Source: a virus. Taken from it: DNA of 47,425 nucleotides. The DNA is taken from IMG/VR virus record IMGVR_UViG_3300007352_000007, positions 1-47,425 of that record, one strand, 5' to 3'. The position numbers and the translations under genes were made by a program. Position 1 is the stretch's first letter, and each line of letters opens with the position of its first letter. Below the pieces are notes generated by a model. It searched no databases. It worked only from the letters and a program-made list of their open reading frames with translations, and was not told the origin of the DNA. This document shows, in pieces, positions 1 through 47,425 of the stretch.

Positions 1-248
1 AGCTTGCATCCTCTGGCGACAGGTCACAGCTTGCATTAGAGGGTAAAAATACTGTTGGTGCAAATATCGGTATTGACGGCATAGTAAAAAGCAAAATTGG
101 CTGTTGGATAACGCTTGCAGAATACATCATCAAGGATGGATATTGCGTGCCTATATGTGTCAAATCCATTCAAATTGATGGAGTAATCATTAAAGAGGAC
201 GTATGGTATAAATTGCAAAATGGTGATTTTGTTGAGGTAACGGTATGA
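1..248 (+). CDS. C-terminal part of a DUF7666-like repeat protein (gene wraps round the window junction)
   Basis: The open frame enters at base 3 with residues LASSGDRSQLA, continues into about 68 non-repetitive residues and stops with TGA at 246-248. The first 36 bases are identical to bases 47390-47425 and are in frame with the gene that starts at 46942, so this is the 3' end of that gene on a circular molecule. The tail (TVGANIGIDGIVKSKIG, then WITLAEYI) has the regular beta-strand look of a small folded domain. No catalytic motif was recognised. The stop overlaps the next start as ATGA. Confidence 0.8.
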   Translation, partial: LASSGDRSQLALEGKNTVGANIGIDGIVKSKIGCWITLAEYIIKDGYCVPICVKSIQIDGVIIKEDVWYKLQNGDFVEVTV

Positions 249-361
249 GCGAACAATTACAGGCATTTACCACAGTAATGATATACGGCATATCGGCATT
301 TTTACTGTTTGTGATAGTAGGCGGTAGGCTTAACAAGGCATTGAACAAAAGGAGGCGATAA
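245..361 (+). CDS. Small single-span membrane protein, 38 aa
   Basis: The ATG at 245 overlaps the preceding TGA in an ATGA, which indicates translational coupling. The product has a short polar N-terminus, one hydrophobic span of about 18 residues (VMIYGISAFLLFVIVGG) and a basic tail ending KRRR, so it is probably a single-pass membrane protein with the C-terminus inside. Similar 30-60 aa membrane proteins occur at 5223, 7675 and 14697. No family recognised. Confidence 0.6.
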   Translation: MSEQLQAFTTVMIYGISAFLLFVIVGGRLNKALNKRRR

Positions 362-388
362 CTCACACAATACCCTCTTATACGCTTC

Positions 389-414
389 GGCGGGCTGTGC
401 GATAACAGTCCGTC
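389..414 (+). other. Stable hairpin in the leader of the repeat gene
   Basis: Bases 389-398 pair with 405-414 (10 bp including G-U pairs) round the six-base loop GCGATA. It lies in the 83-base gap before the gene at 445 and is not followed by a T run, so a classical intrinsic terminator is unlikely. It could be a processing or translational control element. Confidence 0.5.
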
Positions 415-444
415 ACCAGATAAAAAATAACAGGAGGTCGAGTA

Positions 445-1086
445 ATGTGTAAGTTTTTTAGTTTAGTATCAGATGGAGCAGGGAAACCGTACTATTTTGA
501 TTATGAAATCCGCAAAAGGATAATTGACGGTGAGTTAAAGTATGAAGCAGACAGCCATACGAGCATAGCTGACTATCACGGTTTTAAGGGTAAGGACGAG
601 GATATGCTCAATAAATATGAGTATAATCCACTCACAAAGGAATTCACGGTAGACAAAATCATCAACAAGGATGATTCAGCTATCATCAAAGGATTCTGTC
701 ATGGCCTGGACTTTAAGGCCATTGTGCCAGAGTTGACAATTCATCCTATCGTACATCCATTTAAGGATGTTGTCGCAGGAGAGGTAACAGAAAAAGAGAT
801 TGACTTATTAAAACAATGGGATTCGGTCGGGGATTCGGTCGGGGCTTCGGTCTGGGATTCGGTCTGGGATTCGGTCTGGGCTTCGATCTGGGCTTATGTA
901 TCATCTTATTTTGACCTAAAAAAATGGAAGTATATTGACCACGCCAAAGGAATCAATCCATTCCAACCCTGCATAGACCTTTGGAATAGTGGATTCGTGC
1001 CAACTTTTGACGGAAGAAAGTGGAGATTACATTCAAATAAAGGAGCGGATATAGTTTATGAAGTCGATAAATCCGAACTTATTTAA
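445..1086 (+). CDS. Phage repeat protein with WDSV tetrapeptide array, 213 aa
   Basis: The start is preceded by AGGAGGTCGAGTA. The N-terminal half is soluble and acidic. Residues about 125-152 consist of seven tetrads (WDSV, GDSV, GASV, WDSV, WDSV, WASI, WAYV) encoded by a 12-bp tandem repeat. The C-terminal part contains INPFQPCIDLWNSG and ends in a WRLH...VYEV tail. Proteins with variable DSVW arrays are common in Clostridia phages and gut mobile elements; their role is not known to me. The last 29 bases overlap the start of the HNH gene, whose own 3' end carries a second version of this WRLH/VYE tail. Confidence 0.75.
   Translation: MCKFFSLVSDGAGKPYYFDYEIRKRIIDGELKYEADSHTSIADYHGFKGKDEDMLNKYEYNPLTKEFTVDKIINKDDSAIIKGFCHGLDFKAIVPELTIHPIVHPFKDVVAGEVTEKEIDLLKQWDSVGDSVGASVWDSVWDSVWASIWAYVSSYFDLKKWKYIDHAKGINPFQPCIDLWNSGFVPTFDGRKWRLHSNKGADIVYEVDKSELI
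817..900 (+). repeat. 12-bp in-frame tandem repeat, 7 units
   Basis: Seven tandem units resembling TGGGATTCGGTC encode W/G-D/A-S-V tetrads. Units 4 and 5 are identical and the others differ by one to a few bases, which is typical of slipped-strand expansion and contraction that keeps the frame. Confidence 0.9.
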
Positions 1087-1696
1087 AAACATTCCCGCTC
1101 AAAATAGAGATGGATTTTGCCTTTGTGGGTGCGGTCAGAAAACAAGGATTGCAAAAGTAACCAGAAATGATCGAGGGGATATTAAAGGATTCCCCGTAAG
1201 ATATCTTCCCTCTCACAACGCAAAAGACCCTGATTGGAGAAAAAGGGTAAATGAATGGACAAGACCCGCTAATTGGGAAGGCGGTTATATCAAACACAAT
1301 GGGTATATATTGCGTCATAAGTCCACTTTCACGCAGGAAGAATACGAACTACTAAAGCCTATGTTTTCAACCTATCATAAAAGAGGTTTATATATATTGG
1401 AACACAGGGCTTTAATAGCTTTGCAAGAAGGCCGCGTTTTATCAAAGGTTGAATTTGTAAGACATCTGGATGGCAATAGAGAAAATAATACTTTAGAAAA
1501 TTTGATGTTGGGAAGTGCAAAAGACAATTATTTGGATCACGATTCTGCGCGGAAAGAAGTAATCAAATTAAGAAACGAAAAGGAAATACTTAAAAGAAAG
1601 ATAAGAGAACTTGAATGGAGATTACACGCAGGAAAGGATGCAAAGGTAGTGTATGAGATAAGCGACAAGGATTTGAAGGAGGTCGAGCATGGATAA
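1058..1696 (+). CDS. HNH endonuclease, homing-type, 212 aa
   Basis: The N-terminus has a CxCGCG zinc-knuckle-like segment (residues about 21-27). The central part has the HNH_3 pattern: a histidine in LEHRAL, then VRHLDGNRENN and TLENL, giving the His-Asn-His/Asn core. A basic coiled coil follows (about 165-190). The last 25 residues (EWRLHAGK, VVYEIS) resemble the C-terminus of the upstream repeat protein rather than any nuclease part. The gene starts inside the 3' end of that upstream gene in another frame. Family knowledge: such free-standing phage HNH enzymes nick or cut DNA and spread by homing. Confidence 0.85.
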   Translation: MKSINPNLFKNIPAQNRDGFCLCGCGQKTRIAKVTRNDRGDIKGFPVRYLPSHNAKDPDWRKRVNEWTRPANWEGGYIKHNGYILRHKSTFTQEEYELLKPMFSTYHKRGLYILEHRALIALQEGRVLSKVEFVRHLDGNRENNTLENLMLGSAKDNYLDHDSARKEVIKLRNEKEILKRKIRELEWRLHAGKDAKVVYEISDKDLKEVEHG

Positions 1697-1877
1697 GAAA
1701 ATAGCACAAGGTATTGAACAACTAGCAAGGGAACTTGCACAAGCATTGGAGAATCTTGAACTCACACAAAAGCAATCTGATGATTACAAAAGATGGTGGT
1801 TAGAGGAAAGGAACGAAAGAGAAAAAGTCCAAAAGGAACTTGAAGCACTAAGGATGAAAGGGCAGGAACAAGATTAA
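1689..1877 (+). CDS. Small coiled-coil protein, 62 aa
   Basis: The ATG at 1689 lies in the last codons of the HNH gene and is preceded by GGAGGTCGAGC. The product is a highly charged heptad-rich helix (LARELAQALENLEL, EREKVQKELEAL) with no other domain. It is part of the early operon. Function unknown; it could be an oligomerising accessory protein. Confidence 0.65.
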   Translation: MDKKIAQGIEQLARELAQALENLELTQKQSDDYKRWWLEERNEREKVQKELEALRMKGQEQD

Positions 1878-1882
1878 ACTAT

Positions 1883-1956
1883 TCCCCTTCCGCTTTTCTT
1901 CGCCGAACAGGAGCCCACTTCGCTATGGTATTCCGGGCAAGGCAACCGGAAGGGGA
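1883..1956 (+). other. Structured intergenic RNA element
   Basis: A perfect 10-bp stem (1883-1892 with 1947-1956) encloses 54 bases, inside which GCCC at 1913-1916 can pair with GGGC at 1935-1938. It fills most of the 100-base gap between two early genes and lacks a T-run. It looks more like a structured RNA or processing signal than a terminator. No known riboswitch class was recognised. Confidence 0.45.
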
Positions 1957-1977
1957 TAAATTAAAGGGGAGGTCGCT

Positions 1978-2652
1978 ATGGAAGATTTACAAGTAATCGA
2001 ACAGCAAAAACAGGCAATCACATCAATCGAGGCTAAGGTATCGCAGATAGTAGTCGATACGCCTGATGACTACAGAAACGCGGTGGATTTCTGTAAGGAA
2101 ATTAAACTCCGGCAGAATGTTATAACGGAGTATTGGAAGCCGTTGAAAGAAAAGGCATACGGGGCATGGAAGGATATTTGCGCCAAAGAAAAACAGTTGT
2201 CTGAGCCTTTTACAAAAGCCGAATCGTGCATTAAGGCTAAATTATCAGAATATCAAAGAAAGAAGCTTGAGGAAGAAAGAATCTTAAAGGAAGAACAGGA
2301 AAGATTCAGAAAAGAAGAAGAGGCCCGGTTGCTTAAAGTGGCAATGGAGGCGGAGGCAGAAGGTAAAATAGAGCAGGCTGAATATGCCATGGACCAAGCA
2401 GAGAAGGCGAAAAACATACAATTCGCACCCATCGATCCTGTTAGGGCAAGGGACTCTTCAAGTTCGGTTACATGGAAGGCAAGAATAATCAATGAGTCAA
2501 TAGTGCCCGTGTCTATTATGGGTACGGTTATAAGGCCGGTAGATGTGTCTGCCTTAAATAAATTGGCACAGATCAGCAAGGGGAAAGTTACCATACCAGG
2601 AGTCGAGTTTTACGAAGATATAAAAATCGCCATTAAAGCAAGATATGTATAA
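1978..2652 (+). CDS. Conserved phage early protein with coiled coil, probably recombination-associated, 224 aa
   Basis: The start is preceded by GGGGAGGTCGCT. Residues about 1-100 are helical and contain YWKPLKEKAYGAWKDI. Residues about 90-150 are a long charged coiled coil (KLEEERILKEEQERF). The C-terminal third is a small mixed domain. This architecture is recurrent in siphophage and podophage recombination modules directly upstream of single-strand annealing proteins, as here, but I know no proven activity. The link to recombination is an inference from position. Confidence 0.7.
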   Translation: MEDLQVIEQQKQAITSIEAKVSQIVVDTPDDYRNAVDFCKEIKLRQNVITEYWKPLKEKAYGAWKDICAKEKQLSEPFTKAESCIKAKLSEYQRKKLEEERILKEEQERFRKEEEARLLKVAMEAEAEGKIEQAEYAMDQAEKAKNIQFAPIDPVRARDSSSSVTWKARIINESIVPVSIMGTVIRPVDVSALNKLAQISKGKVTIPGVEFYEDIKIAIKARYV

Positions 2653-2664
2653 GGAGGATTATCA

Positions 2665-3657
2665 ATGTCTGAGAGTAAAGAAATTGCCACTATCAATACA
2701 GGTCTTGAAGCGCAAATTATAGCTGCTACTCAAGGAAGGGAAATGCTTAATAAGTTATTCACAACAGTATTGCAGCAGGGAGTTGATTTTGACAGGATCC
2801 CCGGAACAGATAAGCCGACACTTCTAAAACCTGGTGGTGAATTGCTGTGTCAAATTTTCAAACTTGCTAATGGCAAGCCGGAAATGGTATTTGCCAACGA
2901 AGATTTTTTAAACGGGTTATTCTCTTATACCATCGGCGTACCAATATTAAGCAGGGAAACCGGGGAAGTAGTTTCATACGGAATCGGGGCCGCCAATTCA
3001 CAGGAAATAAAGTACAAGTACAGATACATGAAGCAAGAAGGGACAGAAAAAGAAAAAATGCTGAACCCCGAACCTGCAGATAACCAGAACACGCTTATAA
3101 AGATGGCTTCCAAACGGGCATTTATCGACGGAGTGTTAAAAGCCACTGGCGCTAGTAGGATGTTCACTCAGGATGCAGAAGATATGCCCTGGCTTAAAGA
3201 CGAGAAGGCTTCCAGTAAGCAGATCGATTATGCAAAAACATTATTTAAAAATTCCAGCAATGCCCTCGTGGAGATATCGGCCATAATTGGCCGGACCATC
3301 GAAAAATGGGATGACCTGACAAGGTCTGAGGCTAGCCAAGCCATAGAGTCAAAGAAGGGCAAGAAGCCCGACATTGCATCAAGCGCTAAGGAACCCGAGA
3401 AATCCGGAGCGGTACCGCCGGAGTTAGAAAAGAGAGCAACGGGCATATACCATAAATTTATTGAATTAGGCTATTCAAAAGAGTGGTACTCACAGCTTTG
3501 CAGGGATGAATGGAAAGCCGGAAAACTGACCACGTCATACGGGAAGAAATGGACTCTTGAAGATGTTGAACATATGGAGGGGTTGATCCCTCAATATATG
3601 GCAACCGAAAAGGCTGACCTATCTGAGCCATCGTTTATGAGAAATGATGTATCCTAA
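2665..3657 (+). CDS. Putative ssDNA-annealing/recombination protein, 330 aa
   Basis: A GGAGG site precedes the ATG. The N-terminal domain contains GVDFDRIPGTDKPTLLKPG and, at residues about 147-165, KMASKRAFIDGVLKATGASR. A KMAxKRAxVDAVL segment like this is typical of phage proteins annotated as recombination or Rad52-like in actinobacterial and firmicute phages. The C-terminal part (about 175 onward) has a segment starting SSKQIDYAKTLF, a low-complexity linker (about 230-250) and a helical tail. It lies between the coiled-coil protein and a Ref/HNH-like nuclease, a typical recombination block. The annealing role is inferred. Confidence 0.6.
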   Translation: MSESKEIATINTGLEAQIIAATQGREMLNKLFTTVLQQGVDFDRIPGTDKPTLLKPGGELLCQIFKLANGKPEMVFANEDFLNGLFSYTIGVPILSRETGEVVSYGIGAANSQEIKYKYRYMKQEGTEKEKMLNPEPADNQNTLIKMASKRAFIDGVLKATGASRMFTQDAEDMPWLKDEKASSKQIDYAKTLFKNSSNALVEISAIIGRTIEKWDDLTRSEASQAIESKKGKKPDIASSAKEPEKSGAVPPELEKRATGIYHKFIELGYSKEWYSQLCRDEWKAGKLTTSYGKKWTLEDVEHMEGLIPQYMATEKADLSEPSFMRNDVS

Positions 3658-3955
3658 GCCGACGAACAAAAAGAAGCGTCCCCTCCGCAACCCTGTGCCG
3701 ACAATAGATGATGTATGCCGATATCACAATACTCCATATGCACAAACGCACGAGGTATACGAGGGGACGGGCAGGAGGCAGTTGTCAATCAGGTACGGTA
3801 TGCAAGTAAAGTTATGTGATGACTGTCACAGGGATATACAGCTACATCCGCTACAAGGTAGAGATTTGGAGTTAAAGAGGGAGTTTCAAGCAAAGTTTGA
3901 GCAAACAAGCACAAGAGAAGAATTTATACGATTGATAGGGAGGTCGTATTTGTGA
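3644..3955 (+). CDS. HNH/Ref-like small nuclease, 103 aa
   Basis: The ATG at 3644 overlaps the upstream 3' end by 14 bases. The segment HEVYEGTGRRQLSIRYG, then LCDDCHRDIQLHP, then KREFQAKFE fits the phage family with a HExF..G..R..S...G pattern and a CxxCHR zinc-binding histidine motif. That family is related to P1 Ref (RecA-dependent nuclease) and HNHc proteins. The basic proline-rich N-terminus (KPTNKKKRPLR) is also usual. Expected role: DNA nicking in recombination or replication. Confidence 0.65.
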   Translation: MMYPKPTNKKKRPLRNPVPTIDDVCRYHNTPYAQTHEVYEGTGRRQLSIRYGMQVKLCDDCHRDIQLHPLQGRDLELKREFQAKFEQTSTREEFIRLIGRSYL

Positions 3956-4290
3956 GTAGCGGTCAAGATTTAATATTAGCCATGAGGGAACAAAGAACCC
4001 TTTTAGTTGACACAGTAAATGCCATGAAGGTAGTCGGGAGGTTACGCTCTGAGGCTGAACGGGATTATCGTGTGGCATTGTGTAAAAAGATTTTAACAGA
4101 ACGCGATAAAGGTACTCCTGTCACTATTATATCTGATATATGCAGGGGTGAGGAAAAGATTGCTGAATTGAAACTTAAACGCGATATAAAACAATCTGAT
4201 TATGATGTCTGTATTGAAAAAATCAACGCAATCAAGCTGGAATTAAGACTATTGGAGAATGAGGTTAAGCAGGAATGGGGGGGCAAGTAA
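3952..4290 (+). CDS. Conserved small early protein, 112 aa
   Basis: GTG start in a GTGA overlap with the previous stop, preceded by GGGAGGTCGTATTT. The product is almost wholly alpha-helical and charged, with two long helices that could form a hairpin coiled coil (EEKIAELKLKRDIKQ, IKLELRLLENEV). It has one cysteine pair, too far apart for a simple zinc site. No family recognised; it sits in the recombination block. Confidence 0.65.
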   Translation: MSSGQDLILAMREQRTLLVDTVNAMKVVGRLRSEAERDYRVALCKKILTERDKGTPVTIISDICRGEEKIAELKLKRDIKQSDYDVCIEKINAIKLELRLLENEVKQEWGGK

Positions 4291-4377
4291 ATGAAAACCT
4301 GTGCAACGTGCATCCATAAACCGGTATGCGGTAAACGTGGATGGTGTCCGAATTGGAAGGGGAGGTCTGAACGCTAG
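4291..4377 (+). CDS. Cysteine-rich micro-protein, 28 aa
   Basis: The ATG directly follows the previous TAA. The product contains CATC, PVC and GWCPNW, four cysteines able to bind one zinc. The last base of its TAG stop is the first base of the next gene's GTG start. Many Firmicutes phages carry such single zinc-knuckle peptides in early operons. Confidence 0.5.
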   Translation: MKTCATCIHKPVCGKRGWCPNWKGRSER

Positions 4378-5219
4378 TGTTAATCGAAAATACGCTCTTT
4401 GGTGAGAGGGACAAGGTTAAAATAGCGATAGACCGGCTTCAAGCATTTGAGCCACCAGAGGGGTATTACCTTGCCTTTAGTGGTGGCAAAGACAGTCAAT
4501 GTATATACCACCTTGCCAAAGAAGCAGGAGTTAAATTTGATGCACATTATAATCTTACCACTGTTGATCCGCCAGAGTTGATTTACTTTATGCGAGAAAA
4601 CTATCCTGATGTGATTATTGACCGTCCTCAAACTACTATATGGAGGCTTATAGAGAAAAGGGGATTGCCGACACGAATGGCACGGTTTTGTTGTTCCGAA
4701 CTAAAAGAGCATGGCGGACAGGGACGGATATGTGTTACTGGAGTTAGGTGGGCGGAAAGCGCAAGAAGAAAAAACAGCAGAAATACATTTGAAGTGGTTC
4801 GACACGGTAAAGGAAATTCAATATTATTCAACGATAATGACGATGGCAGGTTGGGATTCGAGAACTGTGTGCGAAAAGGAAAAAGAGTTGTTAATCCGAT
4901 TATTGATTGGTCGGACGAGGATGTATGGGATTACCTTAACAATGGGGGAATAAAGCATTGTTGCTTATATGATGAGGGGTTTACTCGTTTAGGCTGTATA
5001 GGTTGTCCTTTATCGGCAAATATGGCGAGGGAATTATTAAGGTATCCTAAATTTTCCGATGCTTACAAGAGAGCATTAGAACGACATATAAAACACAGGG
5101 AGAAAACAGGACGCAAGCAATCATTTAAAACAGTAGATGATTACTGGAACTGGTGGCTTAAATCTGCATATGACGATAAAGCCATAGATGGACAAGAATC
5201 TTTAGATACGGAGGTCTGA
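4377..5219 (+). CDS. PAPS reductase-family (PP-loop) protein, 280 aa
   Basis: GTG start preceded by GGGGAGGTCTGAACGCTA. The PP-loop SGGKDS is at residues 35-40. A cysteine pair (RFCCSELK) and a second motif (LGCIGCPLS) sit where iron-sulfur or zinc ligands occur in DndC-like and phage PAPS-reductase-like proteins. The family uses ATP to adenylate a substrate. Phage members are often annotated as phosphoadenosine phosphosulfate reductase but are more likely nucleotide or nucleic-acid modifying enzymes. There is no partner sulfotransferase or Dnd gene nearby, so the substrate is unknown. Confidence 0.75.
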   Translation: MLIENTLFGERDKVKIAIDRLQAFEPPEGYYLAFSGGKDSQCIYHLAKEAGVKFDAHYNLTTVDPPELIYFMRENYPDVIIDRPQTTIWRLIEKRGLPTRMARFCCSELKEHGGQGRICVTGVRWAESARRKNSRNTFEVVRHGKGNSILFNDNDDGRLGFENCVRKGKRVVNPIIDWSDEDVWDYLNNGGIKHCCLYDEGFTRLGCIGCPLSANMARELLRYPKFSDAYKRALERHIKHREKTGRKQSFKTVDDYWNWWLKSAYDDKAIDGQESLDTEV

Positions 5220-5222
5220 ACG

Positions 5223-5324
5223 ATGAAACTATCACCACTTGAATGGTACATACTAATAGGCTGTCTAATTGGCATAGTTGTACTGATATACCTGTATGCC
5301 TGTGGTAAGCGGTGGAGGCTATGA
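5223..5324 (+). CDS. Small membrane protein, 33 aa
   Basis: Preceded by GGAGGTCTGAACG. One hydrophobic span (WYILIGCLIGIVVLIYLYA) is followed by a basic tail CGKRWRL. The TGA overlaps the next start as ATGA. Function unknown. Confidence 0.55.
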   Translation: MKLSPLEWYILIGCLIGIVVLIYLYACGKRWRL

Positions 5325-5512
5325 GTTACTACAACTACCACGCCCGCATAAAACAACTCATCACCGATGGACACCTGATAGGCCATGACATAGTTGACAG
5401 ATGGAACAGCATTAGTCCGGCATTGGTACTATATTTTGACAATCATCAGCCTATGCCGATACGGGAGTACAGATGGGAGGAATACTATGGGATTTTATCA
5501 TCCAATAATTGA
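5321..5512 (+). CDS. Hypothetical protein, 63 aa
   Basis: ATG at 5321 chosen over an upstream GTG at 5312 because it forms an ATGA overlap with the membrane peptide and follows GGTGGAGG at the usual distance. The product is aromatic-rich (YYNYHARIKQ, YRWEEYYG) without recognised motifs. Confidence 0.55.
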   Translation: MSYYNYHARIKQLITDGHLIGHDIVDRWNSISPALVLYFDNHQPMPIREYRWEEYYGILSSNN

Positions 5513-5834
5513 AAATATGAAGGGAGAAAAGGAAATGGGGCTGAATGAATTTACGAGATGGGACGTTAAGAATTGGCTTGACAAGCACACTAATGCTTGT
5601 TCACAGGAAATGCACAAATTTATCTTGCAAATGTATGACGAACTACACCCACAAGTTGAAACCCCTGTATCGTTCTTAGAGGCTTTAAAGGCGTATGAGG
5701 AAGATAAGACAATAAAATGCGCAGTAACGGGATATACGAGAACTTACACGCCCCAAAATAAAGGATTGACTGATAATATGGGTGCTTACATAACAGCCAA
5801 TGAAATCCTTAATGGTCAGTGGTACATCCTATGA
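5487..5834 (+). CDS. Hypothetical early protein, 115 aa
   Basis: The ATG at 5487 follows GGGAGGAATACT and overlaps the previous gene; a second good start at 5535 (after GGGAGAAAAGGAA) would give 99 aa. The core is polar and helical (EFTRWDVKNWLDKHTN), then SFLEALKAYEEDKTI, a pattern seen in small phage proteins of unknown role. The stop overlaps an ATG at 5831. Confidence 0.55.
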   Translation: MGFYHPIIENMKGEKEMGLNEFTRWDVKNWLDKHTNACSQEMHKFILQMYDELHPQVETPVSFLEALKAYEEDKTIKCAVTGYTRTYTPQNKGLTDNMGAYITANEILNGQWYIL

Positions 5835-5968
5835 TCCCCATCAACAATGCACGCATAAAACTGTCGATATGCCACAAGTGACTCGGATGCAATCGCCTAG
5901 AGGACGAGAAATTTACAGGGGTGGCGAAGTGTATGGCGTATGTGGAGGATAGGACGGAGAAGAAATAA
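5831..5968 (+). pseudogene. Cys-rich small ORF interrupted by an in-frame TGA
   Basis: Translation from the ATG at 5831 (ATGA overlap) gives 16 codons, a TGA at 5879-5881, then 28 more in-frame codons to TAA at 5966. Read through, the cysteine pattern is ICHK-stop-LGC...KC. A cysteine codon (TGT/TGC) at the TGA would make CxxCxxC, the usual zinc pattern of such phage peptides. The simplest reading is a one-base nonsense mutation; readthrough cannot be excluded. Confidence 0.5.
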
Positions 5969-5987
5969 ACTTTGTGAGGTAGGGTAT

Positions 5988-6749
5988 ATGGCGATATACA
6001 GATTAGTACATATCAGTTTTTGGCAAGACGGTTTTGTGATTGATCTAAAGCCAGAGGAAAGGTATTTTTATCTCTATCTTATGACCAATAGCAAAACCTC
6101 ACAATGTGGCATATATGAATTTAATAAAAAACTTGCCATGATAGAAACAGGATACAGTATAGATAGACTATCCCAACTGTTAACAAGCTTTATTAAATAT
6201 AAAAAAATACTCTATGATGACAAGACCAATGAGGTAATATTGCTTAATTGGTTAAAACATAATTCACTCAAAAGCCCAAAGGTAAAAAGTTGCATACTTA
6301 AAGAACTGCAAAGCGTGAAGAATAAGGCGTTTGTAGACTTGTTTTATAAATTGTGCGACAAGTATGGATACAGTATAGATAGACTATCCATAGACTTGGG
6401 GGAAAAAGAAGAACCAGAAGAAGAACCAGAACAAGAAGAAGAACAAGAAGAAGAACAAGAAGAAGAACAAGAAGAAGAACAAGAAGAAGAACAAACGGCG
6501 AATCCCAAAATACCCTATGCCGAATTTGTAACCATGACCGAAGATGAATATCAAAAACTTATTGATAAGTATGGTGAGGTCAATACAAAAAAAATGATAG
6601 ATATACTGGATAACGCTAAGGGTGCTAAGGGTTATAAATACAAGTCTGATTACAGAGCGATATTGTCATGGGTAGTGGATAAGGTGAAACAGGATAAACC
6701 TGAATCCGGCAATCTGTTTTTCAATATGTTGGAAGGGGGCAAGGTATGA
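5988..6749 (+). CDS. Replisome organizer / replication initiation protein, 253 aa
   Basis: ATG at 5988 chosen because it follows GTGAGGTAGGGTAT and begins with the family-typical MAIYRLVHISFW. The N-terminal winged-helix-like domain (1-130) is that of phage replisome organizers. A low-complexity E/Q linker (about 140-169) follows, then a conserved C-terminal domain (MTEDEYQKLIDKYG, YKSDYRAILSWVV). Family knowledge: such proteins bind the phage origin, often inside their own gene, and load helicase with the next gene product. The gene contains a 24-bp exact direct repeat and a 12-bp VNTR. Confidence 0.85.
   Translation: MAIYRLVHISFWQDGFVIDLKPEERYFYLYLMTNSKTSQCGIYEFNKKLAMIETGYSIDRLSQLLTSFIKYKKILYDDKTNEVILLNWLKHNSLKSPKVKSCILKELQSVKNKAFVDLFYKLCDKYGYSIDRLSIDLGEKEEPEEEPEQEEEQEEEQEEEQEEEQEEEQTANPKIPYAEFVTMTEDEYQKLIDKYGEVNTKKMIDILDNAKGAKGYKYKSDYRAILSWVVDKVKQDKPESGNLFFNMLEGGKV
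6150..6389 (+). repeat. Pair of 24-bp exact direct repeats inside the replication gene
   Basis: Bases 6150-6173 and 6366-6389 are identical over 24 bp; the core ACAGTATAGATAGACTAT is flanked by GGAT and CC. Each encodes GYSIDRLS. The ends (GGATA/TATCC) are inverted, so each unit is partly symmetric. Exact identity over 24 bp between two different parts of the protein is not required by the coding sequence, so these are candidate origin iterons. Confidence 0.6.
6435..6494 (+). repeat. 12-bp VNTR encoding EEEQ x5
   Basis: Five perfect GAAGAAGAACAA units in the linker of the replication initiator encode an EEEQ pentad array. The purine-only bias suggests slippage-prone growth. It may simply tune linker length. 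Confidence 0.9.
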
Positions 6750-7294
6750 ATAAACAAGAAACAATAATGACATTGGGGCTGATGAAAACAGCATACCCGG
6801 CATTTTATAAGGACATTAAGCCGAAAGAGGCAGAGGAAGCAGTAAAGTTATGGTCAATGATGTTTGCGGGGGATAATCCGAATGTCGTTATTGAGGCGGT
6901 TAAGTCATTGATCTGTACTTTGAAATTTCCCCCAACAATAGCGGACGTAAAAACAAAGATGTATGAGATTACAACGCCACCAAGCATGACGGAAATGGAA
7001 GCCTGGAATAAAGTGTTTCAAGCGATACAGGATTCTAATTATCGGGCGGTGGAGTGTTTTGAGGTATTGCCTCCAGTGATCCAAAAGGTTATTGGCAGTC
7101 CGAATCAATTACGGGAATGGGCCATGATGGACATCGAAACAGTAAACAGCGTGATACAGAGCAATTTTATGAGGTCATACAAAGTTGTGCAGCAAAGAGA
7201 ACAAAGTAGGGCTATGTTGCCGGAATCTACTAAGCAGATGATTGAGGCATTAGCAGAAAAAATGGCTTTACCAGAATACACAGGGGAGGGATAA
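6746..7294 (+). CDS. Replicative helicase loader/inhibitor, 182 aa
   Basis: ATGA overlap with the initiator gene, preceded by GGGGGC. Residues 1-75 (ETIMTLGLMKTAYPAFYK, VKLWSMMFAGDNP, FPPTIADVK) match the G39P/G40P-loader fold of SPP1-type and related phages, and the helical C-terminus contains a WNKVFQAI segment. The family binds the host or phage DnaB-type helicase and hands it to the initiator-marked origin. No phage helicase gene is visible, so the host helicase is probably recruited. Confidence 0.85.
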   Translation: MNKQETIMTLGLMKTAYPAFYKDIKPKEAEEAVKLWSMMFAGDNPNVVIEAVKSLICTLKFPPTIADVKTKMYEITTPPSMTEMEAWNKVFQAIQDSNYRAVECFEVLPPVIQKVIGSPNQLREWAMMDIETVNSVIQSNFMRSYKVVQQREQSRAMLPESTKQMIEALAEKMALPEYTGEG

Positions 7295-7297
7295 GGA

Positions 7298-7675
7298 ATG
7301 TATAGCAAGGATGAACTTGAAGCGAAAAGAAAGTGTATAAAATTAACACAAACCGGCTGGGTATTTGTAGAGGATATGGGCGAAAGATTTGACAGTATAA
7401 TTGACAGCCACCTTGAGGCACTTGACGTTATTGAATCGTTAAGAAACTGGAATGCTTGCGAAGAAGAATTGCATGGGCAATTACTTGAGAGCGACAAACG
7501 GCGGATAGAACTTGAAATTGAGGTAGATCGCTATACTGAAGTATTACAACAGGCTAAATGCTTATTACCAGATGCAATAAATGAATACAAGACAACAGGT
7601 GGCTTTAAAGATGCCGCACATAAGTTGGTTATAGACATTGAAGCCATAGACAAGCTGATAGGGGGTGAGGGGTAA
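7298..7675 (+). CDS. Hypothetical coiled-coil protein, 125 aa
   Basis: Follows the loader by 3 bases with GGGGAGGGATAAGGA as ribosome-binding site. Strongly acidic and helical (ESDKRRIELEIEVDRYTEVLQQA) with a C-terminal AIDKLIGGEG. No recognised family. Confidence 0.6.
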   Translation: MYSKDELEAKRKCIKLTQTGWVFVEDMGERFDSIIDSHLEALDVIESLRNWNACEEELHGQLLESDKRRIELEIEVDRYTEVLQQAKCLLPDAINEYKTTGGFKDAAHKLVIDIEAIDKLIGGEG

Positions 7676-7842
7676 TGCTATTACATAACATATTCCAGAT
7701 TATAGCGGTATCACTGATAATCTATATGGGGATCAATGCCCTTTGGTATATCCGTAAAAGGGTGACAAGCGAGGTATACGGGCTAGTTAGAACATGGTAT
7801 ATGCTTACGGTCATTATTGTATTAGCTAAGGCGATATTTTAA
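7675..7842 (+). CDS. Small two-span membrane protein, 55 aa
   Basis: TAATG overlap with the previous stop, after GGGGTGAGGGG. Two hydrophobic segments (IIAVSLIIYMGINALWYI and LTVIIVLAKAIF) are joined by a basic loop (RKRVTSEVYGLVR). This is a membrane hairpin, possibly a superinfection-exclusion or host-takeover peptide, but nothing specific is visible. Confidence 0.55.
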   Translation: MLLHNIFQIIAVSLIIYMGINALWYIRKRVTSEVYGLVRTWYMLTVIIVLAKAIF

Positions 7843-7856
7843 AGGAGGGGTCGGTT

Positions 7857-8063
7857 ATGGAGGTCAGGCGTACATACATTTCTAAAATAGCATTTTACCC
7901 GTGGAGGATCATGCCACACCCTGGCAGATGTAATGGAGATATCATTAAAAAGCAGCTCACACCAGAGGAAGTGGAAAAGTATTCTCATTACGGTCGTGGT
8001 GAGAGAGTAACGACAGTTGGGTTAATGGACTACCGAACATACATTCGTGACATAGCCCTGTGA
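7857..8063 (+). CDS. Hypothetical protein, 68 aa
   Basis: Preceded by AAAGGAGGGGTCGGTT. Mixed polar composition; QLTPEEVEKYSHYGRGERV suggests a small helical domain. No family recognised. The 78 bases that follow contain no gene. Confidence 0.55.
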   Translation: MEVRRTYISKIAFYPWRIMPHPGRCNGDIIKKQLTPEEVEKYSHYGRGERVTTVGLMDYRTYIRDIAL

Positions 8064-8141
8064 GGGTCAAAAAGGCACCTAAAATCAATTATTTGTAAAA
8101 CCAAGGGTAAATTTACGTTTAAGGGAAAAGTGAGGGTTAAA

Positions 8142-8561
8142 ATGATAAAATTAACAATTCCAGGTGAGCCGGTTGGGAAAGCAAGGGCGAGAGTATGCCG
8201 ACATGGAACATACACACCGAAGAAAACAAAAGATTATGAATTGCTTATCATGGACACATTCATGCAATCCAATTACAAGAATGGTATATATCAATCACCG
8301 CTTGAAGGTCCATTATCTATGACAGTCAACGCATATTTTCAAGTGCCGAAGTCAGCAAGCAATTACAGGCGTAAAAAAATGATGCTGGGTGAGATCAGGC
8401 CAACAAAAAAACCTGATGCCGATAATGTGCTGAAATCGGTTGCGGATGCACTCAATAAACTGGCATACAATGATGATTCACAGATTGTCAGGGTAAAAGT
8501 GGAGAAATGGTATAGCGAAGTGCCGAGGGTTGAAGTAGAGATATGGGAGGTCGAGAAATGA
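8142..8561 (+). CDS. rusA: RusA-type Holliday junction resolvase, 139 aa
   Basis: ATG at 8142 preferred over a GTG at 8130 because GTGAGGG is correctly spaced from it and the product begins with the family-typical MIKLTIPGEPVGKARAR. Conserved acidic residues are present in KKPDADNVLKSVADALN and AYNDDSQIVRVKVEKWY. RusA dimers cut four-way junctions symmetrically; in phages this resolves recombination and replication intermediates before packaging. Length is normal. Confidence 0.93.
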   Translation: MIKLTIPGEPVGKARARVCRHGTYTPKKTKDYELLIMDTFMQSNYKNGIYQSPLEGPLSMTVNAYFQVPKSASNYRRKKMMLGEIRPTKKPDADNVLKSVADALNKLAYNDDSQIVRVKVEKWYSEVPRVEVEIWEVEK

Positions 8562-8887
8562 AAAGTAAAAAGGGCTGGAAGGAAGGTTGTCGGTCTTTTA
8601 TGGATGAAAGGGATCGATGTTCGTGGGATTCTCCCGATGAATGGCTGGTTATTGGTTTGTGTGGTCTTTGTGGATGTGGGAGGAACGATGTAAAGGAGGA
8701 TATTGTCAATATATTCTGCAAGATTGCTGAAAGGCAAGATATAGAGCAAACAAAATACAATGAGTTAATAATGCATGTTTTAGATAATGCAAATCTAATA
8801 GAGCATGGCACGTCAATATATTATTCATGGCTTACCATCAAAGGGGAAAAGGTATACACCTTAATTATGAAGGAGGTAGAGGAATGA
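8558..8887 (+). CDS. Hypothetical early protein, 109 aa
   Basis: ATG at 8558 overlaps the RusA stop and follows GGGAGGTCGAGAA; an upstream in-frame ATG at 8543 lacks a site. The N-terminal half carries four cysteines and aromatic residues (DEWLVIGLCGLCGCG). The C-terminal half is helical (TKYNELIMHVLDNANLIEHG), reminiscent of small winged-helix proteins. Function unknown. Confidence 0.6.
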   Translation: MKSKKGWKEGCRSFMDERDRCSWDSPDEWLVIGLCGLCGCGRNDVKEDIVNIFCKIAERQDIEQTKYNELIMHVLDNANLIEHGTSIYYSWLTIKGEKVYTLIMKEVEE

Positions 8888-9183
8888 AATATCGTAAAAA
8901 GCCAGTAGTAATTGAGGCAGTTAAGCTTGGTTGGGACACATGGAACGAGGTGTGTGACTTTGTGCCTATACCTGTATTTGGAAAAGGATGTTATCTTGAC
9001 GATAAAACCCTTGAAGTATTACCAGAGTCTCAAACATCATACACAATAGGATTACGCATCAACACGCCCGAAGGGCAGATGATTGCACGGCAAGGCGATT
9101 ACATCATTAAAGGTGTAAAGGGTGAATATTATCCTTGCAAGCCTGACATATTTGAAGCTACATATGAGGAGGTCGAAGAATGA
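8884..9183 (+). CDS. Conserved phage protein of the PGDYIIKGVKGE type, 99 aa
   Basis: The ATG at 8884 overlaps the previous gene as ATGA after GAAGGAGGTAGAG. The product starts MKYRKKPVVIEAVKL and ends GDYIIKGVKGEYYPCKPDIFEATYE, the signature of a very widespread small phage protein family. Its role is not established as far as I know. It is a compact beta-rich domain by eye. Confidence 0.8.
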   Translation: MKYRKKPVVIEAVKLGWDTWNEVCDFVPIPVFGKGCYLDDKTLEVLPESQTSYTIGLRINTPEGQMIARQGDYIIKGVKGEYYPCKPDIFEATYEEVEE

Positions 9184-9404
9184 ATTACGCTGAATTAGCT
9201 GATATAGCAAAATATGCTGTACTAAAAGTGATGAACGAAGGTGAGGCTACATATCCCCGCAACGATTTCATGGACAGGCCATTTGCGGACCACGCTGAAC
9301 ACGCATTACAGCACATATATAACTTAACAGATACAGGGCTTGACAGGAAGGTAGAACTGGAACACGCATTAACACGGCTGACTATAATGTTGGCACAACT
9401 ATAA
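9180..9404 (+). CDS. Conserved phage protein, 74 aa
   Basis: ATGA overlap with the preceding gene, after GAGGAGGTCGAAGA. Helical; DRPFADHAEHALQHIYNL and LEHALTRLTIML resemble small phage proteins that accompany the PGDYIIKG family. No activity known. Confidence 0.65.
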   Translation: MNYAELADIAKYAVLKVMNEGEATYPRNDFMDRPFADHAEHALQHIYNLTDTGLDRKVELEHALTRLTIMLAQL

Positions 9405-9426
9405 ACCTTATCGTGGGGAGGTACAT

Positions 9427-9852
9427 ATGAGGGCGGTCATATCACCAAGAGACATGGATCAGGCATATGCAAATCTTAATATTGCAATATGGGAACAGGC
9501 CATACAGGATGAAATCCGAATACAAAGCTATAGAATACTTACAAATCTTGCACACAAGCAATACCCTATATTATACATATACGGCATTAAACAGAAAAAT
9601 TCGTATTCCAAGCTAGAGCAATTATTATCAGGGGAATCTGGTGCATTAAAATTCCTGCAAAGCATAGAGGCAAGCATACAGAGAGAATTACAACCCAAAG
9701 GCAGATTGATAAAAGCCATCCAATGGAAGATATACAATGAATCTCAACATTGGCCGAATAATGATTTTAAAGATAAGACGTTTGAGGCAACCATTAACCA
9801 GATAAAATTAGATATTTTAAGGGAGGTCACATATGACAAAGCAGGAAATTGA
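9427..9852 (+). CDS. Hypothetical protein, 141 aa
   Basis: Start preceded by GTGGGGAGGTACAT. Mostly helical and polar (PRDMDQAYANLNIAIWEQAI). The last 20 bases overlap the late regulator. No recognised domain; it may be a partner of the regulator by position only. Confidence 0.6.
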   Translation: MRAVISPRDMDQAYANLNIAIWEQAIQDEIRIQSYRILTNLAHKQYPILYIYGIKQKNSYSKLEQLLSGESGALKFLQSIEASIQRELQPKGRLIKAIQWKIYNESQHWPNNDFKDKTFEATINQIKLDILREVTYDKAGN

Positions 9853-10294
9853 AAATATGTTATACGACTATCCTGACCTGATGCAAAGTTTACGAGACGA
9901 TAAGGAGGAATTGCGGGAAACATACAAAAGCAAGGAAGAAGCATTACTAAATATTAAGATGTTACCAGGCATGACAATAAGCAGTACACCAGGAACAGGA
10001 GAAAAGAGTGATCCGACACCAAGAGCAGCGGAAGAATTATTACGCCTTGAAAATAAGTATGATACACATATCAAATATCTGACTAGGATCATAGAGGACA
10101 AGGAGGATCAATGCAGGACTACGAGGAAAATGTTACGGCTTTTAAGCGAACGAGAGAAGTTTGTAATTAAGCTATTTTATTTCCGGCGATACAGATGGAA
10201 AAAGGTTAGTGATATTTTACATTACAGTATTATTCAATGCAAACGTATAAGGGAACAAACACTGGAAAATATGATACGAAATGATACGAAATGA
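9833..10294 (+). CDS. Late transcription regulator, ArpU/sigma region 4-like, 153 aa
   Basis: Preceded by GGGAGGTCACAT. Residues 1-95 are a coiled-coil N-terminal part. Residues 100-148 (LSEREKFVIKLFYFRRYRW, then VSDILHYSIIQCKRIREQTLENM) form a sigma-70 region-4-like helix-turn-helix of the ArpU/RinA/DUF1492 type, which switches on packaging and structural genes in Gram-positive phages. It is the last gene of the early operon, directly before a candidate late promoter. Three 10-bp repeats begin inside its 3' end. Confidence 0.82.
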   Translation: MTKQEIENMLYDYPDLMQSLRDDKEELRETYKSKEEALLNIKMLPGMTISSTPGTGEKSDPTPRAAEELLRLENKYDTHIKYLTRIIEDKEDQCRTTRKMLRLLSEREKFVIKLFYFRRYRWKKVSDILHYSIIQCKRIREQTLENMIRNDTK

Positions 10295-10300
10295 TACGAT
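10271..10300 (+). repeat. Three 10-bp tandem iterons next to the late promoter
   Basis: ATGATACGAA, ATGATACGAA and ATGATACGAT run in tandem and contain the stop codon of the late regulator. A 10-bp period puts all copies on one DNA face, and the array ends two bases before a -35 box. It is a good candidate activator-binding site for the regulator encoded just upstream. Confidence 0.8.
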
Positions 10301-10302
10301 TT

Positions 10303-10330
10303 TTGACTTGTATATATGATATAATATAAT
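10303..10330 (+). promoter_or_regulatory. Candidate late promoter
   Basis: TTGACT at 10303-10308 and TATAAT at 10325-10330, spaced 16 bp, fit the vegetative (sigma-A) consensus. A second TATAAT at 10320 is too close to the -35. It lies immediately downstream of the iteron array and about 45 bp upstream of a terminator. Confidence 0.75.
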
Positions 10331-10373
10331 TGCGAGTAATGTAATTAATCAATGGCAAATAAAGGATAATGAT

Positions 10374-10401
10374 GCGTCTATTGCAAATAGGCGTTTCTTT
10401 T
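10374..10401 (+). terminator. Intrinsic terminator just after the late promoter
   Basis: A 9-bp stem including G-U pairs (10374-10382 with 10386-10394), loop GCA, is followed by TTCTTTTTG. Transcripts from the promoter at 10303-10330 would be only about 60-70 nt long unless antiterminated. Confidence 0.75.
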
Positions 10402-10426
10402 TGTCCAGGATGAAAGAAGAAACAAT

Positions 10427-10576
10427 ATGAAGGAGAAGGATAAGACAATCAGTATAGAGGAATTGCAATATCTGTTTATACAGTTTTGCGGTGGATGTAG
10501 AAAGAAGGATATGGCTTGCCATTTATGCGGTATAGATGAGTTTGTGCATTACTTGATAAATAAAAAGCTAGCATAA
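10427..10576 (+). CDS. Small zinc-ribbon-like protein, 49 aa
   Basis: Weak AAAGAAGA ribosome-binding site. Cysteine pairs CGGC and CHLC, 11 residues apart (FCGGCRKKD, ACHLCG), suggest one bound zinc; the rest is helical. It is the only rightward gene between the candidate late promoter and the antisense cassette. Function unknown. Confidence 0.55.
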   Translation: MKEKDKTISIEELQYLFIQFCGGCRKKDMACHLCGIDEFVHYLINKKLA

Positions 10577-10597
10577 AAAAAGAGGCTTTACGCCTCC
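10575..10597 (-). terminator. Terminator of the leftward resolvase operon
   Basis: GAGGC at 10582-10586 pairs with GCCTC at 10592-10596. Read leftward the hairpin is followed by seven T (plus-strand A run 10575-10581). The hairpin includes the last codons and stop of the RHH gene. Confidence 0.7.
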
Positions 10598-10734
10598 TTA
10601 TCATAGTGCATATCCTTTACGATTAACATCCGAAAGTATTCAGCTTCCGTCAATCCTAGTTCTTTACATCGTGCCTTGATTTGATCGTCAAGGTCTTTCA
10701 ATACCCGAAAGTTTTTTCGTACTTGCTGCTGCAT
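10588..10734 (-). CDS. Small ribbon-helix-helix-like protein, 48 aa
   Basis: The leftward ATG at 10734 lies one base beyond the resolvase stop, so the two are co-transcribed. The product (QQQVRKNFRVLKDLDDQIKA, then a helix with TEAEYFRMLI) has the short strand plus two helices typical of CopG/MetJ-type repressors. It probably autoregulates the resolvase operon; that role is inference. Confidence 0.6.
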   Translation of the reverse strand: MQQQVRKNFRVLKDLDDQIKARCKELGLTEAEYFRMLIVKDMHYDKEA

Positions 10735-10735
10735 A

Positions 10736-11281
10736 TCAACCCTCCTTTAAGTAGCGGTAAAGTGTAGTAGCACTAACACCTGTAAATGATTTTATTTCAG
10801 ATATAGATTTACCAGCATTATATAGCTGTGTTGCCTTTTCGATGCTTTTACTGTTTTTCCGTGGCCGCCCTCCGTTTCTCCCCCTTGATTTGGCGGCGGC
10901 CATACCCTCCTTTGTACGCTGAACGATGGTATCACGCTCGAACTCACACAGGGCAGACAATATACTTGTTATCAGTTTTCCTGCGGCTGTGTCCGTGCTG
11001 ATACTCTCCTTGAGCGATACAAGTTTTATGCCTTTTTCGTCAAATGTGCTGATTAGTGTTAGTAAGTCTTTTGTGCTACGACCTAGACGGCTAAGACTTT
11101 CGATGACAACCGTGTCACCTTTACGGGCTTGCAATTTAATCTTGTCGAGTTCCGGTCTATTGGCGCGAGTACCTGTCATTTTTTCGGTGTATAGCGTATC
11201 TATGCCGTATTTGGTGAGCGCGTCAATCTGGCGATCAAGACATTGTTCATCTGTGGATACTCTAGCATAGCCTATTATCAT
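10736..11281 (-). CDS. Serine recombinase (resolvase/invertase), 181 aa
   Basis: The N-terminus has the catalytic serine in YARVSTDEQ (Ser about 9), and the arginines of SLSRLGRSTKDL and EFERDTIVQRTKEG are in place. The C-terminal HTH_7 (ISEIKSFTGVSATTLYRYL) is complete. Length fits Tn3-resolvase and Hin/Pin-type enzymes. Because the element also carries ParM/ParR, one possible role is dimer resolution of an extrachromosomal prophage, as Cre does in P1. DNA inversion is the alternative, but I saw no flanking inverted crossover sites. It is transcribed against the phage genes on both sides. Confidence 0.9.
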   Translation of the reverse strand: MIIGYARVSTDEQCLDRQIDALTKYGIDTLYTEKMTGTRANRPELDKIKLQARKGDTVVIESLSRLGRSTKDLLTLISTFDEKGIKLVSLKESISTDTAAGKLITSILSALCEFERDTIVQRTKEGMAAAKSRGRNGGRPRKNSKSIEKATQLYNAGKSISEIKSFTGVSATTLYRYLKEG

Positions 11282-11325
11282 GGTAACCTCCTTGCCGGTT
11301 ACGATGCCACCGGCGGGGCGATTAG

Positions 11326-11520
11326 CTAGACCTCTTTTGAGATTGCTTTAAAACATTCTTCACTGATATAAAACCATGGTGTATCTGTTGGGGCTATTTT
11401 ATAGCCGTACCCTGATTCACTGTATGTTACTTTGCCAACCTCTGTTATCGTTCTTTCGCCAAAATATACGCCGTTGCTGTTTGTAAAAATAACCTTATCT
11501 CCCACATTAAACTTATTCAT
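11326..11520 (-). CDS. Small KOW/SH3-like protein, 64 aa
   Basis: Starts MNKFNVGDKVIFTNSNGVYFG after an AAAGGAGGTG site. The NVGDKVIF segment and alternating hydrophobic strands suggest a small SH3/KOW-type barrel common in phage accessory proteins. It is the second gene of the antisense cassette. No specific role. Confidence 0.6.
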   Translation of the reverse strand: MNKFNVGDKVIFTNSNGVYFGERTITEVGKVTYSESGYGYKIAPTDTPWFYISEECFKAISKEV

Positions 11521-11550
11521 TGTTTACACCTCCTTTTTATATTTGATAGA

Positions 11551-11721
11551 TTATTTGTACTGCTCCTTTATGCTACCATCTGGATTATGATATTCCCTTT
11601 TTAATTCAGCAATCCTGTGGATGACTTTATTAGTTGCCTGTATTCTACGATCCGTTACGTCTTTACCATCTTCTTTGCATAGCTGTGCATACATCTTTGG
11701 AGTGATTTTTACTATTTCCAT
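11551..11721 (-). CDS. Hypothetical protein, 56 aa
   Basis: ATG at 11721 chosen because AAAGGGG lies 8 bases upstream; a longer frame starts at 11739. Helical and basic (AQLCKEDGKDV, NKVIHRIAELKREYHN). First gene of the leftward cassette. No family recognised. Confidence 0.55.
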   Translation of the reverse strand: MEIVKITPKMYAQLCKEDGKDVTDRRIQATNKVIHRIAELKREYHNPDGSIKEQYK

Positions 11722-11753
11722 TGTTACATCCCCTTTCAACTGATTATATTACT

Positions 11754-11782
11754 ATTATACGACAATGGTCGTTAAATTACAG
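11754..11782 (-). promoter_or_regulatory. Candidate promoter/operator of the antisense cassette
   Basis: Read leftward, a TATAAT box (plus strand 11754-11759) abuts an inverted repeat ACGAC-N4-GTCGT (11759-11772), with a weak CTGTAA as -35 (11777-11782). The palindrome could bind the RHH protein at the end of the operon. This is inferred from position only. Confidence 0.35.
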
Positions 11783-11891
11783 CAAGCAAATAATGTTAGG
11801 TGGGATGATGTGGAGGTAATATTATGCAATAGATAGTAATATATCTTAATATCTTTAAATATCAAAGTATTTCAAGAAAAGGCGTGGTAAT

Positions 11892-12164
11892 ATGGGGAAA
11901 ATAACTAAGATTATAAAAATAATATATAAAGCATTAAGGTTACACCACTACGAGAGATGGGAAAGAATATATACTAATAACAATAGAGAGGATATACCTA
12001 TAATGGATAACGATACAATACAGACCATAGGTAACACATTGGCAATCAAAACAATAATGCAGGTGCTAGTAGAAAAAGGAATATGTACGGAAGACGAGTT
12101 TAAAAACAAGTACAATGAGCTAAGAGAGCAATTTATAAAGAGAGAGCAGAAAGAAAGGGAATAA
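11892..12164 (+). CDS. Hypothetical late-region protein, 90 aa
   Basis: The start has only a weak site (GGCGTGGTAAT); an internal ATG at 12003 would give 53 aa. The N-terminus is basic (KITKIIKIIYKALRLHHYERW) and the C-terminus acidic and helical (DEFKNKYNELREQF). First rightward gene after the antisense cassette. No family recognised. Confidence 0.5.
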   Translation: MGKITKIIKIIYKALRLHHYERWERIYTNNNREDIPIMDNDTIQTIGNTLAIKTIMQVLVEKGICTEDEFKNKYNELREQFIKREQKERE

Positions 12165-12165
12165 C

Positions 12166-12396
12166 ATGTTTACATATTGGATAATAGGTGTATTAGTACT
12201 GATCGTAATAAGTCTTACATTTTATATCGATTATATTAATGCAGTACACAGGAAAGAGCTGCTAGAAGTATTAAACGGAGTTAACAACATGATAAATAAT
12301 ATGCTTGAAGCCATACCTACGCAAGTATCAGGTGAAGCATATAGCATTGAGTTAGGTAGTACATGGTATGCAGATGATACAAACAATACTTATTAA
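12166..12396 (+). CDS. Small membrane protein, 76 aa
   Basis: Starts 1 base after the previous stop. The N-terminal span (YWIIGVLVLIVISLTFYI) is followed by a polar helix. It could be an early membrane-acting protein or a holin accessory, but it lies far from the lysis genes, next to terminase. Confidence 0.55.
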   Translation: MFTYWIIGVLVLIVISLTFYIDYINAVHRKELLEVLNGVNNMINNMLEAIPTQVSGEAYSIELGSTWYADDTNNTY

Positions 12397-12409
12397 GGAT
12401 TGAATATAT

Positions 12410-12862
12410 ATGCCAAGAGGAGTTAAGACACCAGAACAGAAAAGAGAACAGATTAAAGCTATTATGATGGTAGACCCTGATGTAACAGAGGCACAAATAG
12501 CAGAAAAGACAGAGTTACCCTTTACAACGGTGCATGATATAAAGGTGCAGATTGTGGAAGAGGATAAGGATTTATTCGAAGAGATTCGAGCCAAAAGAAA
12601 AAAGGAGTTTATTGCTAATGCCTGGGACTTCGTCGAGAAGGGCATAAGGGCAGCCAATATGAAGGCCGATCAGCTACTACAAGACCCGGAAGCACTCAAA
12701 AAGGCTAGGCTAACCGATATAACCTTATCACTAGCACAGATATACGACAAGCAAGCCTTAGCATCCGGAGAGCCCACAGAGATCAACCAGAGTCATAATC
12801 TATCTATTGTCCTGACACAGCTTAGAGAGGCACAGCAGAGAGTCCAGGAGTTGACCTCATAA
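12410..12862 (+). CDS. terS: Terminase small subunit, 150 aa
   Basis: The N-terminal helix-turn-helix (TPEQKREQIKAIMMVDPDV, then EAQIAEKTELPFTTVHDIK) and helical central region fit DNA-recognition subunits of phage terminases. It lies upstream of the large subunit, separated by a 314-base non-coding stretch that could hold the packaging site. It would bind the concatemer and position the large subunit. Confidence 0.75.
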   Translation: MPRGVKTPEQKREQIKAIMMVDPDVTEAQIAEKTELPFTTVHDIKVQIVEEDKDLFEEIRAKRKKEFIANAWDFVEKGIRAANMKADQLLQDPEALKKARLTDITLSLAQIYDKQALASGEPTEINQSHNLSIVLTQLREAQQRVQELTS

Positions 12863-13176
12863 CCAAAAAGGATAGTTTATGGTATAGGCTAATATTCCCC
12901 TTGTTTTAGTGCATATTTATAACCAAAACATATTACCATAATCAAATTACCATATAGATACCTTATTGGTAATGTAGAGCAATATAGCGATACACAGACC
13001 TGCCTATCCATAGGGGGGGAGCCCCCAGGGCCGGGGTATCAAACAAGATATATCCCCATCATACATTTTTTATACAAAAGGGGCCTCCCAATTTCCAGTA
13101 CCGAATGTTGATATATCAACCTAAAATGCCATTGTACCACCGCAGAAACACACGATAATTTCCAGTTTGGAGCGTT
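12863..13176 (+). other. Gene-free 314-base region; candidate cos/pac packaging site
   Basis: No ORF of substance. It contains two ATTACCATA direct copies and a near-inverse TTGGTAAT (about 12929-12992), and a GC-rich G7/C5 block at 13013-13035. It also has a perfect 14-bp palindrome GTTGATATATCAAC at 13107-13120, and a 10-bp direct repeat AATTTCCAGT at 13090-13099 and 13157-13166. Iterated small-subunit sites plus a GC-rich symmetric block between the terminase genes are what a cos or pac site looks like; not proven. Confidence 0.5.
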
Positions 13177-14706
13177 ATGGATAAACAAGCAGAGTTAAAA
13201 TATTGGCAAGATAGAACAGCCGAGTTAATCAATAAAGCCATAGAGGAATTTGAGAAGGAATCCCAACACAATAGGCTTCTTCTTTACAATAATGAGGATT
13301 ACTGCCAGCTTAAGGGGAAGGGCATACACAAGAAACAAGTTGAGTTCCATACTGATTCCCATAGATTAAAAGCCATATTCGGCGGTAACAGGGTAGGTAA
13401 GACGGTAGCGGGCGCGGTAGAGGCCGTATGTCATACTATGGGCTGGAGTAAGTACAGGGAGCTGAAACCTTCATCCGGCTGGGTAGTGAGTTTGACTAAC
13501 GAAGTCCAGCGTGATGTAGCACAGCGAGAAATTTTAAGGTGGTTGCCGAAGGAACAGATCAAGAACATCATAGTAAGACACGGCAAGAAGGATGACCCGA
13601 TAAACGCCATCATAGATAAGATAATTTTAAAGAACGGTCAGACGATAGGCTTTAAGACGGTAGAGCAGGGTCGTGAGAGTTTTCAGGGAACCTCACAGGG
13701 TTGGATATGGTTTGACGAGGAACCCACACAGGAAGTCTTTGACGAGTGTAAAATGAGGATCATGGACACACGGGGTGATATATGGTTCACCATGACCCCG
13801 CTTAAAGGTTTGACGTTTGTTTACAACGTGGTCTATCTGAATGAGAACAATGACTCTGATGTGAAGTATTGGCTGGTAGAATGGGAAGATAACCCCTGGC
13901 TGTCGCTGGAAGAGATAAATAAACTCGTTGCCACCATGACACCAGAGGAACGTGAAGCACGACAGTACGGACGGTTTAGTTCGTTGTGCGGGTTCGCGTT
14001 CCAGATGAAGGAAGAAGTACATTTGAAGGACAGTATTGGTTCCATACCCGAATGGTATCGCAAGTATGTCACCATAGACTACGGCTTAGATTCCACGGCA
14101 GTGTTGTGGATTTACGTTGATGAACAGGGGTTCGCAAGGGTCTATAGAGAGTTTGAACAATCCAATTTGATCATATCGGAAGCGGCGAAGATTATTGCGA
14201 AGCTGACGAAAGAAAACATACATCATTATTATGCCCCGCCGGATTTATGGAATCGCAGGAACGATACGGGCAAGAGTGCAGCAGATATTTTCATCGAGCA
14301 TGGCATTAGGCTGACCAAGACCTCCAATGACAGGGTAAAGGGTTGGATGAATGTCCGAGAATGGTTGTTGCCTGTTGAGTTAAGGGATGAGCAGACCGGC
14401 GATAAGTACAAAACGGCTTACCTGACTTTTGACAAGGGCAGTTGCCCTAAGTTGTGGAAGTGTATGAACAATATCCAGAAGTCCGACAAGGATCCTGATG
14501 ATGTTGCAAAAGAGCCTCATAACATAACACACTTACCTGATAGCTTACGGTGTTTTTGTGTACATCGTCCACGCAGGAGTGCGGAACCATCAGCACCATT
14601 AAAGGGTGAGTGGTTGTATACGGAGTTGAAACTGAAAGGTTATAAGGAACACGAAATCGACCGCTTGGAGAAAAGCGGAGTAAGGGTGATAGGGAAGTGC
14701 CAATAG
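13177..14706 (+). CDS. terL: Terminase large subunit, 509 aa
   Basis: Walker A GGNRVGKT at 69-76 and Walker B WIWFDEE at 176-182 (catalytic Glu following), with a coupling motif WFTMTPLKG. The C-terminal RNase H-like nuclease starts around TIDYGLDSTAVLW. Normal length. It drives ATP-dependent DNA packaging into proheads through the portal encoded at 21659. No good Shine-Dalgarno site is visible, only GGAGCGTT. The portal is unusually far away because a 7-kb cassette intervenes. Confidence 0.95.
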   Translation: MDKQAELKYWQDRTAELINKAIEEFEKESQHNRLLLYNNEDYCQLKGKGIHKKQVEFHTDSHRLKAIFGGNRVGKTVAGAVEAVCHTMGWSKYRELKPSSGWVVSLTNEVQRDVAQREILRWLPKEQIKNIIVRHGKKDDPINAIIDKIILKNGQTIGFKTVEQGRESFQGTSQGWIWFDEEPTQEVFDECKMRIMDTRGDIWFTMTPLKGLTFVYNVVYLNENNDSDVKYWLVEWEDNPWLSLEEINKLVATMTPEEREARQYGRFSSLCGFAFQMKEEVHLKDSIGSIPEWYRKYVTIDYGLDSTAVLWIYVDEQGFARVYREFEQSNLIISEAAKIIAKLTKENIHHYYAPPDLWNRRNDTGKSAADIFIEHGIRLTKTSNDRVKGWMNVREWLLPVELRDEQTGDKYKTAYLTFDKGSCPKLWKCMNNIQKSDKDPDDVAKEPHNITHLPDSLRCFCVHRPRRSAEPSAPLKGEWLYTELKLKGYKEHEIDRLEKSGVRVIGKCQ

Positions 14707-14873
14707 TACAGAGTTGGTTTGAACTGATTGCCATGGTCATAGGTGTTATAGCTTTATGGCTGGGTATATGGGATTTGAAGGTTGACCTTCACGACAGACG
14801 CATAGACATAGATGACTTCAATGACGATAATCCATCGAGAAGCGGTAAATACGCCAAAAAGGAAAAGAGGTAA
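14697..14873 (+). CDS. Small single-span membrane protein, 58 aa
   Basis: GTG start inside the 3' end of terL, after GATAGGGA. An N-terminal hydrophobic span (ELIAMVIGVIALWLGIW) is followed by a charged cytoplasmic tail (KYAKKEKR). It opens the metabolic cassette. Function unknown. Confidence 0.55.
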   Translation: MPIVQSWFELIAMVIGVIALWLGIWDLKVDLHDRRIDIDDFNDDNPSRSGKYAKKEKR

Positions 14874-14875
14874 CT

Positions 14876-15349
14876 ATGCTGCCGACAAAAGAAAAGTTTG
14901 AAGAAATGATAGAGATACTTCAATGTATCATGCGGATTCAGGATTGGGATATAAGCCTACGATTAATCAATGACCATGAGATGCAGGGTATATACGGTAA
15001 AAAGTCAGAAGGTTGTAACGTCATGGATAAGCAGAATATGCACTCCGTCATATACCTCAATACAGACTTAATAGATACTAAGACATCAGACTTTGAATCC
15101 TTTGGGTGGTACAATGTCCTGATACATGAAATGATGCACATTATACACATAACGCTTGATGATTGGATAGAGGAACACTTATCCAAAGACCACTGGGCAA
15201 ATTATGAACTAGAGATGGAACGAAACCTTAATAGATTTGCAAGGGTTTTTATATCGGTTTATCCTGCTGAAAGTTTATTGGAAGGGTGTGAGGAAAACGA
15301 AGATTCTGATGTTGGACAAGATTCATCAGGATGCACAGAAAGTTATTGA
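14876..15349 (+). CDS. HExxH zincin-like protein, 157 aa
   Basis: Residues about 90-96 read LIHEMMHIIH, containing the zinc-protease motif HEMMH, in a small protein with an SprT/ImmA-like layout (alpha-beta N-terminus, HExxH helix, acidic C-terminus). The N-terminal part (DWDISLRLINDHEMQG) fits small phage zincins. A host-factor or virion protease role is possible but untested. The C-terminal acidic 20 residues are low complexity. Confidence 0.6.
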   Translation: MLPTKEKFEEMIEILQCIMRIQDWDISLRLINDHEMQGIYGKKSEGCNVMDKQNMHSVIYLNTDLIDTKTSDFESFGWYNVLIHEMMHIIHITLDDWIEEHLSKDHWANYELEMERNLNRFARVFISVYPAESLLEGCEENEDSDVGQDSSGCTESY

Positions 15350-16091
15350 GGATATTGCAGAGTTTGAGTATCTTCAATTCTACGGACTTAATGAAAATGT
15401 TTATTCCGCAGTCTATACACAATTGACACCGATTAAAACTAATCTACCAGTTTTTTGCCCCTGTACTTCAGTTGAACACATCAAAGCACCGAAGGTCATT
15501 CACCTTGACGATGAGTGGAAAGCAACAGAGGGCAAGAAGATAACCTCTACCGCAGAGCATACATGGTCGCTGATATTGCAGTTGGCGAAAAAAGCACGGT
15601 TACAGTTAAAAGACAAGATGATAGGCATTATAGGTTATGGCAGACTGGGTAAGATGATAGGCAAGTATGCGGATGCTTTCGGTATGACAATCTACGACAT
15701 AGACAGGAAACAAGAGAAAAGTTACGGTATGTTTTACCATGACTACTACGAATACATCTTAGGCAATTCAGACGTTATAACGATAAACATTCCCTTGAAG
15801 GGTAATGAAGGGATGTTTGGTAAGGCAGATTTTGAACTGATGAAACCTGGCGCATTGTTGGTGAACACTTCACGGCAGGGCGTTATAAAGGTTGACGAGT
15901 TGATACCATTCATTGAAAACGAGTACATCTACTATGCAGACGATTTCCTTAATGATGTGGAAATACCTGGTGCTATCCAGACACCCCATGTCGGGGGGAA
16001 CTCGAAGGACGCTAGAAGGTTGACTGATATTTATATTGCAGAACAAATGAGAAAGTATTTGGAGGGATTATGTCTAGCAAATATGAATTAG
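15288..16091 (+). CDS. D-2-hydroxyacid dehydrogenase-like protein, 267 aa
   Basis: GTG start at 15288 follows TTGGAAGG. The Rossmann motif GIIGYGRLGKMIGKYADAFG binds NAD(P). The catalytic set is present: Arg in NTSRQG, an acid in YADDFLND and His in QTPHVGG. The N-terminal substrate domain is short, so the protein is about 50 aa smaller than typical PGDH or formate dehydrogenase relatives. Likely reaction: 2-keto acid to 2-hydroxy acid. Its presence beside Neu genes hints at a sugar-acid or modified acyl precursor, which is inference. Confidence 0.82.
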   Translation: MRKTKILMLDKIHQDAQKVIEDIAEFEYLQFYGLNENVYSAVYTQLTPIKTNLPVFCPCTSVEHIKAPKVIHLDDEWKATEGKKITSTAEHTWSLILQLAKKARLQLKDKMIGIIGYGRLGKMIGKYADAFGMTIYDIDRKQEKSYGMFYHDYYEYILGNSDVITINIPLKGNEGMFGKADFELMKPGALLVNTSRQGVIKVDELIPFIENEYIYYADDFLNDVEIPGAIQTPHVGGNSKDARRLTDIYIAEQMRKYLEGLCLANMN

Positions 16092-16414
16092 CGGTATTAA
16101 CAAAGGAGTTTTTTGAATTAAGAGGAAGAGTAGAAAAATTAGAAAGGAAAGTATACGATCTAGAAAATCCAATAAGGTACACTGACCAGAACATCGGTAT
16201 AAGAGGCAATGAAATATATTTTAATGGGAACGTCTTGGCGTTGAAACCACACCCCGAAATGGTAAACGCAATAAGGTATAAAGAAAATGACAAGGTTGAA
16301 AATGCGGAAGTTTCAGGTAATGATATTATTGTTACGATGAAAAGCGGGGACGTATTTCGAGTTATAAATTATTATAATACAAAAAATATCAAAGTGGAGA
16401 GGGAAACCGTATGA
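16070..16414 (+). CDS. Hypothetical protein, 114 aa
   Basis: Overlaps the dehydrogenase by 22 bases. The N-terminal coiled coil (TKEFFELRGRVEKLERKVYDL) is followed by beta-rich sequence. It looks like a trimerising coiled coil with a small beta domain. Function unknown. Confidence 0.6.
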   Translation: MSSKYELAVLTKEFFELRGRVEKLERKVYDLENPIRYTDQNIGIRGNEIYFNGNVLALKPHPEMVNAIRYKENDKVENAEVSGNDIIVTMKSGDVFRVINYYNTKNIKVERETV

Positions 16415-17322
16415 GTTGTATTCTCTGCGGGTCCACTGATTATGAAGTCATATGGGATAAGATAGAACGAGAGAAGAAGGGGATATTAAGGAGTGTGGTT
16501 ATCCGTGATAACCTTGGTAACATTCTTAACGGCACTAATGTTATTTGCCGTGGTTGTGGTCTCATATATGTTGTTAATAGAATGGATAGACAGGAACTCA
16601 TAGACTTTTACGAGAACGATTACAGGAACATATACGGCAAGGCTACGAGTTTTAATGCAAGCATACATCTGCACGCAAGGCACGCTTTGGAATGTATGAA
16701 AGACGTTGGCGTGAAACGTGGTGCGAAAGTGCTTGATATCGGATGTGCGGTAGGGACATTTCTGGAGGGTTGCAAAGAGTATGACGCTTTTGGTATAGAA
16801 CCTAATAAGAAAACCTACGAGATAGCAAGAGAGAATAATTTAGATGTAGCCAATACGACAATAGAGGAATTTAATCCTGCATCCAAGTATGACCTGATAA
16901 GTCTGCAAAATACTCTTGAACATTTGTATGATCCCATAAGCGTGATACAAAAAGCAAGAAATATATTGACAGATGACGGACTTTTGTTGATATCCGTACC
17001 CAATGTATTAACTTGTGTGCATTGGTTGGCGGTAGATGCTTTCATGTCCTGCGCTCATTTGTTCGCTTTTTCACAATTAACACTTGTCCAACTAATGTTA
17101 AAGTGCGGATTCAGGGAACACGCAACCTATACTTACTTTGAGAGCATGGGTGAGAAGCTATATTGTTTCTTTAAAAAGTGTGAACCGCAGACACCACAGT
17201 TCATAAAGCCCGATGTTGAGAAATACAAGAGATTTTTAAGCGCGTGGGACGATACAGCAATGGCAAACTACGACATAAAATACCGATTTGATGGACTGAA
17301 ATCCCCATTAATAAATTTGTGA
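16411..17322 (+). CDS. SAM-dependent methyltransferase with N-terminal zinc-binding domain, 303 aa
   Basis: The N-terminus carries CILCGS and CRGCG cysteine pairs (zinc). Then comes a class I SAM motif, AKVLDIGCAVGTFLEG, with an acidic residue in FGIEPNKK, and the later motif LISLQNTLEHLYDP. This order is that of sugar C-methyltransferases of the NovU/TylC3 type and related Methyltransf_13-containing enzymes, which act on nucleotide or polymer sugars. In context it might decorate the nonulosonic acid or its acceptor glycan. Confidence 0.78.
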   Translation: MSCILCGSTDYEVIWDKIEREKKGILRSVVIRDNLGNILNGTNVICRGCGLIYVVNRMDRQELIDFYENDYRNIYGKATSFNASIHLHARHALECMKDVGVKRGAKVLDIGCAVGTFLEGCKEYDAFGIEPNKKTYEIARENNLDVANTTIEEFNPASKYDLISLQNTLEHLYDPISVIQKARNILTDDGLLLISVPNVLTCVHWLAVDAFMSCAHLFAFSQLTLVQLMLKCGFREHATYTYFESMGEKLYCFFKKCEPQTPQFIKPDVEKYKRFLSAWDDTAMANYDIKYRFDGLKSPLINL

Positions 17323-17329
17323 GGTGAAT

Positions 17330-18055
17330 ATGACAAAAATCATAGCCGATGCCTGTTGCAACCATCTAGGCAATAGGCAATTCATGGAAGAAATGATAAT
17401 CCAAGCTGGTAAAATAGGGATTGATTACATAAAATTCCAAGCATTTAAAGCTGATAATCTTAATAAAAACTGGCCTGACTTTGAAAAATCTTATGATTAC
17501 TACAAAAAAGTTGAATTACAGAATGATGATTACTCCTTTATCGTGGAAAAGTGCAAGGAAAGTGGGGTTAAACCTCTTTTTACGATATTTTCAAAGGAAT
17601 TGGCACTGGTTATTGGCGTGTTGGGGTGCGATACAGTTAAAATTGCCTCTCCTGACGCTGATAATGATAGGTTGGTGGATTTTTGCATCCAATATTTTAA
17701 CCATGTGATAATCAGTACAGGTATGACGGACGATAAAAACATATATAAGTTAAGCCAATACCCTAATGTATCACTTTTATACTGTATATCACGTTATCCT
17801 GCGCCCAAAAGCGAAGTTGACTTTGATAAGATGACGCTACTTGGCGGGTTTTCAGACCACACACCTGACATTGAGTGTGCGAAAAAGGCCATAAAACAAG
17901 GTGTGGAGTGGTTGGAAAGACATTACACGCTTGGGAAGTATCTTCCTGGCAAAGACCACTTATTCAGTAGCACACCAGACGAATTTAAGGAACTTGTTGA
18001 TTATCGAAATTATTTAGATAAATGTCAAATTTATAAGATGAGGTGGATGGGGTGA
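17330..18055 (+). CDS. neuB: N-acetylneuraminate/nonulosonate synthase (NeuB-like), SAF domain missing, 241 aa
   Basis: ATG at 17330 follows GTGAGGTGAAT. Motifs of the NeuB TIM barrel run in order: CNHLGN, IDYIKFQAFK, VKIASPDADN, VIISTGM, LLYCISRYPAP, GGFSDHTPDI, then LERHYTLG and PGKDHLFSSTPDEFK. It condenses an N-acetylated hexosamine (ManNAc type) with PEP. Cellular NeuB is about 340 aa with a C-terminal SAF (antifreeze-like) domain; this protein ends after the barrel and its barrel is compact. It overlaps the next gene by GTGA. Confidence 0.88.
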   Translation: MTKIIADACCNHLGNRQFMEEMIIQAGKIGIDYIKFQAFKADNLNKNWPDFEKSYDYYKKVELQNDDYSFIVEKCKESGVKPLFTIFSKELALVIGVLGCDTVKIASPDADNDRLVDFCIQYFNHVIISTGMTDDKNIYKLSQYPNVSLLYCISRYPAPKSEVDFDKMTLLGGFSDHTPDIECAKKAIKQGVEWLERHYTLGKYLPGKDHLFSSTPDEFKELVDYRNYLDKCQIYKMRWMG

Positions 18056-18408
18056 TTTGTCATAGGTGTAAGAAGGAATTTAAAGATATTAAAGAATTAA
18101 AGGAACATTTAGGGAAAGAACATGAATTGAGGTTGGAAGAATTTGACCCTGATTCCTATATTTATGTGGAAAGTGCTTATGTTAAAGACCGTGATATGTT
18201 GATATTGGGGTTTGATAAGGCTAATAAAATTGATGAGAAAGAATTTGAGATTGTTAATTTTATTGTTAAGGCAAAACTTCAAAAAGGTTCTAATAAAATC
18301 GTTCAACTCTTTATAGAAAACGCACATATACATTGTGATTTACACTCTTATGAGCAAATCATACAAAAAAAGATGGAGGTAGGTAATGTCAACAAAGAAA
18401 GATGTTGA
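18052..18408 (+). CDS. C2H2 zinc-finger small protein, 118 aa
   Basis: GTG start at 18052 (GTGA overlap) follows GAGGTGGATGG. Residues 1-27 form a C2H2 finger: CHRCKKEF followed by LKEHLGKEH. The remainder is beta-alpha without recognised motifs (MLILGFDKANKID). C2H2 fingers of this kind occur in some phage late proteins. Function unknown. Confidence 0.6.
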   Translation: MICHRCKKEFKDIKELKEHLGKEHELRLEEFDPDSYIYVESAYVKDRDMLILGFDKANKIDEKEFEIVNFIVKAKLQKGSNKIVQLFIENAHIHCDLHSYEQIIQKKMEVGNVNKERC

Positions 18409-19495
18409 AGCTGTTGTTAAGGAAGTACAGGAAGGTAAGGTTAAGATATCAGACCCCGCAATACCGCCACAGCAATTAAGGGAATCACCCTTGAACACAG
18501 AACAGATGAAACGTGCGGTGGGATTTGCACAAAAGCTACCGAAAGAATGGGAAGAAATACTACCCACGAAAAAGTATATTAAACTGCCACGCAAAACCGA
18601 TAAGGTGGCAATAGTGGGATTTGCTAACTCATGGAACAAAGCACCATATAATGACCCATCGTTTGAGATTTGGGGCATAAACGAACTTTACAAGTATCTG
18701 CAATCAATACCTAATGGTAGAGCCGATAGATGGTTCGAGATACACGATATACGGAACTCACCTAGTAAACAGAGGCCGGAACATCAGAAATGGTTAAAGA
18801 GTGCTAAGATACCCATTTATACATGGGATCACTATGACGATATGCCAGGAACTGTACCATACCCCAAAGACGATATTCTGAACAAACTGAAAGAAGTAGT
18901 ACCGTTTGGTTATAGGTATTTTACTAATCAGATTTCATGGATGATAGCTTTGGCATGGTATGAAGGATTCAAAGAGGTACATATCTATGGCGTTAACATG
19001 GCAACGGACTCGGAGTATAGTTTCCAAAGGCCATCCGTAGAATCGTGGGTGTTCTTCTTACAGTGCATGGGTATAAAGTATTACCAGCCTCCCGAATGTG
19101 ACCTATTATCGAATCCTGGAGGCTTACTGTACGGTTTTGAATCCGACAATAAGGCTTGCGTGCTTGTCAAACAGCGTATAACCGATCTAAAGCCAAAGGG
19201 TGGTGCATTACATACACAGAGGGCAACGGCAGAGTTTAAGCGTGATGAGATTTACAGACAACTGCGAAACACCGAAGGATATATCACTGGTGCGACAGAT
19301 GCTCTAAACTCACAATCGCGTGAAGAAGTGGAACGGTTGATAAAACATAAGCATATGGAATTGAATAAACTCGTGCCTACATTCACACAGTTGGATGAAA
19401 CTATTAAGAATTGCGACATACACACAGCACAAATGCAGGGTGCTTCGGGTGCTTATAGTGATGTACTGAATCATATTTTAAGAGGGCCACAGTGA
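18386..19495 (+). CDS. Putative GT42/DUF115-like glycosyltransferase, 369 aa
   Basis: Residues 70-90 (KVAIVGFANSWNKAPYND, then FEIWGINELY) form a nucleotide-binding strand-loop. FTNQISWMIALAWYEGFK and HIYGVNM follow. This order (VGxx, WGxN, NQISxxxAxAxxxGYKE, xxGxxM) resembles bacterial GT42 sialyltransferases such as Cst-II and the related phage/MptE-like fold. The GT42 catalytic histidine region is not clearly present, so activity is uncertain. A C-terminal coiled coil (about 280-350) may dock it to another protein. It lies between NeuB and NeuC/NeuA and is the natural candidate transferase. Confidence 0.55.
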   Translation: MSTKKDVEAVVKEVQEGKVKISDPAIPPQQLRESPLNTEQMKRAVGFAQKLPKEWEEILPTKKYIKLPRKTDKVAIVGFANSWNKAPYNDPSFEIWGINELYKYLQSIPNGRADRWFEIHDIRNSPSKQRPEHQKWLKSAKIPIYTWDHYDDMPGTVPYPKDDILNKLKEVVPFGYRYFTNQISWMIALAWYEGFKEVHIYGVNMATDSEYSFQRPSVESWVFFLQCMGIKYYQPPECDLLSNPGGLLYGFESDNKACVLVKQRITDLKPKGGALHTQRATAEFKRDEIYRQLRNTEGYITGATDALNSQSREEVERLIKHKHMELNKLVPTFTQLDETIKNCDIHTAQMQGASGAYSDVLNHILRGPQ

Positions 19496-20598
19496 AGATA
19501 CTTTTAGCGGTTACGAATCGTGCGCCGTGGGGCAGGATGAAAGCGGTTGCTCAAAAGATAAAAGAGTCACATACCTTGCAGATAATCGCTGCTGGTTCAA
19601 TGTTATTGGACAAGTATGGTGAGGCTGTTGAGGTAATGGAGAATGAGGGGTTTATCCCCAATGAGAAAATCCATTACAAGGTAGAGGGTGACACTCCCCA
19701 CATAATGGGGCTGTCAACGGGATTTTTCCTGATAGAGATATGTAATGCTTTGGAACGATTAAAGCCTGATATAGTGATTGCACACGCCGATAGGTATGAA
19801 CAGATGGCGGTGGCGACAGCAGCCTCTTACATGAATATTCCCCTTGTACATACGCAGGGCGGGGAGGAAACGGGAAGTATTGATGATAAGGTAAGAAACG
19901 CTATCACACAACTTGCCGACATACATTTCCCCGCAACAGAAAAGAGTGCCGACAGGATAAGGGCCATGGGTAAAGACAAGGTATATAATGTCGGATGCCC
20001 GTCCATAGATTTGATTGCAGGGGTAGACCTGACACACAAGCCCGAAGATATAAACGATTCCCATTTGTATGGTGGTGTGGGTGCTGAAATCGACTTGACA
20101 AAGCCGTATATTGTTGTGATGTTTCATCCCAACACAAGAGAATACGGAGAAGGTGAGTTCCAAGCCAATGAGATATTGACTGCGGTGAATAAGTTGGATA
20201 TCCAGACAGTATGGTTTTGGCCTAACATAGACGCGGGGAATGACGAGATTTCAGGTTATATCAGGAAGATGCGTGAACTGGGGTTGTGTGACAAGATAAG
20301 GTTCGTGAAGAATTTACCGCCGTTGAAGTTTTATAAGCTGATAAATAACTGTTCGTTGTTCATAGGTAATTCCAGTTCAGGTATAAGAGAAGGTTCATAT
20401 CTTGGAGTTCCTTATGTATGCATAGGCACACGACAGGATAAACGAGAACACGGTTTTAATACTGTAAGGGTGGGTTATTCATCAGGCGAGATATTTGATT
20501 ATGCGGAAAAGATGATAGGCAAGAAACACGCGAGAGATTATACGTTTGGAGATGGTACGGCAGGAGAGAAAATTATCAAGATATTGGAGGAATTATGA
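19492..20598 (+). CDS. neuC: UDP-N-acetylglucosamine 2-epimerase (NeuC/WecB-like), 368 aa
   Basis: GTG start in a GTGA overlap. The GT-B-type epimerase pattern is clear: LKPDIVIAHADRYEQMA, TQGGEETGSIDDKVRNAI, VMFHPNTREY, and NSSSGIREGSYLGVPYVCIGTRQDKREHG. The last segment binds the UDP part. Normal length. It makes ManNAc (hydrolysing form) or UDP-ManNAc from UDP-GlcNAc; with NeuB adjacent the hydrolysing form is the likelier one. Confidence 0.88.
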   Translation: MKILLAVTNRAPWGRMKAVAQKIKESHTLQIIAAGSMLLDKYGEAVEVMENEGFIPNEKIHYKVEGDTPHIMGLSTGFFLIEICNALERLKPDIVIAHADRYEQMAVATAASYMNIPLVHTQGGEETGSIDDKVRNAITQLADIHFPATEKSADRIRAMGKDKVYNVGCPSIDLIAGVDLTHKPEDINDSHLYGGVGAEIDLTKPYIVVMFHPNTREYGEGEFQANEILTAVNKLDIQTVWFWPNIDAGNDEISGYIRKMRELGLCDKIRFVKNLPPLKFYKLINNCSLFIGNSSSGIREGSYLGVPYVCIGTRQDKREHGFNTVRVGYSSGEIFDYAEKMIGKKHARDYTFGDGTAGEKIIKILEEL

Positions 20599-21230
20599 TA
20601 CTTGGTATTATACCAGCCCGTGGAGGTTCAAAGGGCATAAAGGACAAGAACATATATCCTTTATGTGGTAAGCCGATGATAGAGTACACAATACAAGCAG
20701 CAGAAAAAAGTATGCTTGATGACTGGTTCGTTTTCACTGATAAGTACACTGAATATAAAACATACGGTATCATACGCCCTTCCAAAATGAGTAAGGGTAA
20801 GAAGGAAGATATATTCACATGGTTGCCGTATGCGATAGAGCAATATGAACTCATGTTTGACAAGTGTGTGGATGCGATAATGTTATTACAGCCCACAAGC
20901 CCGTTACGGACAGTGAACGACATTGACGGGGCTATTGAATGTTTTAATGATAACCAGTTGATAGAGTCCGATAGTTTGTATTCGGGATATTTACTGAGAT
21001 TGAAAACTAAGGACAAAAGATTCAACAAAGCAACAGACAAAGCACACTTTCAGAGGAATGGTGCGATATTCATAACACGCAGGGATTTACTCAACAAAGG
21101 TAAGCTATGGAGCGATAACGTAATCGAATATGTGATGCCATCATACAGGAGTGTTGATGTTGATGACATGGATGACGTTTTCATAGCGGGAAGTATATTG
21201 AAAAACGGAGGGCTACATGGTTATAGTTAG
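20595..21230 (+). CDS. neuA: CMP-nonulosonate (CMP-sialic acid) synthetase, NeuA-like, 211 aa
   Basis: ATGA overlap after TTGGAGGAAT. The cytidylyltransferase P-loop IIPARGGSKGIKDKN is at residues 5-19, LLQPTSPLRTVNDID follows, and the FQRNGAIFITRRDLL segment is as in KdsB/NeuA enzymes. Slightly shorter than N. meningitidis NeuA (about 228). It activates a nonulosonic acid with CTP. With neuB and neuC it completes a de novo CMP-sialate-type pathway. Confidence 0.9.
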   Translation: MILGIIPARGGSKGIKDKNIYPLCGKPMIEYTIQAAEKSMLDDWFVFTDKYTEYKTYGIIRPSKMSKGKKEDIFTWLPYAIEQYELMFDKCVDAIMLLQPTSPLRTVNDIDGAIECFNDNQLIESDSLYSGYLLRLKTKDKRFNKATDKAHFQRNGAIFITRRDLLNKGKLWSDNVIEYVMPSYRSVDVDDMDDVFIAGSILKNGGLHGYS

Positions 21231-21402
21231 TTTAATTTTTTCTACAATAGCATTATGCTTTTGTGTTTTCTTGTTACTGGAGAGGTTGGGTAAGGTGGTA
21301 ATCGTAGAGAAGAAGGATGATAAGAAATCCCTTTACCGTGACCCGCAGACTGGTATGTTGAACAAGTCCATGACCCCGCCTGAATCAAGGGTTAAAAGAT
21401 GA
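21217..21402 (+). CDS. Small N-terminally anchored membrane protein, 61 aa
   Basis: The start lies 14 bases inside neuA. One long N-terminal hydrophobic span (VSLIFSTIALCFCVFLLLE) is followed by a basic soluble tail (KKDDKKSLYRDPQTG). It could tether something to the membrane. Conserved position unknown. Confidence 0.55.
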   Translation: MVIVSLIFSTIALCFCVFLLLERLGKVVIVEKKDDKKSLYRDPQTGMLNKSMTPPESRVKR

Positions 21403-21569
21403 CCGATATCCGATGTGGAAATTGCGGGAAGAAGTTTGACGAACTAAAGCGAGGGTTAGTGATACACGCACCATCCACCAACATACCCGAAGATTTGAAA
21501 GTAGTGGTAATAGAGAAGACTTGTAATAGATGTCATTACTTAAATGTATTAATTTATAAAGCAGAGTAG
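21399..21569 (+). CDS. Com-like zinc-finger protein, 56 aa
   Basis: ATGA overlap. CGNCGKKFDEL and CNRCHYLN give two CxxC pairs about 33 residues apart, with the arrangement of Mu Com-family proteins, in which Com binds mom mRNA. Here no mom gene is present. The stop lies in the first of two GCAGAGTAGA copies (21561-21580), a small tandem duplication. Confidence 0.65.
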   Translation: MTDIRCGNCGKKFDELKRGLVIHAPSTNIPEDLKVVVIEKTCNRCHYLNVLIYKAE

Positions 21570-21591
21570 AGCAGAGTAGAGAGTCCATTAG

Positions 21592-21639
21592 AGACCGTTT
21601 TATTGTTTGATTTCACAAACAATAGGACGGTCTTTTTTT
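21592..21639 (+). terminator. Very strong intrinsic terminator at the end of the metabolic cassette
   Basis: An 18-bp stem (21592-21609 with 21616-21633, two G-U pairs) with a six-base loop is followed by six or seven T. It separates terminase plus the Neu cassette from the portal operon. No promoter is obvious in the 20 bases before the portal start, so readthrough or antitermination is implied. Confidence 0.85.
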
Positions 21640-21658
21640 ATTATAAGGAGTTGATCGG

Positions 21659-23494
21659 ATGAAAAGAGATAGATCGAAATTTATGACAGAGGATGAAATC
21701 AAAGAAGCCGATAATGTCATATCGCAACTTAATTCTAACCGTTATATGGTTCAGGATATCTTTGATGACTGGGATGAGATTGTGGAATATTATTCCAATG
21801 AACAGCCAGAGGTCAAGAATGTACCCAACTCCAAAATAAACAGATTCCATGCCAACATAGAAGGTCAGGTTACGGCATTGGTTGAACAGAACCTTGCGAT
21901 AACTTGTAAAGGGCAGGGGCCGTCTGACAGGGGATTTGCGAATTGGGCGCAGATAGGGCTTGACTGGACGTTGCGTAAGAACAATATCAAAACCAAGCTG
22001 ACTATACACGAAAGACGCAGGGAGTTGTTTGGTAATGGCGTGTTCGGACTTTCCTTTGACCCTAAAGCGATAAATGGTTTCGGACTTGTCACCATTAATC
22101 CGACACCTCTTAATAAGTTATACGTTGATATTAAGATAAAAGATCCTTTAAGGTTCCAGGAAGCGGAATACATCGCTGAAACCATTACGATGAGTAAACA
22201 GCAGTTCATTGACAGGTACGGCGAGGAAAAGGCTGAAATGGTCGAGTACGGGAAGTATGTGGATTTTCGTGACGGTGGGATATTCACCGAATTGCAGAAC
22301 GTGGATGATGAAAACTCATCCGTATTGATTCTGTACTGGTCACGTCAGGATGGTAAGTTGAGGTTAAGAGAGTATTCGGCTTGCGGGGTTCTATTGTATG
22401 ACTGTCACAAAAAGGGTGGACGTAAGGACAATCAGAAAAAGTCAGAGGAAGAAATCAAGTCTTATTACAACTATGTAAACGACAAGTACCCGTATTTCTA
22501 TACGATAATGTACCCAGTAGAGGGAAGGTTACAAGGGTTCGGTAATGGTAAGTTGTTGCTTCCATTACAGAAACTTTTAAATGAACTGTACGACAAGATC
22601 CGTATAGCTTCAAGACCTAACATAGTTCTTTATGACCCCGACATTATCCAGAGTGACCTATCAGACTTTGACGAGAACTCATTGAACCCACGACCTGCAG
22701 ACTTAACCTCCGGCAACGGTACACCGATTATATCCGTACCGTGGATGCAAGTACAGCCGGATTGGTGGGCGTTGCTTAAACAGATAGAGGAAGAAATACA
22801 ACACGTTTCGAGGTTTTCGTCATTGATGCTTGGTATGTCCGGCAAGAGGGGTGACCAGACCGCAACAGAATCAGCAATACAGCAACAGCAGGGACATAAC
22901 GCCATTGACCATCAAAAGATTTTACTGCAGGAAACACTTGTTGAGTTGTGCCAGTACGCATTGGGGCTGATGATGGATAACTACACATCAGGCAAGGCGT
23001 TCAGGCTGGACGAGAACAAAGAAGATTATGAATGGATAGACTTCCGCGACATGACAAAAGTGCCTGTAATGAAACCTGTTACGAGTGCTTACGAAGAACA
23101 GTACACGAAAGCTCGTCCTGGTGCGAAGAAACCTAAGTTTGAGCCAGCCATGGGACGAGACGGGAAGCCGCTTACTAAGTCTGTGGATCTGGATATTGAG
23201 ATAAATATCGGTGCTGGATTGCCAAAGAATAAGGCGTTCTTGTATCAGATGATGGCACAACTGGCACCCGTACAGATAGGCGGGAAACCATTGGTGGAAT
23301 GGTCAGAAATGAGAGCCTTGATGAAAGATTGGCTGGGGCTTCCATTGAACGATGACCAAGAAGCACAGTTGAAAATGATGGTACAGCAGTATCAACAGCA
23401 ACCACAACAGTCACAGCCACCTAGTAATCCGTTGGTTAATGCCAACAATCCGAGTGGTGGGCTAATCCAGCAACAGGGGATGGTGGGTGGCTGA
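21659..23494 (+). CDS. Portal protein, P22-like, 611 aa
   Basis: Preceded by AAGGAGTTGATCGG. Features of podophage portals are visible: an N-terminal helical leader (FHANIEGQVTALVEQ), the crown/stem part LGMSGKRGDQTATESAIQQQQGH around residues 395-417, and a Gln-rich C-terminal tail (QQYQQQPQQSQPPSNP). About 611 aa is within the family range. It forms the dodecameric DNA gate and terminase dock. P22-type portals together with gp4- and gp10-like genes argue for short-tailed virions. Confidence 0.85.
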   Translation: MKRDRSKFMTEDEIKEADNVISQLNSNRYMVQDIFDDWDEIVEYYSNEQPEVKNVPNSKINRFHANIEGQVTALVEQNLAITCKGQGPSDRGFANWAQIGLDWTLRKNNIKTKLTIHERRRELFGNGVFGLSFDPKAINGFGLVTINPTPLNKLYVDIKIKDPLRFQEAEYIAETITMSKQQFIDRYGEEKAEMVEYGKYVDFRDGGIFTELQNVDDENSSVLILYWSRQDGKLRLREYSACGVLLYDCHKKGGRKDNQKKSEEEIKSYYNYVNDKYPYFYTIMYPVEGRLQGFGNGKLLLPLQKLLNELYDKIRIASRPNIVLYDPDIIQSDLSDFDENSLNPRPADLTSGNGTPIISVPWMQVQPDWWALLKQIEEEIQHVSRFSSLMLGMSGKRGDQTATESAIQQQQGHNAIDHQKILLQETLVELCQYALGLMMDNYTSGKAFRLDENKEDYEWIDFRDMTKVPVMKPVTSAYEEQYTKARPGAKKPKFEPAMGRDGKPLTKSVDLDIEINIGAGLPKNKAFLYQMMAQLAPVQIGGKPLVEWSEMRALMKDWLGLPLNDDQEAQLKMMVQQYQQQPQQSQPPSNPLVNANNPSGGLIQQQGMVGG

Positions 23495-23853
23495 TGGCAT
23501 CAGTAGCAGAACATAACAAGCTAATGGCTATCATATTCGGCAACTCAAAACACTTCAATCATGTTATGAGTAACGAGGAAATCAGAACCATGACAATGTT
23601 GGAGAACTCTTGCCCCTTGACAAGGCAACCTGTTTGCGGAAGGTGTGAACAGTTGGGATTATGGCACAAGGGAGATTTTGGAGAGCCGGTATGTGTATGT
23701 AAGAAGTGCGGGAGTATTACAAAGAATCCCGTGACTTATGCAGCTTATCTAGCAAGTAATTTGGATATAGACCCTACGGGGATGACAGCAAGAGAGGCAT
23801 TAAGGCATAGACGAAGGTTGGTTGATAATTATGTTCCTGATTACGGGAATTAA
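23494..23853 (+). CDS. Zinc-ribbon protein of the head operon, 119 aa
   Basis: Overlaps the portal stop by one base. CGRCEQLGLWH and CVCKKCGSIT give a four-cysteine zinc ribbon (residues about 48-72), followed by a helical C-terminus (LDIDPTGMTAREALRHRRRL). It may be an assembly factor or scaffold partner; unknown. Confidence 0.6.
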   Translation: MASVAEHNKLMAIIFGNSKHFNHVMSNEEIRTMTMLENSCPLTRQPVCGRCEQLGLWHKGDFGEPVCVCKKCGSITKNPVTYAAYLASNLDIDPTGMTAREALRHRRRLVDNYVPDYGN

Positions 23854-23867
23854 GAAGGAGGTCGGAA

Positions 23868-24293
23868 ATGCTTTTAGTTTTCTACACTACCGGCAGTTAT
23901 GCGGTAAAAGACGATAAAGGCAACATCGTTGAGGTAAAAACGCTTGACAGGAATTATCGACAGGAAGATTGCAAAACAAAACAGGTATGGATGGCAGACG
24001 AGTACGAGGAATTGAAGGGTGATTTGGGCGGTAATGTCCAGATGGTTTATGAATTGGAGGACAGCCCGATTATCTTACTTGTGAACACGAAGAAAGGTTT
24101 TTTTGTTTATGCTACGGCAATAAAACAAGATGACGCACAAGAGTACCTTTCCTCATTACCCGCTTCTACGTTGCGGAATCTTACAGCCCTGTACGGGATG
24201 AAAAAGTACCCCGCAACAGTTTCCAAGCCTGAAATAATTAAAGAATTTCTGAAACAAGTTTGGGATATTGATGTCGTCAAGGATAGACGGTAA
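23868..24293 (+). CDS. Hypothetical structural-region protein, 141 aa
   Basis: Strong AAGGAGGTCGGAA site. The N-terminal part is beta-rich (LLVFYTTGSYAVKDDKGN). The C-terminal 30 residues (TVSKPEIIKEFLKQVWDI) are helical. No family recognised; position suggests a head or connector accessory. Weak hairpin CACTTT/AAAGTG at 24310-24326 follows. Confidence 0.6.
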   Translation: MLLVFYTTGSYAVKDDKGNIVEVKTLDRNYRQEDCKTKQVWMADEYEELKGDLGGNVQMVYELEDSPIILLVNTKKGFFVYATAIKQDDAQEYLSSLPASTLRNLTALYGMKKYPATVSKPEIIKEFLKQVWDIDVVKDRR

Positions 24294-24365
24294 AACCTAA
24301 GTTTTCCCTCACTTTTAACTAAAGTGTTGATATTTCGGGGTACGCCCGTAAAAACGGAGGATCAA

Positions 24366-25061
24366 ATGGAAGAAGAAATCAAAACCAATGAAGAAATCGT
24401 AACAACAGAAACGGAAGAAATAAAGGAAGAACAGCCCGAAACCAAAGAGGAACAGCCTAAGAAAAACTCAATCAAAGATGATCTGTTGAAAGAACGCAGA
24501 AAACGGCAGGAGCTAGAAAAAAGAGTAAAAGAGTATGAAAGCAAACTCTACGAGAGCGAGTACCAGTCCGAGAAGATGCAACTTAAACAGTCATTCGTTG
24601 ATGATGGGTTTGACGAGGTTGTGGCAGAAAAGCTGGCAGCACGGGAAGCAAAGACCACGAATGAGATTAAAAAGCTAAGTGAGATTGTTTCCAACATATA
24701 CAATCCTGTAAAAGATGAAATAAAGGAACTTGCCAAGTCTGACGAGTTCTTTTCCGATGCCATGGCGTATGAACAGGATATAGCTGCCAAGATGAAGCAA
24801 CTGAATTGTGGTGCCGAGGAAGCGTACATAGTTTTACGCGGACGTGAGCGCACAAGAGAGATAAGGGAAAACCTTGAAGTCAGGGCGCAGTATGAGAAAA
24901 GCGAGAAGGAAGAAAAGGCTTTACCACAATCAGCAGCAGGGAAGAGTAAAGAACTTTACCCCTTGACTGATGATGAAAAGGCTTCTCTCAAACTGCTACA
25001 ACGGTTGAAACCCAAAGAGGGTTGGACTGTTGAGAAGTATTGGAAAAACAAAAACAGATAG
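24366..25061 (+). CDS. Scaffolding protein, 231 aa
   Basis: ATG at 24366 has ACGGAGGATCAA upstream; an earlier TTG was rejected. The first 50 residues are E/T/K low complexity, followed by a long coiled coil (KDDLLKERRKRQELEKRVKEY). The basic C-terminus (WTVEKYWKNKNR) is the typical coat-binding end. Composition and position immediately upstream of head proteins are characteristic. It directs prohead assembly and leaves before packaging. Confidence 0.82.
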   Translation: MEEEIKTNEEIVTTETEEIKEEQPETKEEQPKKNSIKDDLLKERRKRQELEKRVKEYESKLYESEYQSEKMQLKQSFVDDGFDEVVAEKLAAREAKTTNEIKKLSEIVSNIYNPVKDEIKELAKSDEFFSDAMAYEQDIAAKMKQLNCGAEEAYIVLRGRERTREIRENLEVRAQYEKSEKEEKALPQSAAGKSKELYPLTDDEKASLKLLQRLKPKEGWTVEKYWKNKNR

Positions 25062-25073
25062 GAGTTGATAATT

Positions 25074-25643
25074 ATGTGGAAAATCGTTAATGGGGCGCAG
25101 GAAAATCCCGTAAGGAAAATGATTGCGTCCAGCACAGCGAGCATATACACCACTGACGTTGGTAAACTCGTATTTGAATCGTCTGGTCGTGCAAGATTGG
25201 TGACAATCGGCACTTCCACGGGTTCAACCGAGCCTTTGGGTTCAACGAGTGGTGGACTTGCCGGTATTGTAGCTGTTATGCCGGCAAATGCAACAGCAGA
25301 TTCAACAGCGATAGTTTATGTACAGCCTCTTACTCCATATGACGTATGTGAGGGTAATTATACCACAGCATCGTCTGATGGCGCAGGAGCGATGGCGAGT
25401 GACTGGGTGACAACGACAAACCTTGGGCTGGTGTTCAAGTTTGTTGCACAGGAATGTTCATCTGGTTCTACTTATGCCTCAACCGCAGGGTCGACTTGGG
25501 TACAGGATTGGATTACTGCTTCAACGGCAAGTGTTTCTGGTTCTACCCTTGGTGCGTTCATTTTGACTGATTTCTCAACGGTCAATAAAACAGTGCGTGG
25601 TACATTCGCCCCGAACTTGTTCAGAGGGCTTGTGACTACCTAA
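25074..25643 (+). CDS. Capsid-associated (decoration-like) protein, 189 aa
   Basis: ATG at 25074 after AGGAGTTGATAATT. Ser/Thr/Gly/Ala-rich beta-sheet protein (STGSTEPLGSTSGGLAG) with TVRGTFAPNLFRG near the end. Composition is that of decoration or head-fibre proteins between scaffold and coat; no precise family. Its many Ser and Thr residues would be possible glycan acceptors, which is inference only. Confidence 0.6.
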   Translation: MWKIVNGAQENPVRKMIASSTASIYTTDVGKLVFESSGRARLVTIGTSTGSTEPLGSTSGGLAGIVAVMPANATADSTAIVYVQPLTPYDVCEGNYTTASSDGAGAMASDWVTTTNLGLVFKFVAQECSSGSTYASTAGSTWVQDWITASTASVSGSTLGAFILTDFSTVNKTVRGTFAPNLFRGLVTT

Positions 25644-25662
25644 TCGGAAGGAGTGAAAGATT

Positions 25663-26565
25663 ATGGCATATACAGTAACCTCAGATATTGCTAGAAGTGT
25701 AGCCGACCAACAGAAAGACTACTTCTACAATAACTATGAAGCATACCCCCTTGAATACCCTATGATAAGCACGGAGTATGAAGGGGTAAAAGAAACGGAA
25801 ACATTTGACACGATGGGTAACCTTTCTGCCGCGTACACAAAGACAGAGGGTATGCCTCTGACTTACGGTTCGGTCAGGGAGGCGTACCAGACCTCCGTTA
25901 AGTCTGTAACAAGAGGTAACGGATTCTCTATCACGCAGGAGGCTATGAAGTTCGACCTTAATAAGTGTCTTGACCCCGCAAGGGCGAAGGAACTTGCAAG
26001 AACCATGAGGGACTTGGAAGAGGAAACATTGATAGCGCATTTTGACAATGCCTTTACGACTAACCTCGCAACAGGCGTACCCAAATGCTCGAACAGTGTT
26101 CCTTGTAAAGATGCTCCTGGAACAACCAATGACACATTGGCAACAGCTTCATCCTTGACAGATCCTGACAACCACAAATCCATGATACAGATGTTTGCAC
26201 AGTTCAAAAATCATCAGGGTAAGCCCATGCCCTCAAAAGCGACTGATGGCTTGACACATTACTTGAATCAGTTCGACATTGAGGAAGTTTACGAATCCGA
26301 CAAGAAAGCCGGGCTGACTGTAAACACAAAGAACGTCCTGCCATCAGCAAGGATAAATTGGCATTATTCACATCGTTTGAATGATACCAACGCTTGGTTC
26401 ATGTGGGATAACTCATTCGTCCATGCGATATTCGTATGGTGGATGAAAACGCAGTTCACTGATGAGATTGACTTCGACACGAAGAATCTCAAATTGGCTG
26501 CAATCGCTATGCACAATTCCTGTATGATTCCTAACGTCGGATTTGCGGGGAATCAGGGCGCTTGA
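25663..26565 (+). CDS. Major capsid protein, 300 aa
   Basis: Strong GGAAGGAGTGAAAG site. The order scaffold, decoration, coat and a strong terminator just after the gene fit the main capsid subunit. Helical E-loop-like sequence (TLIAHFDNAF) and a beta-rich C-terminal half with conserved aromatic residues (WFMWDNSFVHAIFVWW) suggest an HK97-fold coat. Length normal for podophages and siphophages. Confidence 0.82.
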   Translation: MAYTVTSDIARSVADQQKDYFYNNYEAYPLEYPMISTEYEGVKETETFDTMGNLSAAYTKTEGMPLTYGSVREAYQTSVKSVTRGNGFSITQEAMKFDLNKCLDPARAKELARTMRDLEEETLIAHFDNAFTTNLATGVPKCSNSVPCKDAPGTTNDTLATASSLTDPDNHKSMIQMFAQFKNHQGKPMPSKATDGLTHYLNQFDIEEVYESDKKAGLTVNTKNVLPSARINWHYSHRLNDTNAWFMWDNSFVHAIFVWWMKTQFTDEIDFDTKNLKLAAIAMHNSCMIPNVGFAGNQGA

Positions 26566-26580
26566 TGTAGCTAACTAAAT

Positions 26581-26606
26581 AAGGGCGGTTAAATAATCGC
26601 CCTTTT
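26581..26606 (+). terminator. Terminator after the major capsid gene
   Basis: AAGGGCG (26581-26587) pairs with CGCCCTT (26598-26604), followed by TTATT. It may lower downstream transcription relative to the coat gene, so that coat RNA is most abundant. Confidence 0.75.
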
Positions 26607-26633
26607 ATTATGCTTTGAATCGAGGTGAAAAAA

Positions 26634-27236
26634 ATGAAAATAGAACAACGTGAGGGCATTTACATCAATGGTACGACTAATGGCAGTACGGACTTGACTG
26701 TACTAGACTCCACGGGTGCGTTGTACGGCAATGGTATCTATGCGCGTTCCGGTTCGACTGCGGTACAGGTGGCGAGTTCTACGGGACTAACCTATAACCA
26801 AGGTGTACCTATTGCGTATGTCGAAACCGTTGCGGTAACGTCTGCTGGTGCAAGCCCTTCAACGGTAACGCCGTATGGTTTGACCTATTGCGTGCCTAAC
26901 ACAACGGGCGGTGACTTCTCAACGTCAGCAAGGACTATTGTAGTGGGTGCGCCTATTCCAGGTGTACCAAAAGTGATACGTTGGGGCTCTACTGGTGCCT
27001 CTGCTAATACGCTGTGGGTTGACTTAACAACTAATTGCGGAGTAATGGATTCGACTGGTGGTTCAAGCCACCGCTATATATCATTCTCCACACTAGGGAC
27101 ACAGCCACAGACATTGAACCTACTGGGTATTTCAACATCAGTATGGATGGTAACAAGTGTTGATTCGACCATACCGGGCTTTGAAAATGCTGCGGGTGGT
27201 ATACACGCGGAAGCAGCCGTCGAATCGTCTGGTTAA
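26634..27236 (+). CDS. Ser/Thr-rich structural protein, 200 aa
   Basis: ATG at 26634 with GAGGTG 7 bases upstream; an in-frame GTG lies just before it. Beta-rich, T/S/G-rich (TTNGSTDLTVLDSTG) and no domain recognised. Together with the next genes it forms a group of beta-rich surface-like proteins downstream of the coat gene. Confidence 0.6.
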   Translation: MKIEQREGIYINGTTNGSTDLTVLDSTGALYGNGIYARSGSTAVQVASSTGLTYNQGVPIAYVETVAVTSAGASPSTVTPYGLTYCVPNTTGGDFSTSARTIVVGAPIPGVPKVIRWGSTGASANTLWVDLTTNCGVMDSTGGSSHRYISFSTLGTQPQTLNLLGISTSVWMVTSVDSTIPGFENAAGGIHAEAAVESSG

Positions 27237-27243
27237 TAAAATT

Positions 27244-27275
27244 GGGGCGGGAAGTACAACCGCCCCTTTATCTTT
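27244..27275 (+). terminator. Intrinsic terminator
   Basis: GGGGCGG (27244-27250) pairs with CCGCCCC (27260-27266), perfect 7 bp, followed by TTTATCTTT. It stands between two structural genes. Confidence 0.75.
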
Positions 27276-27295
27276 ATGAAAGAAGGTGACTTACA

Positions 27296-27742
27296 ATGTA
27301 TAGACCGCCACAGCAATTCTTTTTATCGACATCAGGCGTACAGCAGTCCACAATATCAAGGGTGTCTATTCGGTTGTCGAGTGATTCCACCACCGCCAGT
27401 AAAACGGGTGTGAATGTGGACTATGCAAACTCTACAGCACAAAAAGCGGCAAAATATGAATATCAGGCTATGTTTTACAACCCTTCCACTATGCCGTTTA
27501 CTTGCAATATTTACACGGAGGAAATAGGTCTTTCCACGGGTTCGACACAGGACTATGAACTGTTGACTTCCGTAACTGTTCCAGGTTCAACTGAAACTGG
27601 GTTAGGCAGGACTATAAAAAATGTGCATGGTATCTTTAACGGTGCGGATGCGAGATTTCAGTTTGTCAATAACACTTGTGGTTCGTCTGATTCTACCAGT
27701 GTATTAATCGTAATGGCTCTAAAAGGTTTATATGAGGGGTGA
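27296..27742 (+). CDS. Hypothetical structural protein, 148 aa
   Basis: AGAAGGTGACTTACA precedes the start. Beta-rich with STSGVQQSTISRVSIRL and a C-terminal IVMALKGLYEG. The composition is that of decoration or neck proteins. No family recognised. Confidence 0.6.
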   Translation: MYRPPQQFFLSTSGVQQSTISRVSIRLSSDSTTASKTGVNVDYANSTAQKAAKYEYQAMFYNPSTMPFTCNIYTEEIGLSTGSTQDYELLTSVTVPGSTETGLGRTIKNVHGIFNGADARFQFVNNTCGSSDSTSVLIVMALKGLYEG

Positions 27743-27746
27743 TACT

Positions 27747-29210
27747 ATGTCTTTAAAGTCTATTAAGGAAAATTCCATAGTGTCGCCGATACAGAGTGCG
27801 ATAGTGTCACCCCTTTGGGGGTTGCCTTATGGCTCCGGAACTGATACAAATGCACAGACAATCACTTTGCCCGCCACCATTGTACAAGGGGCAGTAAATA
27901 TTGTTGTAAAGGGTGAAACAGAGACAAACATTGTCCTTAATGGCAACTTTGCCAATGGGGATAGTTGGGCACCAACAGCGGGCGCGGAAAGCGTTGCTAG
28001 TAATACTTATACTCTTACAGGTGATGGTTCACAGGCATATGCTTACTTAGGACAAGATACAAATACTGCTGTTGTGGTAGGAGCGCAAATATATGTAAGA
28101 TGTTCCGCTAGGGTTACAAATGCTAATTGCACAAGTATAAAAATATTAATAGATGGTTCTACGGCTGGGACGGAAACAGTATTAGCAACGCAATTAACGC
28201 CGACAGCTAATACATGGTATACCGTATCGGGTATATTAGCTACTCCTGCTGATTTTACAGGAAATTACAGGATAAATATTTATGAATACTATGCTGATGC
28301 TGCCACTCAAAACGGAAAGGTATTGGAAGTTAAAAGCGTTATCGGGATAAATCTTACAGGTAAATTCGGGGCAGGAAGTGAGCCTGTTGCTGCCACTTGT
28401 GATTTGCGTTACAACCATTGGTTTGACGGTATAAAATCATCCGGTGCAGCAGGGTTGATGATACGGACAAAAGATTCAGGTGGTTCAGTACAATCCGTTG
28501 GTTATGTAGCTTCTTCTACATATGGACTTACATCTGTCGGAAGTGTACAGGATCAGGTTAGTATCACGGATGGGGAAAAGACGCAGAAAAATAGTGGAGT
28601 GTTTAATCTTGATGGTAGTTATGCTTGGGCTTTTGATACGGACACAACAGGGTTTAAGCGTGTAAAAACACCAGCCTTTACCAATTACACTAACTATACA
28701 GCTAATTGCTGGAAGTATGATGGGAAGCCCCTTATAAATCAAGGAAGTCAGGGGCAAATTTCCGCTTCTACGGCCGACCGTTTTCTGCTTTGGAGTGATG
28801 GCAGGGTTTATGTAGACATAGGCGATTCTGATTCTGGTTGGCTTGAAGCATGGGTTCCCGGCACTTCTTTTACAGGGATGACTTGGACGGGGTTAATACA
28901 AGCCTATTTTTATGGCTGGAAGCTTACAACGGCAAATACTAATGTAGCAAGTTGCGTGTGGACAGGGATCACAAGCGGAACGGTAAAAAACGCAGGGGCA
29001 GGGGATTACGCCTTTGTAATTGCGAATCAGGATGTTGGATTTACGCCATACAAATTGAATTATCAGCTTTCCGTACCGGTAAAAACACTTGTATCAAAAT
29101 ATGATATGCAAGGGTTTCAATCTGGTACGATCGAGGTATTATTAACAGACGGTTCTACGCTAGATTCCAACACGACAACACCCACGATAGAGTATAAAAC
29201 ATTAGTTTAA
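27747..29210 (+). CDS. Large beta-rich surface protein with CBM-like module, 487 aa
   Basis: ATG at 27747 chosen after GAGGGGTGATACT. The conserved N-terminal 40 residues are followed at 60-200 by a jelly-roll-like module (NIVLNGNFANGDSW, then TGNYRINIYEYYADA) of carbohydrate-binding CBM_4_9 style. The C-terminal domain (300-487) is beta-rich. Such modules bind host glycans. It lies among capsid genes, upstream of the connector, so it may be a head fibre rather than a tail fibre. Confidence 0.6.
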   Translation: MSLKSIKENSIVSPIQSAIVSPLWGLPYGSGTDTNAQTITLPATIVQGAVNIVVKGETETNIVLNGNFANGDSWAPTAGAESVASNTYTLTGDGSQAYAYLGQDTNTAVVVGAQIYVRCSARVTNANCTSIKILIDGSTAGTETVLATQLTPTANTWYTVSGILATPADFTGNYRINIYEYYADAATQNGKVLEVKSVIGINLTGKFGAGSEPVAATCDLRYNHWFDGIKSSGAAGLMIRTKDSGGSVQSVGYVASSTYGLTSVGSVQDQVSITDGEKTQKNSGVFNLDGSYAWAFDTDTTGFKRVKTPAFTNYTNYTANCWKYDGKPLINQGSQGQISASTADRFLLWSDGRVYVDIGDSDSGWLEAWVPGTSFTGMTWTGLIQAYFYGWKLTTANTNVASCVWTGITSGTVKNAGAGDYAFVIANQDVGFTPYKLNYQLSVPVKTLVSKYDMQGFQSGTIEVLLTDGSTLDSNTTTPTIEYKTLV

Positions 29211-29226
29211 TTAAGGAGTGGTCTAA

Positions 29227-29895
29227 ATGTCAACTGATATAGGTGGTTTGACAACTCAAATAGATGCAAGATTACCTAATGGGGTTAGTCATGCACAAAA
29301 AGTAAATTATTTCAACACGGTTATCAAGAAAATATACCGTGATGTACCAATGGAAAGCGTATATCAGTTTGTGGCCTCATCATCCATGTTATATGATATG
29401 TCTACTAATTGGCGCATAGACAAGACTAACCGCGTATTGGTGAGCAATGCGACAGCCACTACCGACATAACTTCCACCACACTATGGGAGGAATATAAGT
29501 ATGCAGGGTTTGACGATGAGCTCATAGAGAATCAATACTACACTCCGAATGAACATTTCCAGACCACCGATGCGATAGTATCATCCTCACAGATAGGGCT
29601 TTATCCTGAATCAACTGAATTGAGGGTGGCAAGGGTGTACTATGACAGAATACCCGCCACGATTGGTACGGCTTCTTCCGACAGCACAACCATACCTGAT
29701 ATCGAGGAAGAATATTATGAACTGCTTTTACTTGGCACTTTGGAGTTGGTGGCAAAGTCAGGGAACGCACCTGATGTAGAACTTGCCAACAATTATTATG
29801 CGGATTACAGGGACGAGAGAAAACGTGTCAGGATGGATAAGGCATTGCGGAAGGAAAGGAAACGCGACTTTGGATGGGACTGGAGGGATTGGTAA
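29227..29895 (+). CDS. Head-to-tail adaptor, P22 gp4-like, 222 aa
   Basis: Site AAGGAGTGGTCTAA. Helical N-terminus (DARLPNGVSHAQKVNYFNTV), a beta insert and a C-terminal helical bundle with basic tail (RMDKALRKERKRDFGWDW). Position between coat-region and nozzle genes and size match the adaptor ring (gp4-type) below the portal. Assignment by layout and composition. Confidence 0.6.
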   Translation: MSTDIGGLTTQIDARLPNGVSHAQKVNYFNTVIKKIYRDVPMESVYQFVASSSMLYDMSTNWRIDKTNRVLVSNATATTDITSTTLWEEYKYAGFDDELIENQYYTPNEHFQTTDAIVSSSQIGLYPESTELRVARVYYDRIPATIGTASSDSTTIPDIEEEYYELLLLGTLELVAKSGNAPDVELANNYYADYRDERKRVRMDKALRKERKRDFGWDWRDW

Positions 29896-31299
29896 ATGGC
29901 TTACTGGAAACCTATGAAATATGAAATTGAACCAGTTATAAATACATTCGGCAACGGTGTTAATTCCTATCTTACGCCATTTACTATTGAGGATGGGGAA
30001 TTGACGGACGGACTCAATATGTCCTGCGACAGCTATCCCGCTATCCAGACAAGAGCAGATAGGGCGAGATATACCACGGTGTTTGAAAATGCAGCTAATG
30101 GTATAGGCAGATATAAAAAAGCCCTCGCACTTCTTGCGGATGGAGTAACATGGAGATGTTGGACGGGTGCGTTTCTAACAACAATGTCAAATTTGGTATC
30201 GAGTACGGAAGCAGCCTTTGACGAACTCGTTACGGGTACGGCAAGATATGCTATTATGATGAACAGTTCACAAAGGATGTACTGGGATGGTGGGGTTGCT
30301 ACAACCGCCTTAACAATATCCGACACTAACCTTCCCTATACGAAAATATTTACTGTTCATAAGGGCAGGGTATACGCAGTAAGTAATAATAGTTTGCATT
30401 TTTCAGCTTTAAATGATTTAACGGATTGGACTACTATTGACGATGCAGGTTCGATAACCTTATCTAATATGTACGGTTTTGCTAGCGCGATATGTGCGTA
30501 CAACGATTCGGTCATAATATTTTCCGATGGTTCAATGCAAGAATTGAGAGGTTCGGGCCCTGCAAATTATGAACTGATCGAGATATCAAAAGATATCGGG
30601 TGTGTGAATTTCAAGTCCGTATGTGAAGCACAAGGGCTTTTGTTTTGGGTGGATTATTCAGGGGTTTATGTTTTTGATGGTAGTGTGCCGGTTTTAATCT
30701 CACAAAAAGTACAAAAATGGATAGATGGCATAAATGATTTTTCCTTATGTTGTATGGGTTATAAGGACGACAAGATTTATATAGGTATTCCTTATAAATC
30801 GACAGCAAACAATATGGTTCTTGTCTACAATATTACCAAGGGAATTTGGGATGCACCACAGGACGGAAACTTTAATCGTTTAGTCAATATCAATGGATTG
30901 CTTTACGGGACACATTCCACTACGGGCGTTATATGGAACATGGAATCTACCGCACGAACAGGGAACGATAATTCTACCGCTATACCATGGAGTTTTGAAA
31001 CCAAAGCGTACAATGACAATGAAATAGAAGGTAAAAAGACTTTGCGTGATATGTACATCGTGCATGACGGTAGCAGTACCGCAACCATGGCTATTGATTA
31101 CACGACTAATGCTTTGTCTACGACTTATTCTACTCTCGTACCTTCAACAGATATAACATTAGACAGCGAAGCAGAAGTACATCGTACCGTTATACCGACA
31201 GAAAAGATTTCTAATGCGGATTGGTACAAGATGAAGTTTTCTGGTACAGGTAAGGTAAGGATACATTCATTAAAGAAAAATGTTAGGGTGAAAAAATAA
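29896..31299 (+). CDS. Tail nozzle/DNA stabilisation protein, P22 gp10-like, 467 aa
   Basis: Starts directly after the adaptor stop. Repeating beta-propeller-type blades with LPYTKIFTVHKGRVYAVS, SIIFSDGSMQEL-type strands and LTDWTT motifs are characteristic of gp10-like tail-tube/nozzle proteins of podophages. The C-terminal domain binds DNA or the next ring. Supports podovirus morphology. Confidence 0.75.
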   Translation: MAYWKPMKYEIEPVINTFGNGVNSYLTPFTIEDGELTDGLNMSCDSYPAIQTRADRARYTTVFENAANGIGRYKKALALLADGVTWRCWTGAFLTTMSNLVSSTEAAFDELVTGTARYAIMMNSSQRMYWDGGVATTALTISDTNLPYTKIFTVHKGRVYAVSNNSLHFSALNDLTDWTTIDDAGSITLSNMYGFASAICAYNDSVIIFSDGSMQELRGSGPANYELIEISKDIGCVNFKSVCEAQGLLFWVDYSGVYVFDGSVPVLISQKVQKWIDGINDFSLCCMGYKDDKIYIGIPYKSTANNMVLVYNITKGIWDAPQDGNFNRLVNINGLLYGTHSTTGVIWNMESTARTGNDNSTAIPWSFETKAYNDNEIEGKKTLRDMYIVHDGSSTATMAIDYTTNALSTTYSTLVPSTDITLDSEAEVHRTVIPTEKISNADWYKMKFSGTGKVRIHSLKKNVRVKK

Positions 31300-31742
31300 T
31301 GGAAACCTTTAGACCATTAAAGAAAGTTGAAGATACATTAAAGCTATGGGCTAGACAGTTGAATTATCAACTCACTCACTTATTTGCGGTGACAAGCTAT
31401 ACGCCTACTTTGACATGGACTACAGGTACACCCGCAACTAATGTATCGTATAAATTCCAATATCAGGTTATAGGTAAGCTATGTTTTGTCACGGGTTATT
31501 ATACCGCGGATGATGGTAATGGTGCAACAGCCTTGACAATAACAACACCCTATACGCAGAAAAGTTATAGCGGTGAATACTTGCAATCTTTTTCAGCACA
31601 TCAGTTAGTAGACACGACTTGGAGTAATCCACTGGCTTATCTTGATGACAATGACGGCTTAATAAAGTTTAACAGTTTTACTACTTGCACAGATAACACA
31701 AGCGTAAAAATCCTTGTATCGGGTTTTTATGAAATTAATTAG
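31299..31742 (+). CDS. Small tail-associated protein, 147 aa
   Basis: One-base overlap with the nozzle stop. The N-terminal helix (RPLKKVEDTLKLWARQLN) may dock to the nozzle; the C-terminal beta domain (TYTPTLTW-like, YKFQYQVIGKLCFVTGYY) resembles pyocin/phage fibre tips. Could be a short fibre or tip protein; uncertain. Confidence 0.6.
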   Translation: METFRPLKKVEDTLKLWARQLNYQLTHLFAVTSYTPTLTWTTGTPATNVSYKFQYQVIGKLCFVTGYYTADDGNGATALTITTPYTQKSYSGEYLQSFSAHQLVDTTWSNPLAYLDDNDGLIKFNSFTTCTDNTSVKILVSGFYEIN

Positions 31743-31754
31743 GAGTTGATGGGT

Positions 31755-33590
31755 ATGGCAGTTTTAGGCAAAGGTTCACAAGGCGATCAAGTAAAAAACC
31801 TACAAATACAATTATCCAATGCAGGATTTGACCCTGGCCCGATAGATGGTGTTTTCGGTGATATGACTGGGGCAGCCGTTGGCTCATTCCAACAGGCCAA
31901 TAACCTGACAGTGGACGGGGTTGTCGGGCCACAAACCATGGGCGCGCTTGCTTCTTATCCGTCTACTTTAAGTCCGATGCCATCTCCACAGATACCCTCA
32001 ATGGGGGTTGTTTCTGCTGCTCCTATAACTCCAGGCGCACCGCCAATGGCAACGGGGTTAGTGCAACAGCCGACTATAACGCCGACACCACCATCAGTGG
32101 GATTAACAGGTATGCCAGCGGTAACTCCAGGCACACCGCCACCTGCAATAGGTATATCGAAACCATCTCCAATAGGACCTCCAACACCACCCTCTATGGG
32201 ATTAGTTAATATGCCCATAACAACTCCTGCGCCCCCACCCGCAGTAGTACAGCAGCCGACAACGCTTTCACAGCCCAATACACTTATGGCGGGTTCTCAA
32301 CCTTTGACACAGGGACAGTCACTCGTCAATAATAATGTTATCAATAAAAGTTTAACCACTGTTCCGGAACAAGCACAGGCTAATATGGGACAGCCGATGA
32401 CACAAGGTATGTCGCAGGGTGTATCACAAGGCACTTCTTTACCCGCGTTCAATCCTCCTAATATGGGGGATTATCAATCACCTTATGCGGGACAGATACA
32501 GCAGATACTTGATGACATGATGAATACACCGGCTTATCAGTCACCATTCGCAGCACAGATTCAGCAATTAGTGGATAAGGTGGTGAATAGGTCGTTCAGT
32601 TACGATGCTTCTACGGACGAGGCTTTCCAGCAGGACAGTAAGGTACTTGCCAAGCAAGTCATGGAACTGATGAACTCACGAGGCATCTTGAACTCTACAA
32701 TAACAGAGAATCAGATACAGCAGGGTATAGCTGAATTACTGCCGAGATACCGTGAAATGGCATATTCAAGGTATTTGGATGAGGGCAATCAATTAATGCA
32801 ACAGGCCAATTTCCTTCTTGGATTGGACGAGTCCGGCTACAACAGATACATGGACGAGTACACCAAGAAACAGAATATGGCCTCTTTTATCATGCAGATG
32901 GATGATTCACAGTACGCACGTTACAGGGATGCGAGAGACTTCGCATATCAGCAGTATCAAGACCAGTACAACGCCGCGATAAATGAAATCAACTTTGAGC
33001 GTGAAAAGGTTCAGGACGCATGGGAGAGGACACGACAGTTGGGATTTGTAGATCAAGAATCCAGTTTGATACTTGGTATTCCTGCAGGGACATTGAGCAA
33101 GGATGCAAGAGAGGCAAAGGAGCAAAGGGCTCAAGAGTTGGAAGATAGAAAAGCAGCATGGGATATGGAAAACTCCATGCAACAGAAAGCCTTTGAGTTG
33201 GACAAGGAAATGGCATTGTTCCGTGAAAGGTTAAATCAACAATCACAGGGTACGCCTACACAGTTAAAGAATTACAATGACTTAGTTGCGGAGTACACTG
33301 CTAATCCTGATACGGTATATAGCTTTTTGCAGTATGTCATAAGCAATCCTGGACGGTATACTGAAACACTAGGCGAACCATTGTATAACAAACTTATTGA
33401 GACATTGGCAACTGTTTCAGACTTGAATAATACGGGTGCCAGTGTAGATGCGGTGTATAAGGAAGCCGCTAACCGTCAAAGTAATATAGATGATGAAGCC
33501 GCGGTTGCCTACATAGTGAATTCGGGGTTATCTGAACCAGATCAATTAACAGTAATCAACAGGCTCAATATAGACTTAGATAGTTTGTGA
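31755..33590 (+). CDS. Virion protein with N-terminal peptidoglycan-binding domain, candidate ejection protein, 611 aa
   Basis: ATG at 31755 has AGGAGTTGATGGGT upstream at proper distance. Residues 1-70 are a PG_binding_1 domain (GSQGDQVKNLQIQLSNAG, then FQQANNLTVDGVVGPQTM). Residues 75-220 are proline/threonine/glutamine-rich and disordered. The rest is long amphipathic coiled coil. The set (murein-binding head plus helical body) suggests an ejection protein that is injected first and locally engages the wall. Confidence 0.7.
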   Translation: MAVLGKGSQGDQVKNLQIQLSNAGFDPGPIDGVFGDMTGAAVGSFQQANNLTVDGVVGPQTMGALASYPSTLSPMPSPQIPSMGVVSAAPITPGAPPMATGLVQQPTITPTPPSVGLTGMPAVTPGTPPPAIGISKPSPIGPPTPPSMGLVNMPITTPAPPPAVVQQPTTLSQPNTLMAGSQPLTQGQSLVNNNVINKSLTTVPEQAQANMGQPMTQGMSQGVSQGTSLPAFNPPNMGDYQSPYAGQIQQILDDMMNTPAYQSPFAAQIQQLVDKVVNRSFSYDASTDEAFQQDSKVLAKQVMELMNSRGILNSTITENQIQQGIAELLPRYREMAYSRYLDEGNQLMQQANFLLGLDESGYNRYMDEYTKKQNMASFIMQMDDSQYARYRDARDFAYQQYQDQYNAAINEINFEREKVQDAWERTRQLGFVDQESSLILGIPAGTLSKDAREAKEQRAQELEDRKAAWDMENSMQQKAFELDKEMALFRERLNQQSQGTPTQLKNYNDLVAEYTANPDTVYSFLQYVISNPGRYTETLGEPLYNKLIETLATVSDLNNTGASVDAVYKEAANRQSNIDDEAAVAYIVNSGLSEPDQLTVINRLNIDLDSL

Positions 33591-33600
33591 GGTGTTGTAA

Positions 33601-36573
33601 ATGGCTAATACTTTAGAAAAGTTAAAGAAATATACAAACACTTTCAGCAATAAGGTTACAACTCCCACTAATACTCTTGACACATTGAAGTCATATAGGG
33701 AAAGAACGAAATTAACTCAATCTAAGTCCAGTATTTACAATCCTAATTGGGGCGAAGAATTTATGCCCATATATCAGGATGATACTTTCCTTGCTAAAAT
33801 CGGGAAGGGATTGCTGGACTATGGTGTGGGTTCAGTAGTGAGGGCATTTGAAGCACCAGGGGAAGCCTTGGCATGGATTTCAAAGAATGTCGTTAATCTT
33901 GCCGAAGGGAAACCGATTGACAAAAGCAGGAGCAAACCCATTGAATTATTACCTAACGAGGCGAAAGCCGGACTTCAAAAATTATCAGAAAAGAATCCTG
34001 TTATCGGAACTGCGGTTCAAGCCATTATAAGTGGTGCCATAGATCCTGCGACTTATGTCGGTGGGATGGGTGTATTGGATGACCTTGCAAGGGCGGGAAC
34101 TGTTGGTAAATCTGCAACACTTGGCACAACAGAAAATCTTTTGATGAGTGCTAAGTCAGGGCAACGTGCATTAAAGGGGTTGCCAAAACCTAAAACTGTA
34201 TTACCCACAATAGACAAAGAACCCTTACTTCCTGGTCAAATGATGGGCGGGGACGTAGGTATTAAAGTACCAAAGACTATGTTGCCGAAGTTGAAATCTC
34301 CAGGGCCAAAGGCGGGGGTTGAAAAAGCACGTTACTTAAAGTCAAATAAAATAAAACTAGATGAGGGTTTGTTGGTTGGCGATGTAAATAATCCAATAGA
34401 AATACCAAAGACAACATTACCTAAAATGGGAAAAGTTAGTCCGCGTTCTGGTTATGAGGTTGCACGTTCTGTTATGCCTGATGTAATGAAACAACAGGAA
34501 GTGGATGACATTATTAAATCAGCGCAATCGTGGAAAGATAAACCTAAACTGTTTCTGAAACGTGAAACTATGCCACGAAACTTTGAGGACATAATGGGTG
34601 CTGATGCACCAAGGATGAAGAAAAAGTTTTTAGACCCTATCACAACAAATGAAACAAAACGTGTTCAGTTCTTAAAGATGGAACGTAAAGCCATAAAGGA
34701 CTTAGGCATAAAGCCGCGCAGTAAGGAATCTGAATTACTGCAAAAGTGGGGAGAAGGGCAGATAAATTTCTATGAAATGAAAGCAGCTGCCCCCGATTCG
34801 TGGAAAAAGATTTCTCATGCCAATAAAGTATTAAGACAAAAATATGACTCTTATCTTGAATCTATCAATAATGTGCTTACGAAAAACGGGTATGATCCCA
34901 TACCGAAACGTGAAGATTATTTTAAGCATTTTACAGAGGTTTCAAGTGTGGTTGAGAGATTCGGCATTCCTATGAAAGGGAATAAATTACCGACAGATAT
35001 AAACGGATTGACTTCCACTTTCAGACCAGGCAAGAATTTCTTTTCTAGTGCGTTAAAGCGAATGACTAATGTAACTGACTTTGATGCCATAACAGGTATT
35101 GATAAATATTTGGATGGTGCAAGTAAGCTGATTTACCATACGGATAACATTCAGCGATTGCGGGATTTGGATAAAACCTTGCGCGCAGGCTTTAAGGGAA
35201 CAGACCAATTAAGTAACTTTGTTTCAGAACTTACAGAGTATACAAACTTATTGGCAGGGAAGAAAGCCATGATAGACCGTGCTGCAGAGGATGTTGTTGG
35301 TAGGGGGATTTATGGTGTAGTCAATAGGTTGAAATCACAAGTTGCCTCTAACATGATAGGTGCAAATATATCTTCCGCATTGACAAACTACATCCCATTG
35401 ACACAGGCACTTGCCACAACAGATAAACCCTCATTTTTCCGTGGGATGGTAGAAACTATTGCAAATGCTTTTGTCAAGGACGGGTTCGTTGAGAAATCGG
35501 GATTTCTTGTAAGGCGTATCGGTTCAGATCCTTTATCAATAAAGCTATGGGATAAGATTGCGAAAAAAGCAGGATGGTTATTCCAAAGTGTAGATAACTT
35601 CACTTCACAAACCATAGTAAGAGGAAAGTACCATGAGGGTATCAAGAAGGGTTTAAGTGAACTGGATGCGATAAAGTATGCTGATGACTGGGCCGCCAGA
35701 ATCATAGCGGATAGAAGTGTAGGGCAAGTACCGACATTGTTTAAAAGCGATACTTTGGGATTATTGACACAATTCCAATTAGAGGTGAATAATCAGTTAA
35801 GTTTCATCTTCAAGGATATCCCGCGAAATTTCCAAGGTTCTTCAATGGCCTCTGCAATAGGTCAAGTGTTTATTTATAGTTTCTTGTTTAATAGTATCTA
35901 TGAGAAATTGGCGGGACGCAGACCGGCAATAGACCCCATAGGTGTTATTGTTGATTCTTACAATGATTATACAAATCCCGAATTATCAACAGGACAAGCA
36001 ACGATGAATTTCACAGACCGTGTTTTAGATCAGCTTCCCTTTACATCAACATTAACAGGTGGTGGTAGGATTCCGTTGCCACAAGCTATCCCTGATGTAT
36101 TTGGTATAGTGGGTGGTACTGCGGATGCAGGGAAGGAGTTTATGAAACCTGTTACTTATCTTTTACCACCAACGGGTGGGTCGCAGGTTGCCAAAACCGT
36201 AAAAGGTGTTACTGCTCTTTCCAAGGGTGGAGTAACTTCACAAACCGAAGAAGGGGAAACATTGAAGTATCCTGTTGATGCAAATGCGGGGAACATAGCG
36301 AGGGGTATTGCGTTTGGCCCGTCTGCTTTCCCTGAAACACAAGAATACTACGTCAACCGAAGGAGGCCGTTATCAGTTAGCCAGACAGAGAAGGTGAGAA
36401 GGTCAAAGAATCCAGAGGAAACATATAATCGGCTGATGATAGAACGGCGCATAGGAACACTTGAAGATAAAATCAAAAAGGCGCAGAAAAACGATACATT
36501 ATCAGCAAAAGCCAAGAAAAGACGAATAGAGGATTTGAGAAAACAGATTAAGAGATTGCGAGAAGAATTATGA
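33601..36573 (+). CDS. Large internal virion/ejection protein, 990 aa
   Basis: Largest gene, directly after the first candidate ejection gene, spaced 10 bases. It has a basic N-terminus, a proline-rich region with three KTxLPK-type boxes (about residues 195-275), a long helical middle and a C-terminal basic coiled coil (KRRIEDLRKQIKRLREEL). No muramidase motif seen. By position it would be the long channel-forming ejection protein. Confidence 0.65.
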   Translation: MANTLEKLKKYTNTFSNKVTTPTNTLDTLKSYRERTKLTQSKSSIYNPNWGEEFMPIYQDDTFLAKIGKGLLDYGVGSVVRAFEAPGEALAWISKNVVNLAEGKPIDKSRSKPIELLPNEAKAGLQKLSEKNPVIGTAVQAIISGAIDPATYVGGMGVLDDLARAGTVGKSATLGTTENLLMSAKSGQRALKGLPKPKTVLPTIDKEPLLPGQMMGGDVGIKVPKTMLPKLKSPGPKAGVEKARYLKSNKIKLDEGLLVGDVNNPIEIPKTTLPKMGKVSPRSGYEVARSVMPDVMKQQEVDDIIKSAQSWKDKPKLFLKRETMPRNFEDIMGADAPRMKKKFLDPITTNETKRVQFLKMERKAIKDLGIKPRSKESELLQKWGEGQINFYEMKAAAPDSWKKISHANKVLRQKYDSYLESINNVLTKNGYDPIPKREDYFKHFTEVSSVVERFGIPMKGNKLPTDINGLTSTFRPGKNFFSSALKRMTNVTDFDAITGIDKYLDGASKLIYHTDNIQRLRDLDKTLRAGFKGTDQLSNFVSELTEYTNLLAGKKAMIDRAAEDVVGRGIYGVVNRLKSQVASNMIGANISSALTNYIPLTQALATTDKPSFFRGMVETIANAFVKDGFVEKSGFLVRRIGSDPLSIKLWDKIAKKAGWLFQSVDNFTSQTIVRGKYHEGIKKGLSELDAIKYADDWAARIIADRSVGQVPTLFKSDTLGLLTQFQLEVNNQLSFIFKDIPRNFQGSSMASAIGQVFIYSFLFNSIYEKLAGRRPAIDPIGVIVDSYNDYTNPELSTGQATMNFTDRVLDQLPFTSTLTGGGRIPLPQAIPDVFGIVGGTADAGKEFMKPVTYLLPPTGGSQVAKTVKGVTALSKGGVTSQTEEGETLKYPVDANAGNIARGIAFGPSAFPETQEYYVNRRRPLSVSQTEKVRRSKNPEETYNRLMIERRIGTLEDKIKKAQKNDTLSAKAKKRRIEDLRKQIKRLREEL

Positions 36574-36609
36574 GAGAAGCCGAAGGAAGGACATTCCAAC
36601 GGCTTCTTT
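36574..36609 (+). terminator. Terminator at the end of the structural operon
   Basis: GAAGCCG (36576-36582) pairs with CGGCTTC (36600-36606), then TTTA. A second hairpin CCCTCCC/GGGAGGG at 36615-36621 and 36638-36644 follows, making a double barrier before the lysis genes. Confidence 0.65.
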
Positions 36610-36694
36610 AATGCCCCTCCCTTTATAGTGGAACCGAGGGAGGGTAAGTAAAGTATACCCCTTCCACAAGATTTTTTCAAGGGAGGAAAAAATT

Positions 36695-36958
36695 ATGGAT
36701 AACGCAATAAGTAAATTCGAGGTCGAAATTCTTGAAAGGGTAACACGAATCGAAACTAAAATCGACAGTTACAACAATCTCCGAGAAAAACTAGACCGTA
36801 CTTCAAGTAGGACTGATATTTGCACGGAAAACATAGAAGGGTTAAGAAGGAACATCAATAAGGCCGTCTGGCTGTCAGTTGGTGCATTATTCACTACAAC
36901 GGGTGCTGTTGTGGCAGGAGTTATTCTAGGATTGTTCAATAAGCTAATCGGAGGTTGA
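36695..36958 (+). CDS. XhlA-like membrane-associated holin/hemolysin protein, 87 aa
   Basis: Start after GGGAGGAAAAAATT. The N-terminal coiled coil (EVEILERVTRIETKIDSYN, then LDRTSSRTD) and C-terminal hydrophobic anchor (AVWLSVGALFTTTGAVVAGV) match the XhlA family. XhlA proteins are membrane-associated and act with a holin and an amidase in host lysis. It is the first gene of the lysis block, with the true holin at 39475. Confidence 0.78.
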   Translation: MDNAISKFEVEILERVTRIETKIDSYNNLREKLDRTSSRTDICTENIEGLRRNINKAVWLSVGALFTTTGAVVAGVILGLFNKLIGG

Positions 36959-36963
36959 TATTC

Positions 36964-37107
36964 ATGAAGTACATTTTATCGCTGTTAAAAGCGTGCCTCA
37001 ATAACACTTGTTCGCTGAATAAAGTGTGTCCAGAATGTGGCACAAGGTTGATACCTCAAGGTGGATGTTATATTTGCCCGAATTGTTTTTATTCCCCATG
37101 TCAATAA
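36964..37107 (+). CDS. RNR-type zinc-ribbon micro-protein, 47 aa
   Basis: After TCGGAGGTTGATATTC. Residues 22-47 (CPECGTRLIPQGGCYICPNC, ending PCQ) look like the C-terminal zinc ribbon of class II ribonucleotide reductases, alone without the catalytic part. This could be an RNR-ribbon-like zinc protein or a remnant. Function unknown. Confidence 0.55.
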   Translation: MKYILSLLKACLNNTCSLNKVCPECGTRLIPQGGCYICPNCFYSPCQ

Positions 37108-37123
37108 ACAAAGGAGAAAATGA

Positions 37124-37930
37124 GTGGAAAAGGAAACTGCGGTACTTGTAATAAGCGATATACATATAGGCAAGAAAACATCATCATATAATACGGAAGT
37201 CGCAGAAACAAGACACAGCAATCTTATACACAATACCCTTAAAGTAGTGGACATCATACGGAAAAGCTACACCATAGAGGACTTACATATTTTCGATCTT
37301 GGCGATCACATAGACAATGACAATATTTACAAGACACATCCACACCATACAGACCAACAGGCACGATACGGACGGGAACAATGTATAAAGGCCGTGGAAC
37401 TGTTTGAGCCGTTTTTATTGATGGGTACAAAATACTTTGACCACATATATGTCCATGGCGTAAGGGGCAATCACGGCAGGGTGACTAACTTTACCCACGA
37501 GGGTAATAACTGGGACTTAGTATTTTATGACGAAATGAAACTTGCCATGCGAGGCAATGAGAGGGTTACATTCAACATATCGGAGGAATTTTATGAGATA
37601 GTTGAAATAATGGGATGGAAGAACCTTCTCTATCACGGGGCAGGAATCAAGATGTATCAGAACATACCCTGGTATGGTGCGGTACAAAGGGTCATGCGGT
37701 GGGAGCAATCCTTGAAAGACACTTTTAATAATGTATTCATGGGACATTTTCATATCACAGGTGATATGCCGTGGAGGTCAACGAACATATTTTTCAATGG
37801 CACCATGGGCGATAATGATGATTTTTGTTTGGAATATCTCGGTATGGATGGTTGCCAGACATATTGGTTATTCGGTATCCATCCAGAGCAGGGTATAACG
37901 TGGAGATACAAAATAAACCTGTTAAATTAA
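37124..37930 (+). CDS. Calcineurin-like metallophosphoesterase, 268 aa
   Basis: GTG start after AAAGGAGAAAATGA. All metal-binding blocks are present: SDIHIG, LGDHID, RGNHGR, YHG and GHFH. This is the SbcD/phosphodiesterase-type fold. In phages such enzymes act on DNA ends, cyclic nucleotides or 2'-5' oligos. Its place among lysis genes is unusual. Substrate cannot be read from the sequence. Confidence 0.85.
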   Translation: MEKETAVLVISDIHIGKKTSSYNTEVAETRHSNLIHNTLKVVDIIRKSYTIEDLHIFDLGDHIDNDNIYKTHPHHTDQQARYGREQCIKAVELFEPFLLMGTKYFDHIYVHGVRGNHGRVTNFTHEGNNWDLVFYDEMKLAMRGNERVTFNISEEFYEIVEIMGWKNLLYHGAGIKMYQNIPWYGAVQRVMRWEQSLKDTFNNVFMGHFHITGDMPWRSTNIFFNGTMGDNDDFCLEYLGMDGCQTYWLFGIHPEQGITWRYKINLLN

Positions 37931-38010
37931 GAGGGGGTAAAATTACCCTACCCTACCCCGAAAAGTGGCTAGAATCGAATCGTAGAGCCTCACAGATACG
38001 AACAGATGTT

Positions 38011-38019
38011 TGATATAAT
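38011..38019 (+). promoter_or_regulatory. Possible extended -10 promoter before the endolysin gene block
   Basis: TGATATAAT contains TGnTATAAT, an extended -10, in the 106-base gap after the phosphoesterase. No good -35 is seen. It could give extra transcription of the genes from 38037 onward. Confidence 0.35.
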
Positions 38020-38036
38020 TAAAGTGGAGGGACACT

Positions 38037-38234
38037 ATGCCAACATCATCATTTAACAAAGAATTTATAATAAAGAATCCTGAAACGCTTATAAGGGCGA
38101 TTGAGAAATCAATGGCATATCCATGTACAGGCTGTACGGAACGGTGGCACGCCGAGAGTCATTGTAACTGTTATGAATTTTGCGATAAGTACAGGGCGTG
38201 GAAAGAGGTGAATAAAGATGAAAATAGTGATTGA
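38037..38234 (+). CDS. Cys-rich small protein, 65 aa
   Basis: AGTGGAGGGACACT site. Contains CTGCTERW, HCNCYEFC with six cysteines and two histidines, a zinc-binding look. It overlaps the endolysin by 17 bases. No family recognised. Confidence 0.55.
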   Translation: MPTSSFNKEFIIKNPETLIRAIEKSMAYPCTGCTERWHAESHCNCYEFCDKYRAWKEVNKDENSD

Positions 38235-39462
38235 TCCCGGACATGGAGGAACTGAACCCGGCGCAATAGCGAATGGGTATAAGGAAAAAGATATAAACCT
38301 TCCACTATCTTTAAAGGTAAAAGACTTATTAAAGGATTACTGCGAAGTCATAATGACAAGGACAAGCGATATAGATATGTCATTGTCTGCTAGAGCGAAA
38401 GTAGCAAAAGACAATAACGCAGACTTGTTACTATCCTTACATCATAATGCTTATGATGGTAAGGCGAATGGGTGTGAGGCTATATATAGTATCAAGGCAA
38501 CGGAGGATTGTAAGCACCTTGCAGATGCGCTTGTAAAAGGCATGGTATCAGAAATAGGCGTTATATATCGCAGGATATTCAGCAAGGAAAGTACGACTAT
38601 TGCAGGGCAGGATTGGTATGGAATACCGCGTTATAGCTTGCCCGTACAGTCAATCATCTTAGAATCATTTTTCATGGATCACAAGGGTGATTTTGGCAAA
38701 ATGAATTTAAACAAGCAGGCATATGCAATCGCTAATGTTATAAAAAATCATTATAAATTGGGAGTGAATGCTATGAACCCTATAATGGGTAAATCACAGG
38801 CTACCGCAGAACAGATGAACACTTTCATTAAGCGAGTCAATCCCAATGCACCTGATAATCTTGGACAAATGTACATTGAAGAAGGAGAAACCGAAGGTGT
38901 ACGGGGTGATATTGCCTTTGCACAGGCGTTAAAGGAAACCAACTATTGGCGGTTTACAGGTGATGCAAAAATAGAATGGAACAATCCCGCCGGTTTAGGT
39001 GTTGATAGTTCAGAAAAAATCATCGGATATACGCCAGATGGACAACCGATAAAAGAGCATAATGGTAATAAGTTTCCCGATTGGCGTACGGGTATAAGGG
39101 CGCAGATACAGCACTTAAAGGGGTATGCTACAAAAGAACCACTTAATCAACCTTGTGTAGATCAAAGATGGGGCGAACTTATTAAGAAAAAACTTATTGG
39201 TGCTGCACCCAACTGGGAACAGCTTAACGGTAAATGGGCTTATCCTGGAACTACATACGGTCAAGATATTATCAAGATATGGAAGCAGATACTTGAAGTG
39301 CCTATAATTGAGATTGACTATAAGGCAATAGCTGAACAGCTACAAAAGGATAATAAACTTAAAGACGAGCAGATAAGCCTTATGGCAAAAGACCTTACGG
39401 CTGTATCAGATAAATACAATAGTTTAAAGGCAGGGATTAAAGTATTAGTAGAAAAATATTGA
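38218..39462 (+). CDS. Endolysin: N-acetylmuramoyl-L-alanine amidase plus glucosaminidase, 414 aa
   Basis: Residues 1-178 are Amidase_3 with zinc ligands: DPGHGG (His), YKEKDIN (Glu), LHHNA (His) and catalytic Glu in IILESFF. Residues about 185-370 (SQATAEQMNTFIKRV, GVRGDIAFAQALKETNYWRF) are a glucosaminidase (LytD-like) domain whose catalytic Glu is in AQALKET. A short C-terminal coiled coil follows. Two murein hydrolase activities in one protein give lysis together with the downstream holin. Confidence 0.9.
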   Translation: MKIVIDPGHGGTEPGAIANGYKEKDINLPLSLKVKDLLKDYCEVIMTRTSDIDMSLSARAKVAKDNNADLLLSLHHNAYDGKANGCEAIYSIKATEDCKHLADALVKGMVSEIGVIYRRIFSKESTTIAGQDWYGIPRYSLPVQSIILESFFMDHKGDFGKMNLNKQAYAIANVIKNHYKLGVNAMNPIMGKSQATAEQMNTFIKRVNPNAPDNLGQMYIEEGETEGVRGDIAFAQALKETNYWRFTGDAKIEWNNPAGLGVDSSEKIIGYTPDGQPIKEHNGNKFPDWRTGIRAQIQHLKGYATKEPLNQPCVDQRWGELIKKKLIGAAPNWEQLNGKWAYPGTTYGQDIIKIWKQILEVPIIEIDYKAIAEQLQKDNKLKDEQISLMAKDLTAVSDKYNSLKAGIKVLVEKY

Positions 39463-39474
39463 AAGGAGATTGTC

Positions 39475-39672
39475 ATGGAACAGAACAGATTAAGGTCATG
39501 GGTAGTATGGACATCTATTGTTGCGCAGATAATATCACTCGGTCAGATAACTGGCTTATGGGCTAGTCTTGGCGTTGATGCTGGTATGATAGGTGATGTT
39601 GCAGCAGGAGTACTACAAATGCTTGTGATATTCGGTATACTTAACAACCCGACAAAACCAGACGGATTCTAA
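39475..39672 (+). CDS. Phage holin, phi LC3 type, 65 aa
   Basis: Start after AAAGGAGATTGTC. Two hydrophobic spans with the family signatures RSWVVWTSIVAQIISLGQ and GVLQMLVIFGILNNPT (then KPDGF). Holins of this family form membrane lesions that release the endolysin. A strong bidirectional terminator follows. Confidence 0.9.
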   Translation: MEQNRLRSWVVWTSIVAQIISLGQITGLWASLGVDAGMIGDVAAGVLQMLVIFGILNNPTKPDGF

Positions 39673-39677
39673 AAGTA

Positions 39678-39702
39678 AAGCCCCCTTAATCGGGGGCTTT
39701 TT
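39678..39702 (+). terminator. Terminator between lysis genes and leftward dockerin gene
   Basis: AAGCCCCC pairs with GGGGGCTT (39678-39685 with 39692-39699), loop TTAATC, followed by T-run on the plus strand and preceded by A-rich sequence, so it can also stop leftward transcription. Confidence 0.85.
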
Positions 39703-39704
39703 TA

Positions 39705-39962
39705 CTATTCGATCTCTTCTACGCCGATAATATGTCGTTTGATTTTCAGTAAGTCAAGTACATTTATGCTTCCGTCCTGATTAACGTCTGCGTTGTCTAG
39801 GTTGATCGTTACATCTTTGCCGAGTATATAGTCCTTTAGACACTGTATGTCTGCCTCGTCTATCAATCCATCATTGGTGACATCACCGAACATTGGGGCA
39901 GAAGCACACGCAGAAACCATGAGAGTGAATAACAATGCCAATACAATAACCTTTTTTACCAT
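39705..39962 (-). CDS. Dockerin type I lipoprotein, 85 aa
   Basis: Residues 1-19 are a lipoprotein signal with lipobox VSAC (Cys 19). Residues about 26-80 form a dockerin I domain: two calcium loops (DVTNDGLIDEAD and DVNQDGSINVLD), each followed by a helix (LKDYILG, LLKIKRHIIG). Dockerins bind cohesins of cellulosomal scaffoldins or cell-surface anchors. A lipid-anchored dockerin in a phage would sit on the host membrane facing out. It has its own consensus promoter and is transcribed against the lysis genes, so it looks like a lysogenic conversion gene. Confidence 0.9.
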   Translation of the reverse strand: MVKKVIVLALLFTLMVSACASAPMFGDVTNDGLIDEADIQCLKDYILGKDVTINLDNADVNQDGSINVLDLLKIKRHIIGVEEIE

Positions 39963-39985
39963 AATAATACTCTCCCTTCATTTAT

Positions 39986-40013
39986 ATTATACCTTATTTT
40001 CCCTATATGTCAA
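39986..40013 (-). promoter_or_regulatory. Consensus promoter of the dockerin lipoprotein gene
   Basis: Read leftward, TTGACA (40008-40013 on plus) and TATAAT (39986-39991) are exact consensus hexamers spaced 16 bp. AAGGGAGAG follows before the ATG at 39962. Such a strong promoter outside the lytic circuit suggests expression in the lysogen. Confidence 0.85.
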
Positions 40014-40017
40014 TTTT

Positions 40018-40048
40018 CAATAAAAGTCAAGGGGCTAACTGCGCCCCT
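40018..40048 (-). terminator. Terminator of the leftward small-gene operon
   Basis: Read leftward, AGGGGC (plus 40043-40048) pairs with GCCCCT (plus 40030-40035), followed by TGACTTTTATTG. The hairpin contains the stop of the gene at 40035 and abuts the dockerin promoter. Confidence 0.55.
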
Positions 40049-40229
40049 CATATAATATCCACGGCCCGAACCACACAGACAAATAATATCGTGTACGCCC
40101 GAACATCTTTATCATCTGTTTTCTGTACTCTTTTTTCTTGGTGTGCCTTGCTTGCTCTTTCTTCTTAATTTGTGGATTCATTGCCTTTATGGCTGTTTTA
40201 ACTAAAAGTGTTTTTGCTATGTGTAGCAT
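40035..40229 (-). CDS. Small basic protein, 64 aa
   Basis: Start after AAGGGGATAAAACCT. Very lysine/arginine-rich (NPQIKKKEQARHTKKKEYRK) with a hydrophobic C-terminal part (YYLSVWFGPWILYEG). Could bind nucleic acid or the membrane. Last gene of the leftward FtsK-containing operon. Unknown. Confidence 0.55.
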   Translation of the reverse strand: MLHIAKTLLVKTAIKAMNPQIKKKEQARHTKKKEYRKQMIKMFGRTRYYLSVWFGPWILYEGRS

Positions 40230-40271
40230 AGGTTTTATCCCCTTCGTGTGATATATTTTTGCTTAAAAAGC

Positions 40272-40502
40272 CTACTTTAATAAGCGTACAAGCTGGCTCA
40301 CATTATCAAGGGAAACATTTGCAATGCCATACATCAGCAACATTCCCACCCCAGCTAACGCATATGGAAGTATACCACCACTACTTTGTAATTTGCCGTT
40401 GTTAGAATATATGTAAGTCCGTGAAAATGATATGTTTACTGATAAGTATTTATTGCCTGAATTGCTGACTATAAGATTGTTGGGTTTGACAAGTTCATTC
40501 AT
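40272..40502 (-). CDS. Small membrane-associated protein, 76 aa
   Basis: After AGGAGGGTATATAT. A beta-rich N-terminus is followed by one hydrophobic span (ILPYALAGVGMLLMYGIANV). In the operon with the Replic_Relax-like and FtsK-like genes. No family recognised. Confidence 0.55.
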   Translation of the reverse strand: MNELVKPNNLIVSNSGNKYLSVNISFSRTYIYSNNGKLQSSGGILPYALAGVGMLLMYGIANVSLDNVSQLVRLLK

Positions 40503-40514
40503 ATATATACCCTC

Positions 40515-41057
40515 CTACTTTAATATATTCTCTATCCCCTTCATATCCAGTCCTATCACCTTAAACACTAACCCTGTATGCGGTATGGTAACTTCCCTAT
40601 CTGTTATTATCAGCACTCTCGGCTTGCACCCAAATATCGGTATAAAGTCCATGGTGTACTTGTCAAAATCGAACTTGTTATTAAGATGTATCTCCACTAT
40701 CACAGGGAATACTATTTCATGATCTCTGATGTAGCATAGGGCATCCGGTCTGATATGCTCGAAGGTGTATTCGTTATGCCATTCCAAAACGTCAAATTTG
40801 GCACTTAAATGCGTATATATTTCTGTTCTAATCAGATCGTGATGAATTTGTACCGGCTTTTTTCCTATGTAATACGCATGACAATTATTGATCGTGCTGA
40901 CCGTCTTTTTTATCAAGCCATCCCTTACCAACTTAGCAAGCCGTGTCATACAGTAACGGTACGAATGAGGGTAAAATAATCTTTGTAACTGACCTGATGT
41001 TACAATGTGAAAATCCTCTATGAAGTTTAATATACTCTGATCCTTCTCGGTAATCAT
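40515..41057 (-). CDS. Replication-relaxation (Replic_Relax) family protein, 180 aa
   Basis: ATG at 41057 chosen because it makes an ATGA overlap with the FtsK-like gene (an in-frame ATG at 41081 is also possible). Residues about 1-70 are a winged helix (LNFIEDFHIVTSGQLQRLFY, then TRLAKLVRDGLIKKT). The rest is an alpha-beta fold with VIVEIHLNNKFDFDKYTMDF, the pattern of the PF13814 family. Those proteins accompany FtsK-like coupling ATPases on conjugative plasmids and ICEs and are proposed to act in plasmid replication or mobilisation. Confidence 0.7.
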   Translation of the reverse strand: MITEKDQSILNFIEDFHIVTSGQLQRLFYPHSYRYCMTRLAKLVRDGLIKKTVSTINNCHAYYIGKKPVQIHHDLIRTEIYTHLSAKFDVLEWHNEYTFEHIRPDALCYIRDHEIVFPVIVEIHLNNKFDFDKYTMDFIPIFGCKPRVLIITDREVTIPHTGLVFKVIGLDMKGIENILK

Positions 41058-42283
41058 TTTTCCACATACGGGTTGATACATTTTGCCCTTAACTCCTTCA
41101 TCTTTTCTATTCTCTCCTGCTTGATTTCTTCCGCAGTCCTAAAGGCATCCTGTTTCTTCAACAACTTCCGTATCTTTGACGATTCAATGTAGTTTAACTG
41201 GAACTCTTTCAACTCACCGCAGTACTTGACAAGGAACCGTCCAGGATTCTTAATTTCCTCCGCACCTGGCATATCGAGTATGACTTCGCTATCAACTTGA
41301 CTGACTGTTTTCCCTGCTATTCTGACCGGCATATTGGCTTTGATACTTCCTGCTATGATCTTCACATCCGGCCTTTGCATGGCACATATGAAATGTATAC
41401 CTACCTTCCTTGACATACTTATCATGGTGCGAAACTTCTCCATCAAGTACTCATAATTTGATTCAGCCAGTCGGGAAAATTCGTCAATGATAACTACCTT
41501 ATACGGCATAGGGGTGAACCTTTTATTCCATGCCTCCAAGCTATCAATATAAACCTTGTTCTTTACGCTGCGGAATAATTTAAGACGGCGTTCATTTTCT
41601 GCTGATAAGTCTTGCATGAGCATTTCAAAGTCTTTCGGGGTTTCGCCATAAGACTTGACCTTTCGGCAATCCTCATACTTGCCGAGGCCGACCGCCTGAA
41701 AGTCTATTAAGTGTAAGTCCACGTTATACTCACCAAGTAACAGGGATAACACTATGGTATCAAGCAAGGAGGACTTCCCTGATCCCGTTTCCCCTGCGAT
41801 TATCACATGGGGACAATCAGTAATGTCAAGAAAGAATTTCCCTTCCCGTGACTGACCTATCAGGATGTTCAGTTGTTTAGATTCACTTAATAACTCAAAC
41901 GAATAATCATATTTCAAGTTATTGTCCAAAAGTTTAATAACCAATTCCTTATTAAAGGAAAACTCGATTTTCTTATTTATGGCTTGCTCGATTTCCTGCT
42001 GATGCCTTTCAAAGTCTTTCTGACATATCCCATTAGGCATATGTACTATAAGGTTATTGCCCTGCTTGCGTATAACAAGAGGTATCTGTTTCGCCTTATT
42101 CTCCAATCCACACATTCTAAACACCTTCTCATACTTGCTCTCATGGTTAATAACCTCTAAGGCTAATCCTCTACCAACAATCCACCACGGGGAGAGGGGT
42201 AAAGCCATCCCCACCGAGGTAAGCACCGAACCACAGGCGAGTGCTGCCCCAGCCAACCCCAAACCCAAACCAACCCACTTCAT
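41054..42283 (-). CDS. FtsK/TcpA-like DNA-translocating ATPase, 409 aa
   Basis: ATG at 42283 follows GGGGGTGTGGTG. N-terminal hydrophobic segments (LGLGLAGAALACGSVLTSVG) anchor it in the membrane. Walker A is GETGSGKSS at 164-172 and Walker B is KVVIIDEFSRL. The C-terminal RecA-like fold has ICAMQRPDVKI. The layout is that of TcpA/Orf21-type coupling proteins of Gram-positive plasmids and ICEs rather than cell-division FtsK. It could move the circular prophage DNA or couple it to a transfer channel; no other conjugation genes are here. Confidence 0.8.
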   Translation of the reverse strand: MKWVGLGLGLAGAALACGSVLTSVGMALPLSPWWIVGRGLALEVINHESKYEKVFRMCGLENKAKQIPLVIRKQGNNLIVHMPNGICQKDFERHQQEIEQAINKKIEFSFNKELVIKLLDNNLKYDYSFELLSESKQLNILIGQSREGKFFLDITDCPHVIIAGETGSGKSSLLDTIVLSLLLGEYNVDLHLIDFQAVGLGKYEDCRKVKSYGETPKDFEMLMQDLSAENERRLKLFRSVKNKVYIDSLEAWNKRFTPMPYKVVIIDEFSRLAESNYEYLMEKFRTMISMSRKVGIHFICAMQRPDVKIIAGSIKANMPVRIAGKTVSQVDSEVILDMPGAEEIKNPGRFLVKYCGELKEFQLNYIESSKIRKLLKKQDAFRTAEEIKQERIEKMKELRAKCINPYVEK

Positions 42284-42366
42284 CACCACACCCCCATTAA
42301 CTTGCTTTTTATAAAACCTTATAAAATAACATATTTAAAGCCGTATAGCCAATCAGTAATATGACT

Positions 42367-42389
42367 ATACTTTGAACCATACTTTGAAC
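42367..42389 (-). repeat. Two 11-bp direct repeats beside parR
   Basis: ATACTTTGAAC occurs at 42367-42377 and 42379-42389, 12 bp apart, at the 3' end of the ParR-like gene in the 105-base gap before the FtsK-like gene. It may be part of a regulatory or centromere-like array, but two copies are few. Confidence 0.4.
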
Positions 42390-42544
42390 TAGAAATTGAA
42401 TATATCCTTCTTTTCTTTCTTCTTCTCCATGTCGGCCTTGATTAATTCCTTTATATATGCACTCGCGCAGAACTTTGTTTTGACATGATCATATAACTCT
42501 TTGTCTTTTTTTCGTCTAAACGATACAGGTATTCTTAACTCCAC
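42389..42544 (-). CDS. parR: ParR-like ribbon-helix-helix protein, 51 aa
   Basis: Too short for usual ORF calling. GTG start at 42544 lies 10 bases inside the ParM-like gene. ELRIPVSFRRKKDKELYDHV is a beta strand plus helix of an RHH fold, followed by ASAYIKELIKADM and a lysine-rich C-terminus ending DIFNF. Small RHH proteins directly downstream of ParM-type actins are the centromere-binding partner. Its tail probably contacts the actin, as in ParR. Assignment by order and fold. Confidence 0.65.
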   Translation of the reverse strand: MELRIPVSFRRKKDKELYDHVKTKFCASAYIKELIKADMEKKKEKKDIFNF

Positions 42545-43386
42545 AGCGATCGCCCCACCTTCTCAAATCCGTAAGCATTGGCAAATATTGAATCAGGTAT
42601 CAACACAGCTTGCGGAATCTTGGCTTTAATAGCCTGAAATAATAGCTGACCGCCACCACCAATGACTAGGACATTGTGTGTCCGTATGGGATATTCCACC
42701 CGTAGCTGACTGACGAGGGTATCAATGTACGACTTGAATATGCCCTTGTCTACATCTTGTTTCTCCCCGTCAATCGTCAAGCCGTGTTGCAATATCCTTC
42801 CTGCATCCTCTGGACGTAAATCAAGCCCCGTGCTGTTGAGCGACTTGATAAAGTCATGGTAAAGGTTTAGCGTTCCCATCGGCAAGGAGAATGAATTACC
42901 CACCTTGATTCTATCCCCCATTTCCACCTCCGCAATATCCGTTGTGCGACCGCCAATGTCAATGACAATGCCGGAGAAGTCAGAGCCGATTACCGCCGCA
43001 AATCCTTCGGGATATACCGCCACATCATCAATGATGACCTTGCGAGGGACATTGTTGATTGATACATGGTTTACTTTGGTGCTTATTAGAGTTGAACGGA
43101 GAGCGTCTTTGTCAAGTTTATACTGTGACAGGGGTAAACCCACCACCACTTTCACAGGTTCATCGGTACTTTTGGCTACCGCATACAAAAACAAGGTACG
43201 CAATCCCCTTTTGCTGACCTTCCTGTACTCCGTGTCATATGTACCCTCACCGATGTACCATAGTCCTTCATCTGTTGCAATCATTTCAGACCTCAACAGT
43301 CCTGCTATCCGCGAACATTTTGACTCAAATATGTACCCTTTTGATGTTTTTGTCATACAGTTTCCGATGTCTATGCCTAGAATCAT
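42535..43386 (-). CDS. parM: ParM/Alp-type plasmid segregation actin, 283 aa
   Basis: ATG at 43386 has GAGGTG upstream. Phosphate 1 motif GIDIGNCMTKT, phosphate 2 motif GIVIDIGGRTTDI and adenosine motif LVIGGGGQLL are present in actin/ParM order. Family: ATP-driven filaments that push plasmid copies apart, and AlpC of corynephage CGP3 that moves phage DNA. Length is shorter than R1 ParM (320) but similar to clostridial Alps. It is followed by the ParR-like gene and preceded by ATATTCGG sites. Confidence 0.85.
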   Translation of the reverse strand: MILGIDIGNCMTKTSKGYIFESKCSRIAGLLRSEMIATDEGLWYIGEGTYDTEYRKVSKRGLRTLFLYAVAKSTDEPVKVVVGLPLSQYKLDKDALRSTLISTKVNHVSINNVPRKVIIDDVAVYPEGFAAVIGSDFSGIVIDIGGRTTDIAEVEMGDRIKVGNSFSLPMGTLNLYHDFIKSLNSTGLDLRPEDAGRILQHGLTIDGEKQDVDKGIFKSYIDTLVSQLRVEYPIRTHNVLVIGGGGQLLFQAIKAKIPQAVLIPDSIFANAYGFEKVGRSLWS

Positions 43387-43484
43387 ATTCAATTTCACCT
43401 CTATATAATCGTTTATAATCTAATATATTCGGATAAAGCCTAAATGTTTACACTTTTATCGAATATACTGAAATTTTAAAGGAA

Positions 43485-43730
43485 ATGATATACAATTCTC
43501 GTATGAGGATTGAGATATCTTACTTACCTTTAATAGGGTTAATGGTGAAATACGGCATTAAAAATTATGAAGTCACTCAGGCAACAGGCTTGTCGGCCGA
43601 TGTTCTTGCACGCATAAAAAAGGGTAAGCCAATGATGTTAGAGTCATTGGCCATAATTGCAGAATACTTAAGCAAACGCATCGGCAGAGAATTAAAGCCA
43701 AACGACCTGATACAGTTTATATACCACTAG
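43485..43730 (+). CDS. Cro/XRE-type HTH regulator, 81 aa
   Basis: ATG at 43485; its site (AAAGGA) is very close, so the in-frame ATG at 43503 is possible. The helix-turn-helix is at residues about 20-62: KNYEVTQATGLSADVLARIKKG, with IIAEYLSKRIGRELKPNDLI completing the HTH_26 fold. It is divergent from parM with ATATTCG sites between, so it may control parM and the gene at 43824. Confidence 0.78.
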   Translation: MIYNSRMRIEISYLPLIGLMVKYGIKNYEVTQATGLSADVLARIKKGKPMMLESLAIIAEYLSKRIGRELKPNDLIQFIYH

Positions 43731-43756
43731 ACCCATGAAATAATTCAATATTCCTA

Positions 43757-43785
43757 TTGCGGTTTAATATATTCGGGTTTATAAT
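43757..43785 (+). promoter_or_regulatory. Promoter with an iteron in its spacer
   Basis: TTGCGG (43757-43762) and TATAAT (43780-43785) are spaced 17 bp, and the third iteron (43768-43777) lies between them, as expected of an operator. It would drive the small gene at 43824. Confidence 0.6.
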
Positions 43786-43823
43786 AATAATATACAAAAT
43801 CTTCCGCTTCCGGAGGCCCGAAT

Positions 43824-43964
43824 ATGAAAAGGAAAGAAATTGAAACCGAAATCAATATACTTATGACAAAGTTATCGGATAAGAATATTGAGAGGTTACT
43901 GGCCTCTGCCAAGGGATTGATCAAGAATCAGAAAAACTTACAAACTTCTAACAAAATGGCTTGA
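43824..43964 (+). CDS. Small helical protein, 46 aa
   Basis: After CGGAGGCCCGAAT, which also contains the fourth iteron. KEIETEINILMTKLSDKNIERL resembles the short helical C-terminal segment of phage repressors (LTESEKKLIIEF) and could be a repressor-interacting peptide. Unproven. Confidence 0.55.
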   Translation: MKRKEIETEINILMTKLSDKNIERLLASAKGLIKNQKNLQTSNKMA

Positions 43965-43986
43965 AAGTCACTATTCATTGAGAGAT

Positions 43987-44039
43987 GCGCTTGAATGGCA
44001 TTCAAGAGGTAAGGGGTTCGATCCCCCTCATCTCCACCA
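43987..44039 (+). other. attP: attP core: 3' part of a tRNA-Ala(GGC) gene
   Basis: Bases read as the anticodon arm (CTTGAATGGCATTCAAG, anticodon GGC), the T arm (AGGGGTTCGATCCCCCT) and the acceptor end CTCC-ACCA of a tRNA-Ala. No D arm or 5' acceptor half is present, so it is not a functional tRNA. Together with the adjacent integrase it is the expected attP; integration would rebuild the host tRNA. Confidence 0.85.
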
Positions 44040-44046
44040 AAAATAA

Positions 44047-44097
44047 AAGACATGAAACCCGTTTATATCAATAGCTAAGCGGGTTTTTTCATGTCTT
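44047..44097. terminator. Strong bidirectional terminator between attP and integrase
   Basis: AAGACATGAAA on the left pairs with TTTCATGTCTT on the right. An inner stem CCCGTTTA/TAAGCGGG and a T6 run complete the hairpin. It ends leftward integrase transcription and rightward transcription of the gene at 43824. Confidence 0.75.
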
Positions 44098-44177
44098 AAA
44101 TTATCAATAGGGTATTTATAATAAATCATAGGAAGTCGATTAAACTTGTTTCTACTTCTAACAAACTTCTAACAAAT

Positions 44178-45194
44178 TCATATTTGGGATATGGCTTTTT
44201 TAAGACCTTCAATATCAGTATGGGTATAGGTGTCTGCCGTGAACGAATATTTCGTATGTCCGAGGATCCTCTGGATAGAAAATGTATCGGCTCCGGCCTT
44301 TGCCATTAAGGAAGCAAATGTATGACGGCAACAATGAGGATTGAGTTTCCGTATACCAAGTCTTTCAAGTCCCGGGTAGTAGTATTTCGCTCTATATGCT
44401 TTATCGGTAATGGCTTGTCCCTTGTCGTTGCAGATAAGATAATTACCGCCGTAATTGTACCACTTCCGCACATATTCGATTATTTTCGGGTGGATAGGTA
44501 TTATACGTCCCTTCCCGGCCTCTGTCTTATTGCCTCCAATAATGTACTGTTCATCAAGGTGGACATCGAATCGGGTGATCCCCAGGAATTCATTTATCCT
44601 CATGCCAAGATGTATCAGCATCAGGATCGTATCGGTCCAGCATTTGTCATTGTCAAACATCTTCTTGATTTCAGGGTCGGTAAAGGCCTGCTTTTCTTCT
44701 TTTATGGATTTCGGCAGCCTCACGAAAGAGGCGTAATTCTTATTTATGATATCATTCTGCATGGCGTATTCGCATAACATATAAGCCACCACTTTTATTT
44801 TTTCAAGCGATGACCGGCTCATATTTTTATTGCTGTCGATTATGGATTGGTAGTGATTGGTCCGCAGTATCTGATATAGGGTCCCGGCATATTTTGAAAG
44901 ATGTTTCCACCCTGCCCGATAACAATCTGCGGTTTGTCTCGAGATGTATTCGTATTTAGAATCGGACCATTCCTTGTAAAGTTCTCCGAGCGTTATATTT
45001 TCTTTGGGGATCGGATTTGATTTGTATTCAACTAATTTTTGCAGGGCTATTTCGCTTGACTTATAATAGCCTATGGTCTTATAAAGCTGACGCCCATTCT
45101 GTGAGCAGCCTATCGGGCATCTGGCGATCCATGGGTTGCGACGTGTTCCCTTCAGCTTGTAAACAGTTCCAAATCCATTTGGTAGCCGAATAAT
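44178..45194 (-). CDS. int: Tyrosine integrase, probable ATT start, 338 aa
   Basis: The frame is open from just after the repressor stop. The N-terminal AP2-like arm-binding domain (RLPNGFGTVYKLKGTRRNPW) and SAM-like core-binding domain (ENITLGELYKEWSD) are complete. The catalytic domain has Arg (LGMRINEF), Lys (KTEAGKGR), HxxR (HCCRHTFA), His (LGHTKYS) and Tyr (TADTYTHTD). No ATG, GTG or TTG precedes RLPNG. The best start is ATT at 45194, 6 bases after GGGGAG. The first downstream ATG (44822) would delete both DNA-binding domains. It would integrate at the tRNA-Ala attP nearby. Confidence 0.88.
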   Translation of the reverse strand: MIRLPNGFGTVYKLKGTRRNPWIARCPIGCSQNGRQLYKTIGYYKSSEIALQKLVEYKSNPIPKENITLGELYKEWSDSKYEYISRQTADCYRAGWKHLSKYAGTLYQILRTNHYQSIIDSNKNMSRSSLEKIKVVAYMLCEYAMQNDIINKNYASFVRLPKSIKEEKQAFTDPEIKKMFDNDKCWTDTILMLIHLGMRINEFLGITRFDVHLDEQYIIGGNKTEAGKGRIIPIHPKIIEYVRKWYNYGGNYLICNDKGQAITDKAYRAKYYYPGLERLGIRKLNPHCCRHTFASLMAKAGADTFSIQRILGHTKYSFTADTYTHTDIEGLKKAISQI

Positions 45195-45197
45195 GTA

Positions 45198-45557
45198 TCA
45201 CTCCCCGACATTTTTTATAAATTGCGTAATGATCGCCCTTTGGCTATCGCTTAATCTTATAAATTCGATAATGAGCTTCTTTTCAGATTCGGTAAGTTTG
45301 TCAATTTTTTCTGATACAAGTTCCAATAATCGAAGGTCAGACTTGTCGAACATTTCTCCCGTACCGTTCACAAGCCATTCTTCACTGACATTGAAAGACC
45401 CGCAGATCAATTTTATATTCCGCTTGTCTATGGTGACCGTCTTACCGTTCTCAATGTCCGAAAGGGACGGTTGAGTAACGCCTATTTTATCAGCGAATTC
45501 AACCTGGCTTATTTTAAGATGCTTTCTTAATTGATGAATTCTTTTGTTTATGCTCAT
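45198..45557 (-). CDS. CI-like phage repressor, 119 aa
   Basis: XRE helix-turn-helix at residues 5-60: LRKHLKISQVEFADKIGVTQPSLSDIENGKT. The C-terminal part (EEWLVNGTGEMF, then LTESEKKLIIEFIRLSDSQ) is short, with no LexA-type Ser/Lys protease; the antirepressor at 46045 may inactivate it. It is divergent from the rightward early genes across an operator region. Its TGA stop is in frame with the integrase. Confidence 0.88.
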   Translation of the reverse strand: MSINKRIHQLRKHLKISQVEFADKIGVTQPSLSDIENGKTVTIDKRNIKLICGSFNVSEEWLVNGTGEMFDKSDLRLLELVSEKIDKLTESEKKLIIEFIRLSDSQRAIITQFIKNVGE

Positions 45558-45584
45558 ATTTTTTAACTATAACCTCCCAAGCGT

Positions 45585-45661
45585 ATTATAACAAAATAAG
45601 TATAGCTTGTCTATAAAAAACTATTGACAATATAGGTAGCATATACTAAAATATAGACAAG
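45585..45661. promoter_or_regulatory. Divergent lysogeny-switch promoters and operators
   Basis: Rightward: TTGACA at 45624-45629, TAAAAT at 45647-45652, 17-bp spacer. Leftward: TAGACA (plus 45608-45613), TATAAT (plus 45585-45590), 17-bp spacer. The exact inverted pair CTTGTCTATA (45606-45615) and TATAGACAAG (45652-45661) overlaps the leftward -35 and the rightward -10. They are the probable repressor operators, allowing looping or coordinate repression. Confidence 0.78.
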
Positions 45662-45692
45662 ATATATATTTTATGCAATACGGGGGTCATTT

Positions 45693-45839
45693 ATGCAGAA
45701 AGTTTTAACAGTTGAGGAAGTCGAAGAGTTCATAAACAATTTCAGGAAGCTAAGTGCAGACAAACAGTTAATCGTAATCGGTCTGACAAAAGGATTGACG
45801 ATGTCAAATGAGATAGAGGCTTCAGATGCAGAAGTATGA
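45693..45839 (+). CDS. Small early protein, 48 aa
   Basis: Start after CGGGGGTCATTT. Helical, acidic (LTVEEVEEFINNFRKLSADKQ); resembles the C-terminal helical segments of small phage repressors/antagonists. First gene of the rightward early operon. Function unknown. Confidence 0.6.
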   Translation: MQKVLTVEEVEEFINNFRKLSADKQLIVIGLTKGLTMSNEIEASDAEV

Positions 45840-46032
45840 CGATCTTCTGGACAAGCATCCATTAACAATGCCAGTAAAGGATGCAGCGGAGATTATGGGG
45901 GTAACACCAAGATTTCTACAGGTAGCATTGCAACAGGAGAGGTTTCCTTTTGGTATAGGGGTTGAGATGGGCAGATGGGCGTTTTATATCAATACATATA
46001 GGTTTGTCCAGTATATGAAGGGTCAATTATAA
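45826..46032 (+). CDS. HTH excisionase-like protein, 68 aa
   Basis: Overlaps the previous gene by 14 bases. MPVKDAAEIMGVTPRFLQVALQ is a MerR/Xis-type winged helix followed by a basic strand (FGIGVEMGRWAFYINTYRF). It could be the excisionase acting with the integrase, or a Cro-like control protein. Order and size suit either. Confidence 0.65.
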   Translation: MQKYDDLLDKHPLTMPVKDAAEIMGVTPRFLQVALQQERFPFGIGVEMGRWAFYINTYRFVQYMKGQL

Positions 46033-46044
46033 GGAGGGTTACAA

Positions 46045-46722
46045 ATGAACGAATTGATTAAGGTCAATTTCAACAATGATAAGCAGACAGTATCAGCGAG
46101 AGAATTACATGAGAAGTTGGGTATAAGAGAAAGGTTTTCAGCATGGTTTGAAAGATGTCAAAAAACTTTGAATTTAGTTGAAGGAAATGACTACTGTAGG
46201 ACAACCTACACTAACAACAACAACCAAGAATTCAACGATTACGTCCTGCCTATTGATATTGCAAAACACATCTGTATGTTATCGGGTGGGGAAAATGCTT
46301 ATGCTATTCGTCAATATTTCATCGAGATTGAAAAGGCGTGGAACTCTCCTGAGGCTGTAATGGCAAGAGCATTGAAGATGGCAGATTGTAAAATATCTAC
46401 ACTTCAAAATGAAGTCAAGGCACTGCAACCCAAGGCCGTTGAATTTGATAAATTTATGTCTGCTGAAAATCTGCAGACTATGAATGAGGTGGCAAAGTGT
46501 CTTAATATAGGCCGTAATAATTTATTTTCTCTCCTACGCGCCAAAAAAATATTGATGGCGAATAATCAACCCTATCAATCCCATATTCAAGCAAAACACT
46601 TTGAAGTCAAGGAGAAGCCTATTTCAATGGGTGATAAGTCTATCAATTATGTACAGACATTTGTAACACCCCTTGGAATGACATATATAAGCAACCTGCT
46701 TAAAAAGGAGGCTTGTCGATGA
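46045..46722 (+). CDS. ant: AntA/KilAC-type phage antirepressor, 225 aa
   Basis: Strong AAGGAGGGTTACAA site. Residues 1-110 are the AntA/AntB domain (QTVSARELHEKLGIRERFSAW, then YVLPIDIAKHICMLSGGENA). Residues 130-225 are a KilAC DNA-binding domain (LNIGRNNLFSLLRAKKILM, VTPLGMTYI). It would bind and inactivate the CI-like repressor or DNA and trigger induction. Confidence 0.87.
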   Translation: MNELIKVNFNNDKQTVSARELHEKLGIRERFSAWFERCQKTLNLVEGNDYCRTTYTNNNNQEFNDYVLPIDIAKHICMLSGGENAYAIRQYFIEIEKAWNSPEAVMARALKMADCKISTLQNEVKALQPKAVEFDKFMSAENLQTMNEVAKCLNIGRNNLFSLLRAKKILMANNQPYQSHIQAKHFEVKEKPISMGDKSINYVQTFVTPLGMTYISNLLKKEACR

Positions 46723-46898
46723 TACGGCAAATGCTTGAGAAGTATCTTGGAACAATGTCCGATGATCTATTTAAGACCATCTGCGAGATGGCAACAGATG
46801 ATATCAAGGCTAACCGTATATTGTACGGGAAAACAACGACCATGCACCAGATCAAGATGATTGGCATATCAGCGTATGGCGCGTTAAGGAGGCTGTGA
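46719..46898 (+). CDS. Small protein, 59 aa
   Basis: ATGA overlap, after AAAAGGAGGCTTGTCG. Contains CEMATDDIKANRILYGKTTT and HQIKMIGISAYGALRRL; helical with a basic end. No family recognised. Confidence 0.55.
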   Translation: MIRQMLEKYLGTMSDDLFKTICEMATDDIKANRILYGKTTTMHQIKMIGISAYGALRRL

Positions 46899-46945
46899 TG
46901 GACGAAATAAGATATATACCATTAAAAATAGGGAGGGTGTTATGA
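46898..46945 (+). CDS. Leader micro-ORF, 15 aa
   Basis: ATG at 46898 overlaps the previous TGA; its own TGA overlaps the ATG of the next gene. Frame MDEIRYIPLKIGRVL. It may only couple translation of the next gene, whose GGGAGGGTGTT site it contains. Confidence 0.35.
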   Translation: MDEIRYIPLKIGRVL

Positions 46946-47425
46946 AGGCTTACAAAGGGTACAAGAAAGGCTTAACGTGTCAAGGGTTTCAATATGCAGA
47001 AGGAGAGACATACGAGCAGGCAGAGAAACCATCCTGCTGTGATCATGGTTTCCACTTCTGCGACAATCCGCTTGACGTACTTGATTACTACGATTTATGC
47101 GACAGCGATTTTACCGAAGTTGAGGTTTTAGGCGATGTAGACAGACAAGTGGATGGTGACAGCAAGGGTGCAACTAACAAAATTAAGATTGGCGCAAAAA
47201 TGGACTTGAAAGGGTTTATTAAGACGAGTTTTGATTTTTTGTGGGAGAGTTGCAAAAAGAAAGACAAGTCTGACGCGTCACAGCTTGCATCCTCTGGCGA
47301 CAGGTCACAGCTTGCATCCTCTGGCGACAGGTCAAAGCTTGCATCCTCTGGCGACAGGTCACAGCTTGCATCCTCTGGCTATGGGTCAAAGCTTGCATCC
47401 TCTGGCGACAGGTCACAGCTTGCAT
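46942..47425 (+). CDS. DUF7666-like protein with 9-residue repeats (5' part, continues at base 1)
   Basis: Start after GGGAGGGTGTT. Residues 1-60 resemble the DUF7666 family (MKAYKGYKKGLTCQGFQYAE, then GFHFCDNPLDVLDYY). From about residue 113 a repeat of nine residues (SQLASSGDR or SKLASSGDR) runs to the window end and continues from base 3. Family members are common in Clostridia phages; function unknown. The number of repeats is not fixed by this sequence. Confidence 0.8.
   Translation, partial: MKAYKGYKKGLTCQGFQYAEGETYEQAEKPSCCDHGFHFCDNPLDVLDYYDLCDSDFTEVEVLGDVDRQVDGDSKGATNKIKIGAKMDLKGFIKTSFDFLWESCKKKDKSDASQLASSGDRSQLASSGDRSKLASSGDRSQLASSGYGSKLASSGDRSQLA
47278..47425 (+). repeat. 27-bp in-frame tandem repeat at the window edge
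   Basis: Five full 27-bp units plus a partial one, each starting TCACAGCTTGCATCC or TCAAAGCTTGCATCC. The 36-base overlap with bases 1-36 (also ending in this repeat) shows circular joining inside the array. It is coding in one frame and has no unique spacers. Confidence 0.92.

Follow-up and report, generated by a model that had tools for sequence, protein, structure and literature searches.

A conserved gene set for predicted CMP-nonulosonate synthesis and a capsid-linked GT42-like protein in a lineage of phages

Analysis of a complete virus record and its relatives shows that a gene cassette with homologs of neuB, neuC and neuA is a real, conserved and selected feature of a phage lineage, in which it lies between the genes for the large terminase subunit (TerL) and the portal protein. 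The reading that we favour, with a probability of about 0.57, is that the cassette encodes de novo synthesis of a CMP-nonulosonate, which a soluble transferase uses to glycosylate head proteins.

Organization of the cassette

The window analyzed here is the entire virus record of 47,425 bases. Its neu genes are located on the + strand between TerL and the portal gene, and neighboring genes overlap or abut head to tail (Table 1). A preliminary description, made from the sequence alone, had placed neuB, neuC and neuA homologs in this interval together with a methyltransferase gene; family searches (PF03102, TIGR03568, PF02348 and PF13489) confirmed all four, and added a D-2-hydroxyacid dehydrogenase gene that had been overlooked but is part of the set. 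The open reading frame of the dehydrogenase opens at 15237, the likely start being the ATG listed in Table 1. Two further frames fall outside the pathway, namely 14876-15349, which encodes a weak SprT-like HExxH protein, and the 61-aa ORF 21217-21402, for which no family match was found and which contains the only strong hydrophobic segment, none of the cassette enzymes having one. The portal gene produced no match in the PHROG search and was assigned from its place, its length and the order TerL-cassette-portal-capsid, which is conserved in relatives. Both ends of the window carry a common 36-nt repeat unit.

Table 1. Features of the cassette and of the adjoining structural genes in the window
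Feature	Coordinates	Strand	Evidence or remark
Terminase large subunit (TerL)	13177..14706	+	PHROG phrog_2, E 1.9e-30; upstream border of the cassette
D-2-hydroxyacid dehydrogenase-like protein	15309..16091	+	PF02826, E 2.2e-23; cassette member
SAM-dependent methyltransferase, N-terminal Cys pairs	16411..17322	+	PF13489, E 5e-18
NeuB-like nonulosonate synthase, TIM barrel only	17324..18055	+	PF03102, E 2.9e-41
Small C2H2-like zinc-finger protein	18043..18408	+	zf-C2HE, E 2.9e-5, under cut-off
GT42-like protein, 369 aa, candidate nonulosonate transferase	18386..19495	+	Structure model
NeuC-like hydrolysing UDP-GlcNAc 2-epimerase	19492..20598	+	TIGR03568, 330.2 bits
NeuA-like CMP-nonulosonate cytidylyltransferase	20595..21230	+	PF02348, 55.9 bits
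Strong terminator-like hairpin, 20 pairs and T tract	21590..21635	+	Separates the cassette from the portal gene
Portal protein, lineage marker	21659..23494	+	Place, length, conserved gene order; downstream border
Ser/Thr-rich (27%) protein 5' of the capsid gene, possible acceptor	25065..25643	+	S+T content
Major capsid protein, possible acceptor	25663..26565	+	PF25209, E 6e-6
Ser/Thr-rich (26%) protein 3' of the capsid gene, possible acceptor	26625..27236	+	S+T content

Conservation and selection in the phage lineage

Searches of the viral contigs seeded with single NeuC, NeuB, portal or 369-aa protein sequences returned no matches but alignments succeeded, and a scan of IMG/VR with them yielded 17 contigs encoding a related portal protein. 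In 14 of these, most with 45-57% portal identity, the cassette occupies the same place, in the order dehydrogenase, (methyltransferase), NeuB, (GT42-like), NeuC, NeuA and then portal, the genes in parentheses being variable at these positions. TerL is encoded 5' of the cassette wherever the contig extends far enough; it is strongly divergent between some of the lineage phages, and the cassette is retained. The three contigs without the cassette comprise two distant relatives (L181 and L182, portal identity 28-33%) and a fragment (L172) with a related but broken portal gene and 11 kb devoid of the cassette, which we counted neither for nor against conservation. Additional cassette contigs were found by NeuB search (L089, L186, L190, L191 and others). 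No portal relative was detected in the bacterial genomes of a collection of 84,980 species.

For the pair L169/L178, dN/dS was 0.125 for the dehydrogenase, 0.044 for NeuB, 0.101 for NeuC and 0.064 for NeuA, compared to 0.062 for the portal; the range of 0.04-0.13 for the cassette genes in this pair indicates that they are under purifying selection. A one-off acquisition was considered and rejected given the lineage-wide conservation of the cassette.

The three synthesis enzymes

NeuC clears the full-length cut-off of the curated NCBIfam model TIGR03568 (235.9 bits; scores in Table 1), with human GNE as the best PDB match (4zht, E 9.2e-56). It keeps D100, R101, D131 and H212; position 122 is Gln in the window and in L173, and Glu in 17 of 18 lineage relatives. 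We take residues of the D100, E122, D131 and H212 type to be the catalytic set. NeuA likewise clears the PF02348 cut-off (22.6 bits) and matches the CMP-NeuAc synthetase 6ifd (E 3.4e-16), and R9, S12, K18, N19, the QPTSPLR motif, D190 and D194 are near-invariant across the lineage.

NeuB has an unusual architecture. The 243-aa protein, which scores 141.9 bits against PF03102, ends after the TIM barrel, and its C-terminus has no SAF (antifreeze) domain with Arg314. This barrel-only form accounts for the score of 139.8 bits against TIGR03569, far under the full-length equivalog cut-off of 399.65. The structural model (pLDDT 96.6) resembles sialic acid synthases (6ncs and 2wqp, Z 30-33) more closely than DAHP/KDO8P synthases (Z about 20); the best match is 6ncs (Z 32.6), the NeuB of Leptospira borgpetersenii, which is also a TIM barrel without SAF and is the nearest structure to the phage protein. 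In the meningococcal NeuB, the active site includes Glu25, Gln55, Lys129, Ser213 and His215, and the SAF domain contributes Arg314, a residue that matters, to the active site of the partner subunit (PMC6795526). The phage enzyme retains K37, Q39, K106, S177, H179, H200 and D211 at metal, PEP or active-site positions, and carries Asp9 and Asp111 at the positions of meningococcal Glu25 and Glu134. We assume that Lys53, His236 and Glu134 are further active-site residues of the meningococcal enzyme. The claim of the preliminary description that all main motifs are present needs qualifying, since NeuB has no SAF domain and carries two Glu to Asp replacements.

More than 500 stretches of viral contigs encode NeuB homologs. 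A tree of 67 NeuB proteins groups the 16 sequences of the lineage into a single clade (support 100/99) that adjoins the SAF-less NeuBs of the bacterial loci L197, L200 and L201 as well as two other phage contigs, L046 and L047; the main bacterial NeuBs stand apart. The signature of the lineage consists of D9, D111 (Glu in L186) and a C-terminal Y/F-x-x-R-W/aromatic tail (YxxRW in the window); the SAF-less NeuBs of the bacterial loci L197-L201, in contrast to this D9 and YxxRW form, have Glu at position 9.

Profile searches thus supported the homology of all three proteins, and the family matches, together with lineage-wide conservation, uphold the proposed de novo route from UDP-GlcNAc through ManNAc and a nonulosonate to CMP-nonulosonate. 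As predictions from sequence, the three synthesis steps are well supported.

Accessory genes and the probable product

The dehydrogenase is encoded 5' of NeuB in all lineage contigs that cover this place, and its R213, H251 and NAD motif are near-invariant. About half of the lineage members encode the methyltransferase (L171, L173, L174, L175, L176, L177 and L186). In bacteria, locus L201 combines NeuC, NeuB and NeuA with a dehydrogenase, and locus L199 has the arrangement NeuB-NeuA-dehydrogenase-methyltransferase; both sets sit among genes that, read by eye, resemble glycosyltransferase genes, and the loci look like surface polysaccharide clusters. Because the dehydrogenase and the methyltransferase also occur in bacterial neu loci, they appear to belong to the pathway, suggesting that the nonulosonate is modified. 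With these two genes traveling with the set, the end product may differ from the plain Neu and CMP-Neu of the preliminary description and from Neu5Ac.

A capsid-linked GT42-like protein

The 369-aa protein encoded within the cassette had been tentatively described as GT42-like, and structure modeling agrees with this guess through matches to CstII, CstI and Maf. An AlphaFold model built from 58 aligned sequences (pLDDT 81, core above 90) consists of a core at about residues 70-243 followed by a long C-terminal helix. The top Foldseek match was CstII (E 1.9e-4), and Z scores were 10.7 for CstI (171 residues, rmsd 3.7), 10.2 for Maf (5mu5) and 10.1 for an archaeal HPPK (8sd5), with mammalian sialyltransferases matching at lower scores. 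A Z of about 10 exceeds that of unrelated rows, yet a common fold in a model does not show activity. None of the 58 family members matched a relevant Pfam family, and the match to CstII in a PDB profile search was not significant (E 0.9). N99 resembles Asn31 of CstII; no obvious counterpart of the Cst catalytic His188 was found in the phage EYxxQR motif. N99, E100 and H133 are invariant in 14 of 14 lineage members and mixed in the wider family.

Each of the 15 cassette contigs of sufficient length for this check has the gene. It is located inside the cassette in the window, L167, L171, L173, L183, L089, L190 and L191, and shortly after the capsid gene, 1.5-3 kb past its start, in L168, L169, L174, L176, L177, L180 and L186; in several relatives it comes after the counterpart of the Ser/Thr-rich protein 3' of the capsid gene. 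The in-cassette and capsid-side forms constitute a single clade (98/98). For L181 and L182, which lack the cassette, the gene was not found in the portions read. In other phages, members of the wider family are flanked by major head, prohead protease and head-tail adaptor genes, and most of these phages have no neu genes nearby, so that the donor there must differ; the idea that the 369-aa protein is sialic acid-specific was rejected for the same reason. These head-gene neighbors tie the putative transferase to the head and, in the cassette lineage, to a nonulosonate donor.

Virion proteins, proposed as a target in the preliminary description, are favored by this transferase-capsid linkage, whereas the accompanying argument from Ser/Thr-rich head proteins is weak. 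Ser/Thr-richness of the proteins flanking the capsid extends to the examined relatives, except for the protein after the capsid in L176, and orthologs of the protein 5' of the capsid gene contain 22-27% S+T, compared to 16-20% at this place in cassette-less relatives. However, the S+T content of head proteins in the L181/L182 control spans 16-26%, overlapping the cassette phages, and Ser/Thr-richness as proof of acceptors was rejected after this comparison.

Proposed pathway and alternatives

In the reading that we favor, NeuC would hydrolyse and epimerise UDP-GlcNAc to ManNAc, the SAF-less NeuB would use PEP to convert ManNAc, or a closely related sugar, into a nonulosonic acid by condensation, and NeuA would activate this acid with CTP to CMP-nonulosonate. 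The soluble GT42/Maf-like protein would then move the nonulosonate onto Ser/Thr of head proteins before or during assembly, a step for which the action of Maf on flagellin is the model; the dehydrogenase, joined in about half of the lineage by the methyltransferase, probably modifies the sugar or provides a substituent. The identity of the product, the role of the dehydrogenase, the transferase activity and the virion target are the parts of this scheme that we infer. Counting against the pathway are the NeuB without SAF Arg314 and with two Glu to Asp replacements, and Gln122 of NeuC in the window and L173; against the transferase, the lack of a significant sequence link to CstII and the same fold in archaeal HPPK. 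More tentatively, and at somewhat less than even odds, the lineage may have its own and possibly new nonulosonate, altered by the dehydrogenase and partly methylated, and may O-glycosylate its own head proteins through a SAF-less NeuB and a capsid-linked GT42/Maf-like family that is widespread elsewhere with other donors.

In lysogens or at a late stage of infection, the pathway might instead alter the host surface, for instance to block superinfection or to keep progeny from adsorbing to debris, with the GT42-like protein acting on a cell-envelope glycan. The similar bacterial sets in polysaccharide cluster-like loci (L201 with the dehydrogenase, L199 also with the methyltransferase) fit this reading, as does the fact that CstI and CstII act on lipooligosaccharide; we nevertheless consider it unlikely, roughly a one-in-five prospect, given that the cassette includes no flippase, polymerase or membrane enzyme and is placed among structural genes, and that the transferase goes with capsid genes in the lineage and beyond. 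Still less probable is that the nonulosonate serves some other role, such as a virion-internal or DNA-packaging conjugate, and that the GT42-like protein has lost transferase activity and acts as a head-assembly factor. Such a role would fit the location of the wider family in the head modules of other phages, which have no neu genes, and the sharing of its fold with non-transferases. Against it, the invariance of N99-E100 and H133 is confined to the cassette lineage, a pattern that a donor-adapted partner would show, and the gene was absent from the read stretches of the two distant cassette-less relatives. The patchy methyltransferase is what newly acquired host genes without selective maintenance might look like; this explanation is highly improbable in view of the single clade, the fixed place, dN/dS of 0.04-0.19 and retention over a divergent lineage.

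Comparison with known systems and implications

The bacterial neuC-neuB-neuA pathways of E. coli K1, Neisseria and Campylobacter employ the same three enzyme families and the expected chemistry; the phage set differs from them in the SAF-less NeuB, the E25D and E134D replacements, the constantly attached dehydrogenase and the lack of membrane polysaccharide machinery. Maf, which O-glycosylates Ser/Thr of flagellin with nonulosonates including Neu5Ac (PMC11339370), and CstI/CstII have a core fold in common with the GT42-like protein, which differs from them by the absence of a significant sequence match and by its long C-terminal helix. The set had been called unusual, and searches of the open-access literature turned up no phage reported to have a full CMP-nonulosonate pathway; the set is, however, no isolated oddity but a fixed feature of the lineage. 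Phage-encoded virion glycosylation is, to our knowledge, established for only a few phages, and we are not aware of a phage-encoded nonulosonate pathway described for the mycobacteriophage system. In the latter, phages Che8 and Rita are described as glycosylating their own virion proteins, but with other transferases (Freeman et al. 2023, as cited in PMC11256854). Stenotrophomonas phage DLP4 encodes a NeuB-like protein (PMC6469090) that has the family annotation in common with the cassette enzyme but is a single gene in the lysis module and contains a membrane segment.

The natural clade of SAF-less NeuBs of the D/D type offers a direct test of the roles of the SAF domain and of Glu25 and Glu134, and the capsid-linked GT42-like family is a sequence marker for seeking glycosylated capsids in many phages. 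If the favored reading is correct, virions coated with sialic acid-like sugars would represent a new phage surface chemistry, with possible effects on stability, adsorption to mucus or host, and immune recognition.

NeuB relatives and cassette-like loci in other viral contigs

A search of viral contigs showed that NeuB relatives are encoded in at least 522 contig stretches, and the lengths of these proteins in the fetched loci appear bimodal, at about 230-300 aa for those lacking the C-terminal antifreeze-like (SAF) domain versus 320-360 aa. Two contigs from a different group of phages, L046 and L047, carry NeuB, NeuC and NeuA-like genes together with the GT42-like gene; their NeuBs adjoin the clade formed by the NeuBs of the window's phage lineage. 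In L172, a relative by its portal, the portal gene is in pieces spread across several ORFs (4997-6838), and is either broken, poorly assembled or read with a different genetic code.

Record ends and possible persistence genes

The right end of the window (47245-47425) carries 27-nt tandem repeats whose unit is shared with the left end (1-36); the record may be circular, or its ends may fall within a repeat gene. An ALP/ParM-type protein, an FtsK/SpoIIIE-like ATPase and a serine resolvase-like ORF in the window (see table) point to possible maintenance of the phage in a plasmid-like state.

Additional features of the window
Feature	Position	Strand	Remark
SprT-like protein	14876-15349		HExxH motif (HEMMH); directly 3' of TerL
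Terminator-like hairpin	26581-26604		immediately 3' of capsid gene
Putative serine resolvase	10736-11281	-	resemblance read from ORF sequence
FtsK/SpoIIIE-like ATPase	41054-42289	-	profile match
Actin-like ALP/ParM-type protein	42535-43398	-	profile match

What the first reader, a model, noticed from the sequence alone, without database searches (positions are those of the whole stretch)
39705..40013. Phage-encoded lipid-anchored dockerin with a consensus promoter
An 85-aa lipoprotein that is almost only a dockerin type I domain, with a perfect TTGACA-16-TATAAT promoter, transcribed against the lysis genes. Dockerins normally place enzymes on cellulosomes. On the lysogen surface it could occupy cohesins, block receptor access (superinfection exclusion), or alter substrate attachment. 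I know of no such phage system.
Basis: partly seen in the sequence, partly recalled or inferred. Interest (0 to 1): 0.88.

Follow-up and report, generated by a model that had tools for sequence, protein, structure and literature searches.

The report
Phage-encoded lipid-anchored dockerin
A bacterial virus carries a small self-contained gene for a membrane-tethered copy of the plug that cellulose-digesting bacteria use to assemble their enzyme machines, so the virus may plug into, or re-anchor, its host's machine; this has not been tested.

Summary
An intact 85-aa gene (39705-39962, minus) encodes a lipobox signal peptide, six spacer residues and one type I dockerin (Pfam 53.2 bits, cut-off 22.9; the model superposes on solved dockerins). 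It lies under the only perfect TTGACA-16-TATAAT of the window, between two hairpin terminators: an isolated 'moron' between the lysis genes and a plasmid-like module. Its nearest relatives are cellulosomal dockerins of the Ruminiclostridium hungatei order, and the adjoining Replic_Relax-FtsK pair is about 50% identical to a prophage of such a genome (G250), which has a scaffoldin, a cip-type cluster and an OrfX-like membrane-anchored cohesin. A second, unrelated phage contig (L134) has its own lipobox+dockerin-only protein. Most likely this is a lysogenic-conversion lipoprotein that docks onto host cohesins at the outer face of the membrane. That is inferred: host and binding are unproven, repeat 1 has off-pattern recognition residues (E36-A37), and the short stalk argues against display outside the wall. 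Phage proteins with dockerins already stand in databases; I found no phage dockerin-only lipoprotein in print. New variant of a known kind; interest 0.66.

The parts
39705..39962 (-). dockerin lipoprotein gene, 85 aa; signal peptide 1-18, lipid Cys19, spacer 20-25, dockerin 26-80
39986..40013 (-). perfect sigma70/sigmaA-type promoter TTGACA-16-TATAAT, only 12/12 site in the window
39677..39700 (.). hairpin terminator between the lysis genes and the dockerin gene, usable in both directions
40028..40050 (-). hairpin terminator of the upstream minus-strand genes, isolating the dockerin unit
38218..39462 (+). endolysin (Amidase_3 + glucosaminidase), convergent neighbour
39475..39672 (+). holin (phrog_297), convergent neighbour
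40035..40229 (-). 64-aa protein, 37% identical to a protein of the G250 prophage module
40272..40502 (-). 76-aa small membrane-type protein in the same slot as a 62-aa one in G250 (similarity by eye)
40515..41081 (-). Replic_Relax protein, 50% identical to a G250 prophage protein
41054..42289 (-). FtsK/SpoIIIE-like protein, 46-50% identical to a G250 prophage protein
42535..43398 (-). ParM-like partition protein
44178..44822 (-). phage integrase

Best explanation
It is a lysogenic-conversion (moron) gene of a temperate, plasmid-like phage of cellulosome-making Clostridia. Steps: (1) its own consensus promoter, outside the visible repressor operators, makes a monocistronic mRNA in the prophage state [promoter and terminators shown in sequence; expression inferred]; (2) the product is exported by Sec and lipidated at Cys19 [lipobox shown; lipidation inferred]; (3) a folded, calcium-bound type I dockerin then sits about six residues above the outer face of the cytoplasmic membrane [fold predicted with high confidence]; (4) it docks, probably through its second repeat (V68-L69, K75-R76), onto a host cohesin that passes or lives in that space: a scaffoldin on its way out, or the membrane-anchored OrfX cohesin [inferred]; (5) this occupies or re-tethers the cellulosome at the lysogen's membrane and so changes surface architecture, to the prophage's benefit through adhesion or reduced superinfection [speculative].
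For: Dockerin family and fold: Pfam 53.2 bits; best solved relatives CelS/Doc48S at E 1.5e-12; AlphaFold2 pLDDT about 96 over the dockerin, superposing on 2mte (1.1 A) and 3ul4_B (0.8 A). Cellulosomal ancestry: among 391 Clostridia genomes the 12 with the best match to this protein (E 1.2e-13 to 2.8e-11) all belong to the order of Ruminiclostridium hungatei; the best outside it is 1.2e-10. Host link: the adjoining FtsK is 46-50% and Replic_Relax 50% identical to G250's prophage (FtsK E 1.4e-107 against 9e-48 for the next of 391 genomes); the same 21 kb is classed as a virus in IMG/VR (L176, 100% identical); and G250 has GH48-dockerin, six or more scaffoldin cohesins matching the C. cellulolyticum cohesin structures, and a 226-aa N-terminally membrane-anchored, Ser/Thr-spaced single cohesin. 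Isolated unit with promoter and two terminators. Independent recurrence: L134, 109 aa, lipobox plus dockerin (44.6 bits), in a tail/thyX/RNR phage contig.
Against: No binding or expression data. Recognition positions 10/11: the window has E-A and V-L, whereas 24 of 32 parsed G250 dockerins have A-L or A-I in each repeat and none has E-A or V-L. Loop position 3 of repeat 1 is Thr, seen in repeat 1 of 0 of 32 G250 dockerins. A stalk of six residues would leave the domain inside a Gram-positive wall, not on its surface. No terminase relative at E <= 1e-30 in 58 genomes of the order; terminase relatives lie in other Clostridia (31 of 391), of which 22 of 31 have no detectable cohesin, so the host could be another lineage. 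Window GC 41.1% against 37.1% in the G250 regions I held. The genome searches are samples.
Confidence: 0.45

Rival explanations
1. Ltp-type superinfection exclusion: a prophage lipoprotein at the outer membrane face blocks DNA injection by binding an injection-path protein of the incoming phage; the dockerin fold is only a scaffold and no cohesin is involved.
For: Same layout as Ltp of phage TP-J34: prophage-encoded, lipid-anchored, repeat ectodomain close to the membrane (passages of PMC3952083). The short stalk fits an inhibitor of injection better than a surface display.
Against: The domain is a clear dockerin; no PHROG family matched; no serine-rich spacer; no phage target found. Calcium loops and the helix 3 face remain dockerin-like.
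Confidence: 0.2
2. Secreted rather than membrane-bound decoy: signal peptidase I cleaves after A-C-A, releasing a free dockerin that fills cohesins and keeps enzymes off the scaffoldin.
For: Residues 18-20 (A-C-A) also fit an A-x-A site in the sequence; a free dockerin would reach exported scaffoldins.
Against: Both lipobox expressions match at Cys19, at the end of the hydrophobic stretch; no clear gain for the phage.
Confidence: 0.12
3. Captured dockerin tail of a host enzyme fused to a lipoprotein signal, without a function of its own yet.
For: Absent from 3 of 3 related viral records and never on the terminase contig in 31 genomes; repeat 1 departs at recognition positions.
Against: Intact frame, consensus promoter, SD-like site, terminators on both sides, GC (40.7%) equal to the phage's 41.1%, and an independent lipobox+dockerin in L134.
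Confidence: 0.18

Closest known systems
Type I dockerins of cellulosomal enzymes (CelS/Doc48S 1daq/2mte; Doc918 in 3ul4; C. cellulolyticum dockerin in 2vn5/2vn6)
   Same: Sequence family, two calcium loops with F-helices, predicted fold
   Different: No catalytic module; lipobox; phage-borne; E-A/V-L at positions 10/11
Ltp-type superinfection exclusion lipoproteins (phage TP-J34)
   Same: Prophage lipoprotein with a repeat ectodomain at the outer membrane face (PMC3952083, passages)
   Different: Different domain family, no Ser-rich spacer, lies beside lysis genes, no known target
Phage proteins bearing dockerins (BFVD: Myoviridae ctCL221 and ctagO6, 'lysozyme' of Podoviridae ctUm43; IMG/VR L002, L133, L135, L137-L139)
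   Same: Dockerin domain encoded by a phage
   Different: There it is part of larger proteins, not a stand-alone lipoprotein
109-aa protein of L134 (IMGVR_UViG_3300022719_000175)
   Same: Lipobox signal plus dockerin and little else, in a phage contig
   Different: Unrelated phage; within a plus-strand run of genes; mature part of 82 residues with longer flanks
Small dockerin ORF RUMAL_RS22630 of Ruminococcus albus 7 plasmid pRUMAL01
   Same: Small dockerin protein on a mobile element beside a ParM gene
   Different: 119 aa, no lipobox found, on a 421-kb plasmid with seven further dockerins

Membership tests
Type I dockerin | Pfam Dockerin_1 above gathering score | tested here: met
   53.2 against 22.9 bits
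Type I dockerin | Two calcium loops with D/N at positions 1, 3, 5, 12 | tested here: met
   All met except T29 at position 3 of repeat 1; T there also occurs in L121, L021 and L002
Type I dockerin | Dockerin fold | tested here: met
   AF2 model; Foldseek E 3.2e-5 to 2mte, 0.8 A to 3ul4_B
Type I dockerin | Cohesin-recognition residues of a known class at positions 10, 11, 17, 18, 22 (PMC5748583) | tested here: inconclusive
   Repeat 2 (V-L, K-R, G) is close to the mesophile A-L pattern; repeat 1 (E-A, K-D, G) is not
Type I dockerin | Binds a cohesin | not testable with these tools
   Only single chains could be modelled
Cellulosomal enzyme subunit | Dockerin joined to a catalytic or binding module | tested here: not met
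   85 aa, dockerin only
Bacterial lipoprotein | n-region, hydrophobic stretch, lipobox Cys | tested here: met
   PS51257 and G+LPP expressions match, Cys19 (expressions recalled)
Bacterial lipoprotein | Lipidation | not testable with these tools
   none
Phage moron / lysogenic conversion gene | Own promoter and terminator, set apart from neighbouring operons | tested here: met
Phage moron / lysogenic conversion gene | Absent from related phages | tested here: met
   0 of 3 related viral records have it (records may be incomplete); the G250 prophage region lacks it
Phage moron / lysogenic conversion gene | Expressed from the prophage | not testable with these tools
   Perfect copies of the operator-like word CTTGTCTATA flank only the repressor promoters, 45606-45661
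Ltp-type superinfection exclusion lipoprotein | Lipid anchor plus serine-rich spacer plus Ltp repeat domain | tested here: not met
   Spacer is ASAPMF; ectodomain is a dockerin; no PHROG match
Ltp-type superinfection exclusion lipoprotein | Blocks DNA injection | not testable with these tools
   none

The most novel reading that the evidence does not exclude
A virus uses the cohesin-dockerin code: the prophage supplies a membrane-anchored dockerin that captures the host's own scaffoldin or OrfX cohesin and re-anchors the cellulosome to the lysogen's membrane. It would be a first case of viral control of cellulosome assembly and a possible clue to how 'simple' cellulosomes, whose scaffoldins have no known anchor, are held to cells; L134 would show that phages have arrived at the design more than once.
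Probability: 0.3. Interest if true: 0.87.

Novelty: new variant of a known kind. Interest (0 to 1): 0.66.

Why it matters
Cohesin-dockerin binding is very tight and is the assembly rule of cellulosomes (PMC5748583, passage); how simple cellulosomes attach to cells remains incompletely understood (PMC11557425, passage). A phage-borne, membrane-tethered dockerin with its own promoter gives a one-gene test of whether viruses manipulate that system, and a natural tool to pin scaffoldins to a membrane.

Tried and rejected
Antisense or read-through reading (dockerin as an accident of convergent lysis transcription): rejected, a terminator separates the two and the gene has its own promoter.

Repressor control of the dockerin promoter: no perfect copy of the operator-like word CTTGTCTATA near it; within two mismatches the nearest match, 39855-39864, is inside the gene. 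The word has more near-matches than chance over the window (81 against 54.9), so this is weak.

A cognate cohesin in the phage itself: none at E <= 10.

Relatives of the phage: single-sequence scans of viral contigs with portal, Replic_Relax, FtsK and endolysin found no relative; terminase found five loci. No similar DNA in the phage collection for window 23500-47425.

L003 and L004 are short matches inside a 584-aa protein and were set aside.

Stand-alone dockerins in cells: of the 48 genome loci, three have dockerin ORFs under 260 aa (L029, L037, and L044 with an open left end), none with a lipobox and none a signal-peptide-plus-dockerin-only protein. In the G250 regions held, the shortest of 33 dockerin ORFs is 228 aa; 0 of 33 match G+LPP and 5 of 33 match the laxer PS51257 expression. 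That sample is regions around known dockerins, not the whole genome.

Literature: dockerin+prophage 26 papers (25 listed), dockerin+phage+auxiliary metabolic gene 1, six phrases of the 'phage dockerin' kind 0, dockerin+virome 8, dockerin+superinfection 2. I read passages of PMC9377139 (its dockerins belong to bacterial genomes), PMC3952083, PMC5748583, PMC12484212 and PMC11557425; all others only as search listings. Subscription papers are mostly not held.

Full report
What is there. The window is one whole linear IMG/VR record of 47,425 bases. It encodes a terminase, capsid, SU10-type adaptor, endolysin and holin in one direction and, in the other, a Replic_Relax protein, FtsK, ParM, integrase and a repressor-type HTH: a temperate phage with plasmid-like functions. 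At 39705-39962 (-), between the two arms, is the 85-aa ORF of the finding. Reading: residues 1-18 signal peptide, Cys19 of a lipobox V-S-A-C, spacer ASAPMF, dockerin G26-G80.

Not chance. Pfam Dockerin_1 scores 53.2 bits against a cut-off of 22.9. The promoter is the only 12/12 site in the window; 30 simulations average 0.13 per window over all spacers 15-19, and this one ends 23 nt before the ATG. Hairpins lie at 39677-39700 (both strands) and 40050-40028 (minus strand), each with a z-score of -3 or below. Promoter, gene and terminators make one closed unit, the layout of a moron.

Fold. AlphaFold2 from 35 sequences gives mean pLDDT 87.7, about 96 in the dockerin. In Foldseek against the PDB, ranks 1-34 of 36 are dockerins or cohesin-dockerin complexes: Doc48S (2mte, 1.1 A), Doc918 with OlpA (3ul4_B, 0.8 A), the C. 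cellulolyticum dockerin (2vn5, 2vn6). By sequence the best solved chains are again CelS (E 1.5e-12) and then Doc918.

Calcium and recognition residues. Loop 1 is D27-x-T29-x-D31-(6)-D38, loop 2 is D59-x-N61-x-D63-(6)-D70; five aspartates are invariant among 38 aligned dockerins. Positions 10/11 are E36-A37 and V68-L69. PMC5748583 (passages) gives A-L/I for mesophilic clostridia and S-T for C. thermocellum. In the G250 regions 24 of 32 parsed dockerins (34 domains found, two not parsed) have A-L or A-I in repeat 1 and 24 of 32 in repeat 2; none has E-A or V-L. V-L does occur in repeat 2 of L114, from the same order. I infer that, if it binds, repeat 2 does the binding. Doc918, which also has acidic residues (D-E) at those positions of repeat 1, belongs to a complex whose paper is titled for a single binding mode (title seen in the reference list of PMC12484212; that the paper covers Doc918 is recalled; not read).

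Where the dockerin comes from. Among 391 Clostridia genomes, 70 match the protein at E <= 1e-4; the 12 best all belong to the order of R. hungatei. 15 of the 19 genomes of that order in the sample match. All listed matches lie in larger open frames (269 residues or more; the list is cut). The tool scores at most 13 candidates a genome, so small dockerins could be missed.

Where the phage comes from. Terminase relatives: five viral loci, 46-65%; 31 of 391 Clostridia genomes at E <= 1e-30, best 47%; 0 of 58 in the R. hungatei order. None of the 31 has a dockerin on the terminase contig, though 12 of 31 have dockerins and 9 of 31 cohesins. The lysogeny-side genes tell otherwise: FtsK finds G250 at E 1.4e-107 and the next genome at 9e-48. 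In G250 the order 64/89-aa protein, small membrane protein, Replic_Relax (50%), FtsK (46-50%) is the same, with an integrase on one side and holin- and amidase-like genes (named by eye) on the other. This is a prophage: IMG/VR holds the same 21 kb with 100% identity (L176). A tblastn with the window's dockerin finds none in the G250 contig pieces held or in L176 (only two matches of 11 and 14 residues at E near 1). G250 is in the R. hungatei order. Near its dockerins I found a 1332-aa scaffoldin with six cohesin matches, then GH48-dockerin and further dockerin proteins, then a 226-aa protein with an N-terminal hydrophobic anchor, about 60 Ser/Thr/Lys-rich residues and one cohesin (131.5 bits). 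That is the layout PMC5748583 describes for the cip cluster with the 'mysterious' OrfX. A G250 cohesin matches the C. cellulolyticum cohesin structures: 1g1k at E 4.9e-72 and 2vn5/2vn6 at 5.9e-72 (organism of 2vn5). So the neighbouring module and the dockerin both point to mesophilic cellulosome makers, while the virion genes do not decide. GC of the gene (40.7%) equals the phage's (41.1%), not G250's (37.1%): not a very fresh transfer from that species.

Recurrence. Nine viral loci, and two more, gave dockerins or partial matches. All but one lie in larger proteins (370-1556 aa). The exception, L134:7950-8276, is 109 aa with lipobox I-S-G-C and a dockerin of 44.6 bits, in a 58.8-kb contig with tail protein, thyX and ribonucleotide reductase. 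BFVD holds more phage dockerins, among them a 'lysozyme'. So dockerins are not foreign to phages; the dockerin-only lipoprotein is the unusual form.

Mechanism. I commit to lysogenic conversion by a membrane-tethered dockerin that engages a host cohesin (0.45). The six-residue stalk puts it next to the membrane, below the wall. The fitting partners there are scaffoldins in transit and the membrane-anchored OrfX cohesin rather than mature cellulosomes outside. PMC11557425 (passage) says that attachment of simple cellulosomes is incompletely understood because their scaffoldins lack obvious anchors; a lipid-anchored dockerin would supply one. The main rival is an Ltp-like block of DNA injection (PMC3952083, passages), which shares the layout but not the domain.

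Verdict. Observation confirmed; interpretation partly supported; function open. New variant of a known kind: a phage lipoprotein moron made of a known binding module.

Noticed in passing
window 15237-21230 (+): A nonulosonic (sialic-type) acid cassette inside the structural region: 2-hydroxyacid dehydrogenase, methyltransferase, NeuB (141.9 bits), UDP-GlcNAc 2-epimerase (208.8 bits) and a cytidylyltransferase. Possibly virion or host-surface glycosylation.
   Followed up: partly
L134:7950-8276: Second, unrelated phage contig with a lipobox+dockerin-only protein (109 aa), followed directly by a small membrane-type protein; no match in the phage collection.
   Followed up: partly
L002, L133, L135, L137, L138, L139: Large viral proteins (370-1137 aa) with dockerin domains within or at the C-terminus, one with a lamin-tail domain.
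   Followed up: no
L096:2839-3198 (R. albus 7 pRUMAL01): Small dockerin ORF beside a ParM/StbA gene on a plasmid that holds eight dockerin matches.
   Followed up: partly
window 40515-43398: Replic_Relax, FtsK and ParM together: plasmid-like maintenance in a phage that also has an integrase; a distant pair occurs in Thermoanaerobacterium plasmids.
   Followed up: partly
window 45606-45661: Two perfect inverted CTTGTCTATA words flank the divergent repressor promoters: probable operators.
   Followed up: partly
window 47277-47425: 27-bp tandem repeat, 5.5 copies, running off the end of the record.
   Followed up: no
window 817-892: 12-bp repeat coding WDSVGDSVG-like units in a 213-aa protein without a Pfam match.
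   Followed up: no
window 4377-5219: PAPS reductase-type protein among the early genes.
   Followed up: no

Follow-up and report, generated by a model that had tools for sequence, protein, structure and literature searches.

A phage integrase frame lacking ATG, GTG and TTG starts, probably translated from AUU next to the repressor stop codon

The window analysed here is the whole of IMG/VR virus record IMGVR_UViG_3300007352_000007, 47,425 bases, in which a CI-like repressor and a tyrosine integrase occupy one reading frame, separated by a single TGA, and the integrase N-terminus is preceded by no ATG, GTG or TTG. The best explanation, and in our judgement a likely one, is that weak initiation at an AUU codon, coupled to the repressor stop, would keep integrase low. 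The frame itself, the missing canonical codons, the position of the Shine-Dalgarno (SD) sequence, the homology of the start position and the recurrence of such codons in relatives are all direct observations.

The repressor (45557-45198, minus strand; 119 codons; Pfam HTH_3, E=5.8e-14, plus HTH_19; PHROG transcriptional regulators) opens with ATG and ends GTC GGG GAG TGA, with its stop at 45200-45198. As a preliminary description of this DNA had reported, the same frame then runs on through TAC (45197-45195), ATT (45194-45192) and ATT (45191-45189) to CGG CTA CCA AAT GGA. The integrase frame comprises 339 codons from TGA to TGA (45197-44178, minus strand) and is intact up to the closing TGA at 44180-44178. 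It matches PF00589 (E=4e-21) and phrog_1 integrase (E=7.5e-50), and R198, K222, H286, R289, H312 and Y322 (A1 numbering), which we take to be the catalytic R, K, H, R, H/W and Y residues of a tyrosine recombinase, are invariant in a 12-row family alignment and all present in the window protein. By profile and catalytic residues alike, the predicted product is a tyrosine recombinase, or phage integrase. The first in-frame ATG, GTG or TTG of the window integrase is an ATG at 44822, codon 126, which bears out the earlier statement that none lies ahead of the conserved RLPNG.

An imperfect extended SD, GGGGAGTGAT (45206-45197, minus strand), spans the last codons and the stop of the repressor, and it is predicted to pair with the 16S tail at -12.1 kcal/mol, where the family median is -11.7 kcal/mol. 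Measured from GGGGAG (45206-45201), the first ATT lies 6 nt on and the second 9 nt on; in SD register the spacing to the second ATT is 9 by GTGAT. From the repressor stop it is 3 nt to the first ATT and 6 nt to the second. Thus the window has no usable ATG, GTG or TTG before the integrase N-terminus and has an SD at normal distance from an ATT, while the pair also has the geometry of translational coupling, with the SD in the upstream gene and the stop a few nucleotides before the next start.

Comparison with relatives, drawn from viral contigs, genomes and phage records, points to the second ATT as the most likely start. Their N-terminus is mostly short and well conserved (M-[RK]-x-P-N-G-x-G), and their ATG aligns with the second ATT, as in MKLPNGFGTVYKL of L035 and MKNPNGYG of L002 against IRLPNGFGTVYKL in the window. 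The preliminary description had considered an ATT start spaced 6 bases from GGGGAG and had called for a comparison with related prophages. That comparison places the ATG of relatives exactly at the second ATT and finds ATT, ATC or ATA there in several of them, so that the idea of an ATT start holds, whereas the homologous codon is the one at 9 nt and the first ATT becomes the alternative. The family mode is 7-9 nt, which covers 76 of the 121 SD-bearing canonical starts among the matches listed. The closest relative among these matches is about 57% identical to the window integrase, too distant to speak to conservation of the window's own junction. In a 55%-identical relative (L037, 1465-1515), an ATG-started MRNPNGYG lies one frame off the rest of the integrase; the break, right after the motif, looks like a frameshift or an assembly error.

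We surveyed the homologous start codon in distinct family members that have the N-terminal motif and at least 300 codons of uninterrupted frame. The set holds 160 distinct N-termini among the matches listed: 123, and 37 new ones from a pattern scan in which any third base was allowed at the start, so that only ATN codons were visible there. Another scan took M or I at the start, which favours ATG and ATH. Loci without the motif or with frames below 300 codons were left out before counting; these included L006, which has ATT but a broken 3′ part, L037, frameshifted close to the start, and L030, with in-frame stops. Five short frames were likewise left out of the ATN-pattern scan. The L006/L118 locus, from a Dethiobacter MAG, is an integrase fragment (L006, 2986-3681) that has lost its 3′ part; its N-terminus lacks ATG, GTG and TTG, and an ATT preceded by GGGGG occupies the start position.

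Among the matches listed, ATG, GTG or TTG stands at the homologous codon in 136 of the 160 members, and eight, the window included, have ATT, ATC or ATA (AUH) there with no canonical codon backed by an SD at 4-12 nt. These are the window, L080, L122, L125 and L156 with ATT, L040 and L092 with ATC, and L036 with ATA. By source, AUH members make up 4/61 from the scan free of start-letter bias (among the matches listed), 2/9 from whole-genome searches, 1/45 from the M-or-I scan, where L156 is the only one of the eight to originate, and 0/37 of the new members from the ATN-pattern scan (among the matches listed). Counted as a whole, the ATN-pattern scan gave 2/71 among the matches listed, a lower rate, and both were already in the bias-free scan. 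As a control we used SSB, whose N-terminus is equally fixed: all 41 distinct genes among the matches listed were canonical, 39 at the first scored position and 2 at the next, with one of 80 loci lacking the motif. Set against 8/160 in the integrases, 0/41 in the less diverse SSB set is not strong evidence, and this comparison alone proves little. Such non-canonical starts are generally rare, and it is on this rarity that a claim of AUH enrichment rests.

The SD lies 7-9 nt from the start in seven of the eight AUH members, the exception being L092 with a weak SD at 12 nt. Three of them, the window, L156 and L092, are without any ATG, GTG or TTG; the start region of L156 reads AGAAAGGAAGTGTTATT-ATT-AGA-CTA-CCA. 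The other five (L040, L036, L080, L122 and L125) carry an ATG or GTG exactly three codons upstream that belongs to or touches the SD itself (GGAGGTG or AAGGAGATG), for example GGAGGTGATTACA-ATT in L122 and AAGGAGATGATTAAA-ATC in L040. SD pairing should be unable to serve an upstream codon so placed, which might nevertheless be used SD-free, and the AUH starts of these five are therefore less certain. Gene callers would probably pick the upstream codon in each of them. L169 has ACG at the homologous codon, again with an ATG near its SD.

On a maximum-likelihood tree of 123 members, built by a quick method, the eight AUH members are scattered, requiring 8 state changes of which at least 6 are forced by starred branches; shuffled labels average 7.8 changes, so AUH members do not cluster. 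Several have close neighbours with canonical codons: L039 and L043 (79% identical to L040, both ATG), L084 (75% identical to L080, GTG), L083 and L129 (70% identical to L092, TTG and ATG) and L155 (63% identical to L156, ATG). L036 and L122, both ATH, share a small unresolved group with L011 and L116, and these two may therefore not be independent. Nine members combine a non-canonical codon with the absence of any canonical start backed by an SD, and in eight of these the first two positions are still AT (p = 0.008 under random single changes of ATG, with transitions weighted twofold). Their SDs are also modestly stronger, with a median of -13.55 kcal/mol in AUH members against -11.7 kcal/mol in 99 canonical ones (Mann-Whitney p = 0.03). 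Both patterns would be expected if the codons still initiate, although with eight cases the statistics are modest.

Downstream of the integrase, 43978-44039 (plus strand) holds the last 62 nt, CCA included, of a tRNA-Ala(GGC) gene. This stretch agrees with host genome locus L417, called tRNA-Ala(ggc) by ARAGORN, at 62 of 65 aligned positions, and is the probable attP core. A reading of the fragment as a tmRNA end was ruled out by this identification. Rfam gave no match on the whole window. Three exact copies of CTTCTAACAAA flank the core (43945-43955, 44155-44165 and 44166-44176, plus strand) and are the window's only matches on either strand with up to one mismatch. They are probable integrase arm sites, a count of three being also reached in 18 of 100 shuffles.

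Tandem repeats (AGCTTGCATCCTCTGGCGACAGGTCAC...) at the right end of the record (47250-47425) resume at its left end (1-40) with a 36-nt identical overlap, and the genome is probably circular or circularly permuted, the record having its break inside the repeat. The shared repeat at the ends, together with phage genes on both sides of the core, indicates that the sequenced form had an uninterrupted attP and was not an integrated copy. Minus-strand genes nearby encode a ParM-like actin partition protein (42535-43398; PF17989, phrog_691), an FtsK/SpoIIIE-like ATPase (41054-42289) and a weak Replic_Relax match (40515-41081), which together make 40515-43398 a plasmid-like module adjoining the integrase of a tRNA-targeting temperate phage. 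Elsewhere on the plus strand, a PAPS-reductase-domain protein (PF01507, 4377-5219) and a methyltransferase-like protein (16411-17322) are possible accessory genes.

Other accounts of the junction were weighed against AUU initiation, and two of them, recent start loss and a one-base assembly error, would give an identical sequence. The most serious, though we think it unlikely, is loss of the integrase start codon, with no protein made and the gene a defective one caught soon after mutation. The homologous codon is one base from ATG, and the L006/L118 fragment combines ATT at this position with a broken 3′ part. Yet the window frame is intact, and start loss would often leave ACG, AAG, AGG or CTG where in fact AT is so regularly kept; the SDs, too, are retained and rather stronger. 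The uninterrupted attP amid phage genes argues against a decayed integrated copy, although a lytically grown phage would look alike. A sequencing or assembly error concealing an ATG, for instance at 45191-45189, is less probable still. The junction is known from a single IMG/VR record, with no second copy in the collections searched, but other, independently assembled relatives have ATT, ATC or ATA at the same codon. The exact junction 18-mer had four matches in viral contigs, but at none of these sites was there an integrase homologue; a 20-mer from the start of the integrase had no match in the collection searched, nor did the repressor-integrase pair by blastn against phages or an 8.6-kb segment by megablast. 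The collections searched in these last three ways hold no near sibling of the window phage, and the repressor as query recovered distant relatives only.

Readthrough of the UGA to give a repressor-integrase fusion, the other option in the preliminary description, is very improbable. Although only a single TGA parts the two frames, which are in register, the relatives have their own starts at this point, and no fused HTH was found in the six relatives scanned whose frames extend further upstream. The RNA of the junction folds no better than shuffled sequences (z = 0.36). TGA closes 23 of the 45 window ORFs of at least 140 aa and is their commonest stop, which argues that it is not reassigned; reading it as tryptophan yields one open frame, and nothing supports such a reassignment. 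We give the least credence of all, next to none, to starts at other canonical codons. GTG overlapping an upstream stop is a feature of many coupled genes and does occur here (GAGTGA), but this GTG lies out of the integrase frame, does not encode the integrase N-terminus in its own frame and would need a frameshift. Initiation at the internal ATG 44822 would cost the integrase its first 125 codons, and that codon is without an SD (predicted anti-SD duplex -1.3 kcal/mol against -12.1 kcal/mol upstream of the ATT). Initiation at AUU, as favoured here, agrees instead with the homology of the start position, the SD spacing and the independent relatives with ATT, ATC or ATA at the same codon. The link between integrase and repressor translation suggested earlier is plausible by ordinary stop-start coupling, given an SD inside the last repressor codons and a nearby stop.

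AUH initiation has precedents. According to PMC13009471, AUU or AUA starts with an extended SD have been demonstrated for S. aureus infC, cvfC1, ccpN and citZ, with AUU/AUA reporters reaching roughly 10% of the AUG level in poor medium, and ccpN as much as 30% in rich medium. Like the window, these cases come from a Firmicute and have AUU or AUA picked by a long SD at normal spacing; unlike it, they are host genes, several of them conserved across species in the same account. The window start belongs to a phage integrase, varies between close relatives and follows directly on a repressor stop. PMC5472188 describes the ATT start of E. coli infC, with IF3 autoregulation, and the GTC start of Streptomyces sigR, systems in which output is held low by a non-canonical start that IF3 represses. 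We infer a similar output and IF3 response for the window, which differs in having no feedback loop. In a temperate Firmicutes phage, Streptococcus thermophilus phage TP-J34, an AUU start was predicted for orf28 (terS region), and its authors excluded a sequencing error (PMC3952083); orf28 is a single case and is not an integrase. For termination-reinitiation, PMC2268962 describes pairs in which the start lies within a few nucleotides of the upstream stop, as in the window, and in which IF3 overexpression lowers re-initiation; its reporters re-start at AUG, where the window would do so at AUU. Among papers outside subscription we found no report of an AUH-started integrase.

We propose that the integrase is a separate translation product that begins at an AUU codon, most probably the second ATT, chosen through the SD GGGGAGUGAU. 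With the SD in the last repressor codons and the stop 6 nt before this codon, the geometry is that of termination-reinitiation, and ribosomes ending the repressor at UGA could re-start there. Repressor and integrase, two lysogeny proteins, would come from one message, while an inefficient codon disfavoured by initiation factor IF3 would cap integrase output. A small, repressor-linked supply of integrase appears the most likely outcome. Initiation at AUU, coupling, low output and sensitivity to IF3 are the parts of this scheme that we infer. An AUU-started integrase, with recurrent AUH starts in its relatives, would bring weak initiation of a type already described to a phage recombinase, where its regulatory meaning is putative.

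A wider proposal, which we put forward tentatively and think rather doubtful, is that selection has repeatedly favoured AUU, AUC and AUA starts as a device in this integrase family, tied in the window phage to repressor translation so as to ration integration. Lineages would swap AUG for a weak near-cognate codon while keeping or lengthening the SD, which would keep integrase in short supply and make it respond to IF3 and to growth state. Common gene callers take only ATG, GTG and TTG, and AUH integrases would consequently be annotated short, wrongly extended or missed. Gene calling confined to these codons is given as a limit in PMC5472188. If these AUH starts are real, some eight of them, natural and of independent origin, would stand beside AUG relatives within a single family of phage genes, a convenient place to ask when weak initiation is favoured by selection and whether IF3 has a say in the lysogeny decision.
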